A stretch of 64,000 nucleotides of DNA from positions 10,029,197 to 10,093,196 of the forward strand of contig OX393565.1 in assembly GCA_947652115.1 (NCBI GenBank). Direction: 5' to 3'. The notes beneath the pieces are model-generated. The model did not search any database, was not told where the DNA came from, and saw only the letters and a list, made by a program, of their open reading frames with translations. Of the stretch, positions 1 to 64,000 are shown piece after piece. This DNA is from Blastomussa wellsi (Eukaryota; Cnidaria; Anthozoa; Scleractinia; Plerogyridae). The stretch's first letter is position 1; each line of letters opens with the position of its first letter. Both the position numbers and the translations under genes were made by a program.

Positions 1-1456
1 ACCTATTGCCTGTCTGATCCAAATCGTCTTCGTGTTCAGATGCTGTATCCGTCTCTGTTTCTGGTTCATACTCTGAAGAAAAGTCAGGTTCCTCTTCAGT
101 TGTTTCGTGCTTACTTTCACTTTCTTCGTCACGTTCACTTCCATCATGTTCCATCTCACCGTGCCCTTCTTCATCATGGATTGATTCATGAGTGTCGCTG
201 GCTGGGACTTGTTGACCTAATCAAAGTGTTACAAGGTGCAAAAAATATAGTCAATAATTTTGAAAAATCAACAGTTTCTATCATCATCATGATCATCATC
301 ATCATCAAAAACAACAAAAAAATAATAATAATTATTATTTGTTGCACGTTAAAACATTACCTGGTCTGTGTTCCTTGCACTGTTTAAGCAGTTTTTTAAC
401 TTCTAGTCTGCTTTCCTTTAATTTTGTCTGGGCCGTAATAAGCCGATTCTTCAACTTCCGGTTCTTCTTGACCAGCATGTCAGATCCAGTACACTCTGCT
501 GGCAATTTGACAGATCCAGCTGTTGACTGCTTTTCAATCTACATGTATTTGAAAAAGCGTGTAATTCATTATTTGTATCACTCACAGGATTTGCAATATT
601 ATGTATTTTCAAAGATTTTTTTAGACCGATTTGGTACCTACACACTTGATATGAATGTATATAAGTAGAAGTGCTCTGCTTTCTTGGTATTCAAAAACGG
701 ACTAATCATTATATTAAAAGGAACTACGAAACGCTGAGATATCAATACACACAGGATGGCAAGTCAAGCTATTTAATAGCATAGTTTCTTACCGAAACAT
801 GCAATTCTGTGACAGCTGTATTATTTCCTGCGGTTGTTGAGCAAACCAGCTCGTCAGGTCGGTCAAAACTTTCCTCTGTGGCCGCTGCTTCCTGTTCGAT
901 TTCTGCGAAATTGGCAGTACACGTGGAAGCTGCAGATGTTGATGCAGTAGCCGCTAAACTCTCCATTCGCCTCTTCGCATTCTTAAGCGTCTAGAAAAAT
1001 TTTAAAAATGATCTTTACTCTTTCAGAACTTTTATTCGGCTGGAAATAAATCGTAAAGTTAAAGGAGTAAGCAATTCTTACCGCTCGTTCACGACGACGT
1101 TTCGCACCTTCTGTTTCCACTGGCTTTTTGCTCACCGCTTCGGCGTGAACAGATGGCACAACACACACACCGATTTCATCCCTTTTAAGCCTCGGCATGA
1201 TGGGCTTCTTTGAGACTTCGTCGACAAAGGTGAAGCGACGCATATAATCGTCTTCAGTGAAGTGCCTGGAGCATATAGACGATGATGGGGTCGGCTCCCA
1301 CTTCGCTCTCTTCTGCTTCACAAAATCGACCCATTTCTTTCTATGTTTCTTTGCTTCGGGGCGCTCGTCGTTTAAGAAAGGTATTGCGTGAAGAACTAAA
1401 CCGTTCTGTACGTCTGGAAAGACAGAACAGCCACCCACAACACATCTACCTGGCAT
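1..1456 (-). CDS. THAP-domain protein, 5' part of a multi-exon gene (runs off the left edge)
   Basis: Four exons fit one frame with canonical splice sites: 1082..1456, 793..990, 361..538 and 1..216. Exon 1 begins at ATG 1454-1456 and carries a THAP-type C2CH zinc finger: CVVGGC near residue 5, a Trp/basic core (KKWVDFVKQKR) and CSRHF near residue 62. THAP domains bind DNA. Exons 1 and 2 end in phase 0, exon 3 in phase 1, and exon 4 resumes with two bases, so the frame stays open. Exon 3 encodes a Lys/Leu-rich heptad-like coiled coil (residues about 210-250), as in many THAP proteins; exon 4 is strongly acidic (Glu/Asp/Ser). No stop is reached, so the C-terminus lies outside the window. It could be a host regulator or a transposase-derived gene; the visible part does not decide. 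Confidence 0.8.
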
Positions 1457-1666
1457 ACTTCTGTCGATCTCGATCGTATGATTCTAGAGAGACTTGTGAG
1501 AGAATCGCTTATGCTCTATGACTGTGATACCACGTCGACGTCACAAGATAATTCGCGCCCAGTCTCCCGGTTGCTCTCTTTTGTATTAAATATGGCGGAA
1601 AATGGACTTGAAGTGGCGATTTCGTCCTCCGATAAAAAGTTGTCAGAGGAAAGGATACGTTCAATT

Positions 1667-2098
1667 TCACCAGAAAAGGTTTCGCACACATATAGATTTC
1701 TGAAATTTAATATAACTGGGTAAGGGTGATAGGCACTTAAGTTCTTCCATGAGATTCATCAGAGAATTTCTATAGTTTGTAGCTTCCCAAGGCTGGCCAC
1801 CTCGCTCGTCGATTGGTTTGAGAGTTGTATTCCAATCACCTGAGATTACGACTTTTGAAGTGTCTGTATTCGATACAAGTTGTTCGCTTAAATGGCAGAT
1901 GAAAGAGTCCTGGTCACGATAATCCGTCGGGGCATAGATATTTGTTACGTAAAAACATTTTCCATCTATTGTGACTTTAACTATTAAACACCTTCCTTCT
2001 GAGTCCGCTTCGACACAGCGCAGCTGTAACTTTTTGATTTCTATTAAGCTTGGCTCAACCAATTCTGTGTCAAGCTCCTCTTCGCAACTGTCCACCAT
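1667..2098 (-). pseudogene. LINE endonuclease (EEP) fragment
   Basis: About 140 residues match the middle of a non-LTR retrotransposon apurinic-type endonuclease. The signature NIYAPTD segment lies near residue 53 and is followed by a SGDWN motif (residues about 86-90; the Asp/Asn pair is catalytic in this fold) and a D-E-R-G-G segment. The N-terminal catalytic Asn/Glu motifs and the C-terminal SDH are missing, and no reverse transcriptase follows, so this is a dead scrap. It lies just left of the Helentron-like piece, which carries its own EEP domain on the other strand; the two differ in motif wording and are probably unrelated. Confidence 0.65.
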
Positions 2099-2315
2099 AT
2101 TTGACCGCTTCGGAGTGTTGGCTTCTTCTTCTGTCGATCCTCTAGCTCCTCTCTTATTCTTTCAGCTGTTTGGCTTCATTTGTACGTATACTGCATAATT
2201 TCAAAGGATCAAGTGAACGAAGGTCCGAGAAGCAAATACCAAGGAATATGGTAAAGACAAGAAGGGAAATTCGCTCTGCTCAAAAGGCGCGTCCGACCAT
2301 TCCAGGCTCACTGTA

Positions 2316-2853
2316 ATGGAGTATAACATCCAACGGCTTCAAGAAATTCCAATACCTTTACGTGTCCTTCAGGCAGTGGATCAATATCCAAACAATGTAT
2401 CAAGGCGGGAAATTGAAAGAGTTCTTTCAAAAGGATGCTCTTACACGGGTGGTCTAGATTTTGAGATATCTATTAAAGGAGCTCGTATTGTGCTAACAAA
2501 CAATGTGGATATCACTGACAGACTTATAAATGGACAGTTAGGTATTGTGACTGGAATATTGGTTAATGAAATTACTCAGAAGCCCACTATTGTGTATGTT
2601 AAGTTTGATGACAAAGATGCTGGTAGTTTGCTCATTGATAAATCTGCTGATACGATTGCTATACAAAACAAAGTTGTCCCAATAAAACCAATTCTAGCTA
2701 AAATAAAGCTAAATCCTGGGAAGCGTTCATCACCAGAAATACAAAGATTCCAGTTTCCATTAGCTTTGGCATGGGCATGTACTGTTCATTAAGTTCAAGG
2801 ATTAACTTTAAACAAAATCGTGATAAGTTTTGAACTAATAAAACAAAAGTCCT
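2316..2853 (+). pseudogene. PIF1-like helicase C-terminal fragment
   Basis: The segment covers the last helicase motifs of the PIF1/Helitron family: an N-G-Q-L-G-I-V-T segment near residue 75 and the motif FPLALAWACTVH close to the end, which in the family continues with a Lys. Here that Lys codon is TAA (2790-2792), and the frame then continues with VQGLTL up to the piggyBac at 2858. Motif I (Walker A) would lie upstream and is absent. Role in an active element: unwinding during rolling-circle transposition. Confidence 0.65.
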
Positions 2854-2888
2854 TTAACCCCTTGAGTGCCACGTCCCATGTCCCCATT

Positions 2889-3636
2889 CTGTACCCTGTG
2901 TGCCACTGCATTTTAACTGAAAATGGGTGTCTCACAAAAAACCTCAAACCCTAGAAGTATTTTTTCCGAAACTATAGACATGTAGATATTTTCTGAAAGG
3001 TCATAAAATTTTCTTTCTAATGAAGCAAATTTTGCTGAGGTTGGCGTAATTCGATATCAGTATGACGTCATAGCCGTGGGAAAATTTGCATTTTTTGCAC
3101 ATTTTTCAACAAAAATAGGACAAAAACAAGTCTCTCAACCATTGAATTTATTCCAAACTGATGCAAAAATACTTGCATAACATATGCTTACATATATCCA
3201 AGATATTACTTCAAGAAAAAATACTTTATGTACAGAAAAAAGCCTGGTGATGCCAGTGCCATTGTACCCTATCTGCTGGAGCATTTTAGCTAAAAATGGG
3301 TGTCTCATAAAAGACCTCAAATACCAGAAGTGTTCCTCTGAAACTATAGACATGTATACATTTTCTGAAAGGTCATAAAATTTTCTTTTCAATGAACCCA
3401 ATTTTGCTGAGGTTGACGTAATTTGATATCAATATGACGTCATAACCGTGGGAAAATTTGCACTTTTCCACATTTTTCAATAAAAACAGGACAAAAACAA
3501 GTCTCTCAAACAATAAAGCTGATTCAAAACTGCTGCAAAAATACTGCATAACAAATGCCAACATATATCCAAGATATTACTTCAAAAAACATTATAAATG
3601 TACACAAAGGAGCCTGTTCACAACAAGTATAAGTTA
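2889..3636. repeat. two-copy tandem repeat, about 373-bp period, inside piggyBac
   Basis: Copy 1 starts near 2889 and copy 2 near 3263; both contain matching blocks such as AAAATGGGTGTCTCA, GAAACTATAGACATGTA and ATATATCCAAGATATTACTTC in the same order. Divergence of roughly 10-20 percent by eye. It fills most of the non-coding stretch between the left terminal repeat and the 3' end of the transposase gene. Confidence 0.85.
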
Positions 3637-3826
3637 TGTAAACAAAGTAGCCCACTGACAACTACACGCAGTATTTAGCGAAATGGCAAAATACTGGCCA
3701 CAAATTTTTGTAATAAGTTTTTGACAAGAATTTTTTCATGTGTGTCTTTTTTGTCTTTCAAGTGTTGGCCCAATACACAAACTTTGCGTGGTAAAGTTTG
3801 AAGCAAGGGTAGTAGCACAATCCGGG

Positions 3827-5527
3827 CTACGATGGACAACTTGGGCAGTAATAGCACGTTTCCTTCCGTATATCCTTCTTATAACAAACTCTGCACCTCT
3901 TCTGAGGTTTTGTCTTGTTTGCTGTTGGTGGGATTTGCTCCAAGAAGCGCCTTTCTGTTAGTCTTGCAGCATTTTCCTCTCTGGGAATGTCAGGCTGGTC
4001 ATTTTGTGTACCAAAGAGAAGCACTGAAATCACATCATGCTGAAATCCCAAAAAGTGCTTTCGGCCACCATCTTTCTTGTAAACTAGAAAACTATTTAAC
4101 ATGGCAAGCTGCAGAAAATGACATGCCAGTTTCTTGTACCATTTGAGGGATTTTCTTGCCATGTCATATGGCTGCATCAGCTGATCAGTACGGTCCACTC
4201 CGCCCATATATTTATTATAGTCTGCAATGCATCTTGGTTTGTGGTGGGCTGCAAGTCTTCGTCCTGGAACCATTTCCTGATTGTGAATTGTTGTTAGCAT
4301 TAGCACATCTCTCTTGTCTTTGAACTTCATGGCAAGAAGTTCACTGCTTCTGTAAGCTTTGACTTCACCTTTCTTCAATTTCGCTTTTTTCACGGGATCA
4401 GGGAATCCCTTACGATTACTTCGTATTGTTCCACATGCCAGCGTGCTGTGATCGAAAAGAAATTTCAACAGTGGTATGCTGGTGTACCAGTTGTCAATAT
4501 ATAAATGATAGCCTTTGTCAAGCAAAGGTTCAATGAGTTCAGCCACAACTCTCTCTGAGACTGAAAGTGCACCTGCAGGTGGGGGGACATTCTCTCTTCC
4601 CATGTAAATTTTGAACTTGAAGGTGTACCCAGAGTCCTCGCATAACATGAAACATTTTATTCCAAATCTGGCCCTCTTTAGAGGAATATACTGTTTGAAA
4701 CCAAGGCGTCCTTTCCACAATAGCAGAGATTCATCAATTGAGATATTAGATGACGGTGTATAAACCTCGCCAAATTTCTCACATAGATGATCCACCAGTG
4801 GGCGTACCTTGAAAAGTTTGTCTGGGAAAGGGTCGTCTGCCCCAGGCATTTCTGCATTATCATTGAAATGTAAGAACTTCAACAACAACTGAAATCTATT
4901 CCTGCTCATGATAGCACCAAACAAAGGGGTGGAATACAGTGGGTCTGTAGACCAGTACAAGTTGATTGCTGGTTTTCTTGTGATTCCTGTTAGAAAAAAC
5001 AGTCCTAGAAATTGTTTCATTTCACGTGGATCGGTAGGATGCCATGAATTTGCACGAGACCTCCTCGATATATCATCACCAGACATAAATTGCTCAGCAA
5101 AACGATTTGTCTCAGTTACAAAATAATTTATGAGATCCTGATTGATAAACAGGGAAAAGTAATCAATTGGCCCAAATCCAACTGTGCGTACCTGAATTCC
5201 ACTGTTGCCAGTGAAAGGAAATGCACGTGGTCTTTCCATGTTGGCAGGAGTCCACTGCAAAGCAGGCTGATTTTGATGTGGTTGCCCTCTTCGCCCCCGT
5301 GGATTAGGATTGTTTCTTGCAGCAGTTTCGTTGTCACTTTCCTCTGACTCCTTGCCACTTTCGGTATCGCTACTTTCTGAAGATTCAGTAGAATCACCAC
5401 TCCATTCGTCACTTTCACTATCTGAATTAGAATTCCCACGAGCATAGTCACTATCACTGATCGATCCTTTGTCTCCAGAATCGTTCCAGACTCTGTCCAA
5501 AACATCTTGAGCACTAAATTGAGCCAT
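3827..5527 (-). CDS. piggyBac transposase, C-terminally truncated by a nonsense codon
   Basis: Start chosen at ATG 5525-5527 (MAQFSAQDVLD); the ORF is open further upstream only with non-ATG codons. Layout: acidic Ser-rich N-terminus (about residues 15-75), then the DDE_Tnp_1_7 core with catalytic Asp in SIDESLLLW (about 265), YIDNWYTS (about 340) and YNKYMGGVD (about 440), all present. The C-terminal Cys-rich zinc domain begins (CRVCYKK, CYYCPSC) but TAG at 3827-3829 ends it; the frame continues open with more Cys/His codons to a natural stop near 3758. So the catalytic core is complete, but the last zinc ligands, needed for end binding in studied piggyBacs, are lost. Probably recently inactivated, or usable only by readthrough. 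Confidence 0.92.
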   Translation of the reverse strand: MAQFSAQDVLDRVWNDSGDKGSISDSDYARGNSNSDSESDEWSGDSTESSESSDTESGKESEESDNETAARNNPNPRGRRGQPHQNQPALQWTPANMERPRAFPFTGNSGIQVRTVGFGPIDYFSLFINQDLINYFVTETNRFAEQFMSGDDISRRSRANSWHPTDPREMKQFLGLFFLTGITRKPAINLYWSTDPLYSTPLFGAIMSRNRFQLLLKFLHFNDNAEMPGADDPFPDKLFKVRPLVDHLCEKFGEVYTPSSNISIDESLLLWKGRLGFKQYIPLKRARFGIKCFMLCEDSGYTFKFKIYMGRENVPPPAGALSVSERVVAELIEPLLDKGYHLYIDNWYTSIPLLKFLFDHSTLACGTIRSNRKGFPDPVKKAKLKKGEVKAYRSSELLAMKFKDKRDVLMLTTIHNQEMVPGRRLAAHHKPRCIADYNKYMGGVDRTDQLMQPYDMARKSLKWYKKLACHFLQLAMLNSFLVYKKDGGRKHFLGFQHDVISVLLFGTQNDQPDIPREENAARLTERRFLEQIPPTANKTKPQKRCRVCYKKDIRKETCYYCPSCPS

Positions 5528-5789
5528 CAGCCAAGGTTGTTTGTAAAAGAAATACAAAAATTCCGCGCTTTCCTCAAATAAACAACCACGCTTCCTTCAA
5601 ACAGTACTGCAACCAAGATGGCGGAAAAAAATCGCACGGAAATGTGAAAAATTTACTCGCAGAGACTCTTGGGAACCAAAGCTCATTACCAGTCCCCCTA
5701 AAAACCTTTTCCGAATCTAGGGTGCCGAGAGGGTGACAATGAAAGTTGCATCCCAGGTGCCAGGCTTTTGACTAAATCTCTTGAAGTTT

Positions 5790-5864
5790 TGACGTACTCA
5801 GTACGTCATATAGGCACCTGAGGGAGAAAAGGTCATGACGTACTCAGTACGTCATATAGGCACT
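5790..5864. repeat. paired palindromic sub-terminal repeats of piggyBac
   Basis: The near-palindrome TGACGTACTCAGTACGTCA occurs at 5790-5808 and again at 5836-5854, each followed by TATAGGCAC, 46 bp apart, just inside the right terminal repeat and upstream of the transposase start. Repeated motifs of this kind often bind transposase; each half also holds a CRE-like TGACG core that could act in the promoter (inference). Confidence 0.8.
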
Positions 5865-5875
5865 CAAGGGGTTAA

Positions 5876-6404
5876 TTATGGACAAATTTATGTTGCTTTG
5901 AGCTGTGCCACTTCTCTTCAAGGTCTGTACGTTCTTGAAAAATTGGAACACAAAAATATCAAGGCAGACCCAAGAGTAGTTAAAGAGTATGAGAGATTGC
6001 AAAATACATCACTTCTACAAGAGAATCCTAATTTACAATTACAGGAAGATTGCCCTGTAATACCAATTGTGCTGTTAAATATCAGATCACTTCGAAAACA
6101 TAGTATTGACATAAAATATGATACCAAAATTTTGAATTGTGATATGTTATTTTTTACTCAACTTATGTCATCTGATATGGGTAATGATATTCAAGATCAT
6201 CTGTATCCTTTTATACTAAACAGGCAAGACAGTGGTGATAGATATTCTAGTATTGCTTTTTGTAATAAGCCAGCAGTGCTTATTAAAGAGAAGCAATACA
6301 TTCCAGTCATAAATGCCTTGATGTTCACATCAGTTTTTACGAGACAAAACAACCGTGAAATTACGTTTTTGTTCCTTTACCGAAAACAAGCCTATAATCT
6401 ACAT
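5876..6404 (+). pseudogene. Helentron-like helicase end plus start of EEP endonuclease
   Basis: Immediately after the right TTAA the frame reads NYGQIYVALSCAT, the last conserved PIF1-type motif, and about 60 residues later LLNIRSLRKH followed by an F-T-Q-L segment, resembling the first catalytic motifs of an EEP endonuclease in which the usual ETxL has become TQL. The frame is open until it enters the DIRS element at 6405. The rest of the endonuclease lies at 11326..11590. Confidence 0.6.
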
Positions 6405-6445
6405 GAATTCTTCTACGTCATCTGCTTGAGGGATCATGTGAGATT
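6405..6445 (+). repeat. left inverted terminal repeat of DIRS
   Basis: Begins GAATTCTTCTACGTCATC and ends with ATGTGAGATT. The reverse complement is found at 11027..11066. The core ATTCTTCTACGTCATC occurs four times in the element in alternating orientation (about 6407+, 11051-, 11110+, 11263-). Confidence 0.9.
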
Positions 6446-6714
6446 GCAGTGCGCATGCGTACTTCAGTGCGGTACGTTGGACGTACTTCAAGGTCGCGTT
6501 TGTGACAGCTCATGAAAAATCGCGGATTTTTCCTTTCCTTTTACGACTTGTCGTCTGTAAAAGGCTGTCACAGATTGTAACTGCTTCGCAGAAGCACTTA
6601 TGAAGTCCCTCGTTGAGGGAAAATCGATATTACGGCTGTGAAATTCGCCGACCCTCACAACGAGAAGTTGACCTCGTGCTCGTGGCGGCACTGTCCACAC
6701 GACGTGAATGAAAA

Positions 6715-7950
6715 ATGGCTAACGACTCTACAGCACAAAAAAGTAAGAACCAGAAGAGCTCTGGTAGCACCCCAGGCAATGCAGGTTCCAATAAGGACGG
6801 TCCGACTCACAAGAATTGTGATGAAAACACTAGCTCGCGCCCGAGTAAGAACTCGGAGGAAGGAATGGCGGGAAAACCTGCCGGCAATGAAGGCAGCGAG
6901 CTACTGCAATTCGGATCGATGTTAGCCGCATCAATTACGGAATTGAAAGATACTATGGCTGGGAAATTTGACCAGCTGCAAGACATACTAACTCGGCCCG
7001 AAATATGGACCGAAGACACCGAGGAGCGCGATGAAGCCTCGGAAGACGACGCAGGCAACGATAGCAGTCGTAGTACCACTGAAGAACCGCCGAGCAAAAA
7101 ATCAAAATTGACTTCTTCTGGCGAGGTGGCCAGCAAACAAACGGTGCTCAACAGCATTGCGGAAAAAATGCAAATGCAGGAGAAAGTTGACCCAGGTATT
7201 GATGAGCAATTAGCAAAAATGAGTAATCAGTTGATGTTCAAAAAGGAAAAACCTGATGAGGAGAAACTGAAGGAAAAGCTAAGTCACATAATTCGACCTG
7301 CTAACTGTGACTCGCTAGTTACAACTAAAGTAGATGAGCTCATTTGGCAGAGGCTCAGGCCTCAAACCCGGTCTTTTGACTCTAGAGCTCAAGTTGCTCA
7401 GACTTGCGTTGTCAAGTCAGTCACAATTCTATCAAAAATGCTAGATAAAGCATTAAATCTGAAAGATAAGTTGCCAGACTTGACCAAATCATCAGATAGC
7501 ACTCTAGATGATTTGCAGAAGGAACTAGACACCCTTATAAATGATGGCATGGAGGCAATTGAAACAATGAGTTTTGCCAACTACGAGGTCAATGCCAGAC
7601 GCAGAGAGTGTATAAAACCTGACTTGAATGAGGACTACATGTCACTCTTCTCTCCATCAGTGCCCATCAACCAATTCCTCTTTGGTGGCGACACCTCAAA
7701 GCGATTAGAGGAGATTGAGAAGACAAACAAAGTTGTACGAAAGGCTATGGTTCAACAAAGTCCATACTCAAGGCAGCGTCACTACAAGAGTGGTGGCTCA
7801 AACAAATTTAGAGGCCGCGGCCAACGACCTCAGACTCAGCGACAAGGCTTTACACAGCGTCCTTTTTTAGGAAAACGCCCATCCCCCTACGGAAACCCAT
7901 ATCAGAAAACGCAAAAAGGGGGAGGGAAGAGCAAGGAGACAAAGCCTTGA
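6715..7950 (+). CDS. DIRS ORF1, gag-like protein (411 aa)
   Basis: ATG at 6715; the ORF stays open to TGA at 7948-7950. It starts with a polar Ser/Asn/Lys-rich region, has an acidic patch (residues about 100-125), a Lys/Glu-rich helical centre with heptad-like stretches (about 140-300) and a basic Arg/Gly/Gln-rich tail (GGSNKFRGRGQRPQTQRQG near residues 360-380) suited to RNA binding. No CCHC knuckle is visible, which is common in DIRS gags. The stop overlaps the start of the RT frame, so ORF2 is made either by re-initiation at ATG 8001 or by ribosomal frameshifting. Confidence 0.75.
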   Translation: MANDSTAQKSKNQKSSGSTPGNAGSNKDGPTHKNCDENTSSRPSKNSEEGMAGKPAGNEGSELLQFGSMLAASITELKDTMAGKFDQLQDILTRPEIWTEDTEERDEASEDDAGNDSSRSTTEEPPSKKSKLTSSGEVASKQTVLNSIAEKMQMQEKVDPGIDEQLAKMSNQLMFKKEKPDEEKLKEKLSHIIRPANCDSLVTTKVDELIWQRLRPQTRSFDSRAQVAQTCVVKSVTILSKMLDKALNLKDKLPDLTKSSDSTLDDLQKELDTLINDGMEAIETMSFANYEVNARRRECIKPDLNEDYMSLFSPSVPINQFLFGGDTSKRLEEIEKTNKVVRKAMVQQSPYSRQRHYKSGGSNKFRGRGQRPQTQRQGFTQRPFLGKRPSPYGNPYQKTQKGGGKSKETKP

Positions 7951-10079
7951 GGACAACTCCAGTAAATGTGCAAACCACAAATGAGGTAAGAAACTTGAAC
8001 ATGGTCTATTTTCAAGGGGACTGTTTTCCCCTTATAAGTACTACCCAATTTCAAGCAGGTAGACTGAAGGATTTTGCACATAACTGGGAGAAGTTGACCT
8101 CTGATGCCTTTATTCTTGACACAGTTCAACACTGTCACATTGAGTTTAAGGAAGGATCCTCATGTGACCAGCATAATGTAAGAGTACAAAGATTCAACAG
8201 CATAGAAGAGAATATTATTGATGCTGAAATTCTCAGACTCTGTGAGAAAGGAGTTCTTCAGGAGACTACTCATTGCAAAGGGGAATTCATATCCCCAATA
8301 TTCACTAGACGCAAAAAAGATGGCACTTACCGATTAATACTCAATTTGAAAGAGTTTAATGAAAATGTTGAATATCATCATTTCAAAATGGAAAGCATAA
8401 AGTCAGTCATTAACATGGTAACACCCAATTGTTTTATGGCATCTATAGACATAAAAGATGCCTACTACTCAGTACCTGTAGCCCCTGAACACCGAAAATA
8501 CTTACGGTTTCAGTGGAAGGGCAAACTCCTTCAGTATACCTGCTTCCCAAATGGGCTGGCTTGCTGTCCACGTTTGTTTACTAAGTTGTTAAAGCCTGTC
8601 TATGCTAACCTAAGACAGACAGGCGATGAGATAGTCCCCTATATAGATGACTCCTATTTACAAGGAGACACAGACCAGGAATGCTGGCAAAGTGTTAAAA
8701 AGACAGCTTTACTCTTACAAGATTTGGGATTCATTATCCACCCTGACAAGTCAGTTTTCCTACCACAAAGAGTATTGACATTCCTAGGGTTTGTCATTAA
8801 CTCTATTGACATGACAGTTAAACTTACGCCTGATAAGGCCAACCACTTACGGGAGGCATGCACAAGACTCCTAAATACCCAACACCCTACCATCAGAGAT
8901 GTTGCACAGGTTATTGGTCTCATGGTTAGCAGTGCCCCTGCAGTAGAACTGTGTATGCTTTTCTACCGAACACTGGAGAATGAAAAAATTGATGCTCTGA
9001 AACAAAATCACGGTGATTTTGATGCACAGATGGAGCTGAGTGCCTCAGCTAAATCTGACTTACAGTGGTGGATTGATAATATTCAGCAATCTGAAAAGAA
9101 AATCTCGCCACCCAATCCAGACATTGTGATAACTACAAATGCATCAAAACAAGGGTGGGGGGCAGTGAGAGACCACCACACCACGGGGGGACGGTGGTCC
9201 CCTGCTGAGGCAGAGAAGCATATAAATGAGCTAGAACTTAAAGCAGTCTTCTTTGCATTGTGTTCACTGTGCGACAATGTTAGAAATAAGCACATACGCA
9301 TTTTGTCAGATAACACAACCACTGTTTGTTATATAAATAATATGGGTGGCAGTAAATCCAGAGCCTGTAACAGCATTGCAAAGAAGATTTGGCAATTTGC
9401 CTTGGAAAGAAATAATTATTTAAGCTCAGCCCATTTGCCAGGGAAGCAAAACATGTTAGCTGACAGAGAATCTAGAGTGTTCAATGATCGAACTGAGTGG
9501 ATGTTGCACCAGGATATTTTCCAGAAGCTGTCCCTGTTATGGGGGCCCTTCGAGATTGACTTGTTTGCTTCTAGATTGAACAAACAGGTTTGCACTTATG
9601 TATCATGGAAACCTGATCCTGGTGCAACTGCTGTGGATGCATTTTCAATAGTATGGGACAGGAAGCCCTTTTATGCATTTCCACCTTTTTCCCTTATTCA
9701 TAGATGTTTACAGAAGATCACAGCAGAAAAGGCAGAGGGTGTGATAATTGCTCCTATGTGGCCCACTCAGACTTATTACCCCAGGCTGATGTCCATGTTG
9801 ATTCAACTGCCAAGACTGCTACCGAGGAAGGAGAACCTGTTAAGATTGCCCCACTCCCAGAAAAGCCACCCGCTGTGGAAGAAAATGCAGCTGATGGCAT
9901 GTCTTGTATCCGGGATAGCTTCGAGGCAAAAGGAATTCCGGAAGAAGCAAGAGGAATCATGTTGCAGTCTTGGAGAGAATCTACCAGGAACCAGTATAGC
10001 ACCCATTTCAAAAAGTGGAAAAAATTTTGTAGTGAAAGGAACATTGATTCACATGACATATCTGCAAACAATGTTCTGA
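7947..10079 (+). CDS. DIRS ORF2: reverse transcriptase and RNase H
   Basis: The frame opens at 7947, but the first in-frame ATG is 8001. RT motifs are in order: IFTRRKKDGTYRLILNLKEF (about 115), SIDIKDAYYSVPV (about 170, catalytic Asp), FPNGLACCPRLFTKLLKPV (about 210) and YIDDS (about 233, catalytic Asp pair), then LTFLGFVI. RNase H follows at about residue 390: the first carboxylate, normally Asp in TDAS, is Asn (TTNAS), while ELELKAV and LSDNTTTV keep Glu and Asp. The D-to-N change should cripple RNase H. The last 125 codons overlap the recombinase ORF in another frame. DIRS RTs copy RNA into a circle that is integrated by the recombinase. Confidence 0.88.
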   Translation: MRTTPVNVQTTNEVRNLNMVYFQGDCFPLISTTQFQAGRLKDFAHNWEKLTSDAFILDTVQHCHIEFKEGSSCDQHNVRVQRFNSIEENIIDAEILRLCEKGVLQETTHCKGEFISPIFTRRKKDGTYRLILNLKEFNENVEYHHFKMESIKSVINMVTPNCFMASIDIKDAYYSVPVAPEHRKYLRFQWKGKLLQYTCFPNGLACCPRLFTKLLKPVYANLRQTGDEIVPYIDDSYLQGDTDQECWQSVKKTALLLQDLGFIIHPDKSVFLPQRVLTFLGFVINSIDMTVKLTPDKANHLREACTRLLNTQHPTIRDVAQVIGLMVSSAPAVELCMLFYRTLENEKIDALKQNHGDFDAQMELSASAKSDLQWWIDNIQQSEKKISPPNPDIVITTNASKQGWGAVRDHHTTGGRWSPAEAEKHINELELKAVFFALCSLCDNVRNKHIRILSDNTTTVCYINNMGGSKSRACNSIAKKIWQFALERNNYLSSAHLPGKQNMLADRESRVFNDRTEWMLHQDIFQKLSLLWGPFEIDLFASRLNKQVCTYVSWKPDPGATAVDAFSIVWDRKPFYAFPPFSLIHRCLQKITAEKAEGVIIAPMWPTQTYYPRLMSMLIQLPRLLPRKENLLRLPHSQKSHPLWKKMQLMACLVSGIASRQKEFRKKQEESCCSLGENLPGTSIAPISKSGKNFVVKGTLIHMTYLQTMF

Positions 10080-10864
10080 AGTTTCTGACACTCTTGTATG
10101 AGTCGGGGCTCGGATATAGCTCAATTAACACTGCCCGTTCTGCCTTATCCTCACTCGATTGTGGTAGCACATGTCCTGTTGGAAACCATCCTCTAATTTG
10201 TCGGTTCATGAGAGGGATCTACATTTCAAGACCAACACAGTCTCGTTATACTATTGTTTGGGATGTTAAAGTTGTGTTAGATTATTTTAGACAATGGAAA
10301 GACAATAAGGAACTCTCACTTAACGAACTGTCGTTAAAAACTACTACTTTAGTAGCTTTAGTATCAGCACAGAGGGTGCAATCTTTGCACAAGCTGGATC
10401 TAGACTGCATGACTCAAACAAATGACAGGGTTACATTTAAATTTGACCTGTTAAAACAAAGTAGGCCGTCTGTTAAGTCTCCCATCATGGAACTTTGTGC
10501 TCATCCTGAGAATCCTAAAATTTGTGTTGTAAAAACATTGTCACATTATCTTGAAAGAACACAGTCATTTAGGGAACAAGAAACCAAGTTGTTTCTGACT
10601 TATCAAAAACCTCATCATGCTGTTAGTGCCAGTACTGTTAGTCGTTGGATAAAGTCTATGCTCAAAAAAGCTGGAGTTGACACATCTAAATTTGGTGCTC
10701 ATAGCACTCGAGCTGCATACTCGTCCGCAGCTAAACAAGCAGGAGTGCCCATCATGGATATACTCAGCACTGGGGGATGGTCCTCAGAACGCACCTTTGC
10801 TAGGCATTATAGCGTACCTATTCAAAAGAAAAATAATTTTGTTGAAGCTATTTGTAACAGTTAA
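9704..10864 (+). CDS. DIRS ORF3: tyrosine recombinase (386 aa)
   Basis: Starts at ATG 9704 in a frame different from ORF2, overlapping it by 376 bp. An N-terminal SAM-like core-binding region (STRNQYSTHFKKWKKFC, about residue 90) is followed by the catalytic domain. Candidate catalytic residues are all there: Arg in VSAQRVQSLHKLDL (about 230), HSTR (His-x-x-Arg, about 332), GGW (about 358) and the Tyr nucleophile in ARHYSVP (about 369). It would strand-exchange the circular cDNA with the target without duplicating it. No stop or frameshift is seen, so this part looks functional. Confidence 0.88.
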   Translation: MFTEDHSRKGRGCDNCSYVAHSDLLPQADVHVDSTAKTATEEGEPVKIAPLPEKPPAVEENAADGMSCIRDSFEAKGIPEEARGIMLQSWRESTRNQYSTHFKKWKKFCSERNIDSHDISANNVLKFLTLLYESGLGYSSINTARSALSSLDCGSTCPVGNHPLICRFMRGIYISRPTQSRYTIVWDVKVVLDYFRQWKDNKELSLNELSLKTTTLVALVSAQRVQSLHKLDLDCMTQTNDRVTFKFDLLKQSRPSVKSPIMELCAHPENPKICVVKTLSHYLERTQSFREQETKLFLTYQKPHHAVSASTVSRWIKSMLKKAGVDTSKFGAHSTRAAYSSAAKQAGVPIMDILSTGGWSSERTFARHYSVPIQKKNNFVEAICNS

Positions 10865-11026
10865 GCCAGGATATTGCTTGTTGACTTGTCTATCAAGCCT
10901 CTACAGTTACCTGTATTTTTGGCTTTTGTAAAGATTACATGTAGATACACTTACACTGGTTGGGTTGTGATTAAAGAGCTTTATTGTTGCTCTGATAGCT
11001 CTAGCCTGTATTTATCATGGCTTCAA

Positions 11027-11066
11027 AATCTCACATGATCCCTCAAGCAGATGACGTAGAAGAATT
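11027..11066 (-). repeat. right inverted terminal repeat of DIRS
   Basis: Reverse complement of 6405..6445, including the mismatch-free core ACATGATCCCTCAAGCAGAT. The recombinase ORF ends 160 bp upstream. Confidence 0.9.
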
Positions 11067-11325
11067 AGAAAATTAAACAAGACTTACCTGGAAGTCGAAG
11101 TTTGATTGGGATTCTTCTACGTCATCTTGGGCTTGAGGGATCAGGTGCCCACCCAGGTATTGGCCCTCCCTATGTTACTTGTAATGATAAATACTGGCCA
11201 TACTCTTTGAAGACTGAAGTACGCATGCGCACTGCAATCTCACCTGATCCCTCAAGCCCAAGATGACGTAGAAGAATCCCAATCAAACTTCGACTTCCAG
11301 GTAAGTCTTGTTTAATTTTCTAATT
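11063..11325. repeat. 85-bp-arm perfect palindrome carrying splice-donor-like sites
   Basis: Left arm 11063..11147 and right arm 11241..11325 are perfect reverse complements around a 93-bp spacer. The spacer's right edge holds an inverted version of the sequence just inside the DIRS left repeat (ACGCATGCGCACTGCAATCT). This resembles the internal complementary region of DIRS elements, which templates circle closure, although here it lies outside the right repeat. Each arm contains CCAGGTAAGT, a consensus 5' splice site, pointing outward. Confidence 0.85.
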
Positions 11326-11590
11326 TGTTTACAATCTTAATCACATCACAAATTGGTACAGAATCAATGTAATGCTTGGAGATTTTAAAGTCAATTACTT
11401 TGATGAAAAATAATCACAGAATTTAAAGAGTAAATTGGAAAGTGCGTTGGGTTATCAGCAAATTGTGAGCAAAGCAACATTTTTATCAGGAAGTCTTCTC
11501 GGTCATGTCTATATCAGATCACCTAAATTTAAGACTGTTGACAATAATGTCATTGCAGTTCACTATTCAGATCATGATGCAATTAAAATG
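11326..11590 (+). pseudogene. EEP endonuclease C-terminal fragment of the Helentron-like element
   Basis: Translates to VMLGDFKVNYFDEK (an altered GDFN catalytic motif) and, about 55 residues later, VHYSDHDA, the terminal SDH motif of EEP endonucleases. Two adjacent stops follow the first motif. It continues the domain begun at 5876..6404 and shows where the host element resumes after the DIRS. Confidence 0.55.
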
Positions 11591-11594
11591 CTCT

Positions 11595-12242
11595 TTTACT
11601 TATGACTTATCAAAGTCTAAGATCTGTGCCGACAATGTCAGCACTATAATCTGCGTAGCCTCACACCTGGGAATTCCTTTGGCTCCCGAGAATTTGTTCA
11701 GACCAACCACATCCCTGGTCATCCTGGGCATCTTGATTGACATCACTCGTATGGAAACCGCTCTTCCAGAGGTCAAACTTTAGGAGCTTCTTGCCGAACT
11801 CCAGTCTTGGTCCTCACGTAAAAAGCGCCTTAAGCGTGAGTTGCTGTCCCTCATAGGCAAACTTAACTTTGCTTGTCGCATCATCTCTGCAGGGCACATA
11901 TTCCTGCGTCGCCTTATTGACCTAAGTACCACTGCTAGGCTCCCCTGCCACCACATTTCTATGAATCTCAAGGCTCGCGGCGACATTGCCTGGTGGCAAA
12001 GATTCCTTCCCACTTGGGATGGCCGAGCGATTATTCCTGATCCATGCTGGTCAAGATCTCCAGACTTGGCCCTCTTTACGGATGCATCTGGGACCCTTGG
12101 TTATGGTGTACTACACTGGTCATTGGATTGCTGACACCTGGCCACCTCCTCTTCAAGGTTGTTCTATCCAATGGAAAGATCTTTATCCTATTGCGCTCGC
12201 CTGCCTCTTGTGGGGTCATTTGTGGTCCGGAAAGAAAATCCT
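11595..12242 (+). pseudogene. second DIRS-like element: RT end and RNase H fragment
   Basis: A frame with one stop (11781-11783) runs through an RT thumb/connection region (HLGIPLAPENLFRPTTSLVILG, RELLSLIGKLNFACRIISAG) into RNase H with an intact first Asp (LALFTDASGTLGYG). After a frame change it continues with IQWKDLYPIALACLLWGHLW, the next conserved helix, and then breaks into the 60-bp repeat at 12243. The wording differs clearly from the DIRS at 6.4-11.3 kb. Its recombinase half is at 18727..19462. Confidence 0.7.
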
Positions 12243-12302
12243 CATAGAAGTAAGAAAAGCCTTTTTTGGCACTAACTGTCTCAACATTTTTGCAACTGGT
12301 TG
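12243..12302 (+). repeat. 60-bp direct repeat, left copy
   Basis: Identical over 60 bp to 18667..18726. It begins CATAGAAGTAAG and ends GCAACTGGTTG. The two copies flank the 6.4-kb block that replaces the middle of the second DIRS-like element. The inner 29 bp (12277..12305) also form an imperfect inverted repeat with 14889..14918. Confidence 0.85.
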
Positions 12303-12779
12303 TCTGATTTATGCAAGGCACAAAAAATATATTCTTCTCTTATATATTGAGGTGAAAATCACACCTGACGAAGCTTTTCAGGGGAGCTTTTCAAAAGAAA
12401 AAGTTTTAGGGTAACATGCTGGCTATCTCAAAAATGGCCACGGAAAAACCTCTTTTTGGGGTGTATAGGATGACGTAACATCTACACAGTTCATTTACCC
12501 TGGGGAAGACATCAGCAAGTATGCTTGAGTTTCGAAATAAGCACGTGTCAATTAAAAATCCTTTTTGTTTGAAATTTGCTGTGGGTTCGAATTCTTGCGC
12601 AAAATTTCCAAATATTGTCAAACAACTGCATTTACGTATGAAAATGGCGCACTACGTGTTTGTAAGATTAAAATGAGATAAAGTTCCTGGACGAAATTGC
12701 AATACAGACAATAACACCTTCTATTGTAATTGCTCGCTACTTAAAGGAAATTCAACTTTTCTAGAAATCATTTCTTCTA

Positions 12780-13190
12780 GTGATACAAGTCATTGGAAGA
12801 AAGGTTTTTACTCAGATATTTTTCGGCCAGGTCTTGTTTGGATGGGTTGGAGCGGAAGATGCAGAATGCATTTTCTTGAACGACTTCCGCTGGTCGCAAC
12901 AAGTTATACAATGGCATGATTTTCTTCTTATGCTTGAAGGTCAAGTAGTGCATCTCCCTGCACCCAAAACACACTACGCGAAAGACATTGTATTTGAAAA
13001 AGACACACCAATTTTCTGTACGGGAAAACAACCCTTTATTTACATTAAAAATGGAGTTATCGATCAGCGTGAAACAGAAATGATGCAAGTAAGGTGGAAA
13101 ATCTTTCAATTTAATGTACAAATTGAACAAAACGATCAAAAGGAAATCCCGAAGTTTGCAAGGTGCTTTGCCTCGTTAGTGCTTAGCTAA
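12780..13190 (+). pseudogene. SF3-helicase-like exon (Rep/NS1-type ATPase fragment)
   Basis: An acceptor (TTCTTCTAG) precedes an open frame ending TAA at 13188-13190. It contains AECIFLNDFRW, a Walker B-like segment, then LEGQVVHLPAPKTH and TPIFCTGKQP, placed like motif C of superfamily 3 helicases, and a REXEMMQVRWKIFQF segment. No Walker A is found upstream, so only the C-terminal half is present. Proteins of this type occur in replication initiators of small DNA viruses and in some transposons; the sequence does not tell which. No disabling change is seen within the exon. Confidence 0.45.
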
Positions 13191-13606
13191 AATGAGTCCT
13201 TTAGTAAGGCCAGGAGAAACAGTGTATAGGTGAATAGAAACGCAATCATCCACCGCGGCGGTCTAGCACGGTCTACCATCGGAATGTAATTACAAAAAAG
13301 AATATCCTATTTCGTACCGTGGTGAGGGTAGACCGTGTTTTTATGGTAGACCGTTGGGAAATCCAAGTTATGATGGCTAAGACATTTTTGGACCACGGCT
13401 ATTTTTTGGAATGCACTAAATCTTTATTTTTGAAATGACTCAATGCAGGAATATCTCATACGTTCAAGTTCTTTAAATTAGTCACGCAATAATAACATGT
13501 CACGCAATATCCTGTCATTACATGAGATATTTTGTCGCATTGTAAATAAAAGATCACTTCTGCATTATTTATAAAGCTCCATTTTTTCCTTTTCGATTTA
13601 TTTTTC
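13191..13606. other. non-coding stretch with AGACCGT-type short repeats
   Basis: No gene seen. The words GGTCTACC and GGTAGACCGT recur (13265-13360), partly inverted, and a similar TTAGACCGTCTTGGTCT occurs at about 17256. They could be transposase binding sites of the neighbouring Tc1-like element, but I cannot define ends from them. Confidence 0.4.
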
Positions 13607-14668
13607 TTAGTATTTTGTACGCCTGCCCCTATTTTTTGTGATTAAATCCAAACGCTTAAACATTGAAGCGATGGTATTGTCAATTATTTCCCTTCGCATT
13701 GAATACAATGTACTTTTCACTCTTCTTGCAAAGGCCTCAAAACTCTCATAAGTTAAATTCAACCTCACAGCTTGTGTTCGGAGCTCTTCTTTCGCGGCAT
13801 TAAAAACATTCTCGATAGGATTAAGATCTCCACTTCTTTTCGGAATAGGAAATAATTCTCCCCCAACCTCCTTAAGAGCCTTTCGCGCCTTAGCACAATT
13901 CAGTATGGGGCAATTGTCTTGGACGAATAGCTTTGAACATTTCCCGCTCTTTTGAAACATATTTCGGAAATTTCTGCGTATGAAATCTGCATAATAATTA
14001 CCATCTAGTTTTTCATATTGTTCACAGTATATAACGCCTTTTCCATATGAAATGGCTACAATCATTTTAACAACTCTTCCGCCCGAGCCTACGTGCGTTC
14101 CCTTTGCAGTCACAGACAGTCCCTCCTTTCGTTTCCTCCAGATTTTACCTTTAGGGGCTCTAGCGTCGTCGAGTGGATTGTATTTATGATAAAAGCTTAC
14201 CCCGTCTAGATAAAAGCAGATATCATTCATGAAGAAGTCGTTGCAATAAGTTCTTTTCACTTTACGTGCAAACCATAAACGCTCTCTGAAATCTCTCTCC
14301 AGTAATATTACTTTTTTTCTTGCTTCCAAGAAGGCATATCCCATTCGTTTCAAAGTTCGATTGATAGTCCACAGTGAAGCATTGTGTAAACCCGCTTCTG
14401 CCCTTATTCTGTGGCATGAGAAGTTTCCCTCTTGTTCACGAAGTCTTCCAATTGTTCTGTGGATTTTCCTTTCCTGGCGCACATAGGCATTCCTGCCATG
14501 CCTGTTACTTTCCTTTTGTGCTTGATTTGCAAATTTTAAACAGCGATAAACCGATGCCCTGGATATTCCACAACGGTGTACTATTTCTTTAACAGGTACA
14601 TCACCCTGTTCTCGAAGGAATCTTACATAAGCTTTTAGTTCTGGTTTGATTTTCTCCTTAAAAACCAT
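13607..14668 (-). CDS. Tc1/mariner-type transposase (353 aa, DD34E), apparently intact
   Basis: ATG at 14666-14668. An N-terminal paired-like HTH (VPVKEIVHRCGISRASVYRCLKF, residues about 24-46) and a second HTH-like region (HRTIGRLREQ...NRTLKRMGYAFLEARKK) precede a DDE_3 domain. Catalytic residues: Asp in FYLDGVSFY (about 153), Asp in FVQDNCPI (about 247) and Glu in DLNPIENVF, 34 residues later. Length is usual for Tc1-like transposases and no stop or frameshift is seen. Possible 29-bp terminal repeats lie at 12277..12305 and 14889..14918, which would also enclose the SF3-like exon. Confidence 0.85.
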   Translation of the reverse strand: MVFKEKIKPELKAYVRFLREQGDVPVKEIVHRCGISRASVYRCLKFANQAQKESNRHGRNAYVRQERKIHRTIGRLREQEGNFSCHRIRAEAGLHNASLWTINRTLKRMGYAFLEARKKVILLERDFRERLWFARKVKRTYCNDFFMNDICFYLDGVSFYHKYNPLDDARAPKGKIWRKRKEGLSVTAKGTHVGSGGRVVKMIVAISYGKGVIYCEQYEKLDGNYYADFIRRNFRNMFQKSGKCSKLFVQDNCPILNCAKARKALKEVGGELFPIPKRSGDLNPIENVFNAAKEELRTQAVRLNLTYESFEAFARRVKSTLYSMRREIIDNTIASMFKRLDLITKNRGRRTKY

Positions 14669-14888
14669 GTCGTTTGCCTTTATTGAACAAGAAATTTGAT
14701 TGATGAATTTCTTTATGTCACAAAACGTAACTTAAGTATTAGCAAGATTCCATTCAAATCTGCGTGCTCTACCTTTTCTTTTCTCTTGAAACGAACGGAT
14801 CCTTTCTTTTTTCAATACATTTCAGTATTTAGCTCGTTCTAAATCATCTCCATTGCCGCTGGACTATGTTTCATTCAATGCACTGGAA

Positions 14889-14918
14889 AGACAACCAGTT
14901 GCATAAGTAGTTGAGACA
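14889..14918 (-). repeat. imperfect inverted partner of 12277..12305
   Basis: AGACAACCAGTTGCATAAGT followed by AGTTGAGACA matches the reverse complement of the 12277..12305 segment with about four differences. The pair brackets the SF3-like exon and the Tc1-like transposase, so it may be the terminal repeat of that element. No TA duplication was recognised. Confidence 0.5.
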
Positions 14919-14997
14919 TACTACCTTAACGAGAGAAGACTCTTCACCGCGCTATTGCGCGTAATCTCTCTCCCCTCCTCCCCTTCCCAATGTTGCT

Positions 14998-15320
14998 ACA
15001 ATGGAGGTCAAAAACAGTTGGGACACTCCTGAAAAGGAGTATCCAATAGTGCAACAGATTATCCTGGGGTTTAAAAAATGGGTTCTGCACGTTCCCAAGT
15101 CCCCCTTCCCAACTCTCAAGCCCCTCCCCCCCAAGCAATGTTGACAAACAAATAATGCGCTGAACTTGGCGTGTGGGATAGTCAATTCTCAACAAACAAA
15201 TAATGCGCTGAACTTGGCGTGTGGGATAGTCAATTCTCAACATTGCTTGGGGGGAGGGGCGCTAGCAGTCATTTTGCCCACAATTGCGCCACGTGTCCCA
15301 GCAGTTATGTCCTGCATTGT
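14998..15320. mobile_element. MITE copy 1 (323 bp)
   Basis: Nearly identical to 18246..18569. Ends form a short inverted repeat (ACAATGGAGG against CCTGCATTGT, one mismatch). Inside is a second, larger inverted repeat (CCCCAAGCAATGTTGA with its complement) around a direct duplication of about 55 bp starting AACAAACAAATAATGCGCTG. CT flanks it on both sides, a possible 2-bp target duplication. No coding capacity. Confidence 0.75.
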
Positions 15321-15528
15321 CTGAAAACTGTTACTTCTATTAAAATGCTCTTAGCGTTGTTAACAACAAAGAAATCTTGGATATTGCGTTAGAATTAAAG
15401 TCTCCAACGTTGAATGGCATTTTCAATGTGACAGAAATGTCGTTAAATCCTTCATTCGCACGCGCGTGATCGATACAGCTAATTTTCTTACCGTTACGTA
15501 GTTTATTGGTCACACGAAATTAAAGTTA
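15321..15528. other. short spacer between MITE and LINE
   Basis: No gene or repeat seen. Confidence 0.4.
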
Positions 15529-17152
15529 GTTAGTTAGTTAATCCTCTTCGTTCCTACATGGAACATAGGTCCTCGACTAGAGCGCACCACCTAACCCTAT
15601 TTTGTGCATTGCCCTTTGCCTCATTCCATGTGAGATGTTTCTGCTCCAACTCTGCCATCCTTGTGCGTCGCCAAGTTTGCTGGGGTCTTCCTCTCTTTCG
15701 CGTCCCCTGTGGGTTCCACTCTAGTGCCCTCTTGACTACATGACCATCTGGTCTCCTTAGTGTGTGGCCAATCCAGCCCCAAGCTCTATGTCGTGTCTCT
15801 TGCGCTATCGGTTGCTGCCCTGCCTGGCTCCAAAGCTCCTTGTTGCTGATTTTCCTAGGCCACCAGATCCCCAAGATGTTCCTCAGGCTCTTATTGATAA
15901 ATACTTGCACTTTTTGTTCTAATCCTTTAGTCAACCTCCAAGTTTTGGAACCATACAAGAGCACCGCACTCGGCCACTTTCCCATTTTCTCACTTTGGCA
16001 ATCTTTAACCTGACTTTTGCCATCAACAGGTGGTGGTCTGACCCAACGTCTGCTCCACGCATCACGCGAACGTCTTGCAGTGAGCTCCTCCATCTCTTGC
16101 TAAAAGCCAGGTGGTCGATCTGATTTACAATAGCACCATCAGGAGACCTCCATGTTCTTTTGTGGCACTCCTTATGGGGAAACAGCGTTCCACCAATTAC
16201 CAGCTCATTTGCCTGACAGAAGTCCGCCCACCTCTCACCATTTTCATTCATCTCAGCTCTTGCTCCATGTTTACCCATCTCTTCCTCTCTGCCTGTATTG
16301 TCCATCCCCACCTTAGCATTCATATCTCCCATGACGATCTTCACATCCCTGCATGGCACCTGCTCCAAAACCATCTGTAGCTGGTCATAGAAATCGTCCT
16401 TCGCCTCCTCTGTTGCCTCATTTGTTGGGGCGTAGCATTGCAAGATGGTGACCTGCTGCCATCTCGAGTTAAACCTAGCTCTGATTATCCTTTCTGACAC
16501 CGGTTCCCATTCCAGCAGACATTGTGCAGCTTCTTTAGATAAAATAAAGCCAACTCCTCTCTCATGTCTCTCACCTTCATCCATCCCTGAGTACAGTACA
16601 GTTTCTCCTGTGGCTGTCCTCAACTTCCCACAAGAGTTCCATCTCATTTCACTTACTCCCAGAATTCTAACACCATATCTCTGCATCTCCCTGATCACCT
16701 GAGCACACTTACCAGTGTCAAACATTGTCCTTACATTCCAATGCCCAATCTTCACACACGCTTTTGGCGACAGCAATTTTATCGGCTTTTTAGGCTTCAT
16801 TCTCTGCTTCGCATGTTGTTCCAACCGGGTGTTAAAGTCTTCTACCCCTGCTTCCCAATAGGGCGCAGTGGTATTCCTAGTTTCGGTTTCTGTAATAATT
16901 GTTTTTTCTGGGAGCGGGTTATCGGCCCACCGCCCAACCCCCAACCTGGAGGACCAGGGGCTATTCTTTGTCTGGTCTCTACCCTTTGACCAATCCGGCA
17001 TGGTTAGACCTGCCAGGGACCAAGTCCCCGCCGGCACAGCTCTCTGGGTCATCGAGACACACAAGCTCCACCACCACGACAAGGTCATAGCCCAAGGAGG
17101 AGACAAAGTATTCAGCAATTATGTTGTTTATCTGAAGATGCGTGAAACTTGA
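15529..17152 (-). mobile_element. RTE-like LINE, internally deleted
   Basis: Minus-strand copy with a complete endonuclease, then an abrupt jump to the C-terminal end of the RT ORF, a short 3' UTR and a TAAC-type tandem tail (TTAGTTAGTTAGTTA on the + strand, 15526-15540). TAAAGTTA occurs on both sides (15521-15528 and 17153-17160), a plausible 8-bp target duplication. The RT catalytic core is missing, so the copy is non-autonomous. Confidence 0.75.
15554..17118 (-). pseudogene. LINE ORF2 remnant: EEP endonuclease joined to RT C-terminus
   Basis: The endonuclease runs from HWNVRTM (catalytic Asn) through LGVSEMRW (Glu), QCYAPTNEA and GDMNAKVG (Asp, Asn) to GSDHHLL (Asp, His), all intact. It resembles the EEP of RTE-type ORFs often mislabelled craniofacial development protein 2. 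At about 16000 the sequence switches frame into LLYGSKTWRLTKG, the conserved post-RT segment, and on to a basic GRPQQTWRRTRMAELEQ tail. The RT fingers and palm with the YADD motif are deleted. Confidence 0.8.
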
Positions 17153-17160
17153 TAAAGTTA

Positions 17161-18245
17161 AAATAGGTCTCAGAGAAACTACTCTGACTATGAGTTAGAA
17201 AAACAGATCGCCTGCAAAAACATCTTGTTTAAAAAGAGTTCATTTTTTCGTTAGACCGTCTTGGTCTACAAAGAGATAGTATTGCGTGACACTGAGTTAG
17301 TGTGTATGTGTACACTACTCGCGTTCAGTTCTCGGCCCTTTAAGTTATGATACCTAAACCTTGAAACACTTTTTTATAGTTGCACTGTGTGAAAACTGAA
17401 ATAAACCTTTTCTCGCAATCTCTGGAAGTGCTATGTGTGTATGAAACGCAATCGCTGCACGATTTTCAACAGTTCTCGGCCTAAACAGAGTAAAAGGAAT
17501 ATCTGTTTGTTAGTTTATTATTTAATGATAGGCGAGAACTGTTGAAGAAAACAGTTTTTGCAGAAACCTTTGAACAAAAATATATTCTTTACACAAAGGA
17601 GATGATATAGAATACTTTAATAATAATATTAAAGCTTTAAAGCTTTTCTTGAGTGAATTGCTTCAAACAAAGCATGGAAAACTCACTTTTTCTTGGTGAG
17701 AACTGTGCATGAGAACTGTGACGTCAGGCCATGTAAACAACGTTTCAAGTCACGCGCCAGAATGGCTAGGCTTGTTAATTTCTGTGATCTTTATCGGAAT
17801 TGTCCAAAATAAATTTCGTAAAGCAAAAGCCACATGGATGTAAATCGTGTGTTCGTTTTGTGGTATTTGCTTCCAGAAGTGAAAAAACAACCATCTACAG
17901 TTCACCAGGGCTGTGTTCACAGGATCCACAGATCCCGCCTTAAACCTTAAATCTGTTAATGTCACGAGAAACGGAGTATCCTTAGTGAGCTCAAATTGAT
18001 TGAATATGCGTTGGAAAAATCACTAAATTAAAATTTCCACACGGTTACGGAACGTAAGCAATTACCAAGATGTAATAAACTTATGTATGCACTGTCCGTT
18101 GTTCAGTAAAAAAGTTACTTTGTACCCCTGCAAATAGAGTTTCTTCCCTAAAAAACACGTTCTCTGTTGCACCACAAAATGGTTTTCAGTAATGCGTGCT
18201 AAAATGTCATGTAATTTTTATTTTTTCTATAGAAGTCAGTTTCAG
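17161..18245. other. about 1.1 kb with no recognised gene
   Basis: AT-rich, with only short chance ORFs. A TTAGACCGTCTTGGTCT motif near 17256 echoes words at 13265-13360, suggesting these flanks once belonged together before the MITE and LINE insertions. Confidence 0.4.
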
Positions 18246-18569
18246 ACAATGGAGGTCAAAAACAGTTGGGACACTCCTGAAAAGGAGTATCCAATAGTGC
18301 AACAGATTATCCTGGGGTTTAAAAAATGGGTTCTGCACGTTCCCAAGTCCCCCTTCCCAACTCTCAAGCCCCTCCCCCCCCAAGCAATGTTGACAAACAA
18401 ATAATGCGCTGAACTTGGCGTGTGGGATAGTCAATTCTCAACAAACAAATAATGCGCTGAACTTGGAGTGTGGGATAGTCAATTCTCAACATTGCTTGGG
18501 GGGAGGGGGGCTAGCAGTCATTTTGCCCACAATTGCGCCACGTGTCCCAGCAGTTATGTCCCGCATTGT
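18246..18569. mobile_element. MITE copy 2 (324 bp)
   Basis: Same orientation and almost the same sequence as 14998..15320, with the same ends and internal 55-bp duplication. It is flanked by AG on both sides. The high identity points to recent activity of the family or to a local duplication. Confidence 0.75.
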
Positions 18570-18666
18570 AGCTATGCAATATGACGTACAAAACTTAGAT
18601 GGACAACATTGAAACGGGGAAAGGGGTGCAAAATGTTCTTCTCTGACAAACTGGCAATTTGCGAAC

Positions 18667-18726
18667 CATAGAAGTAAGAAAAGCCTTTTTTGGCACTAAC
18701 TGTCTCAACATTTTTGCAACTGGTTG
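18667..18726 (+). repeat. 60-bp direct repeat, right copy
   Basis: Identical to 12243..12302. The recombinase half of the second DIRS-like element starts directly after it, in the frame that reads through the repeat. Confidence 0.85.
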
Positions 18727-19462
18727 CAGCATCCGTTTCTTTCATATTGAGAACAACCAGCGCAGTGTGGGCCTTTCTTCCAAATGCCGCCTTCCCATCA
18801 CCATGTCCCTCCTTCAGAACTCAATACTGAGTTGGCATAAGCGCCTGACATCCTTCCGCATGGCAAGCTAATGCTATGGTCTTCCTTCAATTTGGCCTTC
18901 TTTGCTTTCCTACATTCCAGTGAGTTCACTTCACCTTCTGCCTCTCACTTCAGTGCACTGTCAAACCTCAGTCACAATGATATATCTTTAAACTCTGATG
19001 GCTACTTAAGTCTACACCTGAAGTCCTCCAAAACAGGCCCTTATCGCCAAGGTTACTACCTCTTGATTGCCCCTTCAGGGCACTCCGTCTGTGCAGTTCG
19101 TGCAATAAAAAAATAGATGGCACATCATCCCTTCAATTCAGATGGCCCCTTCTACACATTGAAGTTTGGCCTATACCTCACCAGAGCCAAAGTCACCTCA
19201 ATACTTCGTCTTCTTCTCAACCGCCTACACATTCCAACTGAGCTTTATGCCTCCCACAGCTTTCGAAGCGGGGCAGCTACAACAGCAGCTGAGGCCGGCT
19301 TACCTCCATGGCTCATTCAGACTCTTGGCAGATGGTCCAGCAGTTGCTTTGCTCTATACATCCGGACTCCTTCGTCTATCCTCCAGAAAGTACCAGACCT
19401 CTTAGCCACTGCTACTGCAGGCACAAAGTCTGTCTGGAACCTTCAGGAAGGATGTACTTTAT
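18727..19462 (+). pseudogene. second DIRS-like element: tyrosine recombinase fragment
   Basis: Contains the catalytic-domain start LAFFAFLHSSEFTSP, where the usual catalytic Arg position reads His, then KSSKTGPYRQG (Lys), ASHSFRSGAATTAA (His-x-x-Arg), TLGRW and the Tyr in LYIRTP. Stops at 18869-18871 and 19114-19116 and a frame change break it. With 11595..12242 it forms one element of the DIRS order RT, RNase H, recombinase. Confidence 0.75.
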
Positions 19463-19464
19463 AG

Positions 19465-20540
19465 TTATAGTTAGGCAGTATTTGGGAATTAATTTGGGTG
19501 CACACCTGCCACTTAGCTTCACACGTAGCAGGCTGGGTGGGACCTTTACCCCACCTCAGGCTTAATATCCGGGTGTGGCATGCGCCACACTCATTGGCTC
19601 ATCCCTTATTTCCAGGTGTGGCACGCGCCACACTTGTTGGCTCATCCAGCACTTGCAGGGTGTGTTGCTACCACCCCTATTATCGTGTTCTTATTTACAG
19701 GGTGTGTTGCTGCCACCCTTACATTTTGCCAGGGTGCACCCAACAACCTTAGTCCCATTTACTGCCACACAATTGTCAATTTATTGTGTACCTATCTAAG
19801 CGTCAAAGTTGTTAATGTTTATTTTACGTGTAAAATAGATTTAACAACTTAAAGCAATGCATATTGATATTACAGCTGTATCATTTTTTTAGTCACGCTA
19901 TACTGCAACTCATGTTCGACTATGTTTAGTATGGTTAACTCATCTAAGCATCAAAGTTGTTAATGCTGTTTTTATTTTAGAATTTTTTCTGAGCTTTGCA
20001 GTCAATAATGTGCTTCGAATTCTTTCATAGTATTGAATGATATTCATTCATTGGTGCAGTCATGTATATGTAAAAGACACAAGGTTGAAGTTTGAGTCAT
20101 TCTTGCCAATTTATTTCTTATTGTTAAAAACAACTAATTGGAACAGTCTTCTGGCTAGTACAACTGAGTGTAATGGAAAATTGTTCTTTTAATTTTTATA
20201 TTATAGAATATAACTGATTTAATAGCTTTTCTTCTTAAAACTAAGAAAACTCAAAAATCGTCTTGTTTTGTTGCGATAAATTGCAGGTCACGGTCACGGT
20301 TGCTTCTAAACTTAATTTGCTTTTCAAAGTAAAAGTCTGATTCCATGGTCTATTTTACACTGTAAGTGTAGTACTCTCAATAGGAAGCTTGGCAAAGCTT
20401 GTGCAATTAAAAAAGATTTAGCTGAAAGAGATTTCTTTGTTTTACGAAGCCCTTGTCTTGTTTTCGACTTTATAAGTAGTGCAAAAAGACGTCGATAAGG
20501 TTAAAGGATCTCTCCCAACCATAATACCTTGCGTGCCTTT
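19465..20540. other. about 1.1 kb without a gene; short GGTGTGGCAxGCGCCACAC repeats
   Basis: At 19570-19740 the words GTGTGGCATGCGCCACACT, GTGTGGCACGCGCCACACT and GGGTGTGTTGC recur, two of them near-palindromic; this is probably the 3' UTR or terminal region of the second DIRS-like element. The remainder is AT-rich with no recognisable feature. Confidence 0.45.
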
Positions 20541-20559
20541 GTTGTTGTTTTGATGCCGG

Positions 20560-21735
20560 CCGCGAGTGAAGAGATCGGCGTGAAGTACGCCAAAATGGAA
20601 GTGATGGACCTCGAAACAAGTGTGAATGTAGATATTGAAGGGCCATCAACATCTGCAAACGCATACGGTTTGCTTGTGGCACCACACGGCCAGCGAAACG
20701 AGGAATCGGTCGCAGCAACATCTCACACTGTCCCTTTGGCGAACGTGAATTGAGTGGTAAGCTCGCTCCAACATTTTCCACGTGGACATACAAGACCAGA
20801 AATTCTTTTCTTAAAAATTATCGTTTACAATAGCAAATCTTTTGTCCTGTCACAGACCAATTCTGTAAGAACATGTGTAGCCGTAAAAAAACGGCTAAAA
20901 CCCCTGGCTATCCGTGCAAAAATGCCTCAATGAAATGCTCCAGCAGCTGCACTTGTGTAACAAAGAAGATGGAAGTGCAAGAACGAAGAAGACGGCGTGC
21001 AAGAACAAGAAAGTCGAGGTTGTGGTGAACAGAAACTCAAGTGCTTTTGCTTGTCATAAAGATCAAGCTGCTACCGCAGAGAGGAAAATACATGACTGAA
21101 ATACATGACCACGAAATCATTGTATTTGTTTTTTTGTCACATTTCCCAATGAATCGATCACACATTCTTCCTAGTTTATAAGCACACTGTAAACTCAGCA
21201 GCTAAAGGGAATTCGTTTCAAATACTCTGATTCTTTTTTTTTTTTTTTATAAAAGCTCGCTATGGTCTTTAGAGTTGACTTTATCATTTCCGTGGTAGAT
21301 CGATGTCATACACTGAGGCTTCCGGTTCACCGAGGCGAAATATTATTTATCCGGAAGAAGTTTTTCTTATATGTCGTGTGTTCTTTACTTTTGTCATCAG
21401 GACTTTATAAAAACCCTGGCCACGGATGAAAAAGACCAAATCCTTCTCAGTCTTCTCAGCCAAGGCAAAGGCAGTCTGGATTATGTAATGAACATCCGAA
21501 CAGAAATCAGTGACTCTGCTGTACCTGATCCCGGTCCTGATCGAGATAATGATGTTCCTGAATGGTGTGATTGCTCATTTCGTAGACCTATGCCTCTAGA
21601 TTTGGAGAATGTTTGTTATAGAAAGAGAACATGTGTCACTTTGTACGCTATGTATCAAAACATCTGCCGCCGACCGGTTAGCTCAGTTGGTAGAGCGCAG
21701 GACTACCGTGCGGGAGGTCTCGGGTTCAAGTCCCA

Positions 21736-21766
<31 letters not shown>

Positions 21767-22330
21767 TTGAGGAGAACGTGCTGCCTTTGTAACTAAAATC
21801 TGCAAATGGTTAGATGTTCTAGTCTTCTCGGATAAGGACGATAAACCGTAGGTCCCGTCTCCTGCATCTTCAGTGTTACAGGTCAGCAGGGGACGTTAAA
21901 GAACCCACGCACTTATCGCAAAGAGTAGGGCATGGAGTTCCCGGTGTCGTGGTCTGCTCTGCTGGTTGGGTTCGGGTGAGATCATGAATGGACTGATAGC
22001 GGCTGCCATGAGCGCCTTTACATGCTGACGTCCGATCTCACCCTGATTAGATATGTAAATTGGCCCTGAAAAACCGCATTTGGGAGTTGTCAATCAAGTT
22101 CAATTCAATTCAATTCAATCTGCCTTGACAAGGAATTACTGACGTTAGCTATCAGGGCAAGGTTCGACATATTGGCAGAGGAACCTTATTATTCTACTAA
22201 TTCCATTAGAAAGGCAGCCTGCAGACAATACTGTTTATGAAAATATTGGAAACTGGGTAAGGGAAACCGACTAGTTTTGCCTTCATGCGTTAAGGAGATT
22301 CTAGCCTGCTCCAGATGGCATTTACATGGG
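20560..22330 (+). pseudogene. P2X7-like intracellular (zinc) domain gene, disrupted by a SINE
   Basis: The main exon follows an acceptor at 21399-21400 and reads DFIKTLATDEKDQILLSLL and then VPEWCDCSFRRPMPLDLENVC. That is the Cys-rich start of the P2X7-type C-terminal domain found in many cnidarian proteins. Reading continues to NIC at 21668, is interrupted by a 449-bp SINE, and resumes with LDKELLTLAIRARFD and NSIRKAACRQYC, then an in-frame TGA at 22238-22240 where the domain expects Trp. Likely upstream exons: 20560..20757 (Ser/Glu-rich) and 20887..21000 (basic, with a PCKNASMKCSSSCTC Cys cluster). Function is not known for stand-alone proteins of this type. Confidence 0.6.
21669..22124 (+). 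mobile_element. tRNA-derived SINE, about 450 bp, with 7-bp target duplication
   Basis: The head has pol III A box TAGCTCAGTTGGTAGAG (21679-21695) and B box GGGTTCAAGTCCC (21722-21734). A body of about 370 bp includes a GACGTTAAAGAACCCACGCA stretch like conserved central SINE domains, and the 3' tail is a (TTCAA)n run at 22098-22118. ATCTGCC flanks both sides (21662-21668 and 22118-22124). It inserted into the P2X7-like exon in the sense orientation. Confidence 0.85.
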
Positions 22331-22786
22331 ATATAGGCAATCCTAGTTGCTGAATAAGCATTTTTTTATTTATTGTTATTGATGGACTGTTGTAATTTTG
22401 CAAAGCTTTTGGCAAAGATGTAGGGTCCGAGTAACTGTTATTCCTCTTGTTACTGTTCAAATGTGTGGTGACATTTTTTTAACTGTCGGTTTGTGACAGT
22501 CAGTTTCCCCTTTCTCTTGCCCAAGTTTATGAATGAGAGTTGTTGAACAAAGGCCAACTATGATGTATTATTATAACAACCTCATGATTATAATTTCAAG
22601 GAAAAGACTGGTTTCAGATAAAAGTTTTGTTCTATTTATACACATATCTACCCTGATTCAGCAAATATTGTAGTAAAAAGACGTGTTTTTGCAAGTGTCT
22701 CAACCATTATTTAACTAGTCAAAAGTTCGTAAAGGAATAAAATCATCTCCTGAGTTTTTGAACATCAAAATTGTCATCGCATAGGT
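22331..22786. other. no feature seen
   Basis: AT-rich spacer between the P2X7-like pseudogene and the minus-strand exon; only chance ORFs. Confidence 0.4.
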
Positions 22787-23140
22787 CTACTCCGATTTCT
22801 GTGATGTCTGCTTTTTAAACATGGACAATCTTGCAGCCACCAATTCTTCAGTAGTTAGTGACTCCCTCATAGTTATGGTTGCAGCTAGGTGCTGTGGATT
22901 TGTTGGAGACACAGTAACATGTCTTGCTGAAGTTTCCAGGTCCTCGGCTCTCTTGCACAGTATCTCTGCCATTAGTGCTGGCCAGTAGCTATAGCTCTTG
23001 TCCTCTTTCATTGCTTCCGCTCTCCAGTTTCTAGACCGCTTAGAGTACAATTTCTTGAATTTCACATCAATTGTCTTCTGGAAAATATGGAAGTTGTGAT
23101 CAAGCACAGCCAACAAACACCTTCCAGTGAACACTTCATA
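22787..23140 (-). CDS. last exon of an unrecognised gene (multi-copy-looking family)
   Basis: The frame opens after a good acceptor (TTATGTTTAG, minus strand) and reads YEVFTGRCLLAVLDHNFHI, then a basic segment KKLYSKRSRNWR and KSYSYWPALMAEILCKRAED, ending TGA at 22787-22789. I believe similar C-termini recur in cnidarian genomes next to Cys-rich or transposase-like domains, but I cannot name the family. No upstream exon was found before the window becomes AT-rich near 23.2 kb. It could be a fragment. Confidence 0.4.
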   Translation of the reverse strand, partial: YEVFTGRCLLAVLDHNFHIFQKTIDVKFKKLYSKRSRNWRAEAMKEDKSYSYWPALMAEILCKRAEDLETSARHVTVSPTNPQHLAATITMRESLTTEELVAARLSMFKKQTSQKSE

Positions 23141-24659
23141 CCTAAACATAAATTAATTAATTAATTAAAACCCTTGTGTTTCTTCACTTATCAGTGGAGT
23201 GACTGTGAAAGATCAAGACCTACAACAAAAACAGGATCCTAAGTTTGCAGTAAAGTAAAATCAATTCTTACACATGTGCATACCTCATACTGTGTGAATT
23301 ATAGTGCTTGAAAACTAAAAGAAGGGTACTATTAAATGATAATGATAATAATATTAATAATAATAATAATAATAAGACAACTAAAACATTAGCACAAACA
23401 ATTGGCTAGATAAGGTTTGTTTATGTAAAAAAACATAATATACATGTACTGGAAACACTGTTGTGATATGTAATACATGTAATAATGAAATTATATTTAT
23501 GCCAATTTGTTGACACACAAATTCAATGAGGGTTCTGCAACAGTTTTGCGCAGCTGGTTGCGAAGTGGTGGCGGGGTGGCAGGGGGTGGCAGCGGGTTGG
23601 TAGCTTGTGTGTGCCCAGAATCACAAAACACAAACACAAGTTACGAGAGCGGAAAAAAACAAACAAATTTCAGCTACCAAATTTGCATGTGTGAAAGCAA
23701 ACAAAAGAGCGTGACACCCAGTCAAGCGAGCGGTTAGCCACAAATAATATTCCCTGTTGAAGAAATGCATGCACTTCTAATATTGTGTTGCAGAATTAAT
23801 TTTCCATTTGAAGAAATATCAGCACAAGTATATACGAAAACATGGCTGTACCAAACGAATTTCTGCAAATGTCTTACAGCGAAGCAAAACATGAAGGAAA
23901 GCCATTTGATGGTTCGATTACAGAGGCAATTCAAAACCTCCAGCCGAGCTTCGTGAGAAAATTTACAAAGAATATCTTACCTTCATGATAAAGCAGAAAT
24001 TGGACCTTGGTTTTGACTTAATTCACCACGAAATTGAATCAACCATTTTGGGAAGAGAATAAACAGATAACCAAAATTATGGCTTGGAAAAATTGTAATA
24101 CCTGCGTGATATATGATTTGTGTTGCCTGTGTTTAAAAAATGGAAAGAAACACTTTTTCGGCTATCCTTTGTACGATATCGAAGACAAAGAAGACTTCGA
24201 AGACGCTGTATTCGTCTACAACAAATTAAAATTTCAAAATTACATTTGATAACAGCAGCGTTACGATAGCGGAAAAAAAATTTATGGCAAACAAATTTCA
24301 GCTACTAAATTTGCATGTGAAGAAATGCATGCAGACTTCACGGTTCAGTGAATCAAAGCGTCTTTTGTTGTCGAACAATCCTTAAAAGACTGACTTACCT
24401 CAAAGGCGATTTCACGTATTTCAATGATGCACCTTGGTGTAAAGAGTTCGTTTATTGCAAACATAATAGCATGAAAAAGCACAATCATTTTTGGTGTTAA
24501 GAAAGTTTTCGTGTTAATTTTACTAAACGTCTAAATATAGCGCTGACAGGTTTTAGAAAGTTCAAGAATGTGGGTGAATTGAAAAAAGCTGTTCTGCGTG
24601 TGCCTGCCGAATATTTATATAAAAGAACAACAGATTAAGACGTGCAGAACAATAGACGC
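23141..24659. other. 1.5 kb without a clear gene; AAT microsatellite and small dispersed repeats
   Basis: An (AAT)n-type microsatellite lies at 23337-23377. CAAACAAATTTCAGCTACC/T followed by AAATTTGCATGTG occurs at about 23660-23695 and again at 24285-24325, and GAAGAAATGCATGCA occurs at 23757 and 24319, pointing to a diverged duplication of about 630 bp spacing. ORF 24034..24249 has no family resemblance that I can see. Confidence 0.45.
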
Positions 24660-24790
24660 ATACCTTTTCGCCGTAGCAAAAACGCATACCTTTTCGACAT
24701 AGAAAAAGATTTTGCAAAATCAAAATTTTTTTTTTGGTTTGATTTTGTTATGGTGAAAAGGTATGCGTTTTTGCTATGGCGTAAAGGTAT
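24660..24790. repeat. long imperfect hairpin (foldback)
   Basis: Left arm 24660-24725 and right arm 24735-24790 are reverse complements with a few mismatches (AGCAAAAACGCATACCTTTT against AAAAGGTATGCGTTTTTGCT) around a T-rich loop. Each arm also contains CATACCTTTTCG-like words twice. It abuts the left end of the Polinton and may be an independent foldback MITE or part of a terminal structure. Confidence 0.75.
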
Positions 24791-24872
24791 TTATTGACGT
24801 CATCATGAAGGAATTTCCCGCGCTTTTATTGCACTCAGAGAAAATTTTATTTTTTTCGACTCAAAGTTTAGT

Positions 24873-25488
24873 TCAAATTTGCGTTGGATGCCGTCAGTTT
24901 TTTTCGAAGTTCTTCCCGAAGTTCGTCCCGAATCTGTTTTTTCATCGTTTCAATATTCGGGGGAATCGGTCGGCTTATCGGCAAAGTTTTCCCAAAGTCT
25001 CTCTTTGATTTCACGTGTTATTTGTTTGAATTCAGCGTCAGAAACATTGCCGTCATTGAGAGCCTGAGATACATATCCTTTTATCGAATCATGTTTTGCT
25101 TAAGCCAAAGCTTGAATTTTCGTGTGCTTTTTAATTTTCCTTTCCAGCTTCCTGTCCACAACAGACAGACCTGTTGAAGCAAAACCTGAAAGGGCTGCAA
25201 TTCTGGCGACAGGCGCTCCAACCACAATTCCGACACCCGTGAGTGAAGTTGCTATGGCTCCGGAAGACAGGGTGATAGATACAGCGCCAAGAGAAACCGC
25301 AGAATAGTGTATAATTTTCCGGCTTTATTGTATTTTTTTAATACAAGCCTACGATGTTCTGCTTCATTGGAGATTCCTTTTTCAATTTTCCTTATCTCAG
25401 TTAGACGGAAATTTTTGGTTCTTTCCAGAGGAATTTGTGGATAAATATTTTCAGGCGGCGCACTTGGTAACACATTTGACGAAGACAT
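24873..25488 (-). pseudogene. Polinton small hydrophobic protein, broken
   Basis: Starts at ATG 25486-25488, overlapping the next gene by 38 bp. A polar N-terminus with an RLTEIRKIEKGI helix is followed, after a frameshift near 25310, by a Gly/Ala-rich hydrophobic region (IATSLTGVGIVVGAPVARIA), then a TAA where the frame otherwise continues with DGNVSDAEF, an EF-hand-like loop, and a second shift before a Lys/Glu-rich end. The gene is an unnamed Polinton accessory; the hydrophobic stretch suggests membrane association. Three lesions make it a pseudogene. Confidence 0.6.
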
Positions 25489-25969
25489 GGAACTTTTTCA
25501 TAAGGTTTGCCTTTAATGTCAAAGCTAAATCGCAATTGATGAAATAAAAATTCTCAGTTTTCACACCATCTACAACAATTTGTGTGTAAACAATATTGCT
25601 GCCATTTTTGTCAAGAAAAAAATTAAGACTGTCATTAAAACTAAATTCAGCATAAATTTTTTCTTTGTTTGGAGCAATGATTAGTGTTCTCCCGAATGTA
25701 CCCCGTGTTGCAGAAAACAGATTATCTGAGAAACCTTCGTTGAAAAACTTTTGAATACTTTCGAGATCATAGTTCCCAGGGTACAAAAGAGTTTCATGAG
25801 GTTTAAATAGAGTTTCAAGAAGCTTTAGATCTTCAATAGGCTTTCTTTTAAGTTTCCTTTGATAAAACACTTTCCCCATTTTTCTTAAGTTGTGCCACGA
25901 GTTATATAGTGGATTGTCAAAGTAAACAGTGTGATCGTTTTCTGTTGTAACAATAGTAAGCACAACCAT
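25451..25969 (-). CDS. Polinton accessory protein, 172 aa, unknown function
   Basis: Start set at ATG 25967-25969 (MVVLTIVTTEND); the longer frame upstream runs antisense into the next gene and uses a non-ATG start. A compact alpha/beta-looking protein with HNLRKMGKVFYQRKLKRKP near residue 25 and FSATRGTFGRTLIIAPNKE near residue 95. I recognise no domain. It is divergently arranged with the 26023 gene, 53 bp away, so the two probably share a promoter. Intact. Confidence 0.6.
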   Translation of the reverse strand: MVVLTIVTTENDHTVYFDNPLYNSWHNLRKMGKVFYQRKLKRKPIEDLKLLETLFKPHETLLYPGNYDLESIQKFFNEGFSDNLFSATRGTFGRTLIIAPNKEKIYAEFSFNDSLNFFLDKNGSNIVYTQIVVDGVKTENFYFINCDLALTLKANLMKKFHVFVKCVTKCAA

Positions 25970-26022
25970 TTTATTTTGTTGTGCGCAAATTTTCAATTGA
26001 AAAATAACAGGGAAAAAAGAAA

Positions 26023-27480
26023 ATGAACATCTGGAAAACCGCAAGTAAGCAAGATTCTTCTGTGTATGACTATCTCGAAAAAAGAGCGCAGACTGGCAGC
26101 ATCTCCACAAATGCGAAGCTTGCACAAGCCAAAGCGTGGGCAGCTTTTTCTGCACGGTTCCCGAGGGCAGACAAAAGCAAATTTGAAGCCAAGGTATTTT
26201 TTGCACCAGACCATTCAGCAACAGCTGAAATATTTTTCAAAGAGGGTCCAGGCAGTCTACAAAGTGTCTTCGGTTCAGATCGCAAATATTGGAGCGCAGA
26301 CTTGAAAAGTGCGCTGGGTTTGGATGCCGTTGGTGGCTTCCCTTACCAGCTAAAACCCAGCGCAAAAAGTTTGCTGCCGGTTCTAGCAGTTCCACTGGAA
26401 GACGAGGTGTCAAGTTTGAAAAAAATTTTCAACAAAGATACCAAAATTTATGTAACCCCCGACCAGTATTTTTCAACAAAGTTCAGAGAGATATTCCAAA
26501 AGGAACAACTGAAGTTCGAAATGTCAAAGCCCGCGAAAAAATGGCTGGCAGGACCAAATCTGTCTTTTTGGGAACAGCAGCTGAATTTCGCAGTGTGGTG
26601 TGCGACGACAGGCTGCGGAATATCAAGACAAGTATTTGACAAAGACAACACAACGCTTAAGCTACCGCCGCAGGTGCGAGCGTTTTGTATCTTCCACGTT
26701 TACTTTACGGTACGGCGCATACTCTTCCAGCTCGGAGGTATCCAAAGCTTTAGCGCATTACCGGGTGATCCAACATGGAGTCAAACCAATAATCATTACG
26801 ATGAAGCTTCTTTCAAAAGATTATGTGCTGAGTTCAACGTTCCTCCATCAACTGATTTTGGGTTTACAATAGGACTGAATCACGGGTTGGGCAGCGTTTA
26901 CATTTATTGTTGTGATCCTTTCATCCTGAACGTTCCCTATCCATCAGCAAAAGCAAAATTCGATGATGAAGATCCAAGGGCGTCAGAAAAGGGAATATCA
27001 GTTTGTTTCATAAGAAATGACGCAGCTGAAGAGCAATTCAACTGGTTTGCTCCTAAAACCACAGCAGGTTTGACCCAGGCTGGGCTTTCGAGAATAAACC
27101 AGTCGATTGAAGCATTTGTGTATTGCCTCTTGGGTGCGCAAGTCAACGTCCGCAGCAGCATTCTGGGGGCTGGTGGCAGAGCAAAAGAAGCCCAGAGTGA
27201 GTTCATCGTCTTGGTGGAAGACGCGATAAGGCAGCCAGACCTTGCAAAAAGTGTGCAGCGTTATCAACTGGCGGTCAATGAAGCAAAGGTACGATTGAAC
27301 CTTGCCGTTTGCCCAGGAGCCTGGCTTATGCCAGCGGTAATGGTAATTAACACAGAAAGTATGGTTGGTTATAACAACCAACTCAAACAGGCGGTACCGG
27401 GTATGAAGCTGGGGGTCAATGACAGGGCAAACAAAAGCATGAAAAAAGCTGCGCTTCAGCTGATGGATGGCGGGAAATAA
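26023..27480 (+). CDS. Polinton protein of 485 aa, C-terminal tail cut by TAA
   Basis: ATG at 26023. No named domain recognised; the sequence is rich in aromatic residues with a C-terminal half containing GLNHGLGSVYIYCCDPF and NSMVGYNN-like segments, compatible with a virion or virion-associated protein. The frame ends at TAA 27478-27480, but the same frame continues open for 71 codons to TAA 27694-27696. That tail has a Pro/Glu/Lys linker, GSGRHHDNKTAVAVGAVAVA and a hydrophobic end that looks like a membrane anchor. So the TAA appears to be a recent nonsense mutation removing the anchor, unless it is read through. Confidence 0.65.
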   Translation: MNIWKTASKQDSSVYDYLEKRAQTGSISTNAKLAQAKAWAAFSARFPRADKSKFEAKVFFAPDHSATAEIFFKEGPGSLQSVFGSDRKYWSADLKSALGLDAVGGFPYQLKPSAKSLLPVLAVPLEDEVSSLKKIFNKDTKIYVTPDQYFSTKFREIFQKEQLKFEMSKPAKKWLAGPNLSFWEQQLNFAVWCATTGCGISRQVFDKDNTTLKLPPQVRAFCIFHVYFTVRRILFQLGGIQSFSALPGDPTWSQTNNHYDEASFKRLCAEFNVPPSTDFGFTIGLNHGLGSVYIYCCDPFILNVPYPSAKAKFDDEDPRASEKGISVCFIRNDAAEEQFNWFAPKTTAGLTQAGLSRINQSIEAFVYCLLGAQVNVRSSILGAGGRAKEAQSEFIVLVEDAIRQPDLAKSVQRYQLAVNEAKVRLNLAVCPGAWLMPAVMVINTESMVGYNNQLKQAVPGMKLGVNDRANKSMKKAALQLMDGGK

Positions 27481-27692
27481 AAAATTAACGAACCAAACAG
27501 CCATCCTTCCAATCCTATTCACAAAGCAGCCACAGCTGAAAGCAAAAAACCTGCTGGCAAAACTCCAGCAACAGAAGAAGTGCAAACAGAAGAACCAGTG
27601 CCCGTGGTTGGCTCCGGCAGACATCACGATAATAAAACAGCTGTCGCTGTTGGAGCGGTTGCAGTTGCGGGGCTGGCATTCTTGGCATTGGG

Positions 27693-29019
27693 TTAACGAC
27701 GCTGCTCAACCAAAAATGCCACCACACCCAAAATCAAAAGCCAGGCGTGTTCAGCAAGAAAAGAGACGACTTCCCCAGCAGCTTTGAAAAGGAAAGAAAC
27801 AATAGAGCCAATTAATCCTGGGAGAATTCCTGCAAGTTTTTTTCCGATCTCTTTCAAACCATTTCCCAACCCTTTGGCGGTTGCTTTCAGCGAGTTGTTT
27901 ATGACGCCAACGACAGCGCCAATCGTAACTCCAGCAGCAAGAAGGACAGCTGTTGCAGTCATGCCATATTTTTTGAAGATCTCTTTGACCCTTTCTCGAA
28001 GTGGAAGCGTACTTTCTCTTTCCACAATCTGCGTTTGCAGACGCGCAAGCTCCTCTTGTCTTTCTGCAACTCTTGCTTCCGCGGCTTCTTTGTCAGAGGG
28101 TGAGGCATTCTCATCATTGATGACCACCCTGTCTTCTTCATTTTGGCGTTGCAGTTCTGGTTTTTGAACTTTCAACTCGTTGAGGGCTTCTGTGTCAATT
28201 TTCTCTTGAAGCCTGGCATTTTCTTCTGTGAGCTTCTGAATATCTTCTTTTAATTTTGGCGCCTGTTTTGCTGCTTTGTTGCTTTTTTCAAAGTGCTTTC
28301 TTTTATTTTGATGTTCTTTTTCAAGTTCTTTTTTCTCCTGTTTCAGTTTTTGAATTTCTCTTTCATTCAAAGGACCACGTGTATCTTCAAGAGCAGCTCT
28401 CTTTTCATCAATTATTCTCATTCTGTTTCTGATTTCTTCCATATCATTTTTTAATTTTTCTTGATCTTCTGCCATAGATAAAGATTTTTCCAATTCTTTT
28501 TCTTTTTCAACCAGTTGTTCTTTTAGGCTCTCATCATCTTGAGCAAACAGAGATTCAGCTGGTGGTCCAAGGACTTTTTGAACTTGTCTGTGATCTGTCC
28601 GCCATCTTTTCTGAAAATTGCAGTCTCGCCACCTTTTGGACCAAATGATACAATTTCTGTTTTTCCAGACTTTTTGGAGAAATCAATTGGATCTATTTTT
28701 CCAAAGTCCACCTTTTTTTGAATTTCTCTTTGATAAGGACCTTTATTTTTTCAAGAAGTATTTTTTTGTCACCTGGATCCACTAAATCACTCAACAAAGG
28801 CGTTTCAACATAGGATTCATCAGGCAGCCCGCTATGTTCGTGAAGCCTTGTCTGCATTTCAATTTCTTCACCGCCGTGATAGGGTGTCAATGCGGTGCCC
28901 GGCACAAAAGGACTGGTTGTATTTTGACGGTTTTCCTCTTGTTCATCGTCATCGCCATCGTCATCAAGTTCATGGTCAAGTGCAGGGTTGTCGTGCCCAA
29001 ACTCTCCACCTTCCGCCAT
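27693..29019 (-). pseudogene. Polinton coiled-coil protein with C-terminal membrane segments, frameshifted
   Basis: Three frames make one protein: 28693..29019 (acidic N-terminus, start ATG 29017-29019), 28523..28711 and 27693..about 28560. The first shift is at an A7 run near 28713 and the second near 28560. The middle is a coiled coil of about 110 residues (Glu/Lys/Gln-rich, with the REIQKLKQEKKELEKEHQNK segment). The C-terminus has two or three hydrophobic Gly/Ala-rich segments (TATAVLLAAGVTIGAVVGV, LIGSIVSFLF, WLLILGVVAFLV). It is convergent with the 26023 gene, tail to tail. Confidence 0.65.
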
Positions 29020-29059
29020 TGTCTATTGAATAAAAAAAATTTTCTGTTTAATATACAAA

Positions 29060-30272
29060 ATGGCAGTGCAAGCAAACCTTCGTCCAACACACAGCGAAAA
29101 AAATCCCGGCACGATGAAAGCCGAGCGCACGGTCAAGCGCATCACCTTTGATCGTAGCGAAGCCAACCCTGGCGAGACCCTTTTTGTTTACGTGCCCAAA
29201 CTGAATGAGCACGAGGTCCTCGTTCCAGGCTCTCTCGGACTGCTTTTCAACATTGACCTGTCTGGAGGGCACCTGGACAACTTCCTCTTTCAAAACGTCA
29301 CACGGGCTCTTGTTGACAAGATGGCTGTGAAGTACGCTGGAGAGACACTGCAGCACACGGTGAATTATGACATCTACAAGATCTGGGAGGACCTTTTCCT
29401 CTCGCAGGAGGAGCGGGACAACATCCTGCTCGAGGGCATCCAGACTGAGGACCTCTGCAAGATCCGCTCAGGCGCGGGAGATAAAAAAACCTCAGGTGTT
29501 GACGTGGAAAACGCACTAGCCAAAGTTTACGGAACAAAATACCGGATCCGACTGGACCACCAGATCCTGAAAGACCACGGAGTATTTTATCTCCAAGCTC
29601 TTTTTCACAACCTCGTTTTTGAGCTGAAACTTGCACCAGCTTCACAGGTTGTCAAAGGCTCTGATCCAGATAAACTAAAATATAAGCTTAAAAACATCCA
29701 GCTTGAGTACGAAATGATTAGAAGCAAGACCTTGGCAGACGAGGCAAGCAGTGTTTACTCCGCGGGAAAGGAGTTCTTATACGACCATGTTATGCGGGAT
29801 CAGGTGGTCACCTTTTCAAAAACTGCCGACTCAAGGATTAACCTCAGAGTAAATCCCCAGAGAAGGTCCCTGAAAGGCATTCTTCTTCTCTTCATTGAGC
29901 CATACACAGCCGGCACCAGGGATTCAGAAAAGTTCATCAACCCAGACCAGTCTCTGTTACGGTGAATGGCTCGCCCAACATGCTCTACAACAACAGCATC
30001 GAAGGAAAAGATATTTGGGCTGAAGTTGACCGCTTCTTTGGCAAGACAAGAAAATGGATGAATCTGAAAAAGTTCTGGAGCGAAGACAAGTTCGGTCTTC
30101 TGATCGATTTGCGCACAATGGCGGCTCACACAATGCATGGCAGCAGCGCTCGCCTCGTGGACACACAAGATGGGGTTCAGCTCGAGCTCGAGCAAATCTA
30201 AGCGGCTCAGGCAATGTGAACGGTCACGTTTTCGTGATCAGTGACTCGCAAATGAACTGGGTCAGCAATTAG
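29060..30272 (+). pseudogene. Polinton major-capsid-like protein, two frameshifts
   Basis: ATG at 29060, 40 bp downstream of the divergent coiled-coil gene start. The 301-codon first frame contains HLDNFLFQNVTRALVDKMAV, YDIYKIWEDLFLSQEERDN and NPQRRSLKGILLLFIEPYT, which I associate with double-jelly-roll capsid proteins of Polintons and adintoviruses. Near 29950 a short indel moves the reading to the frame of 29962..30201 (NMLYNNSIEGKDIW), and near 30195 another moves it to the frame ending at 30272 (GNVNGHVFVISDSQMN). Full length would be about 400 aa. Assignment rests on motif memory and position beside the packaging ATPase; a structure prediction would decide. Confidence 0.65.
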
Positions 30273-30293
30273 AATCTGTGCAATTCTAATATA

Positions 30294-30840
30294 ATGGATC
30301 CAAACAACATTCCGTTCAACGCTCTAATCATTGGCCCGACAAATTCAGGGAAATCGCAGTTTGTGGTTGATCAGCTCCGCAGTCCTTTCCGCAGCAAGTT
30401 CGAGAACATCGCGCTCATCTGCCCAACATTCGCACATAACAAAACTTTTCATCGTTTCGCTTTGGCTGACCCCTGTTTTTATGTTATCGTTTGCGAACAA
30501 CATGAGGTGGAAACCTGGTTGCTTGTTTTTGGAGGGCTCCAACGCGCTCATAATCCTCGATGACTGCGCTGCCACGAAAGATGTGAAAAAGCACTCAGGC
30601 CCGCTGGTCCAGCTCGCCTTTTCTGTCCGTCATATTGGCATCAGCGTTTGGGTGCTGACACAGAAGATGACCAGCATCACAGCTTCTTTCCGCGAAAACG
30701 TGGCTGCGCTTGTGCTTTTCTATACACCCTTGTGGAAGACTTTACAAGCGGTTTTGAAGATTACGCTGGCGAACTTTCTCGAGATGAGTTTAAAGAATAT
30801 GTTTCGAGATTGAAAAAAAATAAGTTTCGGAATAAAATTT
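30294..30840 (+). pseudogene. Polinton packaging ATPase (A32/FtsK-like), frameshifted
   Basis: ATG at 30294, 21 bp after the capsid-like gene. Walker A GPTNSGKS lies at about residue 14 and LIILDDCA, the Walker B, is at about residue 85 after a first frameshift near 30515; RHIGISVWVLTQK follows. A second shift near 30730 leads to the C-terminal frame (EDYAGELSRDEFKEY). The family drives genome packaging into capsids of Polintons and related DNA viruses. Both ATP-binding motifs survive in sequence but not in one frame. Confidence 0.8.
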
Positions 30841-30875
30841 GTTCGCAATTAAAAAAAAGAAAACCAATATACAAA

Positions 30876-31424
30876 ATGAGTGATTTCGAAGACCTCGTGA
30901 TGACCGATGTTTTTAACTTGCTTGAAGCTGAGCCAACCAGCGCGCCCGACAATGTCTCATTGCAGCCTGATATTGCTGCTCTTCGCGAGCAGTTGGCCAT
31001 GCTGGTTTCGGCAGGACAATCCAAAGAAACCCTCGGCGTGCAACTGTCGCACGATCAGGTCAAACGCCTCTCGGACAAAGATGTTCAGAATTACATCAAA
31101 CGTTTGGAGGCCTTTGAGGGTTCAAAGACATCTGACAGCTTGATCGACAGCTTCATTTTTCTTGTGTCCAAAGCGGTCGGAATGGTCAAAAACATCAAAG
31201 ACAACAAAGTTTATCAAAAACAACTCAGAAACTCCTATTTCATCACGAAAGATCTTACCAAACTGGCCGGTACCATTGCTTTAAAGTTTGGATATTTTCT
31301 CTCAACAGCCAACGCGGTGCTGATCACAATAAAAAATATTGATTGGGAAAGCGAAGCAAAATGGGAAGAAATTATTGAGCATTCCTCACCAACTGCTGAG
31401 CTTTCCTCACCAACCGCTGAATAA
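30876..31424 (+). CDS. Polinton conserved protein, 182 aa, intact
   Basis: ATG at 30876, inside a longer open frame whose upstream part is the ATPase tail. Acidic start (MSDFEDLVMTDVFNLLEAE), a helical middle (LREQLAMLVSAGQSKETLGV, LSHDQVKRLSDKDVQNYIKR) and a hydrophobic segment near residues 140-160 (LKFGYFLSTANAVLITIKN). The C-terminus has a duplicated SSPTAE. No known domain; the gene recurs in this position in coral-type Polintons as far as I can recall. Confidence 0.65.
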   Translation: MSDFEDLVMTDVFNLLEAEPTSAPDNVSLQPDIAALREQLAMLVSAGQSKETLGVQLSHDQVKRLSDKDVQNYIKRLEAFEGSKTSDSLIDSFIFLVSKAVGMVKNIKDNKVYQKQLRNSYFITKDLTKLAGTIALKFGYFLSTANAVLITIKNIDWESEAKWEEIIEHSSPTAELSSPTAE

Positions 31425-31495
31425 TTCCTCAGAAATATTCGACAATTCCTCACAAAAAATTTTTTTATTAAACATATATTTGTTTCCATATAACA

Positions 31496-31935
31496 ATGGT
31501 TGAAGAACAGCAACAGGAAAGCCAAGTAACTTCACAAACTCGGGCCGCAAAGCCTGCCAAAAATCCCAAGCGAGTGGCTGCTGGTAGACTGGTTGCTGAA
31601 AGAACTCGGTTGGCCCGCGAAGCACAGAAAAAAGCTCTCAAGAAAATCTCAAACGAGAATGAAAAAAAATCTGCACCTGATCATGCGCCTGCGCCTGAGC
31701 CATCAGAGCCCGCTGCAGATGATTCCAAAGGCAGAAAGGCACAACTCAATGGATCTCTATCATTGGAATTGGCGCAACGCTTGTAACGACTTATGTCAAG
31801 CGTGAAGACATCAAAGCCTTTTTTCGACCAACTGCACCGGCACCTCCACCAGCACCTGCGCCACAGGTAATGCAAGAATCTCCACCGCAACCCAAAAAAA
31901 GGTCTTCGCTATATGGACTAAAAAAATTCATTTGA
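31496..31935 (+). pseudogene. Polinton basic/TM protein with one frameshift
   Basis: ATG 31496. Lys/Ala-rich N-terminal half (AAKPAKNPKRVAAGRLVAER), then after a shift near 31745 a hydrophobic segment ISIIGIGATLVTTYV and a Pro-rich tail (APAPPPAPAPQ) ending at TGA 31933-31935. Likely a single-pass membrane or DNA-binding structural protein; no family name. Confidence 0.5.
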
Positions 31936-31957
31936 ATATATTTTTGGTGAATATAAA

Positions 31958-32210
31958 ATGCAGAAAATCAACTTAACCCCATTTGGCGATAAGCAGTGCA
32001 GCAGCAACAGGTATTGGCTTATTTTGGTGGTATTTCACAAAGTGTTGCTTTAAATCTATCGTTTGGCTAGCCAAAAATCCTGATCTCGGGTCTGCGGTGG
32101 GAAATGTGGAATATGTGAAAGAGCTAAGTGATCAAGAAAAGATAGAGTTACTTGGGGAAGTGATAAAACTACTTGAGGAAAGCAAAGAAAAAAAATTTCC
32201 AATTAAATAA
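31958..32210 (+). pseudogene. Polinton small membrane protein, probable frameshift at start
   Basis: An ATG at 31958 reads eight plausible codons, then needs a one-base shift near 31980 to enter the long frame with ATGIGLFWWYFTKCCFKSIV (hydrophobic) and an acidic-basic tail ending at TAA 32208-32210. The long frame alone has only a TTG start at 31983. Confidence 0.4.
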
Positions 32211-32232
32211 TTTTCCCTTATCTATAACCAAC

Positions 32233-32454
32233 ATGTCTGACAACAAGCTCGTCAAAATCGTCCTGGATTCCGCTACCTTCGTCGGCCTCGCTGCTGGTAT
32301 TGGCTGGGTGGCCAAAAAAACGTTCAAGAAAAGTTTTACAGGTGACCCTTCAAATTCTATCGAAAACTACGCAATGTTCACTGCTGTCATGACTGGGAGC
32401 GTTGCACTCAAAAAATATATGGACGACCATAAAATCCTTCCCGCCAGCGTCTGA
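32233..32454 (+). CDS. Polinton small membrane protein, 73 aa
   Basis: ATG 32233 (MSDNKLVKIV) after an A/T-rich leader; two hydrophobic stretches (ATFVGLAAGIGWVAKK and NYAMFTAVMTGSVALK). Intact. No named family; a holin-like or virion membrane role is only a guess. Confidence 0.6.
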   Translation: MSDNKLVKIVLDSATFVGLAAGIGWVAKKTFKKSFTGDPSNSIENYAMFTAVMTGSVALKKYMDDHKILPASV

Positions 32455-32501
32455 AAATCCTTCCGACCAACATTTTGAAAAAATAAATATAAGAAAAAAA
32501 A

Positions 32502-32927
32502 ATGGCAAGTATCGCGATTATGGTTGGTGGGGATGTGTTGAATGCAGCGGCTTTCATTGGCGGAAATTATCTCACAAGAGCTTTTGGAGGCGGCGATAAA
32601 GCTGCGCTTGAAGAAAAAGTGCGGCACGATAAAGCTCTCGAGACGTACCAAGCTGTGTACCCAAAATACATGCGCGACTGCACCAAACTTCTCGACTGGA
32701 TTGTGATGAACGCGCAGATAAAAGAGGAGGCCAAACAGAACTTTACCAACACTGACTATGCTTTCAAACTCTACAGCAAACTGCATCCTGAAGAACGCAT
32801 GTCACTTCAAAAAGAACCCAAGTTTTCTGATTTCTATCAGCCGAGCCAGCAGCAAAAAAATGGTGAACTCGCGTTCGTTGGCGCCGGGGCTCTCGCTCTG
32901 GGCTATGCAGCTTTTCGGTTCCTTTAA
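32502..32927 (+). CDS. Polinton protein, 141 aa, N- and C-terminal hydrophobic ends
   Basis: ATG 32502; Gly/Ala-rich N-terminus (GGDVLNAAAFIGGNYLTRAF), a charged helical middle and a C-terminal hydrophobic end (GELAFVGAGALALGYAAF). Intact. Genes 30876 to 32952 lie head to tail with gaps of 20-70 bp, each preceded by a T/A-rich leader, which suggests individually promoted small genes as in Polintons. Confidence 0.6.
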   Translation: MASIAIMVGGDVLNAAAFIGGNYLTRAFGGGDKAALEEKVRHDKALETYQAVYPKYMRDCTKLLDWIVMNAQIKEEAKQNFTNTDYAFKLYSKLHPEERMSLQKEPKFSDFYQPSQQQKNGELAFVGAGALALGYAAFRFL

Positions 32928-32951
32928 ACTTTTTTTGTCTCCTTTCTTATA

Positions 32952-33926
32952 ATGGATGAAAAACTCGCAAAGATATACTACGGCCCGGGAGGTTATTGGA
33001 AAGGTCTTGCAGCTGTCAAAAAATTATCTGAGGCCGCCAAAGTGTCGGAAGACGCTGCAAAAAAGTGGTTGGTCAAGCAAGCCCTCTGGCAGATTTTCCT
33101 GCCCGCTCCGAGGTACATTCCATTGAGGTGTCCACACCCAATGCAGTCCACCAGGCGGACCTTCTTTTTTTGCCACATGACAAACTGCCCAGAGGCCGCA
33201 AAGTTTTTAAATATGCGCTTACCGTTGTGGACGTGGCTAGCCGCTTCAAAGAAGCCGAACCCCTGACTTCAAAAAATTCCGATGAGGTCGCGCGGGCCTT
33301 TCAAAAAATTTACAAACGTTCACCCTTGGAGTGGCCGCAGGTTGATCCCGGGCGTGAATTCATGGGCGCAGTGACGAAAGACATGGAAAAACACAAAACC
33401 TTCATTCGCCGCGGGCGCCCCGAGATTCACCGCGACCAAGCCATTGTCGAACGTTTCAACCGCACGCTTGATGAACGTTTGTTCGGACACCAATACGCCG
33501 TTTAAATGCGTTTGCCAGAAGGCCAACGGTCTACGGCGTGGGTAAAAAGACTTCCTGAAGTTGTTTTGGATTAACATTGTTTTGAATGACAAGAAGACAA
33601 GCCTTATCGACAAGAAACCTGTGGAAGCAATCAAAGAAAAAGCTGTTTATTCCAAACCATCAACTCCTTATAAAAGGCCAGTTGGAAAGGCTGAAAAAGT
33701 CCTCCCATCTCTTATCAAAGTTCGTTACCTTTATTATCCGGGCGAGCTTGAAGGCGGTGGCGTGAAAAGAGCCACAGATCCAATCTGGTTTTTAATATTG
33801 AAAGGTCTTTTTCCAAACCGAATCAACCCGTTCTCTATTATTTGCACGATGGACCAAAGCGCGGATTTGTGCATGAAGAGCTGCTGGTTGTCCCTCCAAA
33901 CACCGTTCTCCCGCCTACAAACTTGA
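32952..33926 (+). pseudogene. Polinton retroviral-type integrase, broken into three frames
   Basis: Frame 1 (ATG 32952) holds the N-terminal region YYGPGGYWKGLAAVKKLSEA with an HTH-like AAKVSEDAAKKWLVKQALW. A deletion/shift near 33110 leads to frame 2 (to 33505) with the catalytic core: VHQADLLFLP (first Asp), DPGREFMG (second Asp) and AIVERFNRT (Glu about 34 residues later). After a TAA at 33503-33505 and another shift, 33561..33926 gives the C-terminal part (KPVEAIKEKAV, VRYLYYPGELEGG), as in Polinton integrases. The enzyme would insert the linear element through its ends. All three catalytic residues remain, but not in one ORF. Confidence 0.8.
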
Positions 33927-34199
33927 ACAGTGGTCTTTTAAAGAAATAGATGTATTTTGAAAAATGGGAAGTGGACGCAACGGTGTGTTAATTCAAAAGG
34001 CAAATATCAAAAATTTATTCCTGCCAAAAGAAAAACGCTTGTACGAAAACAAGTCTATTCTGCCGACCCTTTAATGGACGGTTTGGATGGTTTGGACCCA
34101 TGCGATGTTGCCCGAGCACTTGGGGTTCATTCAACCCCAAATTCTGACAAATCAAAGCTGCTGCAGCTTCTGTCAAATCAACATCTGCCAAAGCTGCTT

Positions 34200-37099
34200 C
34201 CATCTTGAAAAGTTCAGCTTCTGTCAAATCAAGTTCAGCTTCTGTGAACCCATAAGCTTTTGTATGAATCCCATCGTCCGCTATCCAGCGTTTTGAATCA
34301 AACGCAGACAGTGAAATCTTGTTTACGTGCATGCCATAGATTTGATGACCCTCACTTCGAAGAATGTTCATTCCGTGCCATAGCTGTTTCGCACCAGAAA
34401 GTGTTTCCTTGTACTGTTCATGTTTTATTTGCTTCTTGACCACGCATTTTTTTATGCCCTTTGCTTTTTTGATGTTGTTTTTCGTCCCCCTTCATAATCG
34501 AATACATTTTCGACCTCAGGCACACGTACTCTGAAATCGGCGTTCCGGCACATTCATCCTTCATCTTACCCAAGACCTTTTTATTCTCGTTAGAGTAAAG
34601 TGGATGATCTGCTGGGTAATCACTCGTATCATAAAGAAAATAATTTCTTGCGATGTCTTTGTAAACGTCGTCCGTTTCTATCTCAAGAAGAAGGCTATCG
34701 GTGTCTGTGTACAATAGCTCACACTTTTCACCGTATTGCTTTTTCAACTTGTTGTAGAAAAAGTCGTACATCAGGATTTTGCTGTTTTCGAGGATTGTCA
34801 TGCCCGTGTAATCTGGTTTATTCAGCAGCAAGCGGCTTTTGTGCATGTGGATTCCCGCCATGTCGTTTGTGAATTCTGCAAACCTTGAGTACAAAGGGCT
34901 TGCAACTAGCTTCCTTATTTTATTTTCCTCTGCGCTTTGCACGATTTTTATGTCAACACGTTTTTCCATCGTTTTCCCGAAAACTGAGTTGTTCATGAAC
35001 TTGTACAAGTTCTTTTCAAAGCCGCTCTTTGAGTTTTTTCTGAACTCTGTGTTCATCATGATGTACGGCTCCATCCAACGTTCTTGTTCGAACTCAAGCA
35101 CCCTGTGCACGCGCTTAAGTTTCATTCCCTGGGAGAGATAAAACTGAAAGTTTCTGTAATGGACTACATAGTTGTTTTTGTCTTCTAGTGTCAGCAGCAG
35201 CTTTTTGCTTGGAGGCATTTTAATATCAAGGTCTTTTATAAAACCTTTCTGATAGTCAGACATCTTTTCTTTTTTTACTTCCTTTTTTTCCGGCGCCAGC
35301 AGATAACTGTTGTGCTCCTTGTGCAGTTCTGCGGGATATTCAAGATCAACTTCGAGAATCCACCCATTTCTTGCGTTCTCTTTTTTCTTCACAATCTCCT
35401 GCTCTGTGGGCATAACACGTTTCCATTTGAAATCCCTTTTGGGCAGAGGCTTGCACATTACCCATCCATAAAGATTATTTCCATCGAGATAGGTGATGTA
35501 TTTTTTCGGTTTGCTGGGGTCAAAGTCTTTCAACAACGGATTGTTTGCCTTGGCAAACCTCTTGCTTGCCATTGAGATTCCGCGACGCATTCCCCTTTCC
35601 ACGAAAAGATGCATTTCGAGGTCTGTGAACAGCTCCAACTCGGCTTTTGGTCATTTTCAGGAGAGCGTCCCATGAGAAACCTGACAACGTGAAATAATGT
35701 GCCGGGTCCAAACCGTATTTCTCTGCGCACAGTTTTTGGAAATTCTCGAAAACATCTGCCAGCAATGCGACATCAGTTTTGACATAAAGGTCGTGATAGT
35801 CTCCCAGTGTTTGACACTCAAAAAACTCCCAGACCTTCTGCGCGTGCGCGTATTCCTCATCTGTTAAGTGCTCGTCTGAGAGTTTGCTGTAAAACTTGCC
35901 TTTGTCTGGAAGCCTTGTCTCACTGAATCTTTCCCATGTGTCCATGTATTCGTAAGGATATATTCCTTTTTTATAAAGCAATTCGCTGCCATTTGATATA
36001 CTCGATGTTATTTTCAGACACTCCTTGGAAGTTGCAAAGACAACTGCATCAAGGCTTGACAGCAGAAAGTTCAAGCTGTCTATGAAATGCATACTTCCCA
36101 TTGAAAATGTCATGTACCTTTCCATGTTATTAGCGATGCATTTCATTTCTTTCTGCTGCTGAGACATCGCTTGCATAAGGTGATGTGCGTCATATCCTCT
36201 GAGATTGTGAAATACGGTAGGAATTGGAACTGTTTTGGGTTTTATTCGCATTTTGAAATTGCACTCGTTATGCGCAGCTCCTCGGAACCTGCCTGTGATG
36301 TGGCAGTGGTCTTTTACCGCGTCTCTATAATTTTTTACAATCAAAGGTTCTGCGCATAACAAACACATTTCCTGATTTTTTGCAATCCATTCCCCGTTTT
36401 TATCTTTTATGTCTTTTATTGTTTTTAGACTTATGAGCTGAATTTTTCTATTTGCTTCGCAATAACAGCTTATGTGACTTTGACCACAATATTTATCTGT
36501 TGCATTGTTCCAAACCGGTAATGAATCGAAAAGAGGATCAAGATCTTCTGCACAGAACAGACACGTTTCCTGAGTTTTTGTTATCCATTCGTCAATTTTG
36601 TCTTTTTTGCCTAATGAAAGCTAATTCTTTCTGCGCTTTGTAAAAGCATTTTTTGTGGCTTTGACTGCAATAGTTGTCTGTTGCAAACCAAACCAATCTG
36701 AACTGGTTTTGGTGTGGTCAAACTTTCTCTTATTGCCACCTCTTCCTGTAGAATGTCACTAAGAAACGCTCCCACTGCATTTTTGCCCCTATATACTTTT
36801 TGTCCTGTAATTTTCCCGTCACTTCTCACAACCATATACGCATAGCCACTTGCTTCGTGCCATTCTGTCTTCTCCCTGAAACTTTTTTGCTTGCTCTCCG
36901 GTCCGCGAGAACAGCTTGGAATCTTTTTAACCAAAGCCTCAAAGTCCGCGTATATCACGTATGGCGCTTTCATCTGTTTGTGGTGATTTTTGAATGAAAG
37001 TATGTTTTTCCCTTCTTCAGGCATCTCGATCCTTGTAGGCCTGCCATTAACTCCGTTACAATATTTTTTATGATCCTCGAGCAAATCCACTCGTGAGAA
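34200..37099 (-). pseudogene. Polinton DNA polymerase B, main part
   Basis: Protein-primed type-B polymerase (DNA_pol_B_2). From N to C on the minus strand: exonuclease motif VIYADFEALVKKI (about 36965), a Cys/His region with two copies of a CxxC-type unit (36370-36690), DHCHITGRFRGAAHNECN, VFHNLRGYDAH (Exo II), then palm motifs YLDGNNLYGW (motif A), NLYKFMNNSVFGKTME (motif B) and LLYTDTDSLLLEI (motif C), and a C-terminus ending in LTEAEL-type repeats near 34220. Frames change near 36640, 35640 and 34450, so it is inactive. The N-terminus lies at 44194..44402, across the inserted transposon. Confidence 0.85.
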
Positions 37100-37113
37100 A
37101 CCTGTTATTACCT

Positions 37114-37168
37114 TTCTCAGTAACACGTGCAGTCTCGATGCCAAAACTTGTTTTTTGTACACGTTTCC
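37114..37168 (+). repeat. left terminal inverted repeat of the two-gene element
   Basis: Pairs with 44132..44199 as reverse complement (52 of 55 aligned bases plus a 13-bp gap). It ends 64 bp before the transposase ATG, so it probably holds the promoter. Confidence 0.88.
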
Positions 37169-37231
37169 ATGACGACCACTGCCTTCTTGACGACTCGGTT
37201 CCGCCATTTTGAATAGTTCGGATAATAAATT

Positions 37232-40086
37232 ATGGTCAAATCGTTCCCGAGCACTTTAAGATGGCGCATTTTAATGTTGAAAGCTAATGGCTTGACCAAC
37301 AAAGAGGTAGCTCAAACACTGCATGTGAGCGAAAGGTTTGTTTATAAGGTCAACCGATTGTATGCTGAAACATTGGATGTGAGCGATCCCCCGAGGAGAA
37401 AGTCCAAACAAAGACTACTAACAGGTAATCGTGTACTGTATAAGCATTTCGTAAGATAGCGAGACTATAGTAAATACACAGAATTCTATTTGTATTCTCT
37501 AGCTTCAGATTTGCTCATATTACGAAGAACAATAGAAAGAAACCCCGAGCTTTACCTCGACGAGCTTCAACAATGGATGCTTTTCGCAACAGGCGAATTG
37601 TTCTCTGTGCAGACAATAAGCAGATGCCTCAAACAAATGGGTATGTCGGTAAAAAAGGTACGTAACCGGATCATACTTTGAATCCTAGGACAGCCTCCGT
37701 TGCTTATTTATCTTATGGCCATCTCATGCGTTTTTTCCTTTATGCTATCAACTTTAGATGCAAATTTTTGCCCGAGAAAGGAATGAGCTACAGCGAGCAG
37801 CCTACAGAAGGTTTATTTCCCAGTTCAAAGCCGAGCAGTTGCTCTTCCTTGACGAATCTGCTAGAGATGAAAGAACAGTCCAGGTAAACAAAATATGTCT
37901 GCTTTTCTCTCTCTGAAACAGTGAAAGCACCCGATCTTGGCAAAGTCTTGCTTTGTGCCAGTTGTGCCCCGGCTTTGTGGTGGAATGGACTATAACCCCG
38001 GGATATTTCCTGGTGATCAAAACTTTTGAGGCTATAAGCTTAAAATACCTGCCTAAAAAGTTTTGATCGCTAGGAATCCTTTTTGGTAATGATAAGGGGA
38101 TCATGAATGAATGAATGAATGCATGCATGCATGCATAAATGAATGAATGATTATTATAACCTCTAGCAGTGAGACACTGAATAACAGGTTATTGTCAGAA
38201 GGCAATAATTACGTAATAATTAATAATAAATAAGCAAAATTATACATTATTGACACTTAGCATACTTGTTTGTAAGAAATTGTCTGAGATGTTTGTGGCT
38301 GGAGTCCTCACATATAGGCTAGACTGCATTTTGATGGCCACATCTATTATAATCAACATTTATCTGTATGTATCATATAATATTATCTTGCAGAGAAAGT
38401 TTGCCCGGTCCCTTGGGGGAACACGCATATCAAGGAGGGGAAATTTTACACGTGGTACTAGATACAGCGTTCTTGGGGCTGTGTCAGTCAGTGGAATGAA
38501 GTCTTCTCATGTTATTGTTGGCCCATACGACTGACTGGACTTCGAAACTGCAGTGGAAAAATTCATTGCCCCGCTTGTAGGCTCTTTTGCAAAAGGTGAA
38601 CCCTGCTCTGTTGTGGTCCTGGATAATTGTGCCATCCATTTGTCTCCAGAATTTCTACACATGACAAGGTCGAAAGGAGGAATTGTTGTTTTTCTTCCGT
38701 AAGTATGGCCCCGTATCACTACCTGGGGGAGTACCCTATTTGAGTGAAAGCACCTTTGAAAAGTATTGGTCAAATTGATCCATATATCTTTTGCACCCAC
38801 TGATACCTGTCACAAAGAAAATAATGGATACAGTTCTTCCTGAAAACTGCTAGAAAAGCAGGAAACAATCTTTTTTTTCCATGTCCCTTCCTGTGACTGC
38901 TACAAATTGAGGAAGGGGTCATTTATATGGTTTCAGTAAAAGGGTGTTACAATAATCTGTCGAGTGTGACATGCAATACTAATATATAACTCTTTGCTTC
39001 ATTCATAAAGGCCTTATTCCCCTGACCTCAACCCAATCGAGAAGTGCTTTGGGGTGGCAAAGGCATGGCTGAAGAGGCATGCAGATGTATGTGCAAGATA
39101 CCCAAAGAGATGCTTTGAAATGGCATTGTTTGATGTATGTGTACATAAGCAAACTCATTCTAGGATTTTTGGGGTGATTTTCAAAATGGCCAGTTACAAG
39201 AAGTTCCTGGGGTGACTTATTATTCGAATAGTTTCCAAAGTGACAATTACTCAGAACCCGGGGTGGGTGCTGAGGCTCAAATTGGGTAGGCGTGATCTGC
39301 CGAGGCTCTGAAACAGGGACCCTCTTTATGACAGTGAAACAGGCACCAGTAATGAAGTATGAAATATGATCATCATACCACCACCTCAAGATTCACTCAA
39401 TATGATGAGTCTTCGAGCAGTCTTCTCTACTCAGGTTGCAAAACAAGTTTTGATTCAATTTCAGTGAAAATGACTTGGGTGGATAATACGTGCCCCTAAT
39501 TAGCTTCCCAATTATTGCAACCCTGTTTATGACAAAACTTCTCAAAACCAAAATTTTTCTCCTAAAAATAGTATTCTGTTTATGGCAGGAGCTGCCCCTT
39601 CCTGACCGGCAGATCACCCCTGTATAGTCAATTGGGGACTGCCCCCCTCTCCCCCCTGGACTCTGAACTTATTTGTATTGCATCCCAAAGTGGAAATTAC
39701 CTAAGGCCCTGAGATTTCATACATTTTCTTTGATGCCACAACAAGATTGCAAAATGAAACAAAAGACAGCCGAGTGTGCATGCTGCAATATGCAATAATT
39801 TTATCAAGTGTCTTCACATCGTATTGAGAAGCAGGTGCATAGTGGTATAAATTGTTTCTATGTGTTGATTGGCTATCATTTAATAATATTGAAGCCCCTC
39901 AAAGAGAATTCTTAAAATATTTATTATTTATCTCTTTTTATTGTTTCAGTCTTACAATGTTGTACACTTGTAACTTGGATGATTCTACACAACTATTATA
40001 ATGTCTTCATTCTAAGATGCTATCCGTATTTATCTTTTCAGATATCTGATGATGGGTGTGCCAACATATTTCATGACTGTGGATAA
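37232..40086 (+). CDS. six-exon Tc1/IS630-type transposase (DD34E) with one in-frame TGA
   Basis: Exons 37232..37424, 37509..37657, 37758..37883, 38394..38698, 39011..39134 and 40042..40086 have GT/AG borders and compatible phases, giving 313 codons plus stop. An HTH (MLKANGLTNKEVAQTLHVSE, residues about 15-35) and a linker precede the DDE_3 core: LLFLDESARDERT (first Asp, exon 3), VVVLDNCAIHLSPEF (second Asp, exon 4) and PYSPDLNPIEKCFG (Glu, exon 5) with 34 residues between the last two. The final exon encodes DDGCANIFHDCG, a usual Tc1-like C-terminus. TGA at 38532-38534 in exon 4 is the only lesion; a single base change may have caused it. Introns in a Tc1-like transposase are unusual. Confidence 0.8.
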
Positions 40087-43000
40087 CCCCCTTGCCTTTA
40101 ATCTATATATTTCTGGCACTAGCACAAGGCAATCTTCTTCTGATATTCCAAGAGACAGCATAAGCTCTTTTCCAAACTGTGGATGTACGAATGCATCTAG
40201 CATTGGGCCATCAACTGAATGCTCTGTGAAGATGTTGCTATACTTAGCTAACCCAACTGAGTAAATCACAGAGAGGCAATCAGCTGTTGTCATATTGGTT
40301 AAAGCTGCAAAAAATAGAAGTTTGCAAATGACCTACAGTATCTATGCCAACACTGCACCAATGTTGGTAATGATATATTTTATTTTATTTAATGACATTA
40401 TTTTCTCTGGTAGAGGGGTGCAGAGGTGTGCCTGGGTATTAGTTTTCAGAAGAAGTTCTATTGAGATTGCCAGCTTTTTAGCTGTTGTGATGAAAAAGTG
40501 CCAGCTAATATGTATATTATATGCATTCGTGTCACTAAGTACCTTTGCTTGCAGAAGCACTGGCTTGGGTTGGCTGGGTTGGTTGGAATCTTGGTATCTG
40601 TTGTCAAAACAAACGTTTAGTTGCAAGATATGTAACATAATAATAATAATATAATATTAGTCTTTATTTACTCAAAAGATAAAAAAATTCATTACATGTA
40701 CATACATTATGTAATCCCCTCACAAAAGGGAGTTAAAATTTCCAGAGGGGATCTGGGAGGCCATGGGTTGTTGAGGTTTAACACCCCCTCATAGGAGGGG
40801 ATATGGATATTTTCTGATTTTATACATTGTGATTACCTGTAATCCTGTTGATCCACATGCACCTTGAGCAAGCATCATCATTAGAAGAGTCTCTAGTGTG
40901 CTGGGGGTTGTTGGGACTGGGTTGGTCTGACTTACAGTGTTTCTCTGTGGTTGCTCCTTTGGAGATCCTGACAGGCGTTTTGATTTTGGTGGAACTGTAA
41001 TGGCTTCAATGTGTTTTGTCCAGTCAGGTTCCTCATTTATCCCTGAACTGTGTCCATTAAGGATGTCATCAGTCCAAAGTTTTAGGTGCTTTGTGTTATA
41101 GCGCCATAAAGAACCACGTCTTTCGAGGTCTCTCACCAAATGCACATGGGTTTGGTTCCAAGTATCGTTCTCTTCCTTGTTTGCTGAGCTGGATGAACTC
41201 ATGTCAAGTCGTCTCTTTCTACTTCCCAATGGGGTTTCGTTTGCTTCTATGTTGTAAACAAAATACCAAGCATTATACCATTATCGCCTCTGTTTTCTTT
41301 GTTTTTCAAGGGACATTGACTAGCTAAATTTCCTGATTATAAATGCCAGGAAAATTAAGTAGACAAAAGATTCTTTTGCCTTTTACTAAATTTCCCTTGC
41401 ATTTATAATCAGGGAAATTTTGAAGCCAGAAGATCTTGCTTTCAACATATCTTCTCCTTTACTTTTTTGGGGAGAAAGCTGAAGACAAGACCCTTTTCCT
41501 CTTGGCTGGGGTGAAGCTGATTACCACCTGCGACTATCTTGGTAACTGCCCAGAGCTAGTGATCAAAGTTCGAATTATTTCCTTGGCGATCATAGTATTA
41601 CAAACTTATAGCGTGGCAACTCAGGGCATTTAGTGATTAAATTCTTCTCAATCCTCGGAAGGCGTCGGGACTTCCACAAATCATCCCTCGGCTTGCTGAA
41701 ATTTAATCACTAAATGCCCCTGGTCCCATGATATAACTTATGATAAAAGTCCCATAATGGGAGCAGGATCAAAATACCAAGCATAGTAGAGACTTTTAGT
41801 TGGGGAAGGGTCATGCTACCCCCAGATTTGTGTACGAAAAGCCCCTCATTTTCCTGATGTACATTTTTCTTTACTCAGCGCCAAGGAATTTTTCAGCCCA
41901 CAAGAAACAAAACATGATTCTAAAACATGACCTTGAAGTGCAAACATGCTTTATTGCAACTCTGACACAGAGAATTCCAAATGTGGCCACTTGAAAAATG
42001 TGGATAACACATATGCAAATCAGTCAGAAATGAGTTGACATGATGCAATAATTATTATATAGATCCACATTTTTCAAGTGGCCAGATTTGAAATTCTTTG
42101 TGTCAGAGAGTATCACATGAACTATGCTTTTTGCAATATAAAGCATGTAAGCTCGGAGATATGGAAGCTTGGAGATATGGAATTTATATCTTCTTGCATA
42201 ATTCACTCATGAGATATCCAATTTGAACACTAACAAATCCATAATAATAGTTATTCCCTAATGAATGCCCCCTTATATAAATTCTAAAATATGACAAGAC
42301 ATTGTAATTTCTATCAATTCAAAGTGAATACTTTATTAAGTTTTTTTTTTTTAAACCGTGTAGCCAGGCTAGGGGGGTGGCCTGGCAATATCATGGAAGC
42401 CTGCGAAGCAATATGCCTTTTGGGTAGTAGCATCATTTTGTGTAATGTTTGAAAGAAAATGCAAACAGCAATTCAACTCACCTATTGGCTGGTTTATATT
42501 TATGGAAGTGCATGCCAATCGCAGACTCTGGCCTTTGTATTCAGCCTTGCACAGTTCCAGATCCTGGTCAGGCTCAGGCTCACTGGCTGCTTGCCTCGCT
42601 TTCGTAACCAGTAAAGACCACTGGCTGGATTATACAGAACATTGGTGCACTCAAAAGCCTTCAGGAGAGTAGTGATCTCTTTTACATCCGCACTTTGGCT
42701 CACATTATGAACTACATTTGAAGTGGTGCTGACTTTCATATCTTTGGTGATTTCATGCACAAATATGTCATAGGTGCTGTCCTTCTGTTTGATTCTCGGT
42801 GATCTTCTAGGGGTTGCAGCTGCTGTCGGAGCTGTAAGGAAATTCCATTATAATAAACCTATTACCCACATTTCAGAGGTCTAACTAGAGCTATATGACT
42901 GTGAAACACTTATGGCATAGTCTACAACGTAACAGGTGGTGCTGTGTCTTTTCGTGTGTTGGCTAGTATTTGTAACTGGTTAGGAGAAGGTGAGGTTCTG

Positions 43001-44113
43001 TACCACACCATGACCATACAGTAACCAGTTTTTTTTTTTCACAGTCATATGAAAAACGCCAACAAGAATACAGACATTGTAGCCAGAGGGAGTTGCCATT
43101 GGTTAATGTTTAGCAATTTTTTGATATTTTCTTTAATAATGGTTTATCTCTGATATTTTACAGGTGGAACATTATCGTGTGAATAATTATTTCTTGCATA
43201 AAATAAAGATAATAATTTTCCCAAACGAAATTGCCCATTATTTTTGCAGCCTTCAAAATTGTAGTATTTTCACTAAAATTCTATTCTTCTGTCTGTTTGA
43301 GATATCGTAATTCTTTATACTTTTCATACGCGTATCAGTGGGTTCAAAAGTTCTTTAGCCTATCTTTTTTTTTTTTCAATCTAGCCACTCTGTTTTGTAG
43401 CAGGGATCAGTCCCAATAAAGTTTAGAAGAAACTAATAGAATAAATGGGTGGTTACTGCCCGTTTGGTGATAGATAATTAGACCATGAGACATGACAAGA
43501 TGTATTTTTACCGTGTTTGTGGTAATCAATCGCGAGATACATTCTCGCTCGCTTGGTACCGTCTTTTTGTATCATCAACGGATATTCCGACAGAAGAGAT
43601 GATACATCTCGGTCGTCATTCAGCACGACCACTGTTTTACCCCGACTTCTCCTGTAGTATAATTGATTGATGACCATCTCCTCGACGCTGCCAGCGTCTG
43701 TTCTCCGCGCCATGTGGTCTTTGATACAATGGACCAGCGTTTCGTAAGTCCACCTGTATGGGAGTTCAAAAGGGGGTAATTCCGCGCCAGCGACTTTGCC
43801 CTTGTTTACACTCAGATACAAAACAACTTCCCTCTGCAAAAAAACAAATCAACGAAGATTCAAATTGTCGTAAATTGATGAGAGCACTCGAGTAAAATGC
43901 TTGACACGAAGAGCGCACGTGTTATCTGTCCAGTGAACTTACAGTTTCATCCCTGTTTTGCATGATTTGGGTTTCCTCCGTATCTGGTAGCTCGATGGGA
44001 ATAACTTCAGTTCCTTCGCTGTCAAGTTCTGTGAAATCTGAACCTTCAGGGTATGCGAAGTCCTCTAGAAACGCTTGGAAAGGTGAAGGACGCGAAGCCA
44101 TGTTCTGAGCCAA
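40030..44113 (-). CDS. multi-exon accessory gene of the two-gene element, C-terminal SAM-like domain
   Basis: Exons on the minus strand: 43943..44113 (acidic start MAQNMASRPSPF), 43512..43833 (with KTVVVLNDDRDVSSLLSEYP, somewhat PB1- or ubiquitin-like), about 42500..42831 (TPRRSPRIKQKD and AFECTNVLYNPASGLYWL), 40837..41246 (basic start, then LVRDLERRGSLWRYNTKHLKLW) and 40030..40332 (VGLAKYSNIFTEHSVDGPMLDAF, SAM-like, stop TAA 40030-40032). Phases agree at joins 1-2, 2-3 and 4-5; the 3-4 join is unresolved and may hide another exon. SAM domains self-associate, so the protein could multimerise at the element's ends or bind the transposase (inference). Alternative: a captured host gene. Confidence 0.6.
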
Positions 44114-44131
44114 CTGTAGAGGCAGTGCAGT

Positions 44132-44199
44132 GCAAACGTGAACAAAAAACGAGTTTTGGCGCGCAAGTTTTTAATCGAGACTGCACGTGTTACTGAGAA
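44132..44199 (-). repeat. right terminal inverted repeat of the two-gene element
   Basis: Reverse complement of the left repeat, with 13 extra bases in the middle. The accessory gene's first ATG (44111-44113) is 19 bp inside it. Confidence 0.88.
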
Positions 44200-44402
44200 C
44201 GAGCATAAGCAAAACATGCAGTAGTGCTTTGCGTTGCGGTTTTTGGTCTGATCGAACAGTAAAGCGGAAACCTGTTTTACATAACAATAGTGTTGTTTTT
44301 CCTCTGACTCTATCAACATCAAGCTTATCCTTTCTAAATTTCTCTCTTTCTCACTTATCCTGTGGACTATAACACAGTTCTTTTCCCAACCAAATACATT
44401 TG
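44194..44402 (-). pseudogene. Polinton DNA polymerase B, N-terminal part
   Basis: Minus-strand frame with NVFGWEKN near 44396, ISLMLIESEEKQHYCYVKQV and, at the border, KHYCMFCLCSF, the paired-Cys segment that precedes the exonuclease domain in Polinton polymerases. It runs in frame up to the TGAGAA at the insertion border, and the remaining polymerase starts at the opposite border. Upstream the frame dissolves into CA-rich and T-rich sequence, so the true start is lost. Confidence 0.7.
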
Positions 44403-47400
44403 AAGGGGTGAGTGCAAAAGGGTGCTAAGTGTGCTAAGTGTGTGTGTGTTTTTTTTCCCTCAAAAGTGCCTGAATTTTTGCATGTGGTTTTCAATTGAAT
44501 AGAAAAACATCACCATGTATTTTTTTTCGCTGGTTTGGTCTTCGTTTTCGAGAAATAACGTATGCGAAAAACCTCCCATTTTCTGCCGGCATCTTTTGCC
44601 GCACGAGAAACAAAAGAAGTCTTTTGTTTCGCTGAACAATGAAACCAGTGAAGCATCACTTTAACCGCCAGTTGATGGAGCCGAAACCAGAATTACGATC
44701 AAATAAATTAGCCCAAGCTGCTAACAATTGCTTTGTTGGCGCAAGCGATCTACGCGCTGCTCTGCAGGCCAGTCATCGTTTTTCTAGGGGGTTGGTTCGA
44801 CACCACCTCAGGCCGAATGTTTTTCTTTTCGCGTTCTCTTGCCTCTTTTTTTTTAAACCAAAGCACCCTTTCCAAGAACCCGTGCTGGCGATACTGCAAA
44901 TAGAAAACGTTTTCAAGTTCGTATTTAAGGCCACCTTTGATTAGTGTAAAGTAGTTATGGAACCGAAACAAGCGTGTAATAAACATGTAAAATTGCCTCC
45001 CATAACTAACGCTGCTCAGTTGGCGCAAGCGATTAACGTGCTTCGCCGCACGCAAGTCAAGACTATGGCACTAGAGTACTGGAGGATAGTTCGACGTCAC
45101 GTCAATCGACGTTTTTTTTTTGTTATCTCTCCTCTTCTTTTAAAAACATAGGACCCTTTCCCAGAACCCGTGCTGTCGATGCTGCTAAAATTAACCGTTT
45201 TCAAGTTCGTATTTAAGGCCCGGTCCAAATGCCGCTCCACTCATGTGCCGAACCAAACACGATAAAGTTCGACTTTGGAGCATTGCGTCGAACTTCATTA
45301 GGGAACCTCGTGGTAAACAATTTGCGAAGAAAATATGCGTTCTGAATTCAAGAACTCTGTGCAAATCGGAAAGCTGTGGCTTACGCTAATATCTCGCAGT
45401 TACTGGGAAACAAATTCATTCGGTGTTTGTATTTAGACAGGCTTTCTCCTGTTAAAGGGAAATCTCGTAAGCTAAGCTAGTATCACGAAGAAACAGCAAA
45501 AAAAAAAACAAAAGAATTTGCACTAAAGAACCTCGCTCAAACAATCCTGTTTCACGTAAATCGAAGACATGAAGTTTTTTGTTGTTTTTATTTTCAACGA
45601 CGGCTCTGCATGCATGACTGGTCACGCCACTCAATTTTGAGCCAATCACGAGTGCCGTTATATGAAAAATACAGTACAGTAATTTATGCACTAGGTTCAG
45701 CACATGACAACAGCGGCTATGGCGCTGGAATCACCCTCCGCTCGACGCTGCTGAATTTAACATTGTTTGCCGCTCCAAATCTAATCTTCCGAACCAAACT
45801 GATTCAAACGCCGCTCTTCTGCCGTACTTAACTCGTCAGTTAGGTTCGGCGTATGAATGGAACGGCGTGAATTTTTCCTCTTCTTTTTGAAACCAAAACA
45901 TTATAGCCGGCGTACTATGAAGTCCACCTTCGAATACCGGTAATATAAAGTTCCAGAGAAATCGAAATGCCGTACGCATCGTCGATAAACTTCAACGTCT
46001 CTTTTTAATAAAGTAACAACCTGAATCAAAGGCCCTTTGCCTGGGCTGCAACGTTTCACTCGTCTAGCGCAATTTTAAGACAATTTGAAGCTTAATTCTG
46101 TTGTTCGCTTTCTTTCACTGATTGAAAAGATAGTGGTATCAGAGGAATCGGAACAAGTTCCGGATAATTCACGTATTGCTTCAAATTTTTGACTTATGCT
46201 CTCGTGCTAGCCTATGTGCAGGCTACTCTCATACCCGGGTCTTATACTAATGTGACATGTGCACGTTTATACCTAGGCGCGGCTAGTTGAAAATAAAAAA
46301 AAAAATAAATAACTTTATTTAACGAGAGAAAACATTTTACAGTCCTAGACTGAGAAACCTGTGGCCCTCACCTAAATTATAACAAGAAAAAGTTACAATG
46401 AATAGAGTTATCGAATTCTGAACTCTTTTGAGTCTCAGGCTTTACCGCATTACACGCAGCATCGTAAAACGACATCGGAATAAGGCCATTTGTTATTGCG
46501 TGACAATCCCGTCTACACCGCCAGTGAAAATTCAGCGAGATTTACGTTATTGGATTCTACCGACAACCAAACATGAATGATTTCGAAAGGTGGTAAGTTA
46601 CTCACATTGAATCCGTCGATTTAGTGAAGTTAAATTATGTTAATAACGGAGCTCGAAGCCTCTTGTTATAGGAAAGAGCTTGTCTTCGTTTGCTTTTCGA
46701 ATGTATGTGGCGTACTGGAGGTGTTCACTTTCGAGAAAAATGTAAAGCAAAGTAGAAGTTGTATCTCTTGAAGTGACCACTCTCACAAGCGACATCGCGT
46801 TGACCTGCTAACATTTGGCAACCATAGTTCAAGAAGTCGCATTTGAATCCATTCCATGCCGAGCAATGTTAAGTTAAAACTCCTGTCTAAGATTTAAACG
46901 ACGTTTCTTAATAGCCACAAAGCTGGTCCCTAAAGACTAAAACTGGTTGTAACACTGGTAAACTAGCACCATCTTTGGCCGAAAAAAACCGGAAACGGAA
47001 ACGGTTAATTTTAGATTACACAATACCTGAAGAGTGCTACTTTTGTGGAATTTTTCTTTTTAAGCTAAATCAAAAGTTTGCTATAAAATCTGACATTCGC
47101 AAAAATGAAACAAAATCTTAAGACACGCGCGAGCTATTTTGAAATTTAATTTTAATAAGCGCTTCTCCCCCGTATAATCTTTTTGCACAACTTTTAGCGC
47201 AAAACGGCTTCCCCCAGTAGCTCTTATTACAAGGGCCTCATTAGCATTTTATGTTTACACGCTATTTTACAGTTGTAGTCTGGAATCGTCTATGCTACCT
47301 ATCACTCCTTATTGAGGTCATGAAACGTGCTACACAGGGAAGGGAAAAGTCCTTGTACACGTACAGCGAAAAAAATTGAAGCATCGAAGAAGACAAAAGC

Positions 47401-48204
47401 GAAATTTCTCGAAGACAAGAAGAAAACTTTGACCAACAGCGGCAAGGAAACGTGCATACTCGTACCCGTACTCTTACCACGCTTACATCTCTTGATTTTC
47501 CCCATTTTTACAAACGCAAGCTGAAGTTTAATAAGGAGAACGTGACTGATACTTTTTCATTGCTTTAGAATTCCCGCGGAAATCATTTCGCTCGCTGTGA
47601 ACGCAAGTGCTGCAATGATTTCAATGGCTAGCGGTATATTCTGTTGACAGGCGTGCATCTCTTAAAATAAATTAATAGGGTTTGTAGAATTGGCAGCTAC
47701 TCGTATGCTATCAGCAATTATAGTTCACCACTAAATTCTCTCCTATCCTCGTTGGTTTAAAATGATCACGTGACGCGATAGTGTTCGTTTGCGGAGAGAC
47801 ACTAGGGACCTTCAGATTAGACTACGAGTACGAGATTGAGTACGAGATTGAGTGACGTTTCTAGAGTCCTCGCTCTACATGTTGGTGTTTAGGTAGAGAG
47901 GGAAGCTCATGGGATGAGATGGGTCTGTGTTGTGATAATGTGGAGCCTGCAAACTAGTATTGAAAAGTCGTTCTCTTACTCGATCACATACTCAAATCTG
48001 AAGTCACCTACTATCAGCCCATAGTGCCCGTCCGCTTAAAATACCCGGTATTGGCTGTAGTTGGATAAAGTTGGTTAATACAAGTGAATTAAGAGATTAT
48101 TTAATTCTCTTTTGTCTAGGAACCAAATGATTGTCTGTAATGCTGAGTTCTGCGCTCAGCAATTTCACCTCAATGAAGAGAATGGTAAGTTAAAATTTAA
48201 TGTA
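44403..48204. other. 3.8 kb without a recognised gene
   Basis: Holds a GT-rich microsatellite (44426-44458), a two-copy tandem repeat (44674-45222, listed separately), an A-rich run near 46288-46307 beside AATAAATAACTTTATTTAACG that looks like the 3' end of a retroposed element on the minus strand, and a small TACGAGATTGAG triplication at 47824-47853. Short ORFs such as 44639..44944 and 47327..47524 lack codon or family signals. Confidence 0.5.
44674..45222. repeat. two-copy tandem repeat, about 283-bp period
   Basis: Matching blocks: ATGGAGCCGAAACC / ATGGAACCGAAACA, GTTGGCGCAAGCGAT in both, CCCGTGCTGxCGATxCTGC, and CGTTTTCAAGTTCGTATTTA followed by AGGCC in both. Diverged by roughly a quarter. 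Related words (CCGAACCAAAC, GCCGCTC) recur to 45860, so a wider repetitive unit may exist. Confidence 0.65.
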
Positions 48205-50222
48205 CCGTATTTACCCGTGTATAATGCGCGCCCATGTATAATACGCACCCTTATTTTTGATCACTTTTTCAAAAAAAAAAGAAAATAAAACAAAGGTAAA
48301 TGATTCCAACTACAACTTTTTTTATTTAATAAACTAGAACTTGAAAATATTCTCCTAGGTATTTACAACAACATCTTAAACTATTTTTAACTTAACTAAA
48401 GGTACAAATCAACGAACGTACCGAGCATGTAAAGTTTACCGGTGTATAAACAGTTTACTCGTTAAAAAGTGTCAAAAACCTACAATGTTTTTACTAAATA
48501 AAACCGACATTTACAACTTATTTTACTATAGCAGCAATTCATAAATGTATAAATCTTTTAGCCTGAATATGTCTACTCACAGAATAGTGCCGGAACGTTC
48601 TGGTAGCTCGTATCAATGTTCAGTGTCTTTACACAACGAAACCTTCAAACTCCGACTCAGAGTCCGAAGCAAACAAGTTTTCGATAAACGAATCGTTAAG
48701 TTCATCAGTGTCCTCGGCTGAATTATAAACTAAGTCATCTTCTGATCCATCCAAATTGTTTGTGATCCCGCATTTCAGGAAAGAGGCGAGGTGATCATTT
48801 CTGTTGGAATGTCATTCCACGCTTTGGAAATCCACGAACAAATCAGTTCCTCTGAAGGCTTCTTTTGTCGTCCACTGGCAGTAAATTCGTGAATTCCATC
48901 GGCCATCCACTGCATCCATTGCTTTCGGACTCCATCTTTAAACGGTTTGTTCAAAGATACGTCGAGTGGCTGAAGAAGTGATGTTAATCCGCCAGGAATA
49001 ACAGCAAGTTCAGTGTTCTCACGTTTGAACGACGCTTTCACGCTCTCTGTCACGTGAGCTTCGAACGAGTCAAAAACAAGCAGGCTTTTTCTCCTTCCCA
49101 GGCCACCGCTCCGCGAACACCACGCTTTTTCGATCCAAACTTTCATCTGCGCTGAATCCATCCATCCTTTCTCCTGTGCAGAAACAACGACGCCGTGTGT
49201 GTTGTTAATTTTAGGAATAGTTTTCCTCTTGAAGATAACCATCGGTTTAAGTTTTGAACCATCGCCACAGCACGCCAGTACGACTGTCACTCGATTCTTT
49301 TCATTACCCGTGGTGCGGATTTTGATGGTTTTCTCGCCCGTGTTGTTGATCGTACGGTTTGGTGGCATGTCAAATGTTAGTGGAGTTTCATCCATGTTAG
49401 CAATGAGATGTAATGGGTAGTTGTGTCCTTTACGGCGATCAATGATGAAGCGATGAAATCGTACGATCTTCTCCTCGTAATCGTCTGGCAGACGCTGTGC
49501 TAAGGTTGTTTTCTGTCAAAGTGACAGACCGTTCCTCTTCATAAAGCGTTGGCACCAGTGATTTCCAGCTTTGAAATGTCCTTCGGGAATCCCGTACTTC
49601 CCGTCCTTTGCAAGTTCGAGGGCTTTCAGTCGAACAAGCGATGGCAGAATGGCAAGCCCGTTGTTTCGTTTCTCAGTTATCCAGGCCAGTAGATCGACCT
49701 CCAACTCCGGCCATGCAGCTTTCTTTCCTCGGTTCGCACGCTTCAGTCGAGGCATCTTCTCGAGGTTTTCTTTGCTTTTTCGCCACAGCCTGACATTACT
49801 TTCGGAAATGCCAAACTCCCGTTCTGCAGCACGATTGCCATTTTGCTCTGCAAACTGGATGATTCTTAATTTGTCGGACACAGTGTAGCTTTGACGTTTC
49901 GCGGTAAGTTTCGTAGCCATGTTGAAGTTGTGATCGGTCAAGTGACAATCTCACATGTTGTTTTCCTCGAACAGCTGTTTCTTAAATAGTCAGTTAATTT
50001 AATTCAAGGATCGAAATTGACAGCTTTTTATTGGTAGTTCATTTCACGGAGTTTATTAAAAGTCAATTACAACGAAGCTTTTGTGTTGTTTTGTTTTCTC
50101 GTTTATCATTCATATGCTAATGAGAACATGACCAAACAATGGGTTCCGTGTATAATACGCACCGCAAATTTTATGGTCATTTTCACGTAAAAAAAGTGCG
50201 CATTATACACGGGTAAATACGG
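48205..50222 (-). mobile_element. pogo/Tigger-like element, 2.0 kb, TA target duplication
   Basis: Ends are 25-bp perfect inverted repeats starting CCGTATTTACCCGTG, flanked by TA at 48203-48204 and 50223-50224. Sub-terminal GTATAATACGCACC words occur at both ends. It encodes a CENP-B/pogo-type transposase on the minus strand. Confidence 0.92.
48629..49920 (-). pseudogene. pogo-type transposase, one nonsense and one frameshift
   Basis: Start taken at ATG 49918-49920 (MATKLTAKRQSYTV); an ATG seven codons earlier is possible. An N-terminal psq/BrkDBD-like HTH (VSDKLRIIQFAEQNGNRAAE) and a CENPB-type HTH (WPELEVDLLAWITEKRNNGL) are followed by DDE_1: NMDETPLTFD, LLVFDSFEAH and LLQPLDVSLNKPFK, Asp triad intact. 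TGA at 49516-49518 separates the two halves in the same frame, consistent with CGA to TGA; a shift near 48790 displaces the acidic C-terminal tail ending at 48629. Few lesions mean a young copy. Confidence 0.88.
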
Positions 50223-50224
50223 TA

Positions 50225-51777
50225 CTCCTCTGAAAACACAAGCTGACTCTGGATTTGTTTTAAGCTACACAAGCTATCATATGAGAAGGGGAGAGCTCCG
50301 CCCGTAAAGAGCTCCCCACCGCCAGAGAGGGAGAGTTTGATTTTCCGGCTTCTTTGATTTTCTCAATCGAAATCACCGCCTAGAAATCTGCGAAAGCGAG
50401 ACAAGAAGAAGGAAAAAACTCTGGGACCAGGGTGTTGCTCCCCATCCCCATAGAGCTTTCTATACAGGTTATCATTAATAATTTCTCTTTTTCTCTCTTT
50501 GCAGCTTGAAGAATGAAGTGTTATAGAAAAATGTAAATAAACTGGTACATGTTGATGAAAGAGTCCGTCCAATTTTATTGCATAGCTCATTCTCGCGCCC
50601 TGATTAGTCACCTAGGCGAGGCGTCCAGGAAGAACAATTGGAGAAAACTGTTGAAATCAGAATTATTCACTAAAGGAAAGTGCCCAAGTTAAAATTATCA
50701 GTTCCAGTAATATGAAGTCAAGTTCCACATAATGCATCATGAGCCTATTGCTGAGATCAAAGTGATGCACAACCAGTGTAATGAAGGGTCAAGCTTCGTG
50801 CTCGGAAACAGGCTGTTCACTTTTTGGAACAGATAATGTCCGCGCACAAATATCTGAGCATATCCGAGTATAATAGAGAACATTGCTAATATATCTGAAA
50901 AAGAGAGATTGAGACTTCAATGTATAATAAAAAGGATAGCGTTTATTTACTTAATATGAATTACATTATGCATGCTATTTAAAAGCAGAACGAATTCCTA
51001 TACTACCGACAAATGTGAAAAATTGCTCGCTTCTAATTCAAATGATAACCTTATTATTACCACTATCGTATCTTAACTTTATATAACCCTGTCATCTTAA
51101 TCTTATCCTAACATTGTTTACGTTTTACTAGAAAATTGTACAGCCAATATTATGGCTTAGACGCTAGGTAAATCATGCTCTCTTGTAGAAAGCAGTTACA
51201 TTTGTATTAAAATACTTAACACGTTAACTTTCGATATTTTAAAAGACCTATCCTGAAGCGAGATCCCTGGCTGAGCTGTTTTAAACTCAGATATAGCCTT
51301 TGTTAATAAACATTGATTGCGACTCCTAATTCTTCAGTACTAAATTAATTGGTTGAATTCTGAACCGGTTCGATGTTGCTAGTAAACAGACATCAGTGGC
51401 CACTAGACATGAGCAGTATAACTTATTCTCTTAGGGTTAACTTATAGATGATAAAATAACCAAACTACACATCTCTCATACAACCCCCGTAGACTACTTA
51501 AGAGCCTACTTAATGATAGGGAACTTAAGCAAACCAGGACGGCAACGAGAACGTCACCAGACAAAAGATTTAACGAGTAGGAAGGTAACTGTGCATGTGC
51601 CTGTGCACTATTTTTTGTATTTTCGTTAAGAATTTAACGTTGTCCTCATTGCTTAAGCTCTCTATTTAAAGTCAGTCAATATTTATATTTCGGCCATCGC
51701 CTACTATTATATTATTCGTCATTAATCTATTCATCATCGTCCGAATCCTGGATTGCGGCGGAAGATTTTAAGCCCAT
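50225..51777. other. 1.5 kb with no feature recognised
   Basis: AT-rich; ORF 50363..50611 (-) has no family resemblance. Nothing to annotate. Confidence 0.45.
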
Positions 51778-53832
51778 TTAAAAGTCTCTTTCTGGCTCTG
51801 TGATGTGCTTTCTGGCCATTTTTTGTAGGTCTTTTACCTTTTTGGGGTTCAGGAGAAGTGGACTTTCGTGCAGGATAGATGGCTGTGAATCTACCTGTGC
51901 TGAAGTGGTTACTTTAACCTTCTTCCATGGCTCGTCGATTAAGAAACTGTTACGGAACCAAACTTCATCTGGATGGTAGACCATCTGTCCATCACCGTCT
52001 TCTCCCCAGCCGAAGTTCATCCACTGGATCTCCCTGATTCTTAATGGCTTTCCTTCTTGGTCCTTCTTTGCGATTGTGTACTTTGCCGAGAGGTAGTCTT
52101 TCCAGTTTCTAAAATCTCCCCGGTCCATTTGTATGACCTTCAATGAATTTAGTAATGTGGATGAGTGGATAAATTCTTAGACCTGTACACTAAATTGTCT
52201 AAGACCTAGATCTAGACGGGCGACTGCTTTAAATTTCAACAGATCTGCAGATTGTTTTCACTGTCACGCAACTAGAAATAAATAAGCCTCTTCCCTACCA
52301 AGTCTTAAATATCTATCCGAAAAACCTGCTCCCTTCTCAGCCTGCTTTCTCCTGCCTGAAACACTCGTCAGTTAACCATGGCAAACTGCCCAGGAAATCA
52401 ATCAGAATGCTTTTCTATCATGGGCCGGTTCAACTATATGATTCAAAAACTATATTGAATAGTATTTACCTGGAACGGCTTTCTCAGATTGGTGTCTCTG
52501 ACCACTTTGACCCAATCGTCAGGTAATACAACCTTTGCAGAATTTTTTCTTTTCTCAATTTGGGCAAAGTCGCGGTCGTTTTTGAGGAATGTATGTCCTC
52601 CAACCAGGAACTTGTGGTTCAAGATTTCGTACACTCCCGTCCTCTGGAGCTCGACGTACAAACTAATAATAGTTTGATTTTTGTTTTGGCCTCCACACCC
52701 GTCGGAATAGCTGACAAGTGATCTGCGGGAAAAATTAAAATAAGATATATTAAAAGTGAAATAATAATATGATTCCCATAATTTCTGGTCGCAGTATTTA
52801 ACTCCACGCTTTAGAAAGTTCGCATGGACTGAATTGCCTATTTGACATTTGCAGTTGTGTACGCGCGCTTATCAGTTTCTTTCAAAAAAATTCTACTTTT
52901 TTAATTCATGAAACTGTGAATGTCCTTCTTTTAGTCTTCTCGGGAATTTGATTATCCGTTTGAATGTTCTTTAAAAGCTTCGGAGAAACTAAAAAACGTT
53001 GCAGTTTTGTCGACCACACAGGGTCACGGTACACTAATGGCTGATAACGTGCAATGGTTACGCCAATCAGATTACAGCTGCATTTCCATAAGAATACTAG
53101 TAGAATGCTACTAATAACTCCTAGTAACTAATCGTTAGGTTGTTCGTTCGTTGGTATTCACTTTCAGTTTTGCTTTTGATGACCTGAAAGCATTTTCATG
53201 TTAAGCACATGCACTTTGTCAGATATTTTATGCAGTTTCAAGCAATAAAATCTTGGGGTAAGCTCTTCTAAGATATTACCTTGCTCCGCTTCTATATTCC
53301 GTGAGGTAGGTGTGGAGGCAGGAAGCGACCGCATTCGCGTCGCGTTTGGCCGTGTGTTCGCCAAACATACACGTGTCCTACATCTGACACACAGTCGTGG
53401 ATCCCGTAGTTGTATACCCACAACTGTCGCATGTAAAATACTTCACTGTGGTGAAGATTTGGGGTGGGGAGGTTTTGCTGAAAGTCATAGGTGATCATGT
53501 CCACACTGTCTTTGCTACAGAAAGAGTGGTGGCTTCCGAGTCTCCTCCTTGTCCCCCTCCAGCTTTCCTTGGCTGCCTGTTTTTCTTCCCTCTTCATTGT
53601 ATACCCGGCTTTTGCTTTGACGTGATGGTCAGATTGTTCTTTTAGCAAACTGTCTTTTTCTGGACCACGGGCGGCGTCAATGGCAATGGATAGTTCGTCG
53701 CATCTGGTGCAGGTGTCAGATCGTGGCGTCCCGAACCCCAAATTAAATTCGGTATCGAAGATGCGTCTATAGAAATGCTCGCTGACTGTGGGCTGTATTG
53801 GGGTTGGAGCAACTTCGTTCTGTTGTTTGGCT
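51778..53832 (-). CDS. RNase-H-fold transposase-like gene, three 3' exons, one frameshift
   Basis: Exons 53280..53832, 52470..52722 and 51778..52137 join in phase with GT/AG borders. Exon A has a CTRCDELS zinc-like segment and [16 protein letters not shown], exon [16 protein letters not shown] (an Asp with the look of a second catalytic residue), [17 protein letters not shown] and LPDDWVKVV, and exon C the 120-codon end. This family is common in animal genomes and probably derives from a DDE transposase, perhaps Sola-like, but I cannot name it firmly. A one-base deletion near 53373 in exon A (VYVW segment) shifts the frame before the last 30 codons of that exon. Upstream exons beyond an (ATC)n repeat at 53862-53887 were not found. 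Confidence 0.6.
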
Positions 53833-55852
53833 CTATAAAAAAGGTGACAAGACATTATTTTTATCATCATCATCATCATCATCATCACCATAAGTTGTTT
53901 GTTGTCTGTACCCTTTTAAGGACGGTGCCTACTTTTGTTAATGCGCACACGTTCTGCACATCACGCAAGCATTAGTTTAAGCGTGCGCGCTGGGTTTGAC
54001 ACTGACGCAATCAACTACGCCATCAAGTGCGTGACTAAAATTAAAGCAAAATTCTTCTACTGTGACCAAATCAAGTTTAATGCAAATTAATGATGTCCTC
54101 GAGTCCCAAGTTACACAATAGGTCTTTTGTCACCAGGCAAATGAATGGTTCGAAAGCGTGGACTAAATGAACTAAACGAAGAAAGTCTCGCCTTCTCGCG
54201 CAGTCTTGAACTCGCCAAGGCGAACGTTTGCGTAAATTGTTCGAGCGGTTGGCCCGGATTTGTCGAAGAGAGACACGAAATCGGATCGAAGTTTGTCTAG
54301 AAAAAGTTGTAAGTGATACTTGGAATGAAAATTACAATGCCTGCTTTTACCTGACGGATTGTTCGCATAAGAAAGTCGATCCAATCGTTCCCTCCATGAT
54401 AGAACGAAACGCTTTGTCGAAAACGTGACAATCACACGGCATTAGCAAACCATTGCGAAAAATTGACCGGATATGCTATCAAGCCACGAAAAAGTTTTGA
54501 CTGCCAGTCATTTAGACAACATGTTCGCCACATTTTTTCGGGTTTCTCTTGCTAAACCGGATCTGAACGAAAATGAAAAAAATAGCACGGAGCAATGGAT
54601 TTGAACATCAGTTTTATGCGCGCGCGAAAATATCAGTCGAACAAGTTAGAAAAATACCGGTCAGTGGATACACTTGTGTGTATGGAGCTGCTGCGGGAAC
54701 TGGTCATGACGCCCCCAAGACATAACGCCCCCAACTACAAGACATAACGACGGTGATATTTTGATATTATCATGACATTTTGAGATTTAGAATAAAAACC
54801 ATGATCATCACAATTGTGACGTGAAGTTATCACCCCTTGTTTCTCCCCCGCTCCCAACAGGCACGATTAACGGTCTTTTTTGGTTAGCTAAACACTTTAA
54901 CTTACCCCCAATTTATTGGACCAATTTTCGTTTCCTTGGGTGGTTCGAAAAATAGGGATTCCACTGTATTCTAAATAAACATTTGCATTAACTTTCCGAT
55001 TACACAAAAGAACACACTTGACAGACTACGAGGCACGGGAGTGTTAGTCAAATGATACTGATTTTTATTTAACGACATGCACCAAAGCCGGACACGTCAA
55101 CCCCTATCAACTCTGAGGAGTTAATGCGGCTACAGTCTGGTCAACAAATTAGCTATAAATCGTAATAAATAAATAAATACAAGTAGACAAAGAGAAATAC
55201 TAAACGCCTTTGAAAGCGTTGAACGGTTAGGCAAAGTCCTTGATTTCAAACGACTTGACAGGAAGACTTAAAACGTGTAAAGTTTAGTTAAACTTCTGGT
55301 TAAACAAAATTTTCGGATGGATAACGTAAGACGTTTCAAACTGCTTGAAAAAATTCACTCAACAATAAAGCGAATACGTGAAAACTTTCCAAAGTGGTAA
55401 TCAAATAGTTTACTACATTTGCAGAAGTTGTCTGCACTGAGAAGTATCCTGTAAACAAAACACAAACCATCAACGACATTAGTGCATTCATCGACGCAAA
55501 CAGTACTTATCCAGACACAATTCCAATGCACAACTCAAGTCACATTTTTTGTAGAAATACACATATCGATTTAACTGTAATACAAATGCAAGAGAGAGAG
55601 AAGCAAATAAAAATGCGAGATTGAAACTCAGTCGATCTACTTATGAGTTACACATTAAACCAAACGCGTCACTCTTACCTAGCCTTTGTTGCAGACGCAA
55701 CCTTATGGTAAAAAAAAAACGAATGTCAAATTTAACCACTTATTTACTTAAGTACTTACTTTAAAAAAATGCAAATTTGTGAAGAGCATTACAACAAAAA
55801 AAAGCTGGTCCATGGCAGAAATGCGTAAAAATAAAAATAAGATGAATGAATG
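53833..55852. other. 2.0 kb without a gene
   Basis: An (ATC)n microsatellite lies at 53862-53887. ORFs at 54172..54435 (-) and 54228..54428 (+) are mutual shadows without a recognisable domain. 54.4-55.85 kb is AT-rich; its right end may be the 3' UTR of the minus-strand Frizzled-CRD gene. Confidence 0.45.
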
Positions 55853-56794
55853 TTAATAAAGGTCAGCAGTAGCATAAAGTGTTGTGTTAGAAGTGTTAAC
55901 ATAAATAGTGTTCCAGTGTTTTTTCTTTAGTGGTAGTGGTGGAGGAGGTGGAGGGTGATCTGGTGGAACTGATGCTGATTGCGGTGAGGGCTGGTCTTGT
56001 GGCAATGATGGTATTTCTAATGGCGACGAAAAGGAAACAGAATTTGCAGTAAAACTTACGGCGTGTTCTTTACCAGGCGCGGATTGTTTACAACAAAATG
56101 TACTTTTAAAAGAAACTCCAAGTATACCAAAAAGCAGCGGGCCCAGTACAATAAAACAATAATACCAAGAAGCAGACGGAGACGAAGATGACGGAGCAGA
56201 CGGAGCAGAAGGAGACGAAGATGACGGAGCAGAAGGAGACGAAGATGACGGAGCAGACGGAGCAGGAGACGAAGATGACGGAGCAGAAGGAGCAGATGAC
56301 GGAGCAGACGGAGCAGGAGACGAAGATGACGGAGCAGACGGAGCAGAAGATGTGGACTGTACTGAAAAGGCAGAGGGAACTGAAAACAATGGTGTTGGTG
56401 ACGGTGGAGATAAACATAAACGTGGACGTGCAGGCAGCTTGTTACAGTCCAGATATTCAGGCCATTCAAAATCGTGCAGCAAAAAAATATGGTGGCAGGA
56501 CGTGTAAACGGAAAAGCAAACATCACGGCAGGGCAGGAGAACTCCAGAAGGCAAACATAACGGGAACAAACTTGAGCAAATAAAAATCTTTGTGAGCGGT
56601 GAACATCGAGTGCGAAAAAGTGGTCCAAAATGAAAAATAACTCTATGGCGGTCGATCTCCGGCAGATGTCCCTCCACAGTTTGGTTGAAGAAGGGACATA
56701 TGCCTTGTACTTTATCCGTAATATTTACACAAGGCATTGCCCCAGGAGCAAAAAGGCAACACAAGAGGAAATAAGCACAGAACCTTGTCATCAT
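55853..56794 (-). CDS. single-pass membrane protein with Frizzled-type cysteine-rich domain (313 aa)
   Basis: ATG 56792-56794, intact single coding exon. Signal peptide RFCAYFLLCCLFAPGAMP, then a Frizzled CRD at residues about 22-131 with ten Cys in the canonical order, N-glycosylation sites NIT and NQT, FGPLFRTRCS and VLLPCRDVC, and FEWPEYLDC. A Ser/Pro/Ala stalk of about 75 residues is built from APSSSSP-type repeats. One transmembrane segment (YYCFIVLGPLLFGILGVSF) leads to a cytoplasmic tail with CC, a Pro run (DHPPPPPPLPLKKK) and YVNT, a Grb2-SH2-like motif. CRDs bind Wnt lipid, so a Wnt co-receptor or decoy is the natural inference; the seven-TM part of Frizzled is absent. Not an obvious transposon gene. 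Confidence 0.85.
   Translation of the reverse strand: MMTRFCAYFLLCCLFAPGAMPCVNITDKVQGICPFFNQTVEGHLPEIDRHRVIFHFGPLFRTRCSPLTKIFICSSLFPLCLPSGVLLPCRDVCFSVYTSCHHIFLLHDFEWPEYLDCNKLPARPRLCLSPPSPTPLFSVPSAFSVQSTSSAPSAPSSSSPAPSAPSSAPSAPSSSSPAPSAPSSSSPSAPSSSSPSAPSAPSSSSPSASWYYCFIVLGPLLFGILGVSFKSTFCCKQSAPGKEHAVSFTANSVSFSSPLEIPSLPQDQPSPQSASVPPDHPPPPPPLPLKKKHWNTIYVNTSNTTLYATADLY
56195..56350. repeat. coding VNTR (Ser/Pro/Ala stalk)
   Basis: Tandem imperfect units of GGAGCAGACGGAGCAG and GGAGACGAAGATGAC type alternate about seven times on the + strand, encoding the repeated stalk of the CRD protein. In-frame length change is likely between alleles. Confidence 0.85.
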
Positions 56795-56861
56795 CTTGCT
56801 AGTTCACTCTCTATCTCAGAATGAACTCGGCTGTCCGAAATCAAGGCAAATTAAGACACGC

Positions 56862-56963
56862 TTACACAATGCAAATCGGCCCAATGTGAAGAGAAATTTT
56901 TCGCTTACACAATTAACTTCCGTTGCAAATCGGCCCAATGTGAAGAGAAATTTTTCTCAAGTA
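56862..56963. repeat. 32-bp direct repeat upstream of the CRD gene
   Basis: GCAAATCGGCCCAATGTGAA followed by GAGAAATTTTTC occurs at 56871-56902 and 56933-56964, 62 bp apart and 80-170 bp upstream of the start codon, each with CTTACACAAT nearby. It could be a promoter or 5' UTR element. Confidence 0.7.
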
Positions 56964-57557
56964 TGTGACTAAATTTTTTCCTAGCCAAATTTGGTTCGTC
57001 ATTTAGTTAAAGCTTGATCACAAAATACCTGCAAAATATGGACTAAACATTAACTTCAATTTCTTGTAACTGCGGGTCCACCCCGTATTACACATATGCA
57101 CGTCTCTAATATGGTTTTCCTGTCGCAGCACACCTTTGTTTACATTGTACTTCGCGCGTGCACTTTCCGTGCGTGCGTCGTATCAAACTTTGCCTATTGT
57201 TATGGTTAGGATTTTTTACAACAATGGCTCTTTTTTTATCTGTCCTTAGAGATTTTTCGGTTCAGTAACGCCAACTTAGGGAACTGGTCAAAACTACTAT
57301 ACTCGAGCAGGACCCACCTTTGGGGTAGGAGGGGGGGGCTGTCAAAGACACCACCTATCTTCGAACCCTACCAGCAACATTTTATTGGCTTTTAAATTTG
57401 AGTTGACACAGAAATATTCAGCCGGCAAGAGTTGGCATACTCCGATCTCGCGCACCGCCATCTTGGATCGAGTACCGCACCAAAACGAGGCTGGACGGGC
57501 ATACGGTCATTTGGAGGGTTGCGTTACATTGAGTTTGAGTGGAAATAACTTGCAAAT

Positions 57558-59371
57558 ATGGCTCACGATCATTGTTGTGTAAATTACTGTACTAACGACA
57601 AACGAAACGGAAGTGGTGAGAATTTGTCGTTTTTTAACTTTCCTACAAGTTCTTCACAGAGATCGAAGTGGATTGCCGCGATAAAGCGAGATGAAGGGAC
57701 GCTTTTTCAGGTGAGTGTTGAGTCGTGACTACAGCTAGCTGTCAAACGCACGTGTTCTCTTTCGATAGATATGTTCGGGAGCTCTTCGATTTAAGACTCA
57801 GTTAATCCCCGTCTTACTTGCGTCTTACACGTGAATTGTGTAGAGGAACTGCAGACACATTACATTAGATTTTGGCCGAAACTGTCAAACGCACGTGGCA
57901 CCGGTTTGTTTGTTTTCATTGACTCGAATATGATTATTAATATTCCGTGAGATTCTCCCTTGTTATCAGCGTTTTAATTCAGAGTTTTAAACTCGTTTCC
58001 TAGATCAAGAAAGGCTTTACTCTAGTGTGTTCTGCTCACTTCAAGCCAAGCGATATGTTTAAAACTATAACAGGGCTTATACGACTGAAAGCAGGAGTTG
58101 TGCCTTCGCAGTTTCAATGGACCAAGCCCAGCCAAGACCGCCCACGAAATAAACTACAAGAGTTAAAAACTATGGCAGAACAGCAAGCACAAGAGGAGCG
58201 ACGACAATCTTTTGTCGATTCATTCCAGCAGGCTGTGGAAATGGAGGAAGGGGGGACTGAATCAGCAGGCCAGGGAGCCAGTGCTAGTGATGAACAAATG
58301 GATGAAATGGCTACGGACGAACCGGAAAACGAAAACATACAACCCGCCGAACTGAGTGCAGTGGAACAAATTGAAATCCTTAAAGCAAAAATCAGTGATT
58401 TAGAGCAACAAGTCGAAGATCTTAAAGGTTCCAGGTTTGGAGCTGAAAATATTTCCAAAGATCCTGAATTGCTGACATTTTACACAGGCTTTGTAACAAA
58501 GGAACGATTTGATAGCTTTTATAGCTGGGTTGAACCTTATGCTAAAACCATGATAAAATGGTCCCAGATTCAGCGTGAACGAGGCAAAGAAACCTACAAG
58601 CGGAGGCGCAGCAGTGGCAATTTTGCATTGTCACTCTATGATCAACTGTTTTTATTTATGATCAGACTACGGTTGGGATTTCTGGAGACAGACTTAGGAG
58701 TAAGATTCAATATTAGCACAAGTACTGTCAGCAGAATTATTTTAACTTGGGCGAATTTTCTGTATACAATGCTTGGCCAAGTGCCAATATGGCCCACAAC
58801 TGCTCAGATAAAAAATATTATGCCTCAGTGCTTCAAAACCACATACCCTAAAACAAGGGTTATCCTAGACTGCACTGAGATCAAAGTCCAAAGGCCTAGC
58901 TCTAAGGTTCTGAACTCAGAATTTTACTCTGCATACAAGTCGCATACCACCCTTAAATGCCTTGTTGGAATAGCTCCTCATGGTGCAGTAACATTTGTAA
59001 GTTCTCTATATCAGGGAAGTATATCAGACAAAGAGATAACAAGGCGTAGTGGAATTTTGTCACTTATCGAAGAAGGAGACGAGGTCATGGCAGATAAGGG
59101 TTTTCTGATTCAAGATTTATTACAACCCCAAAAAGTTACATTGACAATCCCTCCTTTCCTGTCTAAGACAAAGTCTTTGCAGTTCACCTCGAAAGAAGTG
59201 ACAGAAACACAACAGATTGCCCGCCTCCGTATTCATGTCGAGCGAGCAATCAGGCGAATAAAAGAATACCAAATTTTTGAAAAAGTTTTGCCACTTTCGT
59301 TGGCTGGTTCAGTAAACCAAATATGGACAATTTGCTGCCTTCTTACAAACTTTAGAGGGCCACTATATTGA
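57558..59371 (+). CDS. THAP-DDE_4 transposase of the ISL2EU-like element
   Basis: Exon 1 57558..57710 starts at ATG 57558 (MAHDHCCVNYC) and exon 2 runs from about 58005 to TGA 59369-59371; the acceptor is TTTCCTAG. The THAP zinc finger is split by the intron: CCVNYC and SKWIAAIKRDE in exon 1, VCSAHFKPSD (C-x2-H) in exon 2. An acidic linker and a coiled coil (EIEILKAKISDLEQQVEDLK-like, about residues 170-190) follow. A HARBI1-type helical region (LSLYDQLFLFMIRLRLGFLE) precedes the DDE core: VILDCTEIKV, EVMADKGF and HVERAIRRIK. About 505 aa. Exon 1 starts 55 bp inside the terminal repeat. Confidence 0.88.
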
Positions 59372-60073
59372 AACTATAACTTGCCTGTTAGTATTGTGTA
59401 GTTCCATTACATTTCCTTACCCCCCCAAGAAGGAGATTTTTTTAAACCCCCCCCCCCCCATCTCCCAGCCTTTAGAAAATGCAATTAGCCTTCAAATCTT
59501 TCTTTAATTTTTTTGGTCTTTGGGAACCCAACCCTTTCACCTCCCCTTCACCTCCAGGCATTAACAATCCCTTCTATGGGGGCAGTATTGAGATTTTTTG
59601 GAGCTACACTTGCTTCAGCAAAACTTGGGTTAGCAATAAGAATTGTAACAGTTAACCAGTTATTAGAAACAGGTGCTAAATAAATCAAGGATTGGATTGA
59701 CTTTACAAAGAAAAGTTGTTTACAATTATTTCAGTGATTCCAGAAAGAAACTCACCTCTTCCTTTAGGGAAATGAAAATTATGGTGAGAAGGATAATTTT
59801 CCTCATTCCCAGGGAGATATCTGACATGGCCCCAAGATAATTATTTTAAAGGTTTACAAATTTTAGGATAGAGGTGGTGCCGCCTTGTAAGGGAGGTTTG
59901 AAATCACACTCTGTATACAGCTCACATAAGCTGCTTACTTGAGTCCAAAAATCCTAAATCCTTTCTTAAATTATTTGTATCTGCTGCTGCAGCATACATC
60001 CCATTACAAGCACTTATCAAAACATTAGGCTTAGTCATACAGATTTTTTTAACTATCAGCTTCACAAAGCAGG
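59372..60073. other. intergenic region between the two convergent ISL2EU genes
   Basis: Non-coding, with a C10-type run at 59450-59459 and AT-rich 3' UTR-like sequence; no other feature seen. Confidence 0.5.
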
Positions 60074-61984
60074 CTATGCCCCCACTTTTTTTAACATTTC
60101 AGGGAGGAGGTATTCAAAATAAAACTTGTCTAATTTCATCTTCATCTCTGAACAAAATTCTGCATCAAACCTCACTCTTTCTAAATGAAAGTCAGATTTA
60201 CAATAAAAATAAAAATCTACCCATTCACAACCTGTCAACATCATCTGTCCCATGATCTGGTAGTAATAGCTATGTGTTTTTCGAAGTTTATAAACCCCAT
60301 TCACACATTTCAGATATTTCAGCTGCGAGATTGAATCCGTAATAGGGCACTTGATTTCCAGCAGCCCCCAGGGATTGTTTTCAGAGGGATCATAGACCCT
60401 TCGATCTGGAGAGGCAGCCAGATGTGGACAAGATGGGTTGATAACAATCCTGGCAGGGAAAACATTGCAATCTCCACTGTCAGCATATGCAGACGCTGCC
60501 TCTTCTTCTGTATTAATACCATGCCTCATGGCTGCAGTTTGCACAGTCTTCTTTAGTTGCCTTGCTGCCAGTGATTCAAAGTCAGCCCTTCGGGCACAAA
60601 CATCTTTAAATTTACTCGAAGACAGCCTCTGTGCTCTCAGGTCATGCCACTTCTGAGTGTCAGACTGCTCCCTTGTTTCTTCCTCATATAAACAGGATTG
60701 TGCTTGTGAGACACTAAGCCCTTCAGCAAAGTTAAGTTCCGCCAAAGTAGGCGCAAAAGTATAATTGCTTTCAACCAATGGCACATCAAAAGGCGGTGGC
60801 TCCTGTGGCCCCTCAATATTAATGTGAATTTTTGGATCATTGGTTGTGTTCTGGCGTTGTTGGTATGATATAACTGAGCCATGAGCTACTCTCCCTAGTT
60901 TACTATTCACATAGCCCAAACTGTCAGTTTCTGGAACAATACTGTTTACTTGCTTGTCTTCATATTGTTTGAATATGTCTCTCATAGAATCAATGATTTT
61001 GGGTAAACCAAAATGTTCTGGAATCGGATTATACAGAGTGGACCGTACTCCATCTAACCTGCGCATTTTCTTTTTTTGTGTTGCATCATTACTCGGTGGT
61101 TTCACCTGCTGTACCAGCACCTCTTGCACCTCGCGGGGATTGATTCCTGCTGTCCTTTGAGGAACATGCCACGTTTGTGGTAAACTGGTTTTTGACATGG
61201 AAGGGGGTACACTCCTTAAGCCCAGTTTTCTATAATGCTCAAGAAGGTAGACCAGCCCTATTGCATGGTTGCAGAGCCCTGCACCAGCTTCACAGTTGCA
61301 GGTGGTACTGGTTATTTTAACTTTGGGAGTCCTCGATATCTCAACCTAAAAAAAATAAAATGGATAAATATCTCCTATGAATGTGTGTGTGAGTGTATGT
61401 TTTAAAATTCTGTCACATTTTCAATCTCCTTGGTCGGAAGTTCGATAAAACTGAAGCAAATGTGCAGAAATAAGAAAACAACTCGTATGAAAATTACATC
61501 AAGCGAGGTACGAGCTTAGAAAAAACTTAACTCTTATAAATAAGCTTACCTGTAACCTCCGTGGCTCTTCATTTTTTCTCTGTGATTTGTAGCTTCGAGC
61601 TCTAATAACAATTACTTCTGTGTCCTGAGTTTTTACTGAAAGTAAAGTGCGAATAAAGAAGTTTAATTCACTATATATTTTTTACAAGAGATTTCGATCG
61701 GCGAATCGAGCAATAAACGAAAGAAAAGCACAATGTAAGATGCTTAAAGAAGCATGCGTAGCGTGAAATCACACCAGTGTTCGAGTTCAATTTGAGACTG
61801 AAATGAAACTTTTACCTTCGACATCGAAGATATAGCCTTCGCAGAAGTTACTGTAACCACGAGTTATCACCTTCTTTGGAACTTCTCCATCGTTATCAAG
61901 CCACGTCTCGATAAAAGAGGCGTCAAAAAACGGAACATTGCGGAGAGATTTCGACAACGAAGCAGAAAATCCACCTTCAGCCAT
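60074..61984 (-). CDS. SWIM zinc finger plus YqaJ-like nuclease of the ISL2EU-like element
   Basis: Exons 61816..61984 (ATG 61982-61984, MAEGGFSASLSKSLRN), 61550..61635 and 60074..61345 join in phase to 508 codons. Exon 3 opens with a SWIM finger (TCNCEAGAGLCNHAIGL: C-x-C-x6-C-x-H) followed by a basic linker. From residue about 290 there is a YqaJ/lambda-exonuclease-type fold: WHDLRAQRLSSSKFKDVC, GINTEEEAASAY (Glu), HLAASPDRRV (Asp) and GLLEIKCP (Glu-x-Lys), then SYYYQIMGQMML. All expected catalytic residues are present. Its job in the element is unknown; resection or processing of excised ends is a fair guess. The first ATG is 28 bp inside the right repeat. Confidence 0.88.
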
Positions 61985-62099
61985 ATTGGCTAAACAAGCA
62001 TGTCGCACAGGATGCCCGTCCAGCCTCGTTTTGGTGCGGCACTCGATCCAAGATGGCGGTGCGTGAGATCGGAGTATTGTAAACTTGTCTGCTTTGTAA

Positions 62100-62737
62100 G
62101 CAGTAATAACAATAAAAAAAATATAAGATCTTGCCAAAAGGCCTCTGTACACTTACAATGAAAAAATAAATGTTCGAGGGATTTGACTTCCGTTTTACAA
62201 AAATTACATAAGGGTGAATCAATCATATTAAATCTGAAGAGCTTTTCATTTGTAAAAATAATATCGTTCAAAAGCTTATATTGAAATTCACGTAGCATTG
62301 TTTCTATTGTAACAACAAAAGGAAGGGAATAGATCTTTGTCCATTCCACTTCTAGCTCAGGGTATTTATGCTGCAGCTTCTTTTGGGCAGTTGGAGGGGT
62401 TTGCTTTTTGGATTTAAATTCTTTGTAAAGTAATTTTGATGTAGCTTTTAAAATATCAACACTTTTTTCATCCATTCTAACAAACAAGGAATCATTTAAC
62501 AAATGTGGATGAGAGTGTAATTGACTTTGTTTAATAATAAGCCTCCAACTTGCAATTTGCAGTTTCAGCAGACGATTCTTGAAAGGAACTGCTCCTCGCA
62601 CGAAGCCCCTTGATGTTCTGATGGAGCAAAATCTCCGCAAGTTGGCTGTTACTTAGTCCCTGGACGTTTAATTGACTCTCAAAAGAGAATTCTTTTTGTT
62701 CCTTCGGTTGCTTTTGGTCGTCCGCGCTGAGGAACAT
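62100..62737 (-). pseudogene. L2/CR1-like LINE, C-terminal end of ORF2
   Basis: Two frames (62531..62737 and 62078..62640) give the region after the RT: LLHQNIKGLRARSSSFQESS, LPFVVTIETMLREFQYKLLN and a zinc-knuckle segment LCNFCKTEVKSLEHLFFHC with FWQDL. That is the zf-RVT end of L2/CR1-type LINEs. It breaks off close to the right border of the ISL2EU-like element, which probably inserted into it. One frameshift near 62600. Confidence 0.7.
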
Positions 62738-62739
62738 GG

Positions 62740-64000
62740 AAGGCCATTGAACAGCTCCAGTTTAACCGCAAAATTTAACTCCGAAAAGAAAACCAATGAA
62801 GAAATAACTAGACAGACAAAAGGACCGATAATTTTAAAAAGTGACTGTGGTAGTTTACGACCTCAGTGAAGCAAATGTACAATGATGGACGAGTATTCTT
62901 TTTCACTTTGAGAAATGTCTTACTTTAAGTTTTCACACTCCGCGCGCGCAAGGTATTGTGGTTGGGAGAGATCCTTTAAAGAACTGTGGTTGCCCGAGTC
63001 AGAGATCTTGACAAAATAACTGCATGTATTTTCATAACAAGAGTGAAGCGTTTACGGAAGAGAAAGGAAAATACTCCAATATATGGACTATATCTGTCGT
63101 TGTATCTTCTAAAATTGCGGGGCATGACAACCTGTACGAAAACGGTCTCTTCAAAGTGAACACTCCGCTAACAGGAACAGTTTTGACGTTTACGGTTCTT
63201 CACAAACTAACTGAGACACCATTTCATTCATATTTCGAATTCAATTTGCAGTCCTTCCTCCGGAAGGACTAACTTGGGCAACAAACCCAGAGGGTCCTGG
63301 TGTAATCGGCGGTATTAGCGACCGGGAAAGAATGTGGAATCGCTTCTGTTTTCTTTAAGAAACAACAACGAGTCTACCATGTGTCCAGAATTCTTCTCGT
63401 TCTCACTGCCAGTTGAAACCGGTTTCTGCGCTTAGTGACCGTGCGACCTATTACACTGAAGGGGGGTACCAATCCCACTTCCCTCCTTTTTCTAAATCCC
63501 ACTTCCCAGCGTTCAAATCCCATTCCCAGTAGCAGAATTCAGAAAAAATCCCAGTGTTATACATACTTCCTATCACTTCAAAATTACGGCTTCAAAATAC
63601 GGCACAACAAAGATGCAAAAATTAATGACGATTTGTAAAGATGTTCTGGAGACAATTGGATCCTTTTAGACTGTACTGAAACGTGTCAGGTGGGAAAGTT
63701 GTTAATTTGTCATATGCGGCTTCGGATGATGACATACAGACACCGAGATCTTGATTACCATAAAATTCCGGTTATAAGCCCTGGGGTGCTTACCATTTAC
63801 CTGAAACCATCCGAATGAAAAATTCCCTATTAATGGTAAGCGAATTTCCATCCGGAAAGAACGGGAAAAATGGGTCCTGAACCATCAACCATATGCCAAA
63901 CGGAAATTTGAGCCCCCGATACGGTATTGTAGCAGTTGGCTCACTGTCACTATGACAACAAGTTGCTAATTAAAAACAATTAAAAATGGCGCTACACGGG
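62740..64000. other. right end of window, no recognised gene
   Basis: ORF 63024..63272 (+) has no recognisable domain. AATCCCACTTCCC-type words recur at 63471-63530. From about 63756 sequence of the form CCATAAAATTCCGGTTATAA resembles the outer end of a TA-type DNA transposon, which would extend past the window; no coding part is visible. Confidence 0.4.

Follow-up and report, generated by a model that had tools for sequence, protein, structure and literature searches.

A 7,098-bp transposon in the genome of the coral Blastomussa wellsi carries two convergent genes, one encoding a DD34E transposase and the other (gene 2) a protein with predicted PB1-like and SAM domains. We consider it likely that this element represents an anthozoan branch of the IS630-Tc1-mariner (ITm) group that carries two genes, in which the second protein would assemble or place the transposase. 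In this genome, gene 2 accompanies the transposase in each of two diverged subfamilies, and, as judged by co-location, it does so in two other anthozoans. Positions given below refer to the 64,000-nucleotide stretch of contig OX393565.1 that was analyzed (the window).

Results

The ends of the element lie at 37108 and 44205 (37108..44205), as fixed by the copies at C4, C5, and C8:17.58 Mb. It is flanked by a TA target-site duplication at 37106..37107, within TTA immediately before the left end (the same context as at C4 and C5), and at 44206..44207, within TAA immediately after the right end (also seen at C4, C5, and C8:17.58 Mb). The insertion sites in the window, C4, and C5 all read as TTAA. 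The preliminary description had placed the ends at 37100 and 44193, coordinates that fit a 6-bp TGAGAA site duplication. That duplication had a single copy as its basis, and we rejected it because, in the C4, C5, and C8:17.58 Mb copies, the ends lie further out and the duplicated site is TA. The long inverted repeats of that description, 52 of 55 bases with a 13-bp gap, were recovered in extended form: the left repeat (37108..37184, plus strand) and the right repeat (44120..44205, minus strand) are identical at 63 of 66 aligned bases, with the 13-bp gap and two further small gaps, and the outermost 6 bases differ between the two ends. Their local alignment score was 88; among 1,955 pieces taken at random from the window, the maximum was 26. 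The repeat 22-mer CAGTAACACGTGCAGTCTCGAT matched twice in the 64 kb with up to three mismatches tolerated, both times exactly (0.00 expected), and had no match in viral_contigs; the polymerase flank of the element had no relatives there among six stretches.

The transposase gene lies on the plus strand in six exons: 37232..37424 (start codon and helix-turn-helix), 37503..37657, 37758..37883 (first catalytic D), 38394..38698 (second catalytic D), 39011..39134 (catalytic E), and 40042..40086 (stop codon). Relatives matched five of the six exons by tblastn; the 45-base last exon, which had no such match, aligned with the ends of P0003, P0005, P0007, P0010, and P0011, so that the six-exon DD34E gene proposed previously is borne out. 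The protein is about 315 amino acids long, with 34 residues between the second D and the E. In profile searches it showed DNA-binding and catalytic regions of its own, scoring 80.4 bits against DDE_3 (cutoff, 28.6) and 143.2 bits against the NCBIfam IS630 profile (cutoff, 100). DDE_Tnp_4, the catalytic family of Harbinger elements, is unrelated to this family and gave no row in the search, which places the transposase outside PIF/Harbinger. The third catalytic residue is the E of NPIEK and not the D of DDxD/pogo transposases.

Gene 2 occupies six exons on the minus strand, convergent with the transposase gene, which brings the element to two genes and 10 introns in 7 kb. Its start codon (ATG at 44101) is separated by 19 bp from the inner end of the right repeat, at 44120, as previously described. 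Exon 1 (43943..44101) contains the start codon and an ELPDxEETQI motif, exon 2 (43512..43833) a first PB1-like domain (predicted fold of relative P0001), and exon 3 (42482..42831) a second PB1-like domain. Exon 4 (40837..41246) encodes a conserved, predicted helical core (KHLKLWTD..EEP.W), which in gene 2 relatives extends into a long helix (coiled coil). Exon 5 (40543..40597) is a linker placed by splice borders and frame only, and exon 6 (40030..40304), which overlaps transposase exon 6 on the opposite strand, encodes a SAM domain (predicted fold of relative P0123). P0123 is encoded on a 2,261-bp contig as a single open frame that spans what are separate exons here, a hint of spliced transcripts. 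The SAM-like partner of the preliminary description was thus confirmed by both profile and predicted fold, with two PB1-like domains in addition, and the predicted order in gene 2 relatives is two PB1-like domains, helical core, coiled coil, and SAM domain.

The predicted PB1 fold of gene 2 relatives resembles that of MAP2K5, MEKK3, PKC-iota, NBR1, and p62, and their predicted SAM fold that of DGK-delta and Polyhomeotic. Unlike these proteins, the gene 2 product unites PB1-like and SAM domains in a single protein of a transposon, and it matched no PDB sequence up to E = 1. PB1 domains pair through an acidic OPCA motif or a basic cluster; by eye, both PB1-like domains look basic at the expected OPCA acid positions. 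Head-to-tail polymer formers occur among the fold neighbors of the SAM domain. These domains are oligomerization modules, and the predicted folds suggest that the protein probably self-assembles. Searches for gene 2 in viral_contigs and genome_contigs yielded 81 and 58 stretches, respectively, that fit the pattern and no relatives. In BFVD, 1 of 204 matches had E ≤ 0.001, a Pandoravirus "ubiquitin-specific protease incomplete domain" protein, a match that fits the beta-grasp type only.

The structural neighbors of the SAM domain bear on a different role for gene 2, namely, that it guards the element against the host through a SAM/PB1 polymer that disturbs chromatin or small-RNA silencing, while the transposase alone suffices for transposition. 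The chromatin proteins Polyhomeotic, Scm/Sfmbt, L3MBTL3, and SAMD1 are among these neighbors, and the transposase has its own DNA-binding and catalytic regions. A common SAM fold does not mean a common pathway, however, and the neighbors also include DGK-delta, Shank, and SARM1. We judge a protective role to be unlikely and favor a role of the second protein in assembling or placing the transposase.

To locate other copies, we searched the 367.8-Mb genome. As a check on the two-gene unit, the preliminary description had asked for copies that share the ends and carry both genes; copies of the ends lacking gene 2 would count against it. A second, rearranged copy at C8:17.57-17.59 Mb, 98 to 99.9% identical to the window element, shares the right end of that element and contains transposase exons 3 to 6 together with every exon of gene 2; its left end was not found within the 29.7 kb examined. 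This copy reads through at both lesions of the window element: an in-frame TGA at 38532-38534 in transposase exon 4 (no in-frame stop at C8:17.57 Mb) and a frameshift at 42569-42575 in gene 2 exon 3 (a single open frame at C8:17.58 Mb). With these two lesions, the window copy is dead. Ends without gene 2 do exist, in copies of 502 and 697 bp at C4 and C5 whose ends and TA sites are the same. Both retain transposase exon 1, and C5 also exon 2; the rest of the transposase is gone along with gene 2, so we regard them as deletion derivatives and not as one-gene elements.

The two-gene unit gained further support from a diverged relative at C1:16026330-16033216, which has the same two convergent genes within its own inverted repeats (108 bp, 91.7% identity), with gene 2 starting about 36 bp inside. 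This relative is also readable as having a TA duplication, in which case TTA falls inside its aligned repeats. Across the genome, gene 2 was found at at least three loci (15 of 15 rows) and the DDE exon of this transposase lineage at at least three, the same loci in both cases. The rarity of two-gene elements in the ITm group is the sole argument for a chance pairing, in which a one-gene Tc1-like element landed beside, or enclosed, an unrelated gene. The shared loci and the C1 layout, with the same pair inside different inverted repeats, rule this out, as near to certainty as we would claim.

The pairing was also detected in other anthozoans. In Oculina, the transposase and gene 2 have consecutive locus tags, which likewise speaks against chance; in Exaiptasia, they are on contigs equal in length, indicating co-location. 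PB1 and SAM domains are common animal modules, as would suit a passenger, meaning a gene that an ancestral element took from its host on one occasion and that plays no part in transposition. Such a useless gene should decay or vanish, whereas the start of gene 2 sits close to the inner edge of the inverted repeat in both diverged subfamilies, its domain order is kept from sea anemones to corals, and no gene 2 locus without the transposase was found in this genome. The passenger reading therefore appears improbable. The anthozoan transposases formed one clade, with supports of 99, 100, and 96/94 in three trees built without named Tc1, mariner, or Gambol references. The intronless Tc1-like open reading frame (ORF) elsewhere in the window (13610-14731) is distant, with 24 to 26% identity to three anthozoan transposase relatives.

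Discussion

The element shares with bacterial IS630 and the eukaryotic ITm group an IS630 profile match, DD34E, a helix-turn-helix, inverted repeats, and TA duplication, and its IS630/DDE_3 transposase, TA duplication, and terminal inverted repeats are those by which ITm membership is judged. In contrast to these groups, it has two genes, 10 introns, and a length of 7 kb. One ORF is usual for ITm elements (PMC8533490); here, two genes were present at all three gene-bearing loci found. Pogo elements are described in PMC7386202 as having one or two ORFs "encoding transposases," so their second ORF is not a separate partner gene like gene 2. DD34E/Gambol and DD34E/Tc1 share DD34E and TA duplication with our element, whereas the passages of PMC7386202 consulted mention no second gene for them. 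DD82E/Sailor, an ITm family reaching 6.98 kb, has a DD82E transposase of about 676 amino acids and a TATA duplication (PMC8533490); our element has a transposase of about half that length, a TA duplication, and a DD34E spacing that lies outside the DD78-111E range of Sailor. PIF/Harbinger elements also have two separate genes, both required for transposition; there, a Myb-like ORF1 protein binds the ends on behalf of a transposase lacking an obvious binding domain (PMC2836001). Here, the transposase has its own helix-turn-helix and the partner is a PB1/SAM protein. No such two-gene element was described in the literature surveyed, as judged by title and abstract opening, with Repbase outside its scope.

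The textbook example of a mobile element run by a single protein is the Tc1/mariner-type transposon, on which widely used gene-transfer tools are built. That this lineage retains a gene for oligomerization domains across two subfamilies and several anthozoan genera suggests that an ITm member came to depend on, or to profit from, a partner for assembly. We propose that the transposase would bind the inverted repeats and cut and paste at TA, like its relatives, and that the second protein may self-assemble and act in trans as a cofactor, in which case the deletion derivatives would have been moved in trans. Most likely, it would join the transposase and the ends, or carry both to the right nuclear place, a division of labor comparable to that of PIF/Harbinger with unrelated parts. 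Our stronger proposal is tentative, and we lean slightly against it: that transposition in this coral and sea anemone branch depends on a self-polymerizing PB1-PB1-coiled coil-SAM protein, a scaffold-driven mode that predates the split of at least two diverged subfamilies and sets the branch apart enough for a named superfamily of its own. The lineage makes testable how one-gene transposons become multiprotein machines, and it can serve as an animal case with which to compare two-protein systems such as PIF/Harbinger. It also lets annotators of coral genomes name those "hypothetical proteins" that are encoded by transposons.

Materials and Methods

For the transposase DDE exon, the genome was searched with P0003 as the query, and 131 of 180 candidates were scored. 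The first tree comprised the best 120 of 6,098 transposase matches (8,000 candidates scored), the window transposase, and the Tc1-like ORF of the window. The second included 55 of 109 non-anthozoan proteins (every second one) plus 16 distinct bacterial rows, the latter taken from 17 ORFs of 250 to 450 amino acids among 71 ORFs from 80 loci. Sixteen outside rows were picked by hand for the third. In the second tree, bacterial row L078, which has a long branch, was placed separately from the other bacterial rows.

Structure of the two-gene element

The element spans positions 37108 to 44205 of the window (7,098 bp) and is bounded by terminal inverted repeats identical at 63 of 66 aligned bases, with one 13-bp gap and two small gaps; the best score of this alignment was 88, compared with at most 26 for random pieces (n = 1,955). 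The transposase is encoded on the forward strand in six exons whose phases agree, and it matches both the Pfam DDE_3 profile (E = 1.6e-22) and a bacterial IS630 profile (143 bits; cut-off, 100). Its convergent partner, gene 2, with predicted PB1 and SAM domains, runs on the reverse strand from 44101 to 40030, also in six exons, and the final exons of the two genes overlap tail to tail. In tblastn searches with protein relatives, five of the six exons were matched in each gene; transposase exon 6 was placed from splice sites and alignment with the ends of relatives, and gene 2 exon 5 from splice sites and frame. Hairpin-like inverted repeats within the introns (41960-42108, 41326-41419, and 38007-38076) are perhaps nested MITEs that lengthen the element.

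The window copy is dead, because transposase exon 4 carries an in-frame TGA (38532-38534) and gene 2 exon 3 a frameshift (42569-42575), neither of which the preliminary description mentions. A second copy, also on this chromosome (C8:17570582-17587377), has both of these exons uninterrupted; it therefore lacks the lesions, and the gene models hold. This copy is 98.1 to 99.9% identical to the window across its main segments, the longest of which differs at 12 of 2,435 bases. Its middle is amplified into about four tandem 2,727-bp units, each consisting of window positions 38659-40839 plus about 550 bp. The preliminary description proposed a search for further copies with the same ends and both genes. 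The C8 copy has the right end, every exon of gene 2, and transposase exons 3 to 6, but its left end was not found within the 29.7 kb examined.

Target site and deletion derivatives

We sought copies of the element in the Blastomussa wellsi genome (367.8 Mb, 124 contigs). Two short derivatives, C4:13539003-13539504 (502 bp) and C5:13102835-13103531 (697 bp), have both ends without the middle. All three two-ended insertions (window, C4, and C5) are flanked by TTA on the left and TAA on the right, and TAA likewise follows the right end of the C8 copy (C8:17587377). Insertion therefore occurs at TTAA with duplication of TA, a hallmark of the IS630-Tc1-mariner (ITm) group. A 6-bp target duplication, read from one copy, was ruled out by the other copies in the genome.

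The C4 and C5 derivatives are products of internal deletion; they keep about 430 to 640 bp of the left part, with transposase exon 1 in C4 and exons 1 and 2 in C5, and a right-end remnant of 52 to 60 bp. Their remnants point to cis requirements, and the derivatives imply mobilization in trans. The derivatives are possible seeds of a MITE family.

A diverged relative carries both genes

Genome-wide searches, whose counts are lower bounds, returned at least 15 matches to the gene 2 relative P0123 at three loci: the window (4), C8:17.57-17.59 Mb (7), and C1:16.03 Mb (4). At C1, a pair of 108-bp inverted repeats of 91.7% identity (16026330-16026437 and 16033109-16033216) encloses the locus, with gene 2 pointing inward from one repeat and the transposase from the other. 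Its terminal sequence is unlike that of the window element; TTA immediately before CTGCGG..., with TTA inside the aligned repeats, may be read as fitting TA duplication in TTAA. The C1 transposase reading is interrupted by an in-frame stop late in exon 1. Because this diverged relative holds both genes inside its own repeats, the two-gene question is settled: as the preliminary description had proposed, the genes form a unit, occurring together at the window, C8, and C1.

A search with the transposase relative P0003 gave at least 44 matches. At least 16 had 50% identity or more, 15 at the three gene 2 loci and 1 in the C5 derivative; the remaining matches (at least 28; 22 to 41% identity) all lie elsewhere. 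Open frames of 307 to 415 amino acids account for 24 of these 28, as would be expected of ordinary intronless Tc1-like elements.

Judged by protein identity, the two genes diverge together, the C1 element being near Oculina and Acropora proteins in both genes and the window element farther in both. Against the gene 2 relative P0001, C1 gene 2 shows 72 to 78% identity in three main exons (two short matches, 46% and 80%), whereas window gene 2 shows 46 to 49%, with 69% across 16 residues of exon 1. Against the transposase relative P0004, the values are 69 to 85% for C1 and 34 to 70% for the window, the lowest match running through an intron.

Distribution in other anthozoans

Those gene 2 relatives whose source was named (6 of 18 matches) are all anthozoan (Oculina, Exaiptasia, and Actinostola). 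In Oculina, gene 2 (ACROYT_G033550) and the transposase (ACROYT_G033551) have consecutive locus tags on contigs of equal size, and in Exaiptasia the contigs of LOC110250738 (gene 2) and AIPGENE6191 (transposase) are both 1,085,662 long; the tags and equal sizes point to colocation in both genera. One Exaiptasia model (P0125, AIPGENE11745) joins a gene 2 relative to an N-terminal part that, by eye, resembles a GIY-YIG retroelement fragment, probably an annotation artifact.

The best 11 transposase matches are all anthozoan, including the octocoral Dendronephthya, in which no gene 2 was seen, and they form one clade with the window transposase (SH-aLRT, 99 with 122 sequences; 96/94 with 28). At each of the five transposase junctions, at least one of these 11 gene models starts, stops, skips, or differs. 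Because the deposited models are thus disrupted where exons of the window transposase meet, the introns look shared.

Classification and possible role of gene 2

The defining features tested, namely the profile, DD34E, inverted repeats, and TA, all place the element in the ITm group, within which the added, conserved second gene sets it apart. ITm elements usually have one ORF (PMC8533490); pogo elements measure 1.2 to 5.2 kb, encode transposases in one or two ORFs, and have target duplications of TA, TAA, or TAAA, and Gambol combines DD34E with TA duplication (PMC7386202). Among the titles and abstract openings surveyed, which take in few subscription journals, none showed a PB1 or SAM partner in an ITm-group transposon.

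The element combines a catalytic protein, ends, a TA site, and recent movement with the constant company of gene 2. The gene 2 protein most likely assembles via PB1 and SAM contacts, and such assembly would serve transposition in trans: it would either keep the transposase with the ends or bring it to its place in the nucleus or on chromatin. An assembly role is likelier than DNA binding because the transposase has its own helix-turn-helix. The main rival reading is that gene 2 acts in anti-silencing. PIF/Harbinger offers a precedent for a division of labor between two element proteins: both are needed there, and in one element that was reconstructed, ORF1 not only binds the ends but is also required for the TPase to localize to the nucleus (PMC2836001).

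Genomic setting

The preliminary description also placed the insertion inside a Polinton polymerase gene. With the element and one TA removed, the interrupted polymerase-like frame reads through the insertion site without a stop, and the rejoined frame has the zinc-finger-like spacing C-x2-C-x3-F-x5-L-x2-H-x3-C. The polymerase label rests on ORF reading; the two pieces scanned gave no Pfam match for a polymerase. The decayed Polinton-like host (25451-37105, then from 44208 on) has polymerase-like ORFs split across several frames, an endonuclease VII match within 35523-36620, a match to the integrase core (rve, 4.8e-05, below cut-off) at 33032-33502, and a terminase-large-subunit-like match at 30328-30810 (phrog_2666, 4.2e-04).

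Immediately right of the element, 44729-45220 holds diverged direct repeats of two families, with copies spaced 284 to 288 bp apart. Elsewhere in the window are an uninterrupted 589-amino-acid piggyBac-type transposase ORF (3830-5596; DDE_Tnp_1_7, 5.2e-90), a DIRS-like region in which a reverse transcriptase ORF overlaps a tyrosine recombinase ORF (7812-10861), a pogo-like DDE_1 ORF (48778-49515; 1.2e-34), and a DDE_Tnp_4 ORF with HTH_Tnp_4 (58004-59368; 3.9e-46). A 374-amino-acid Tc1-like transposase at 13610-14731 (DDE_3, 5.4e-12) is intronless, unlike the intron-rich transposase of the element.
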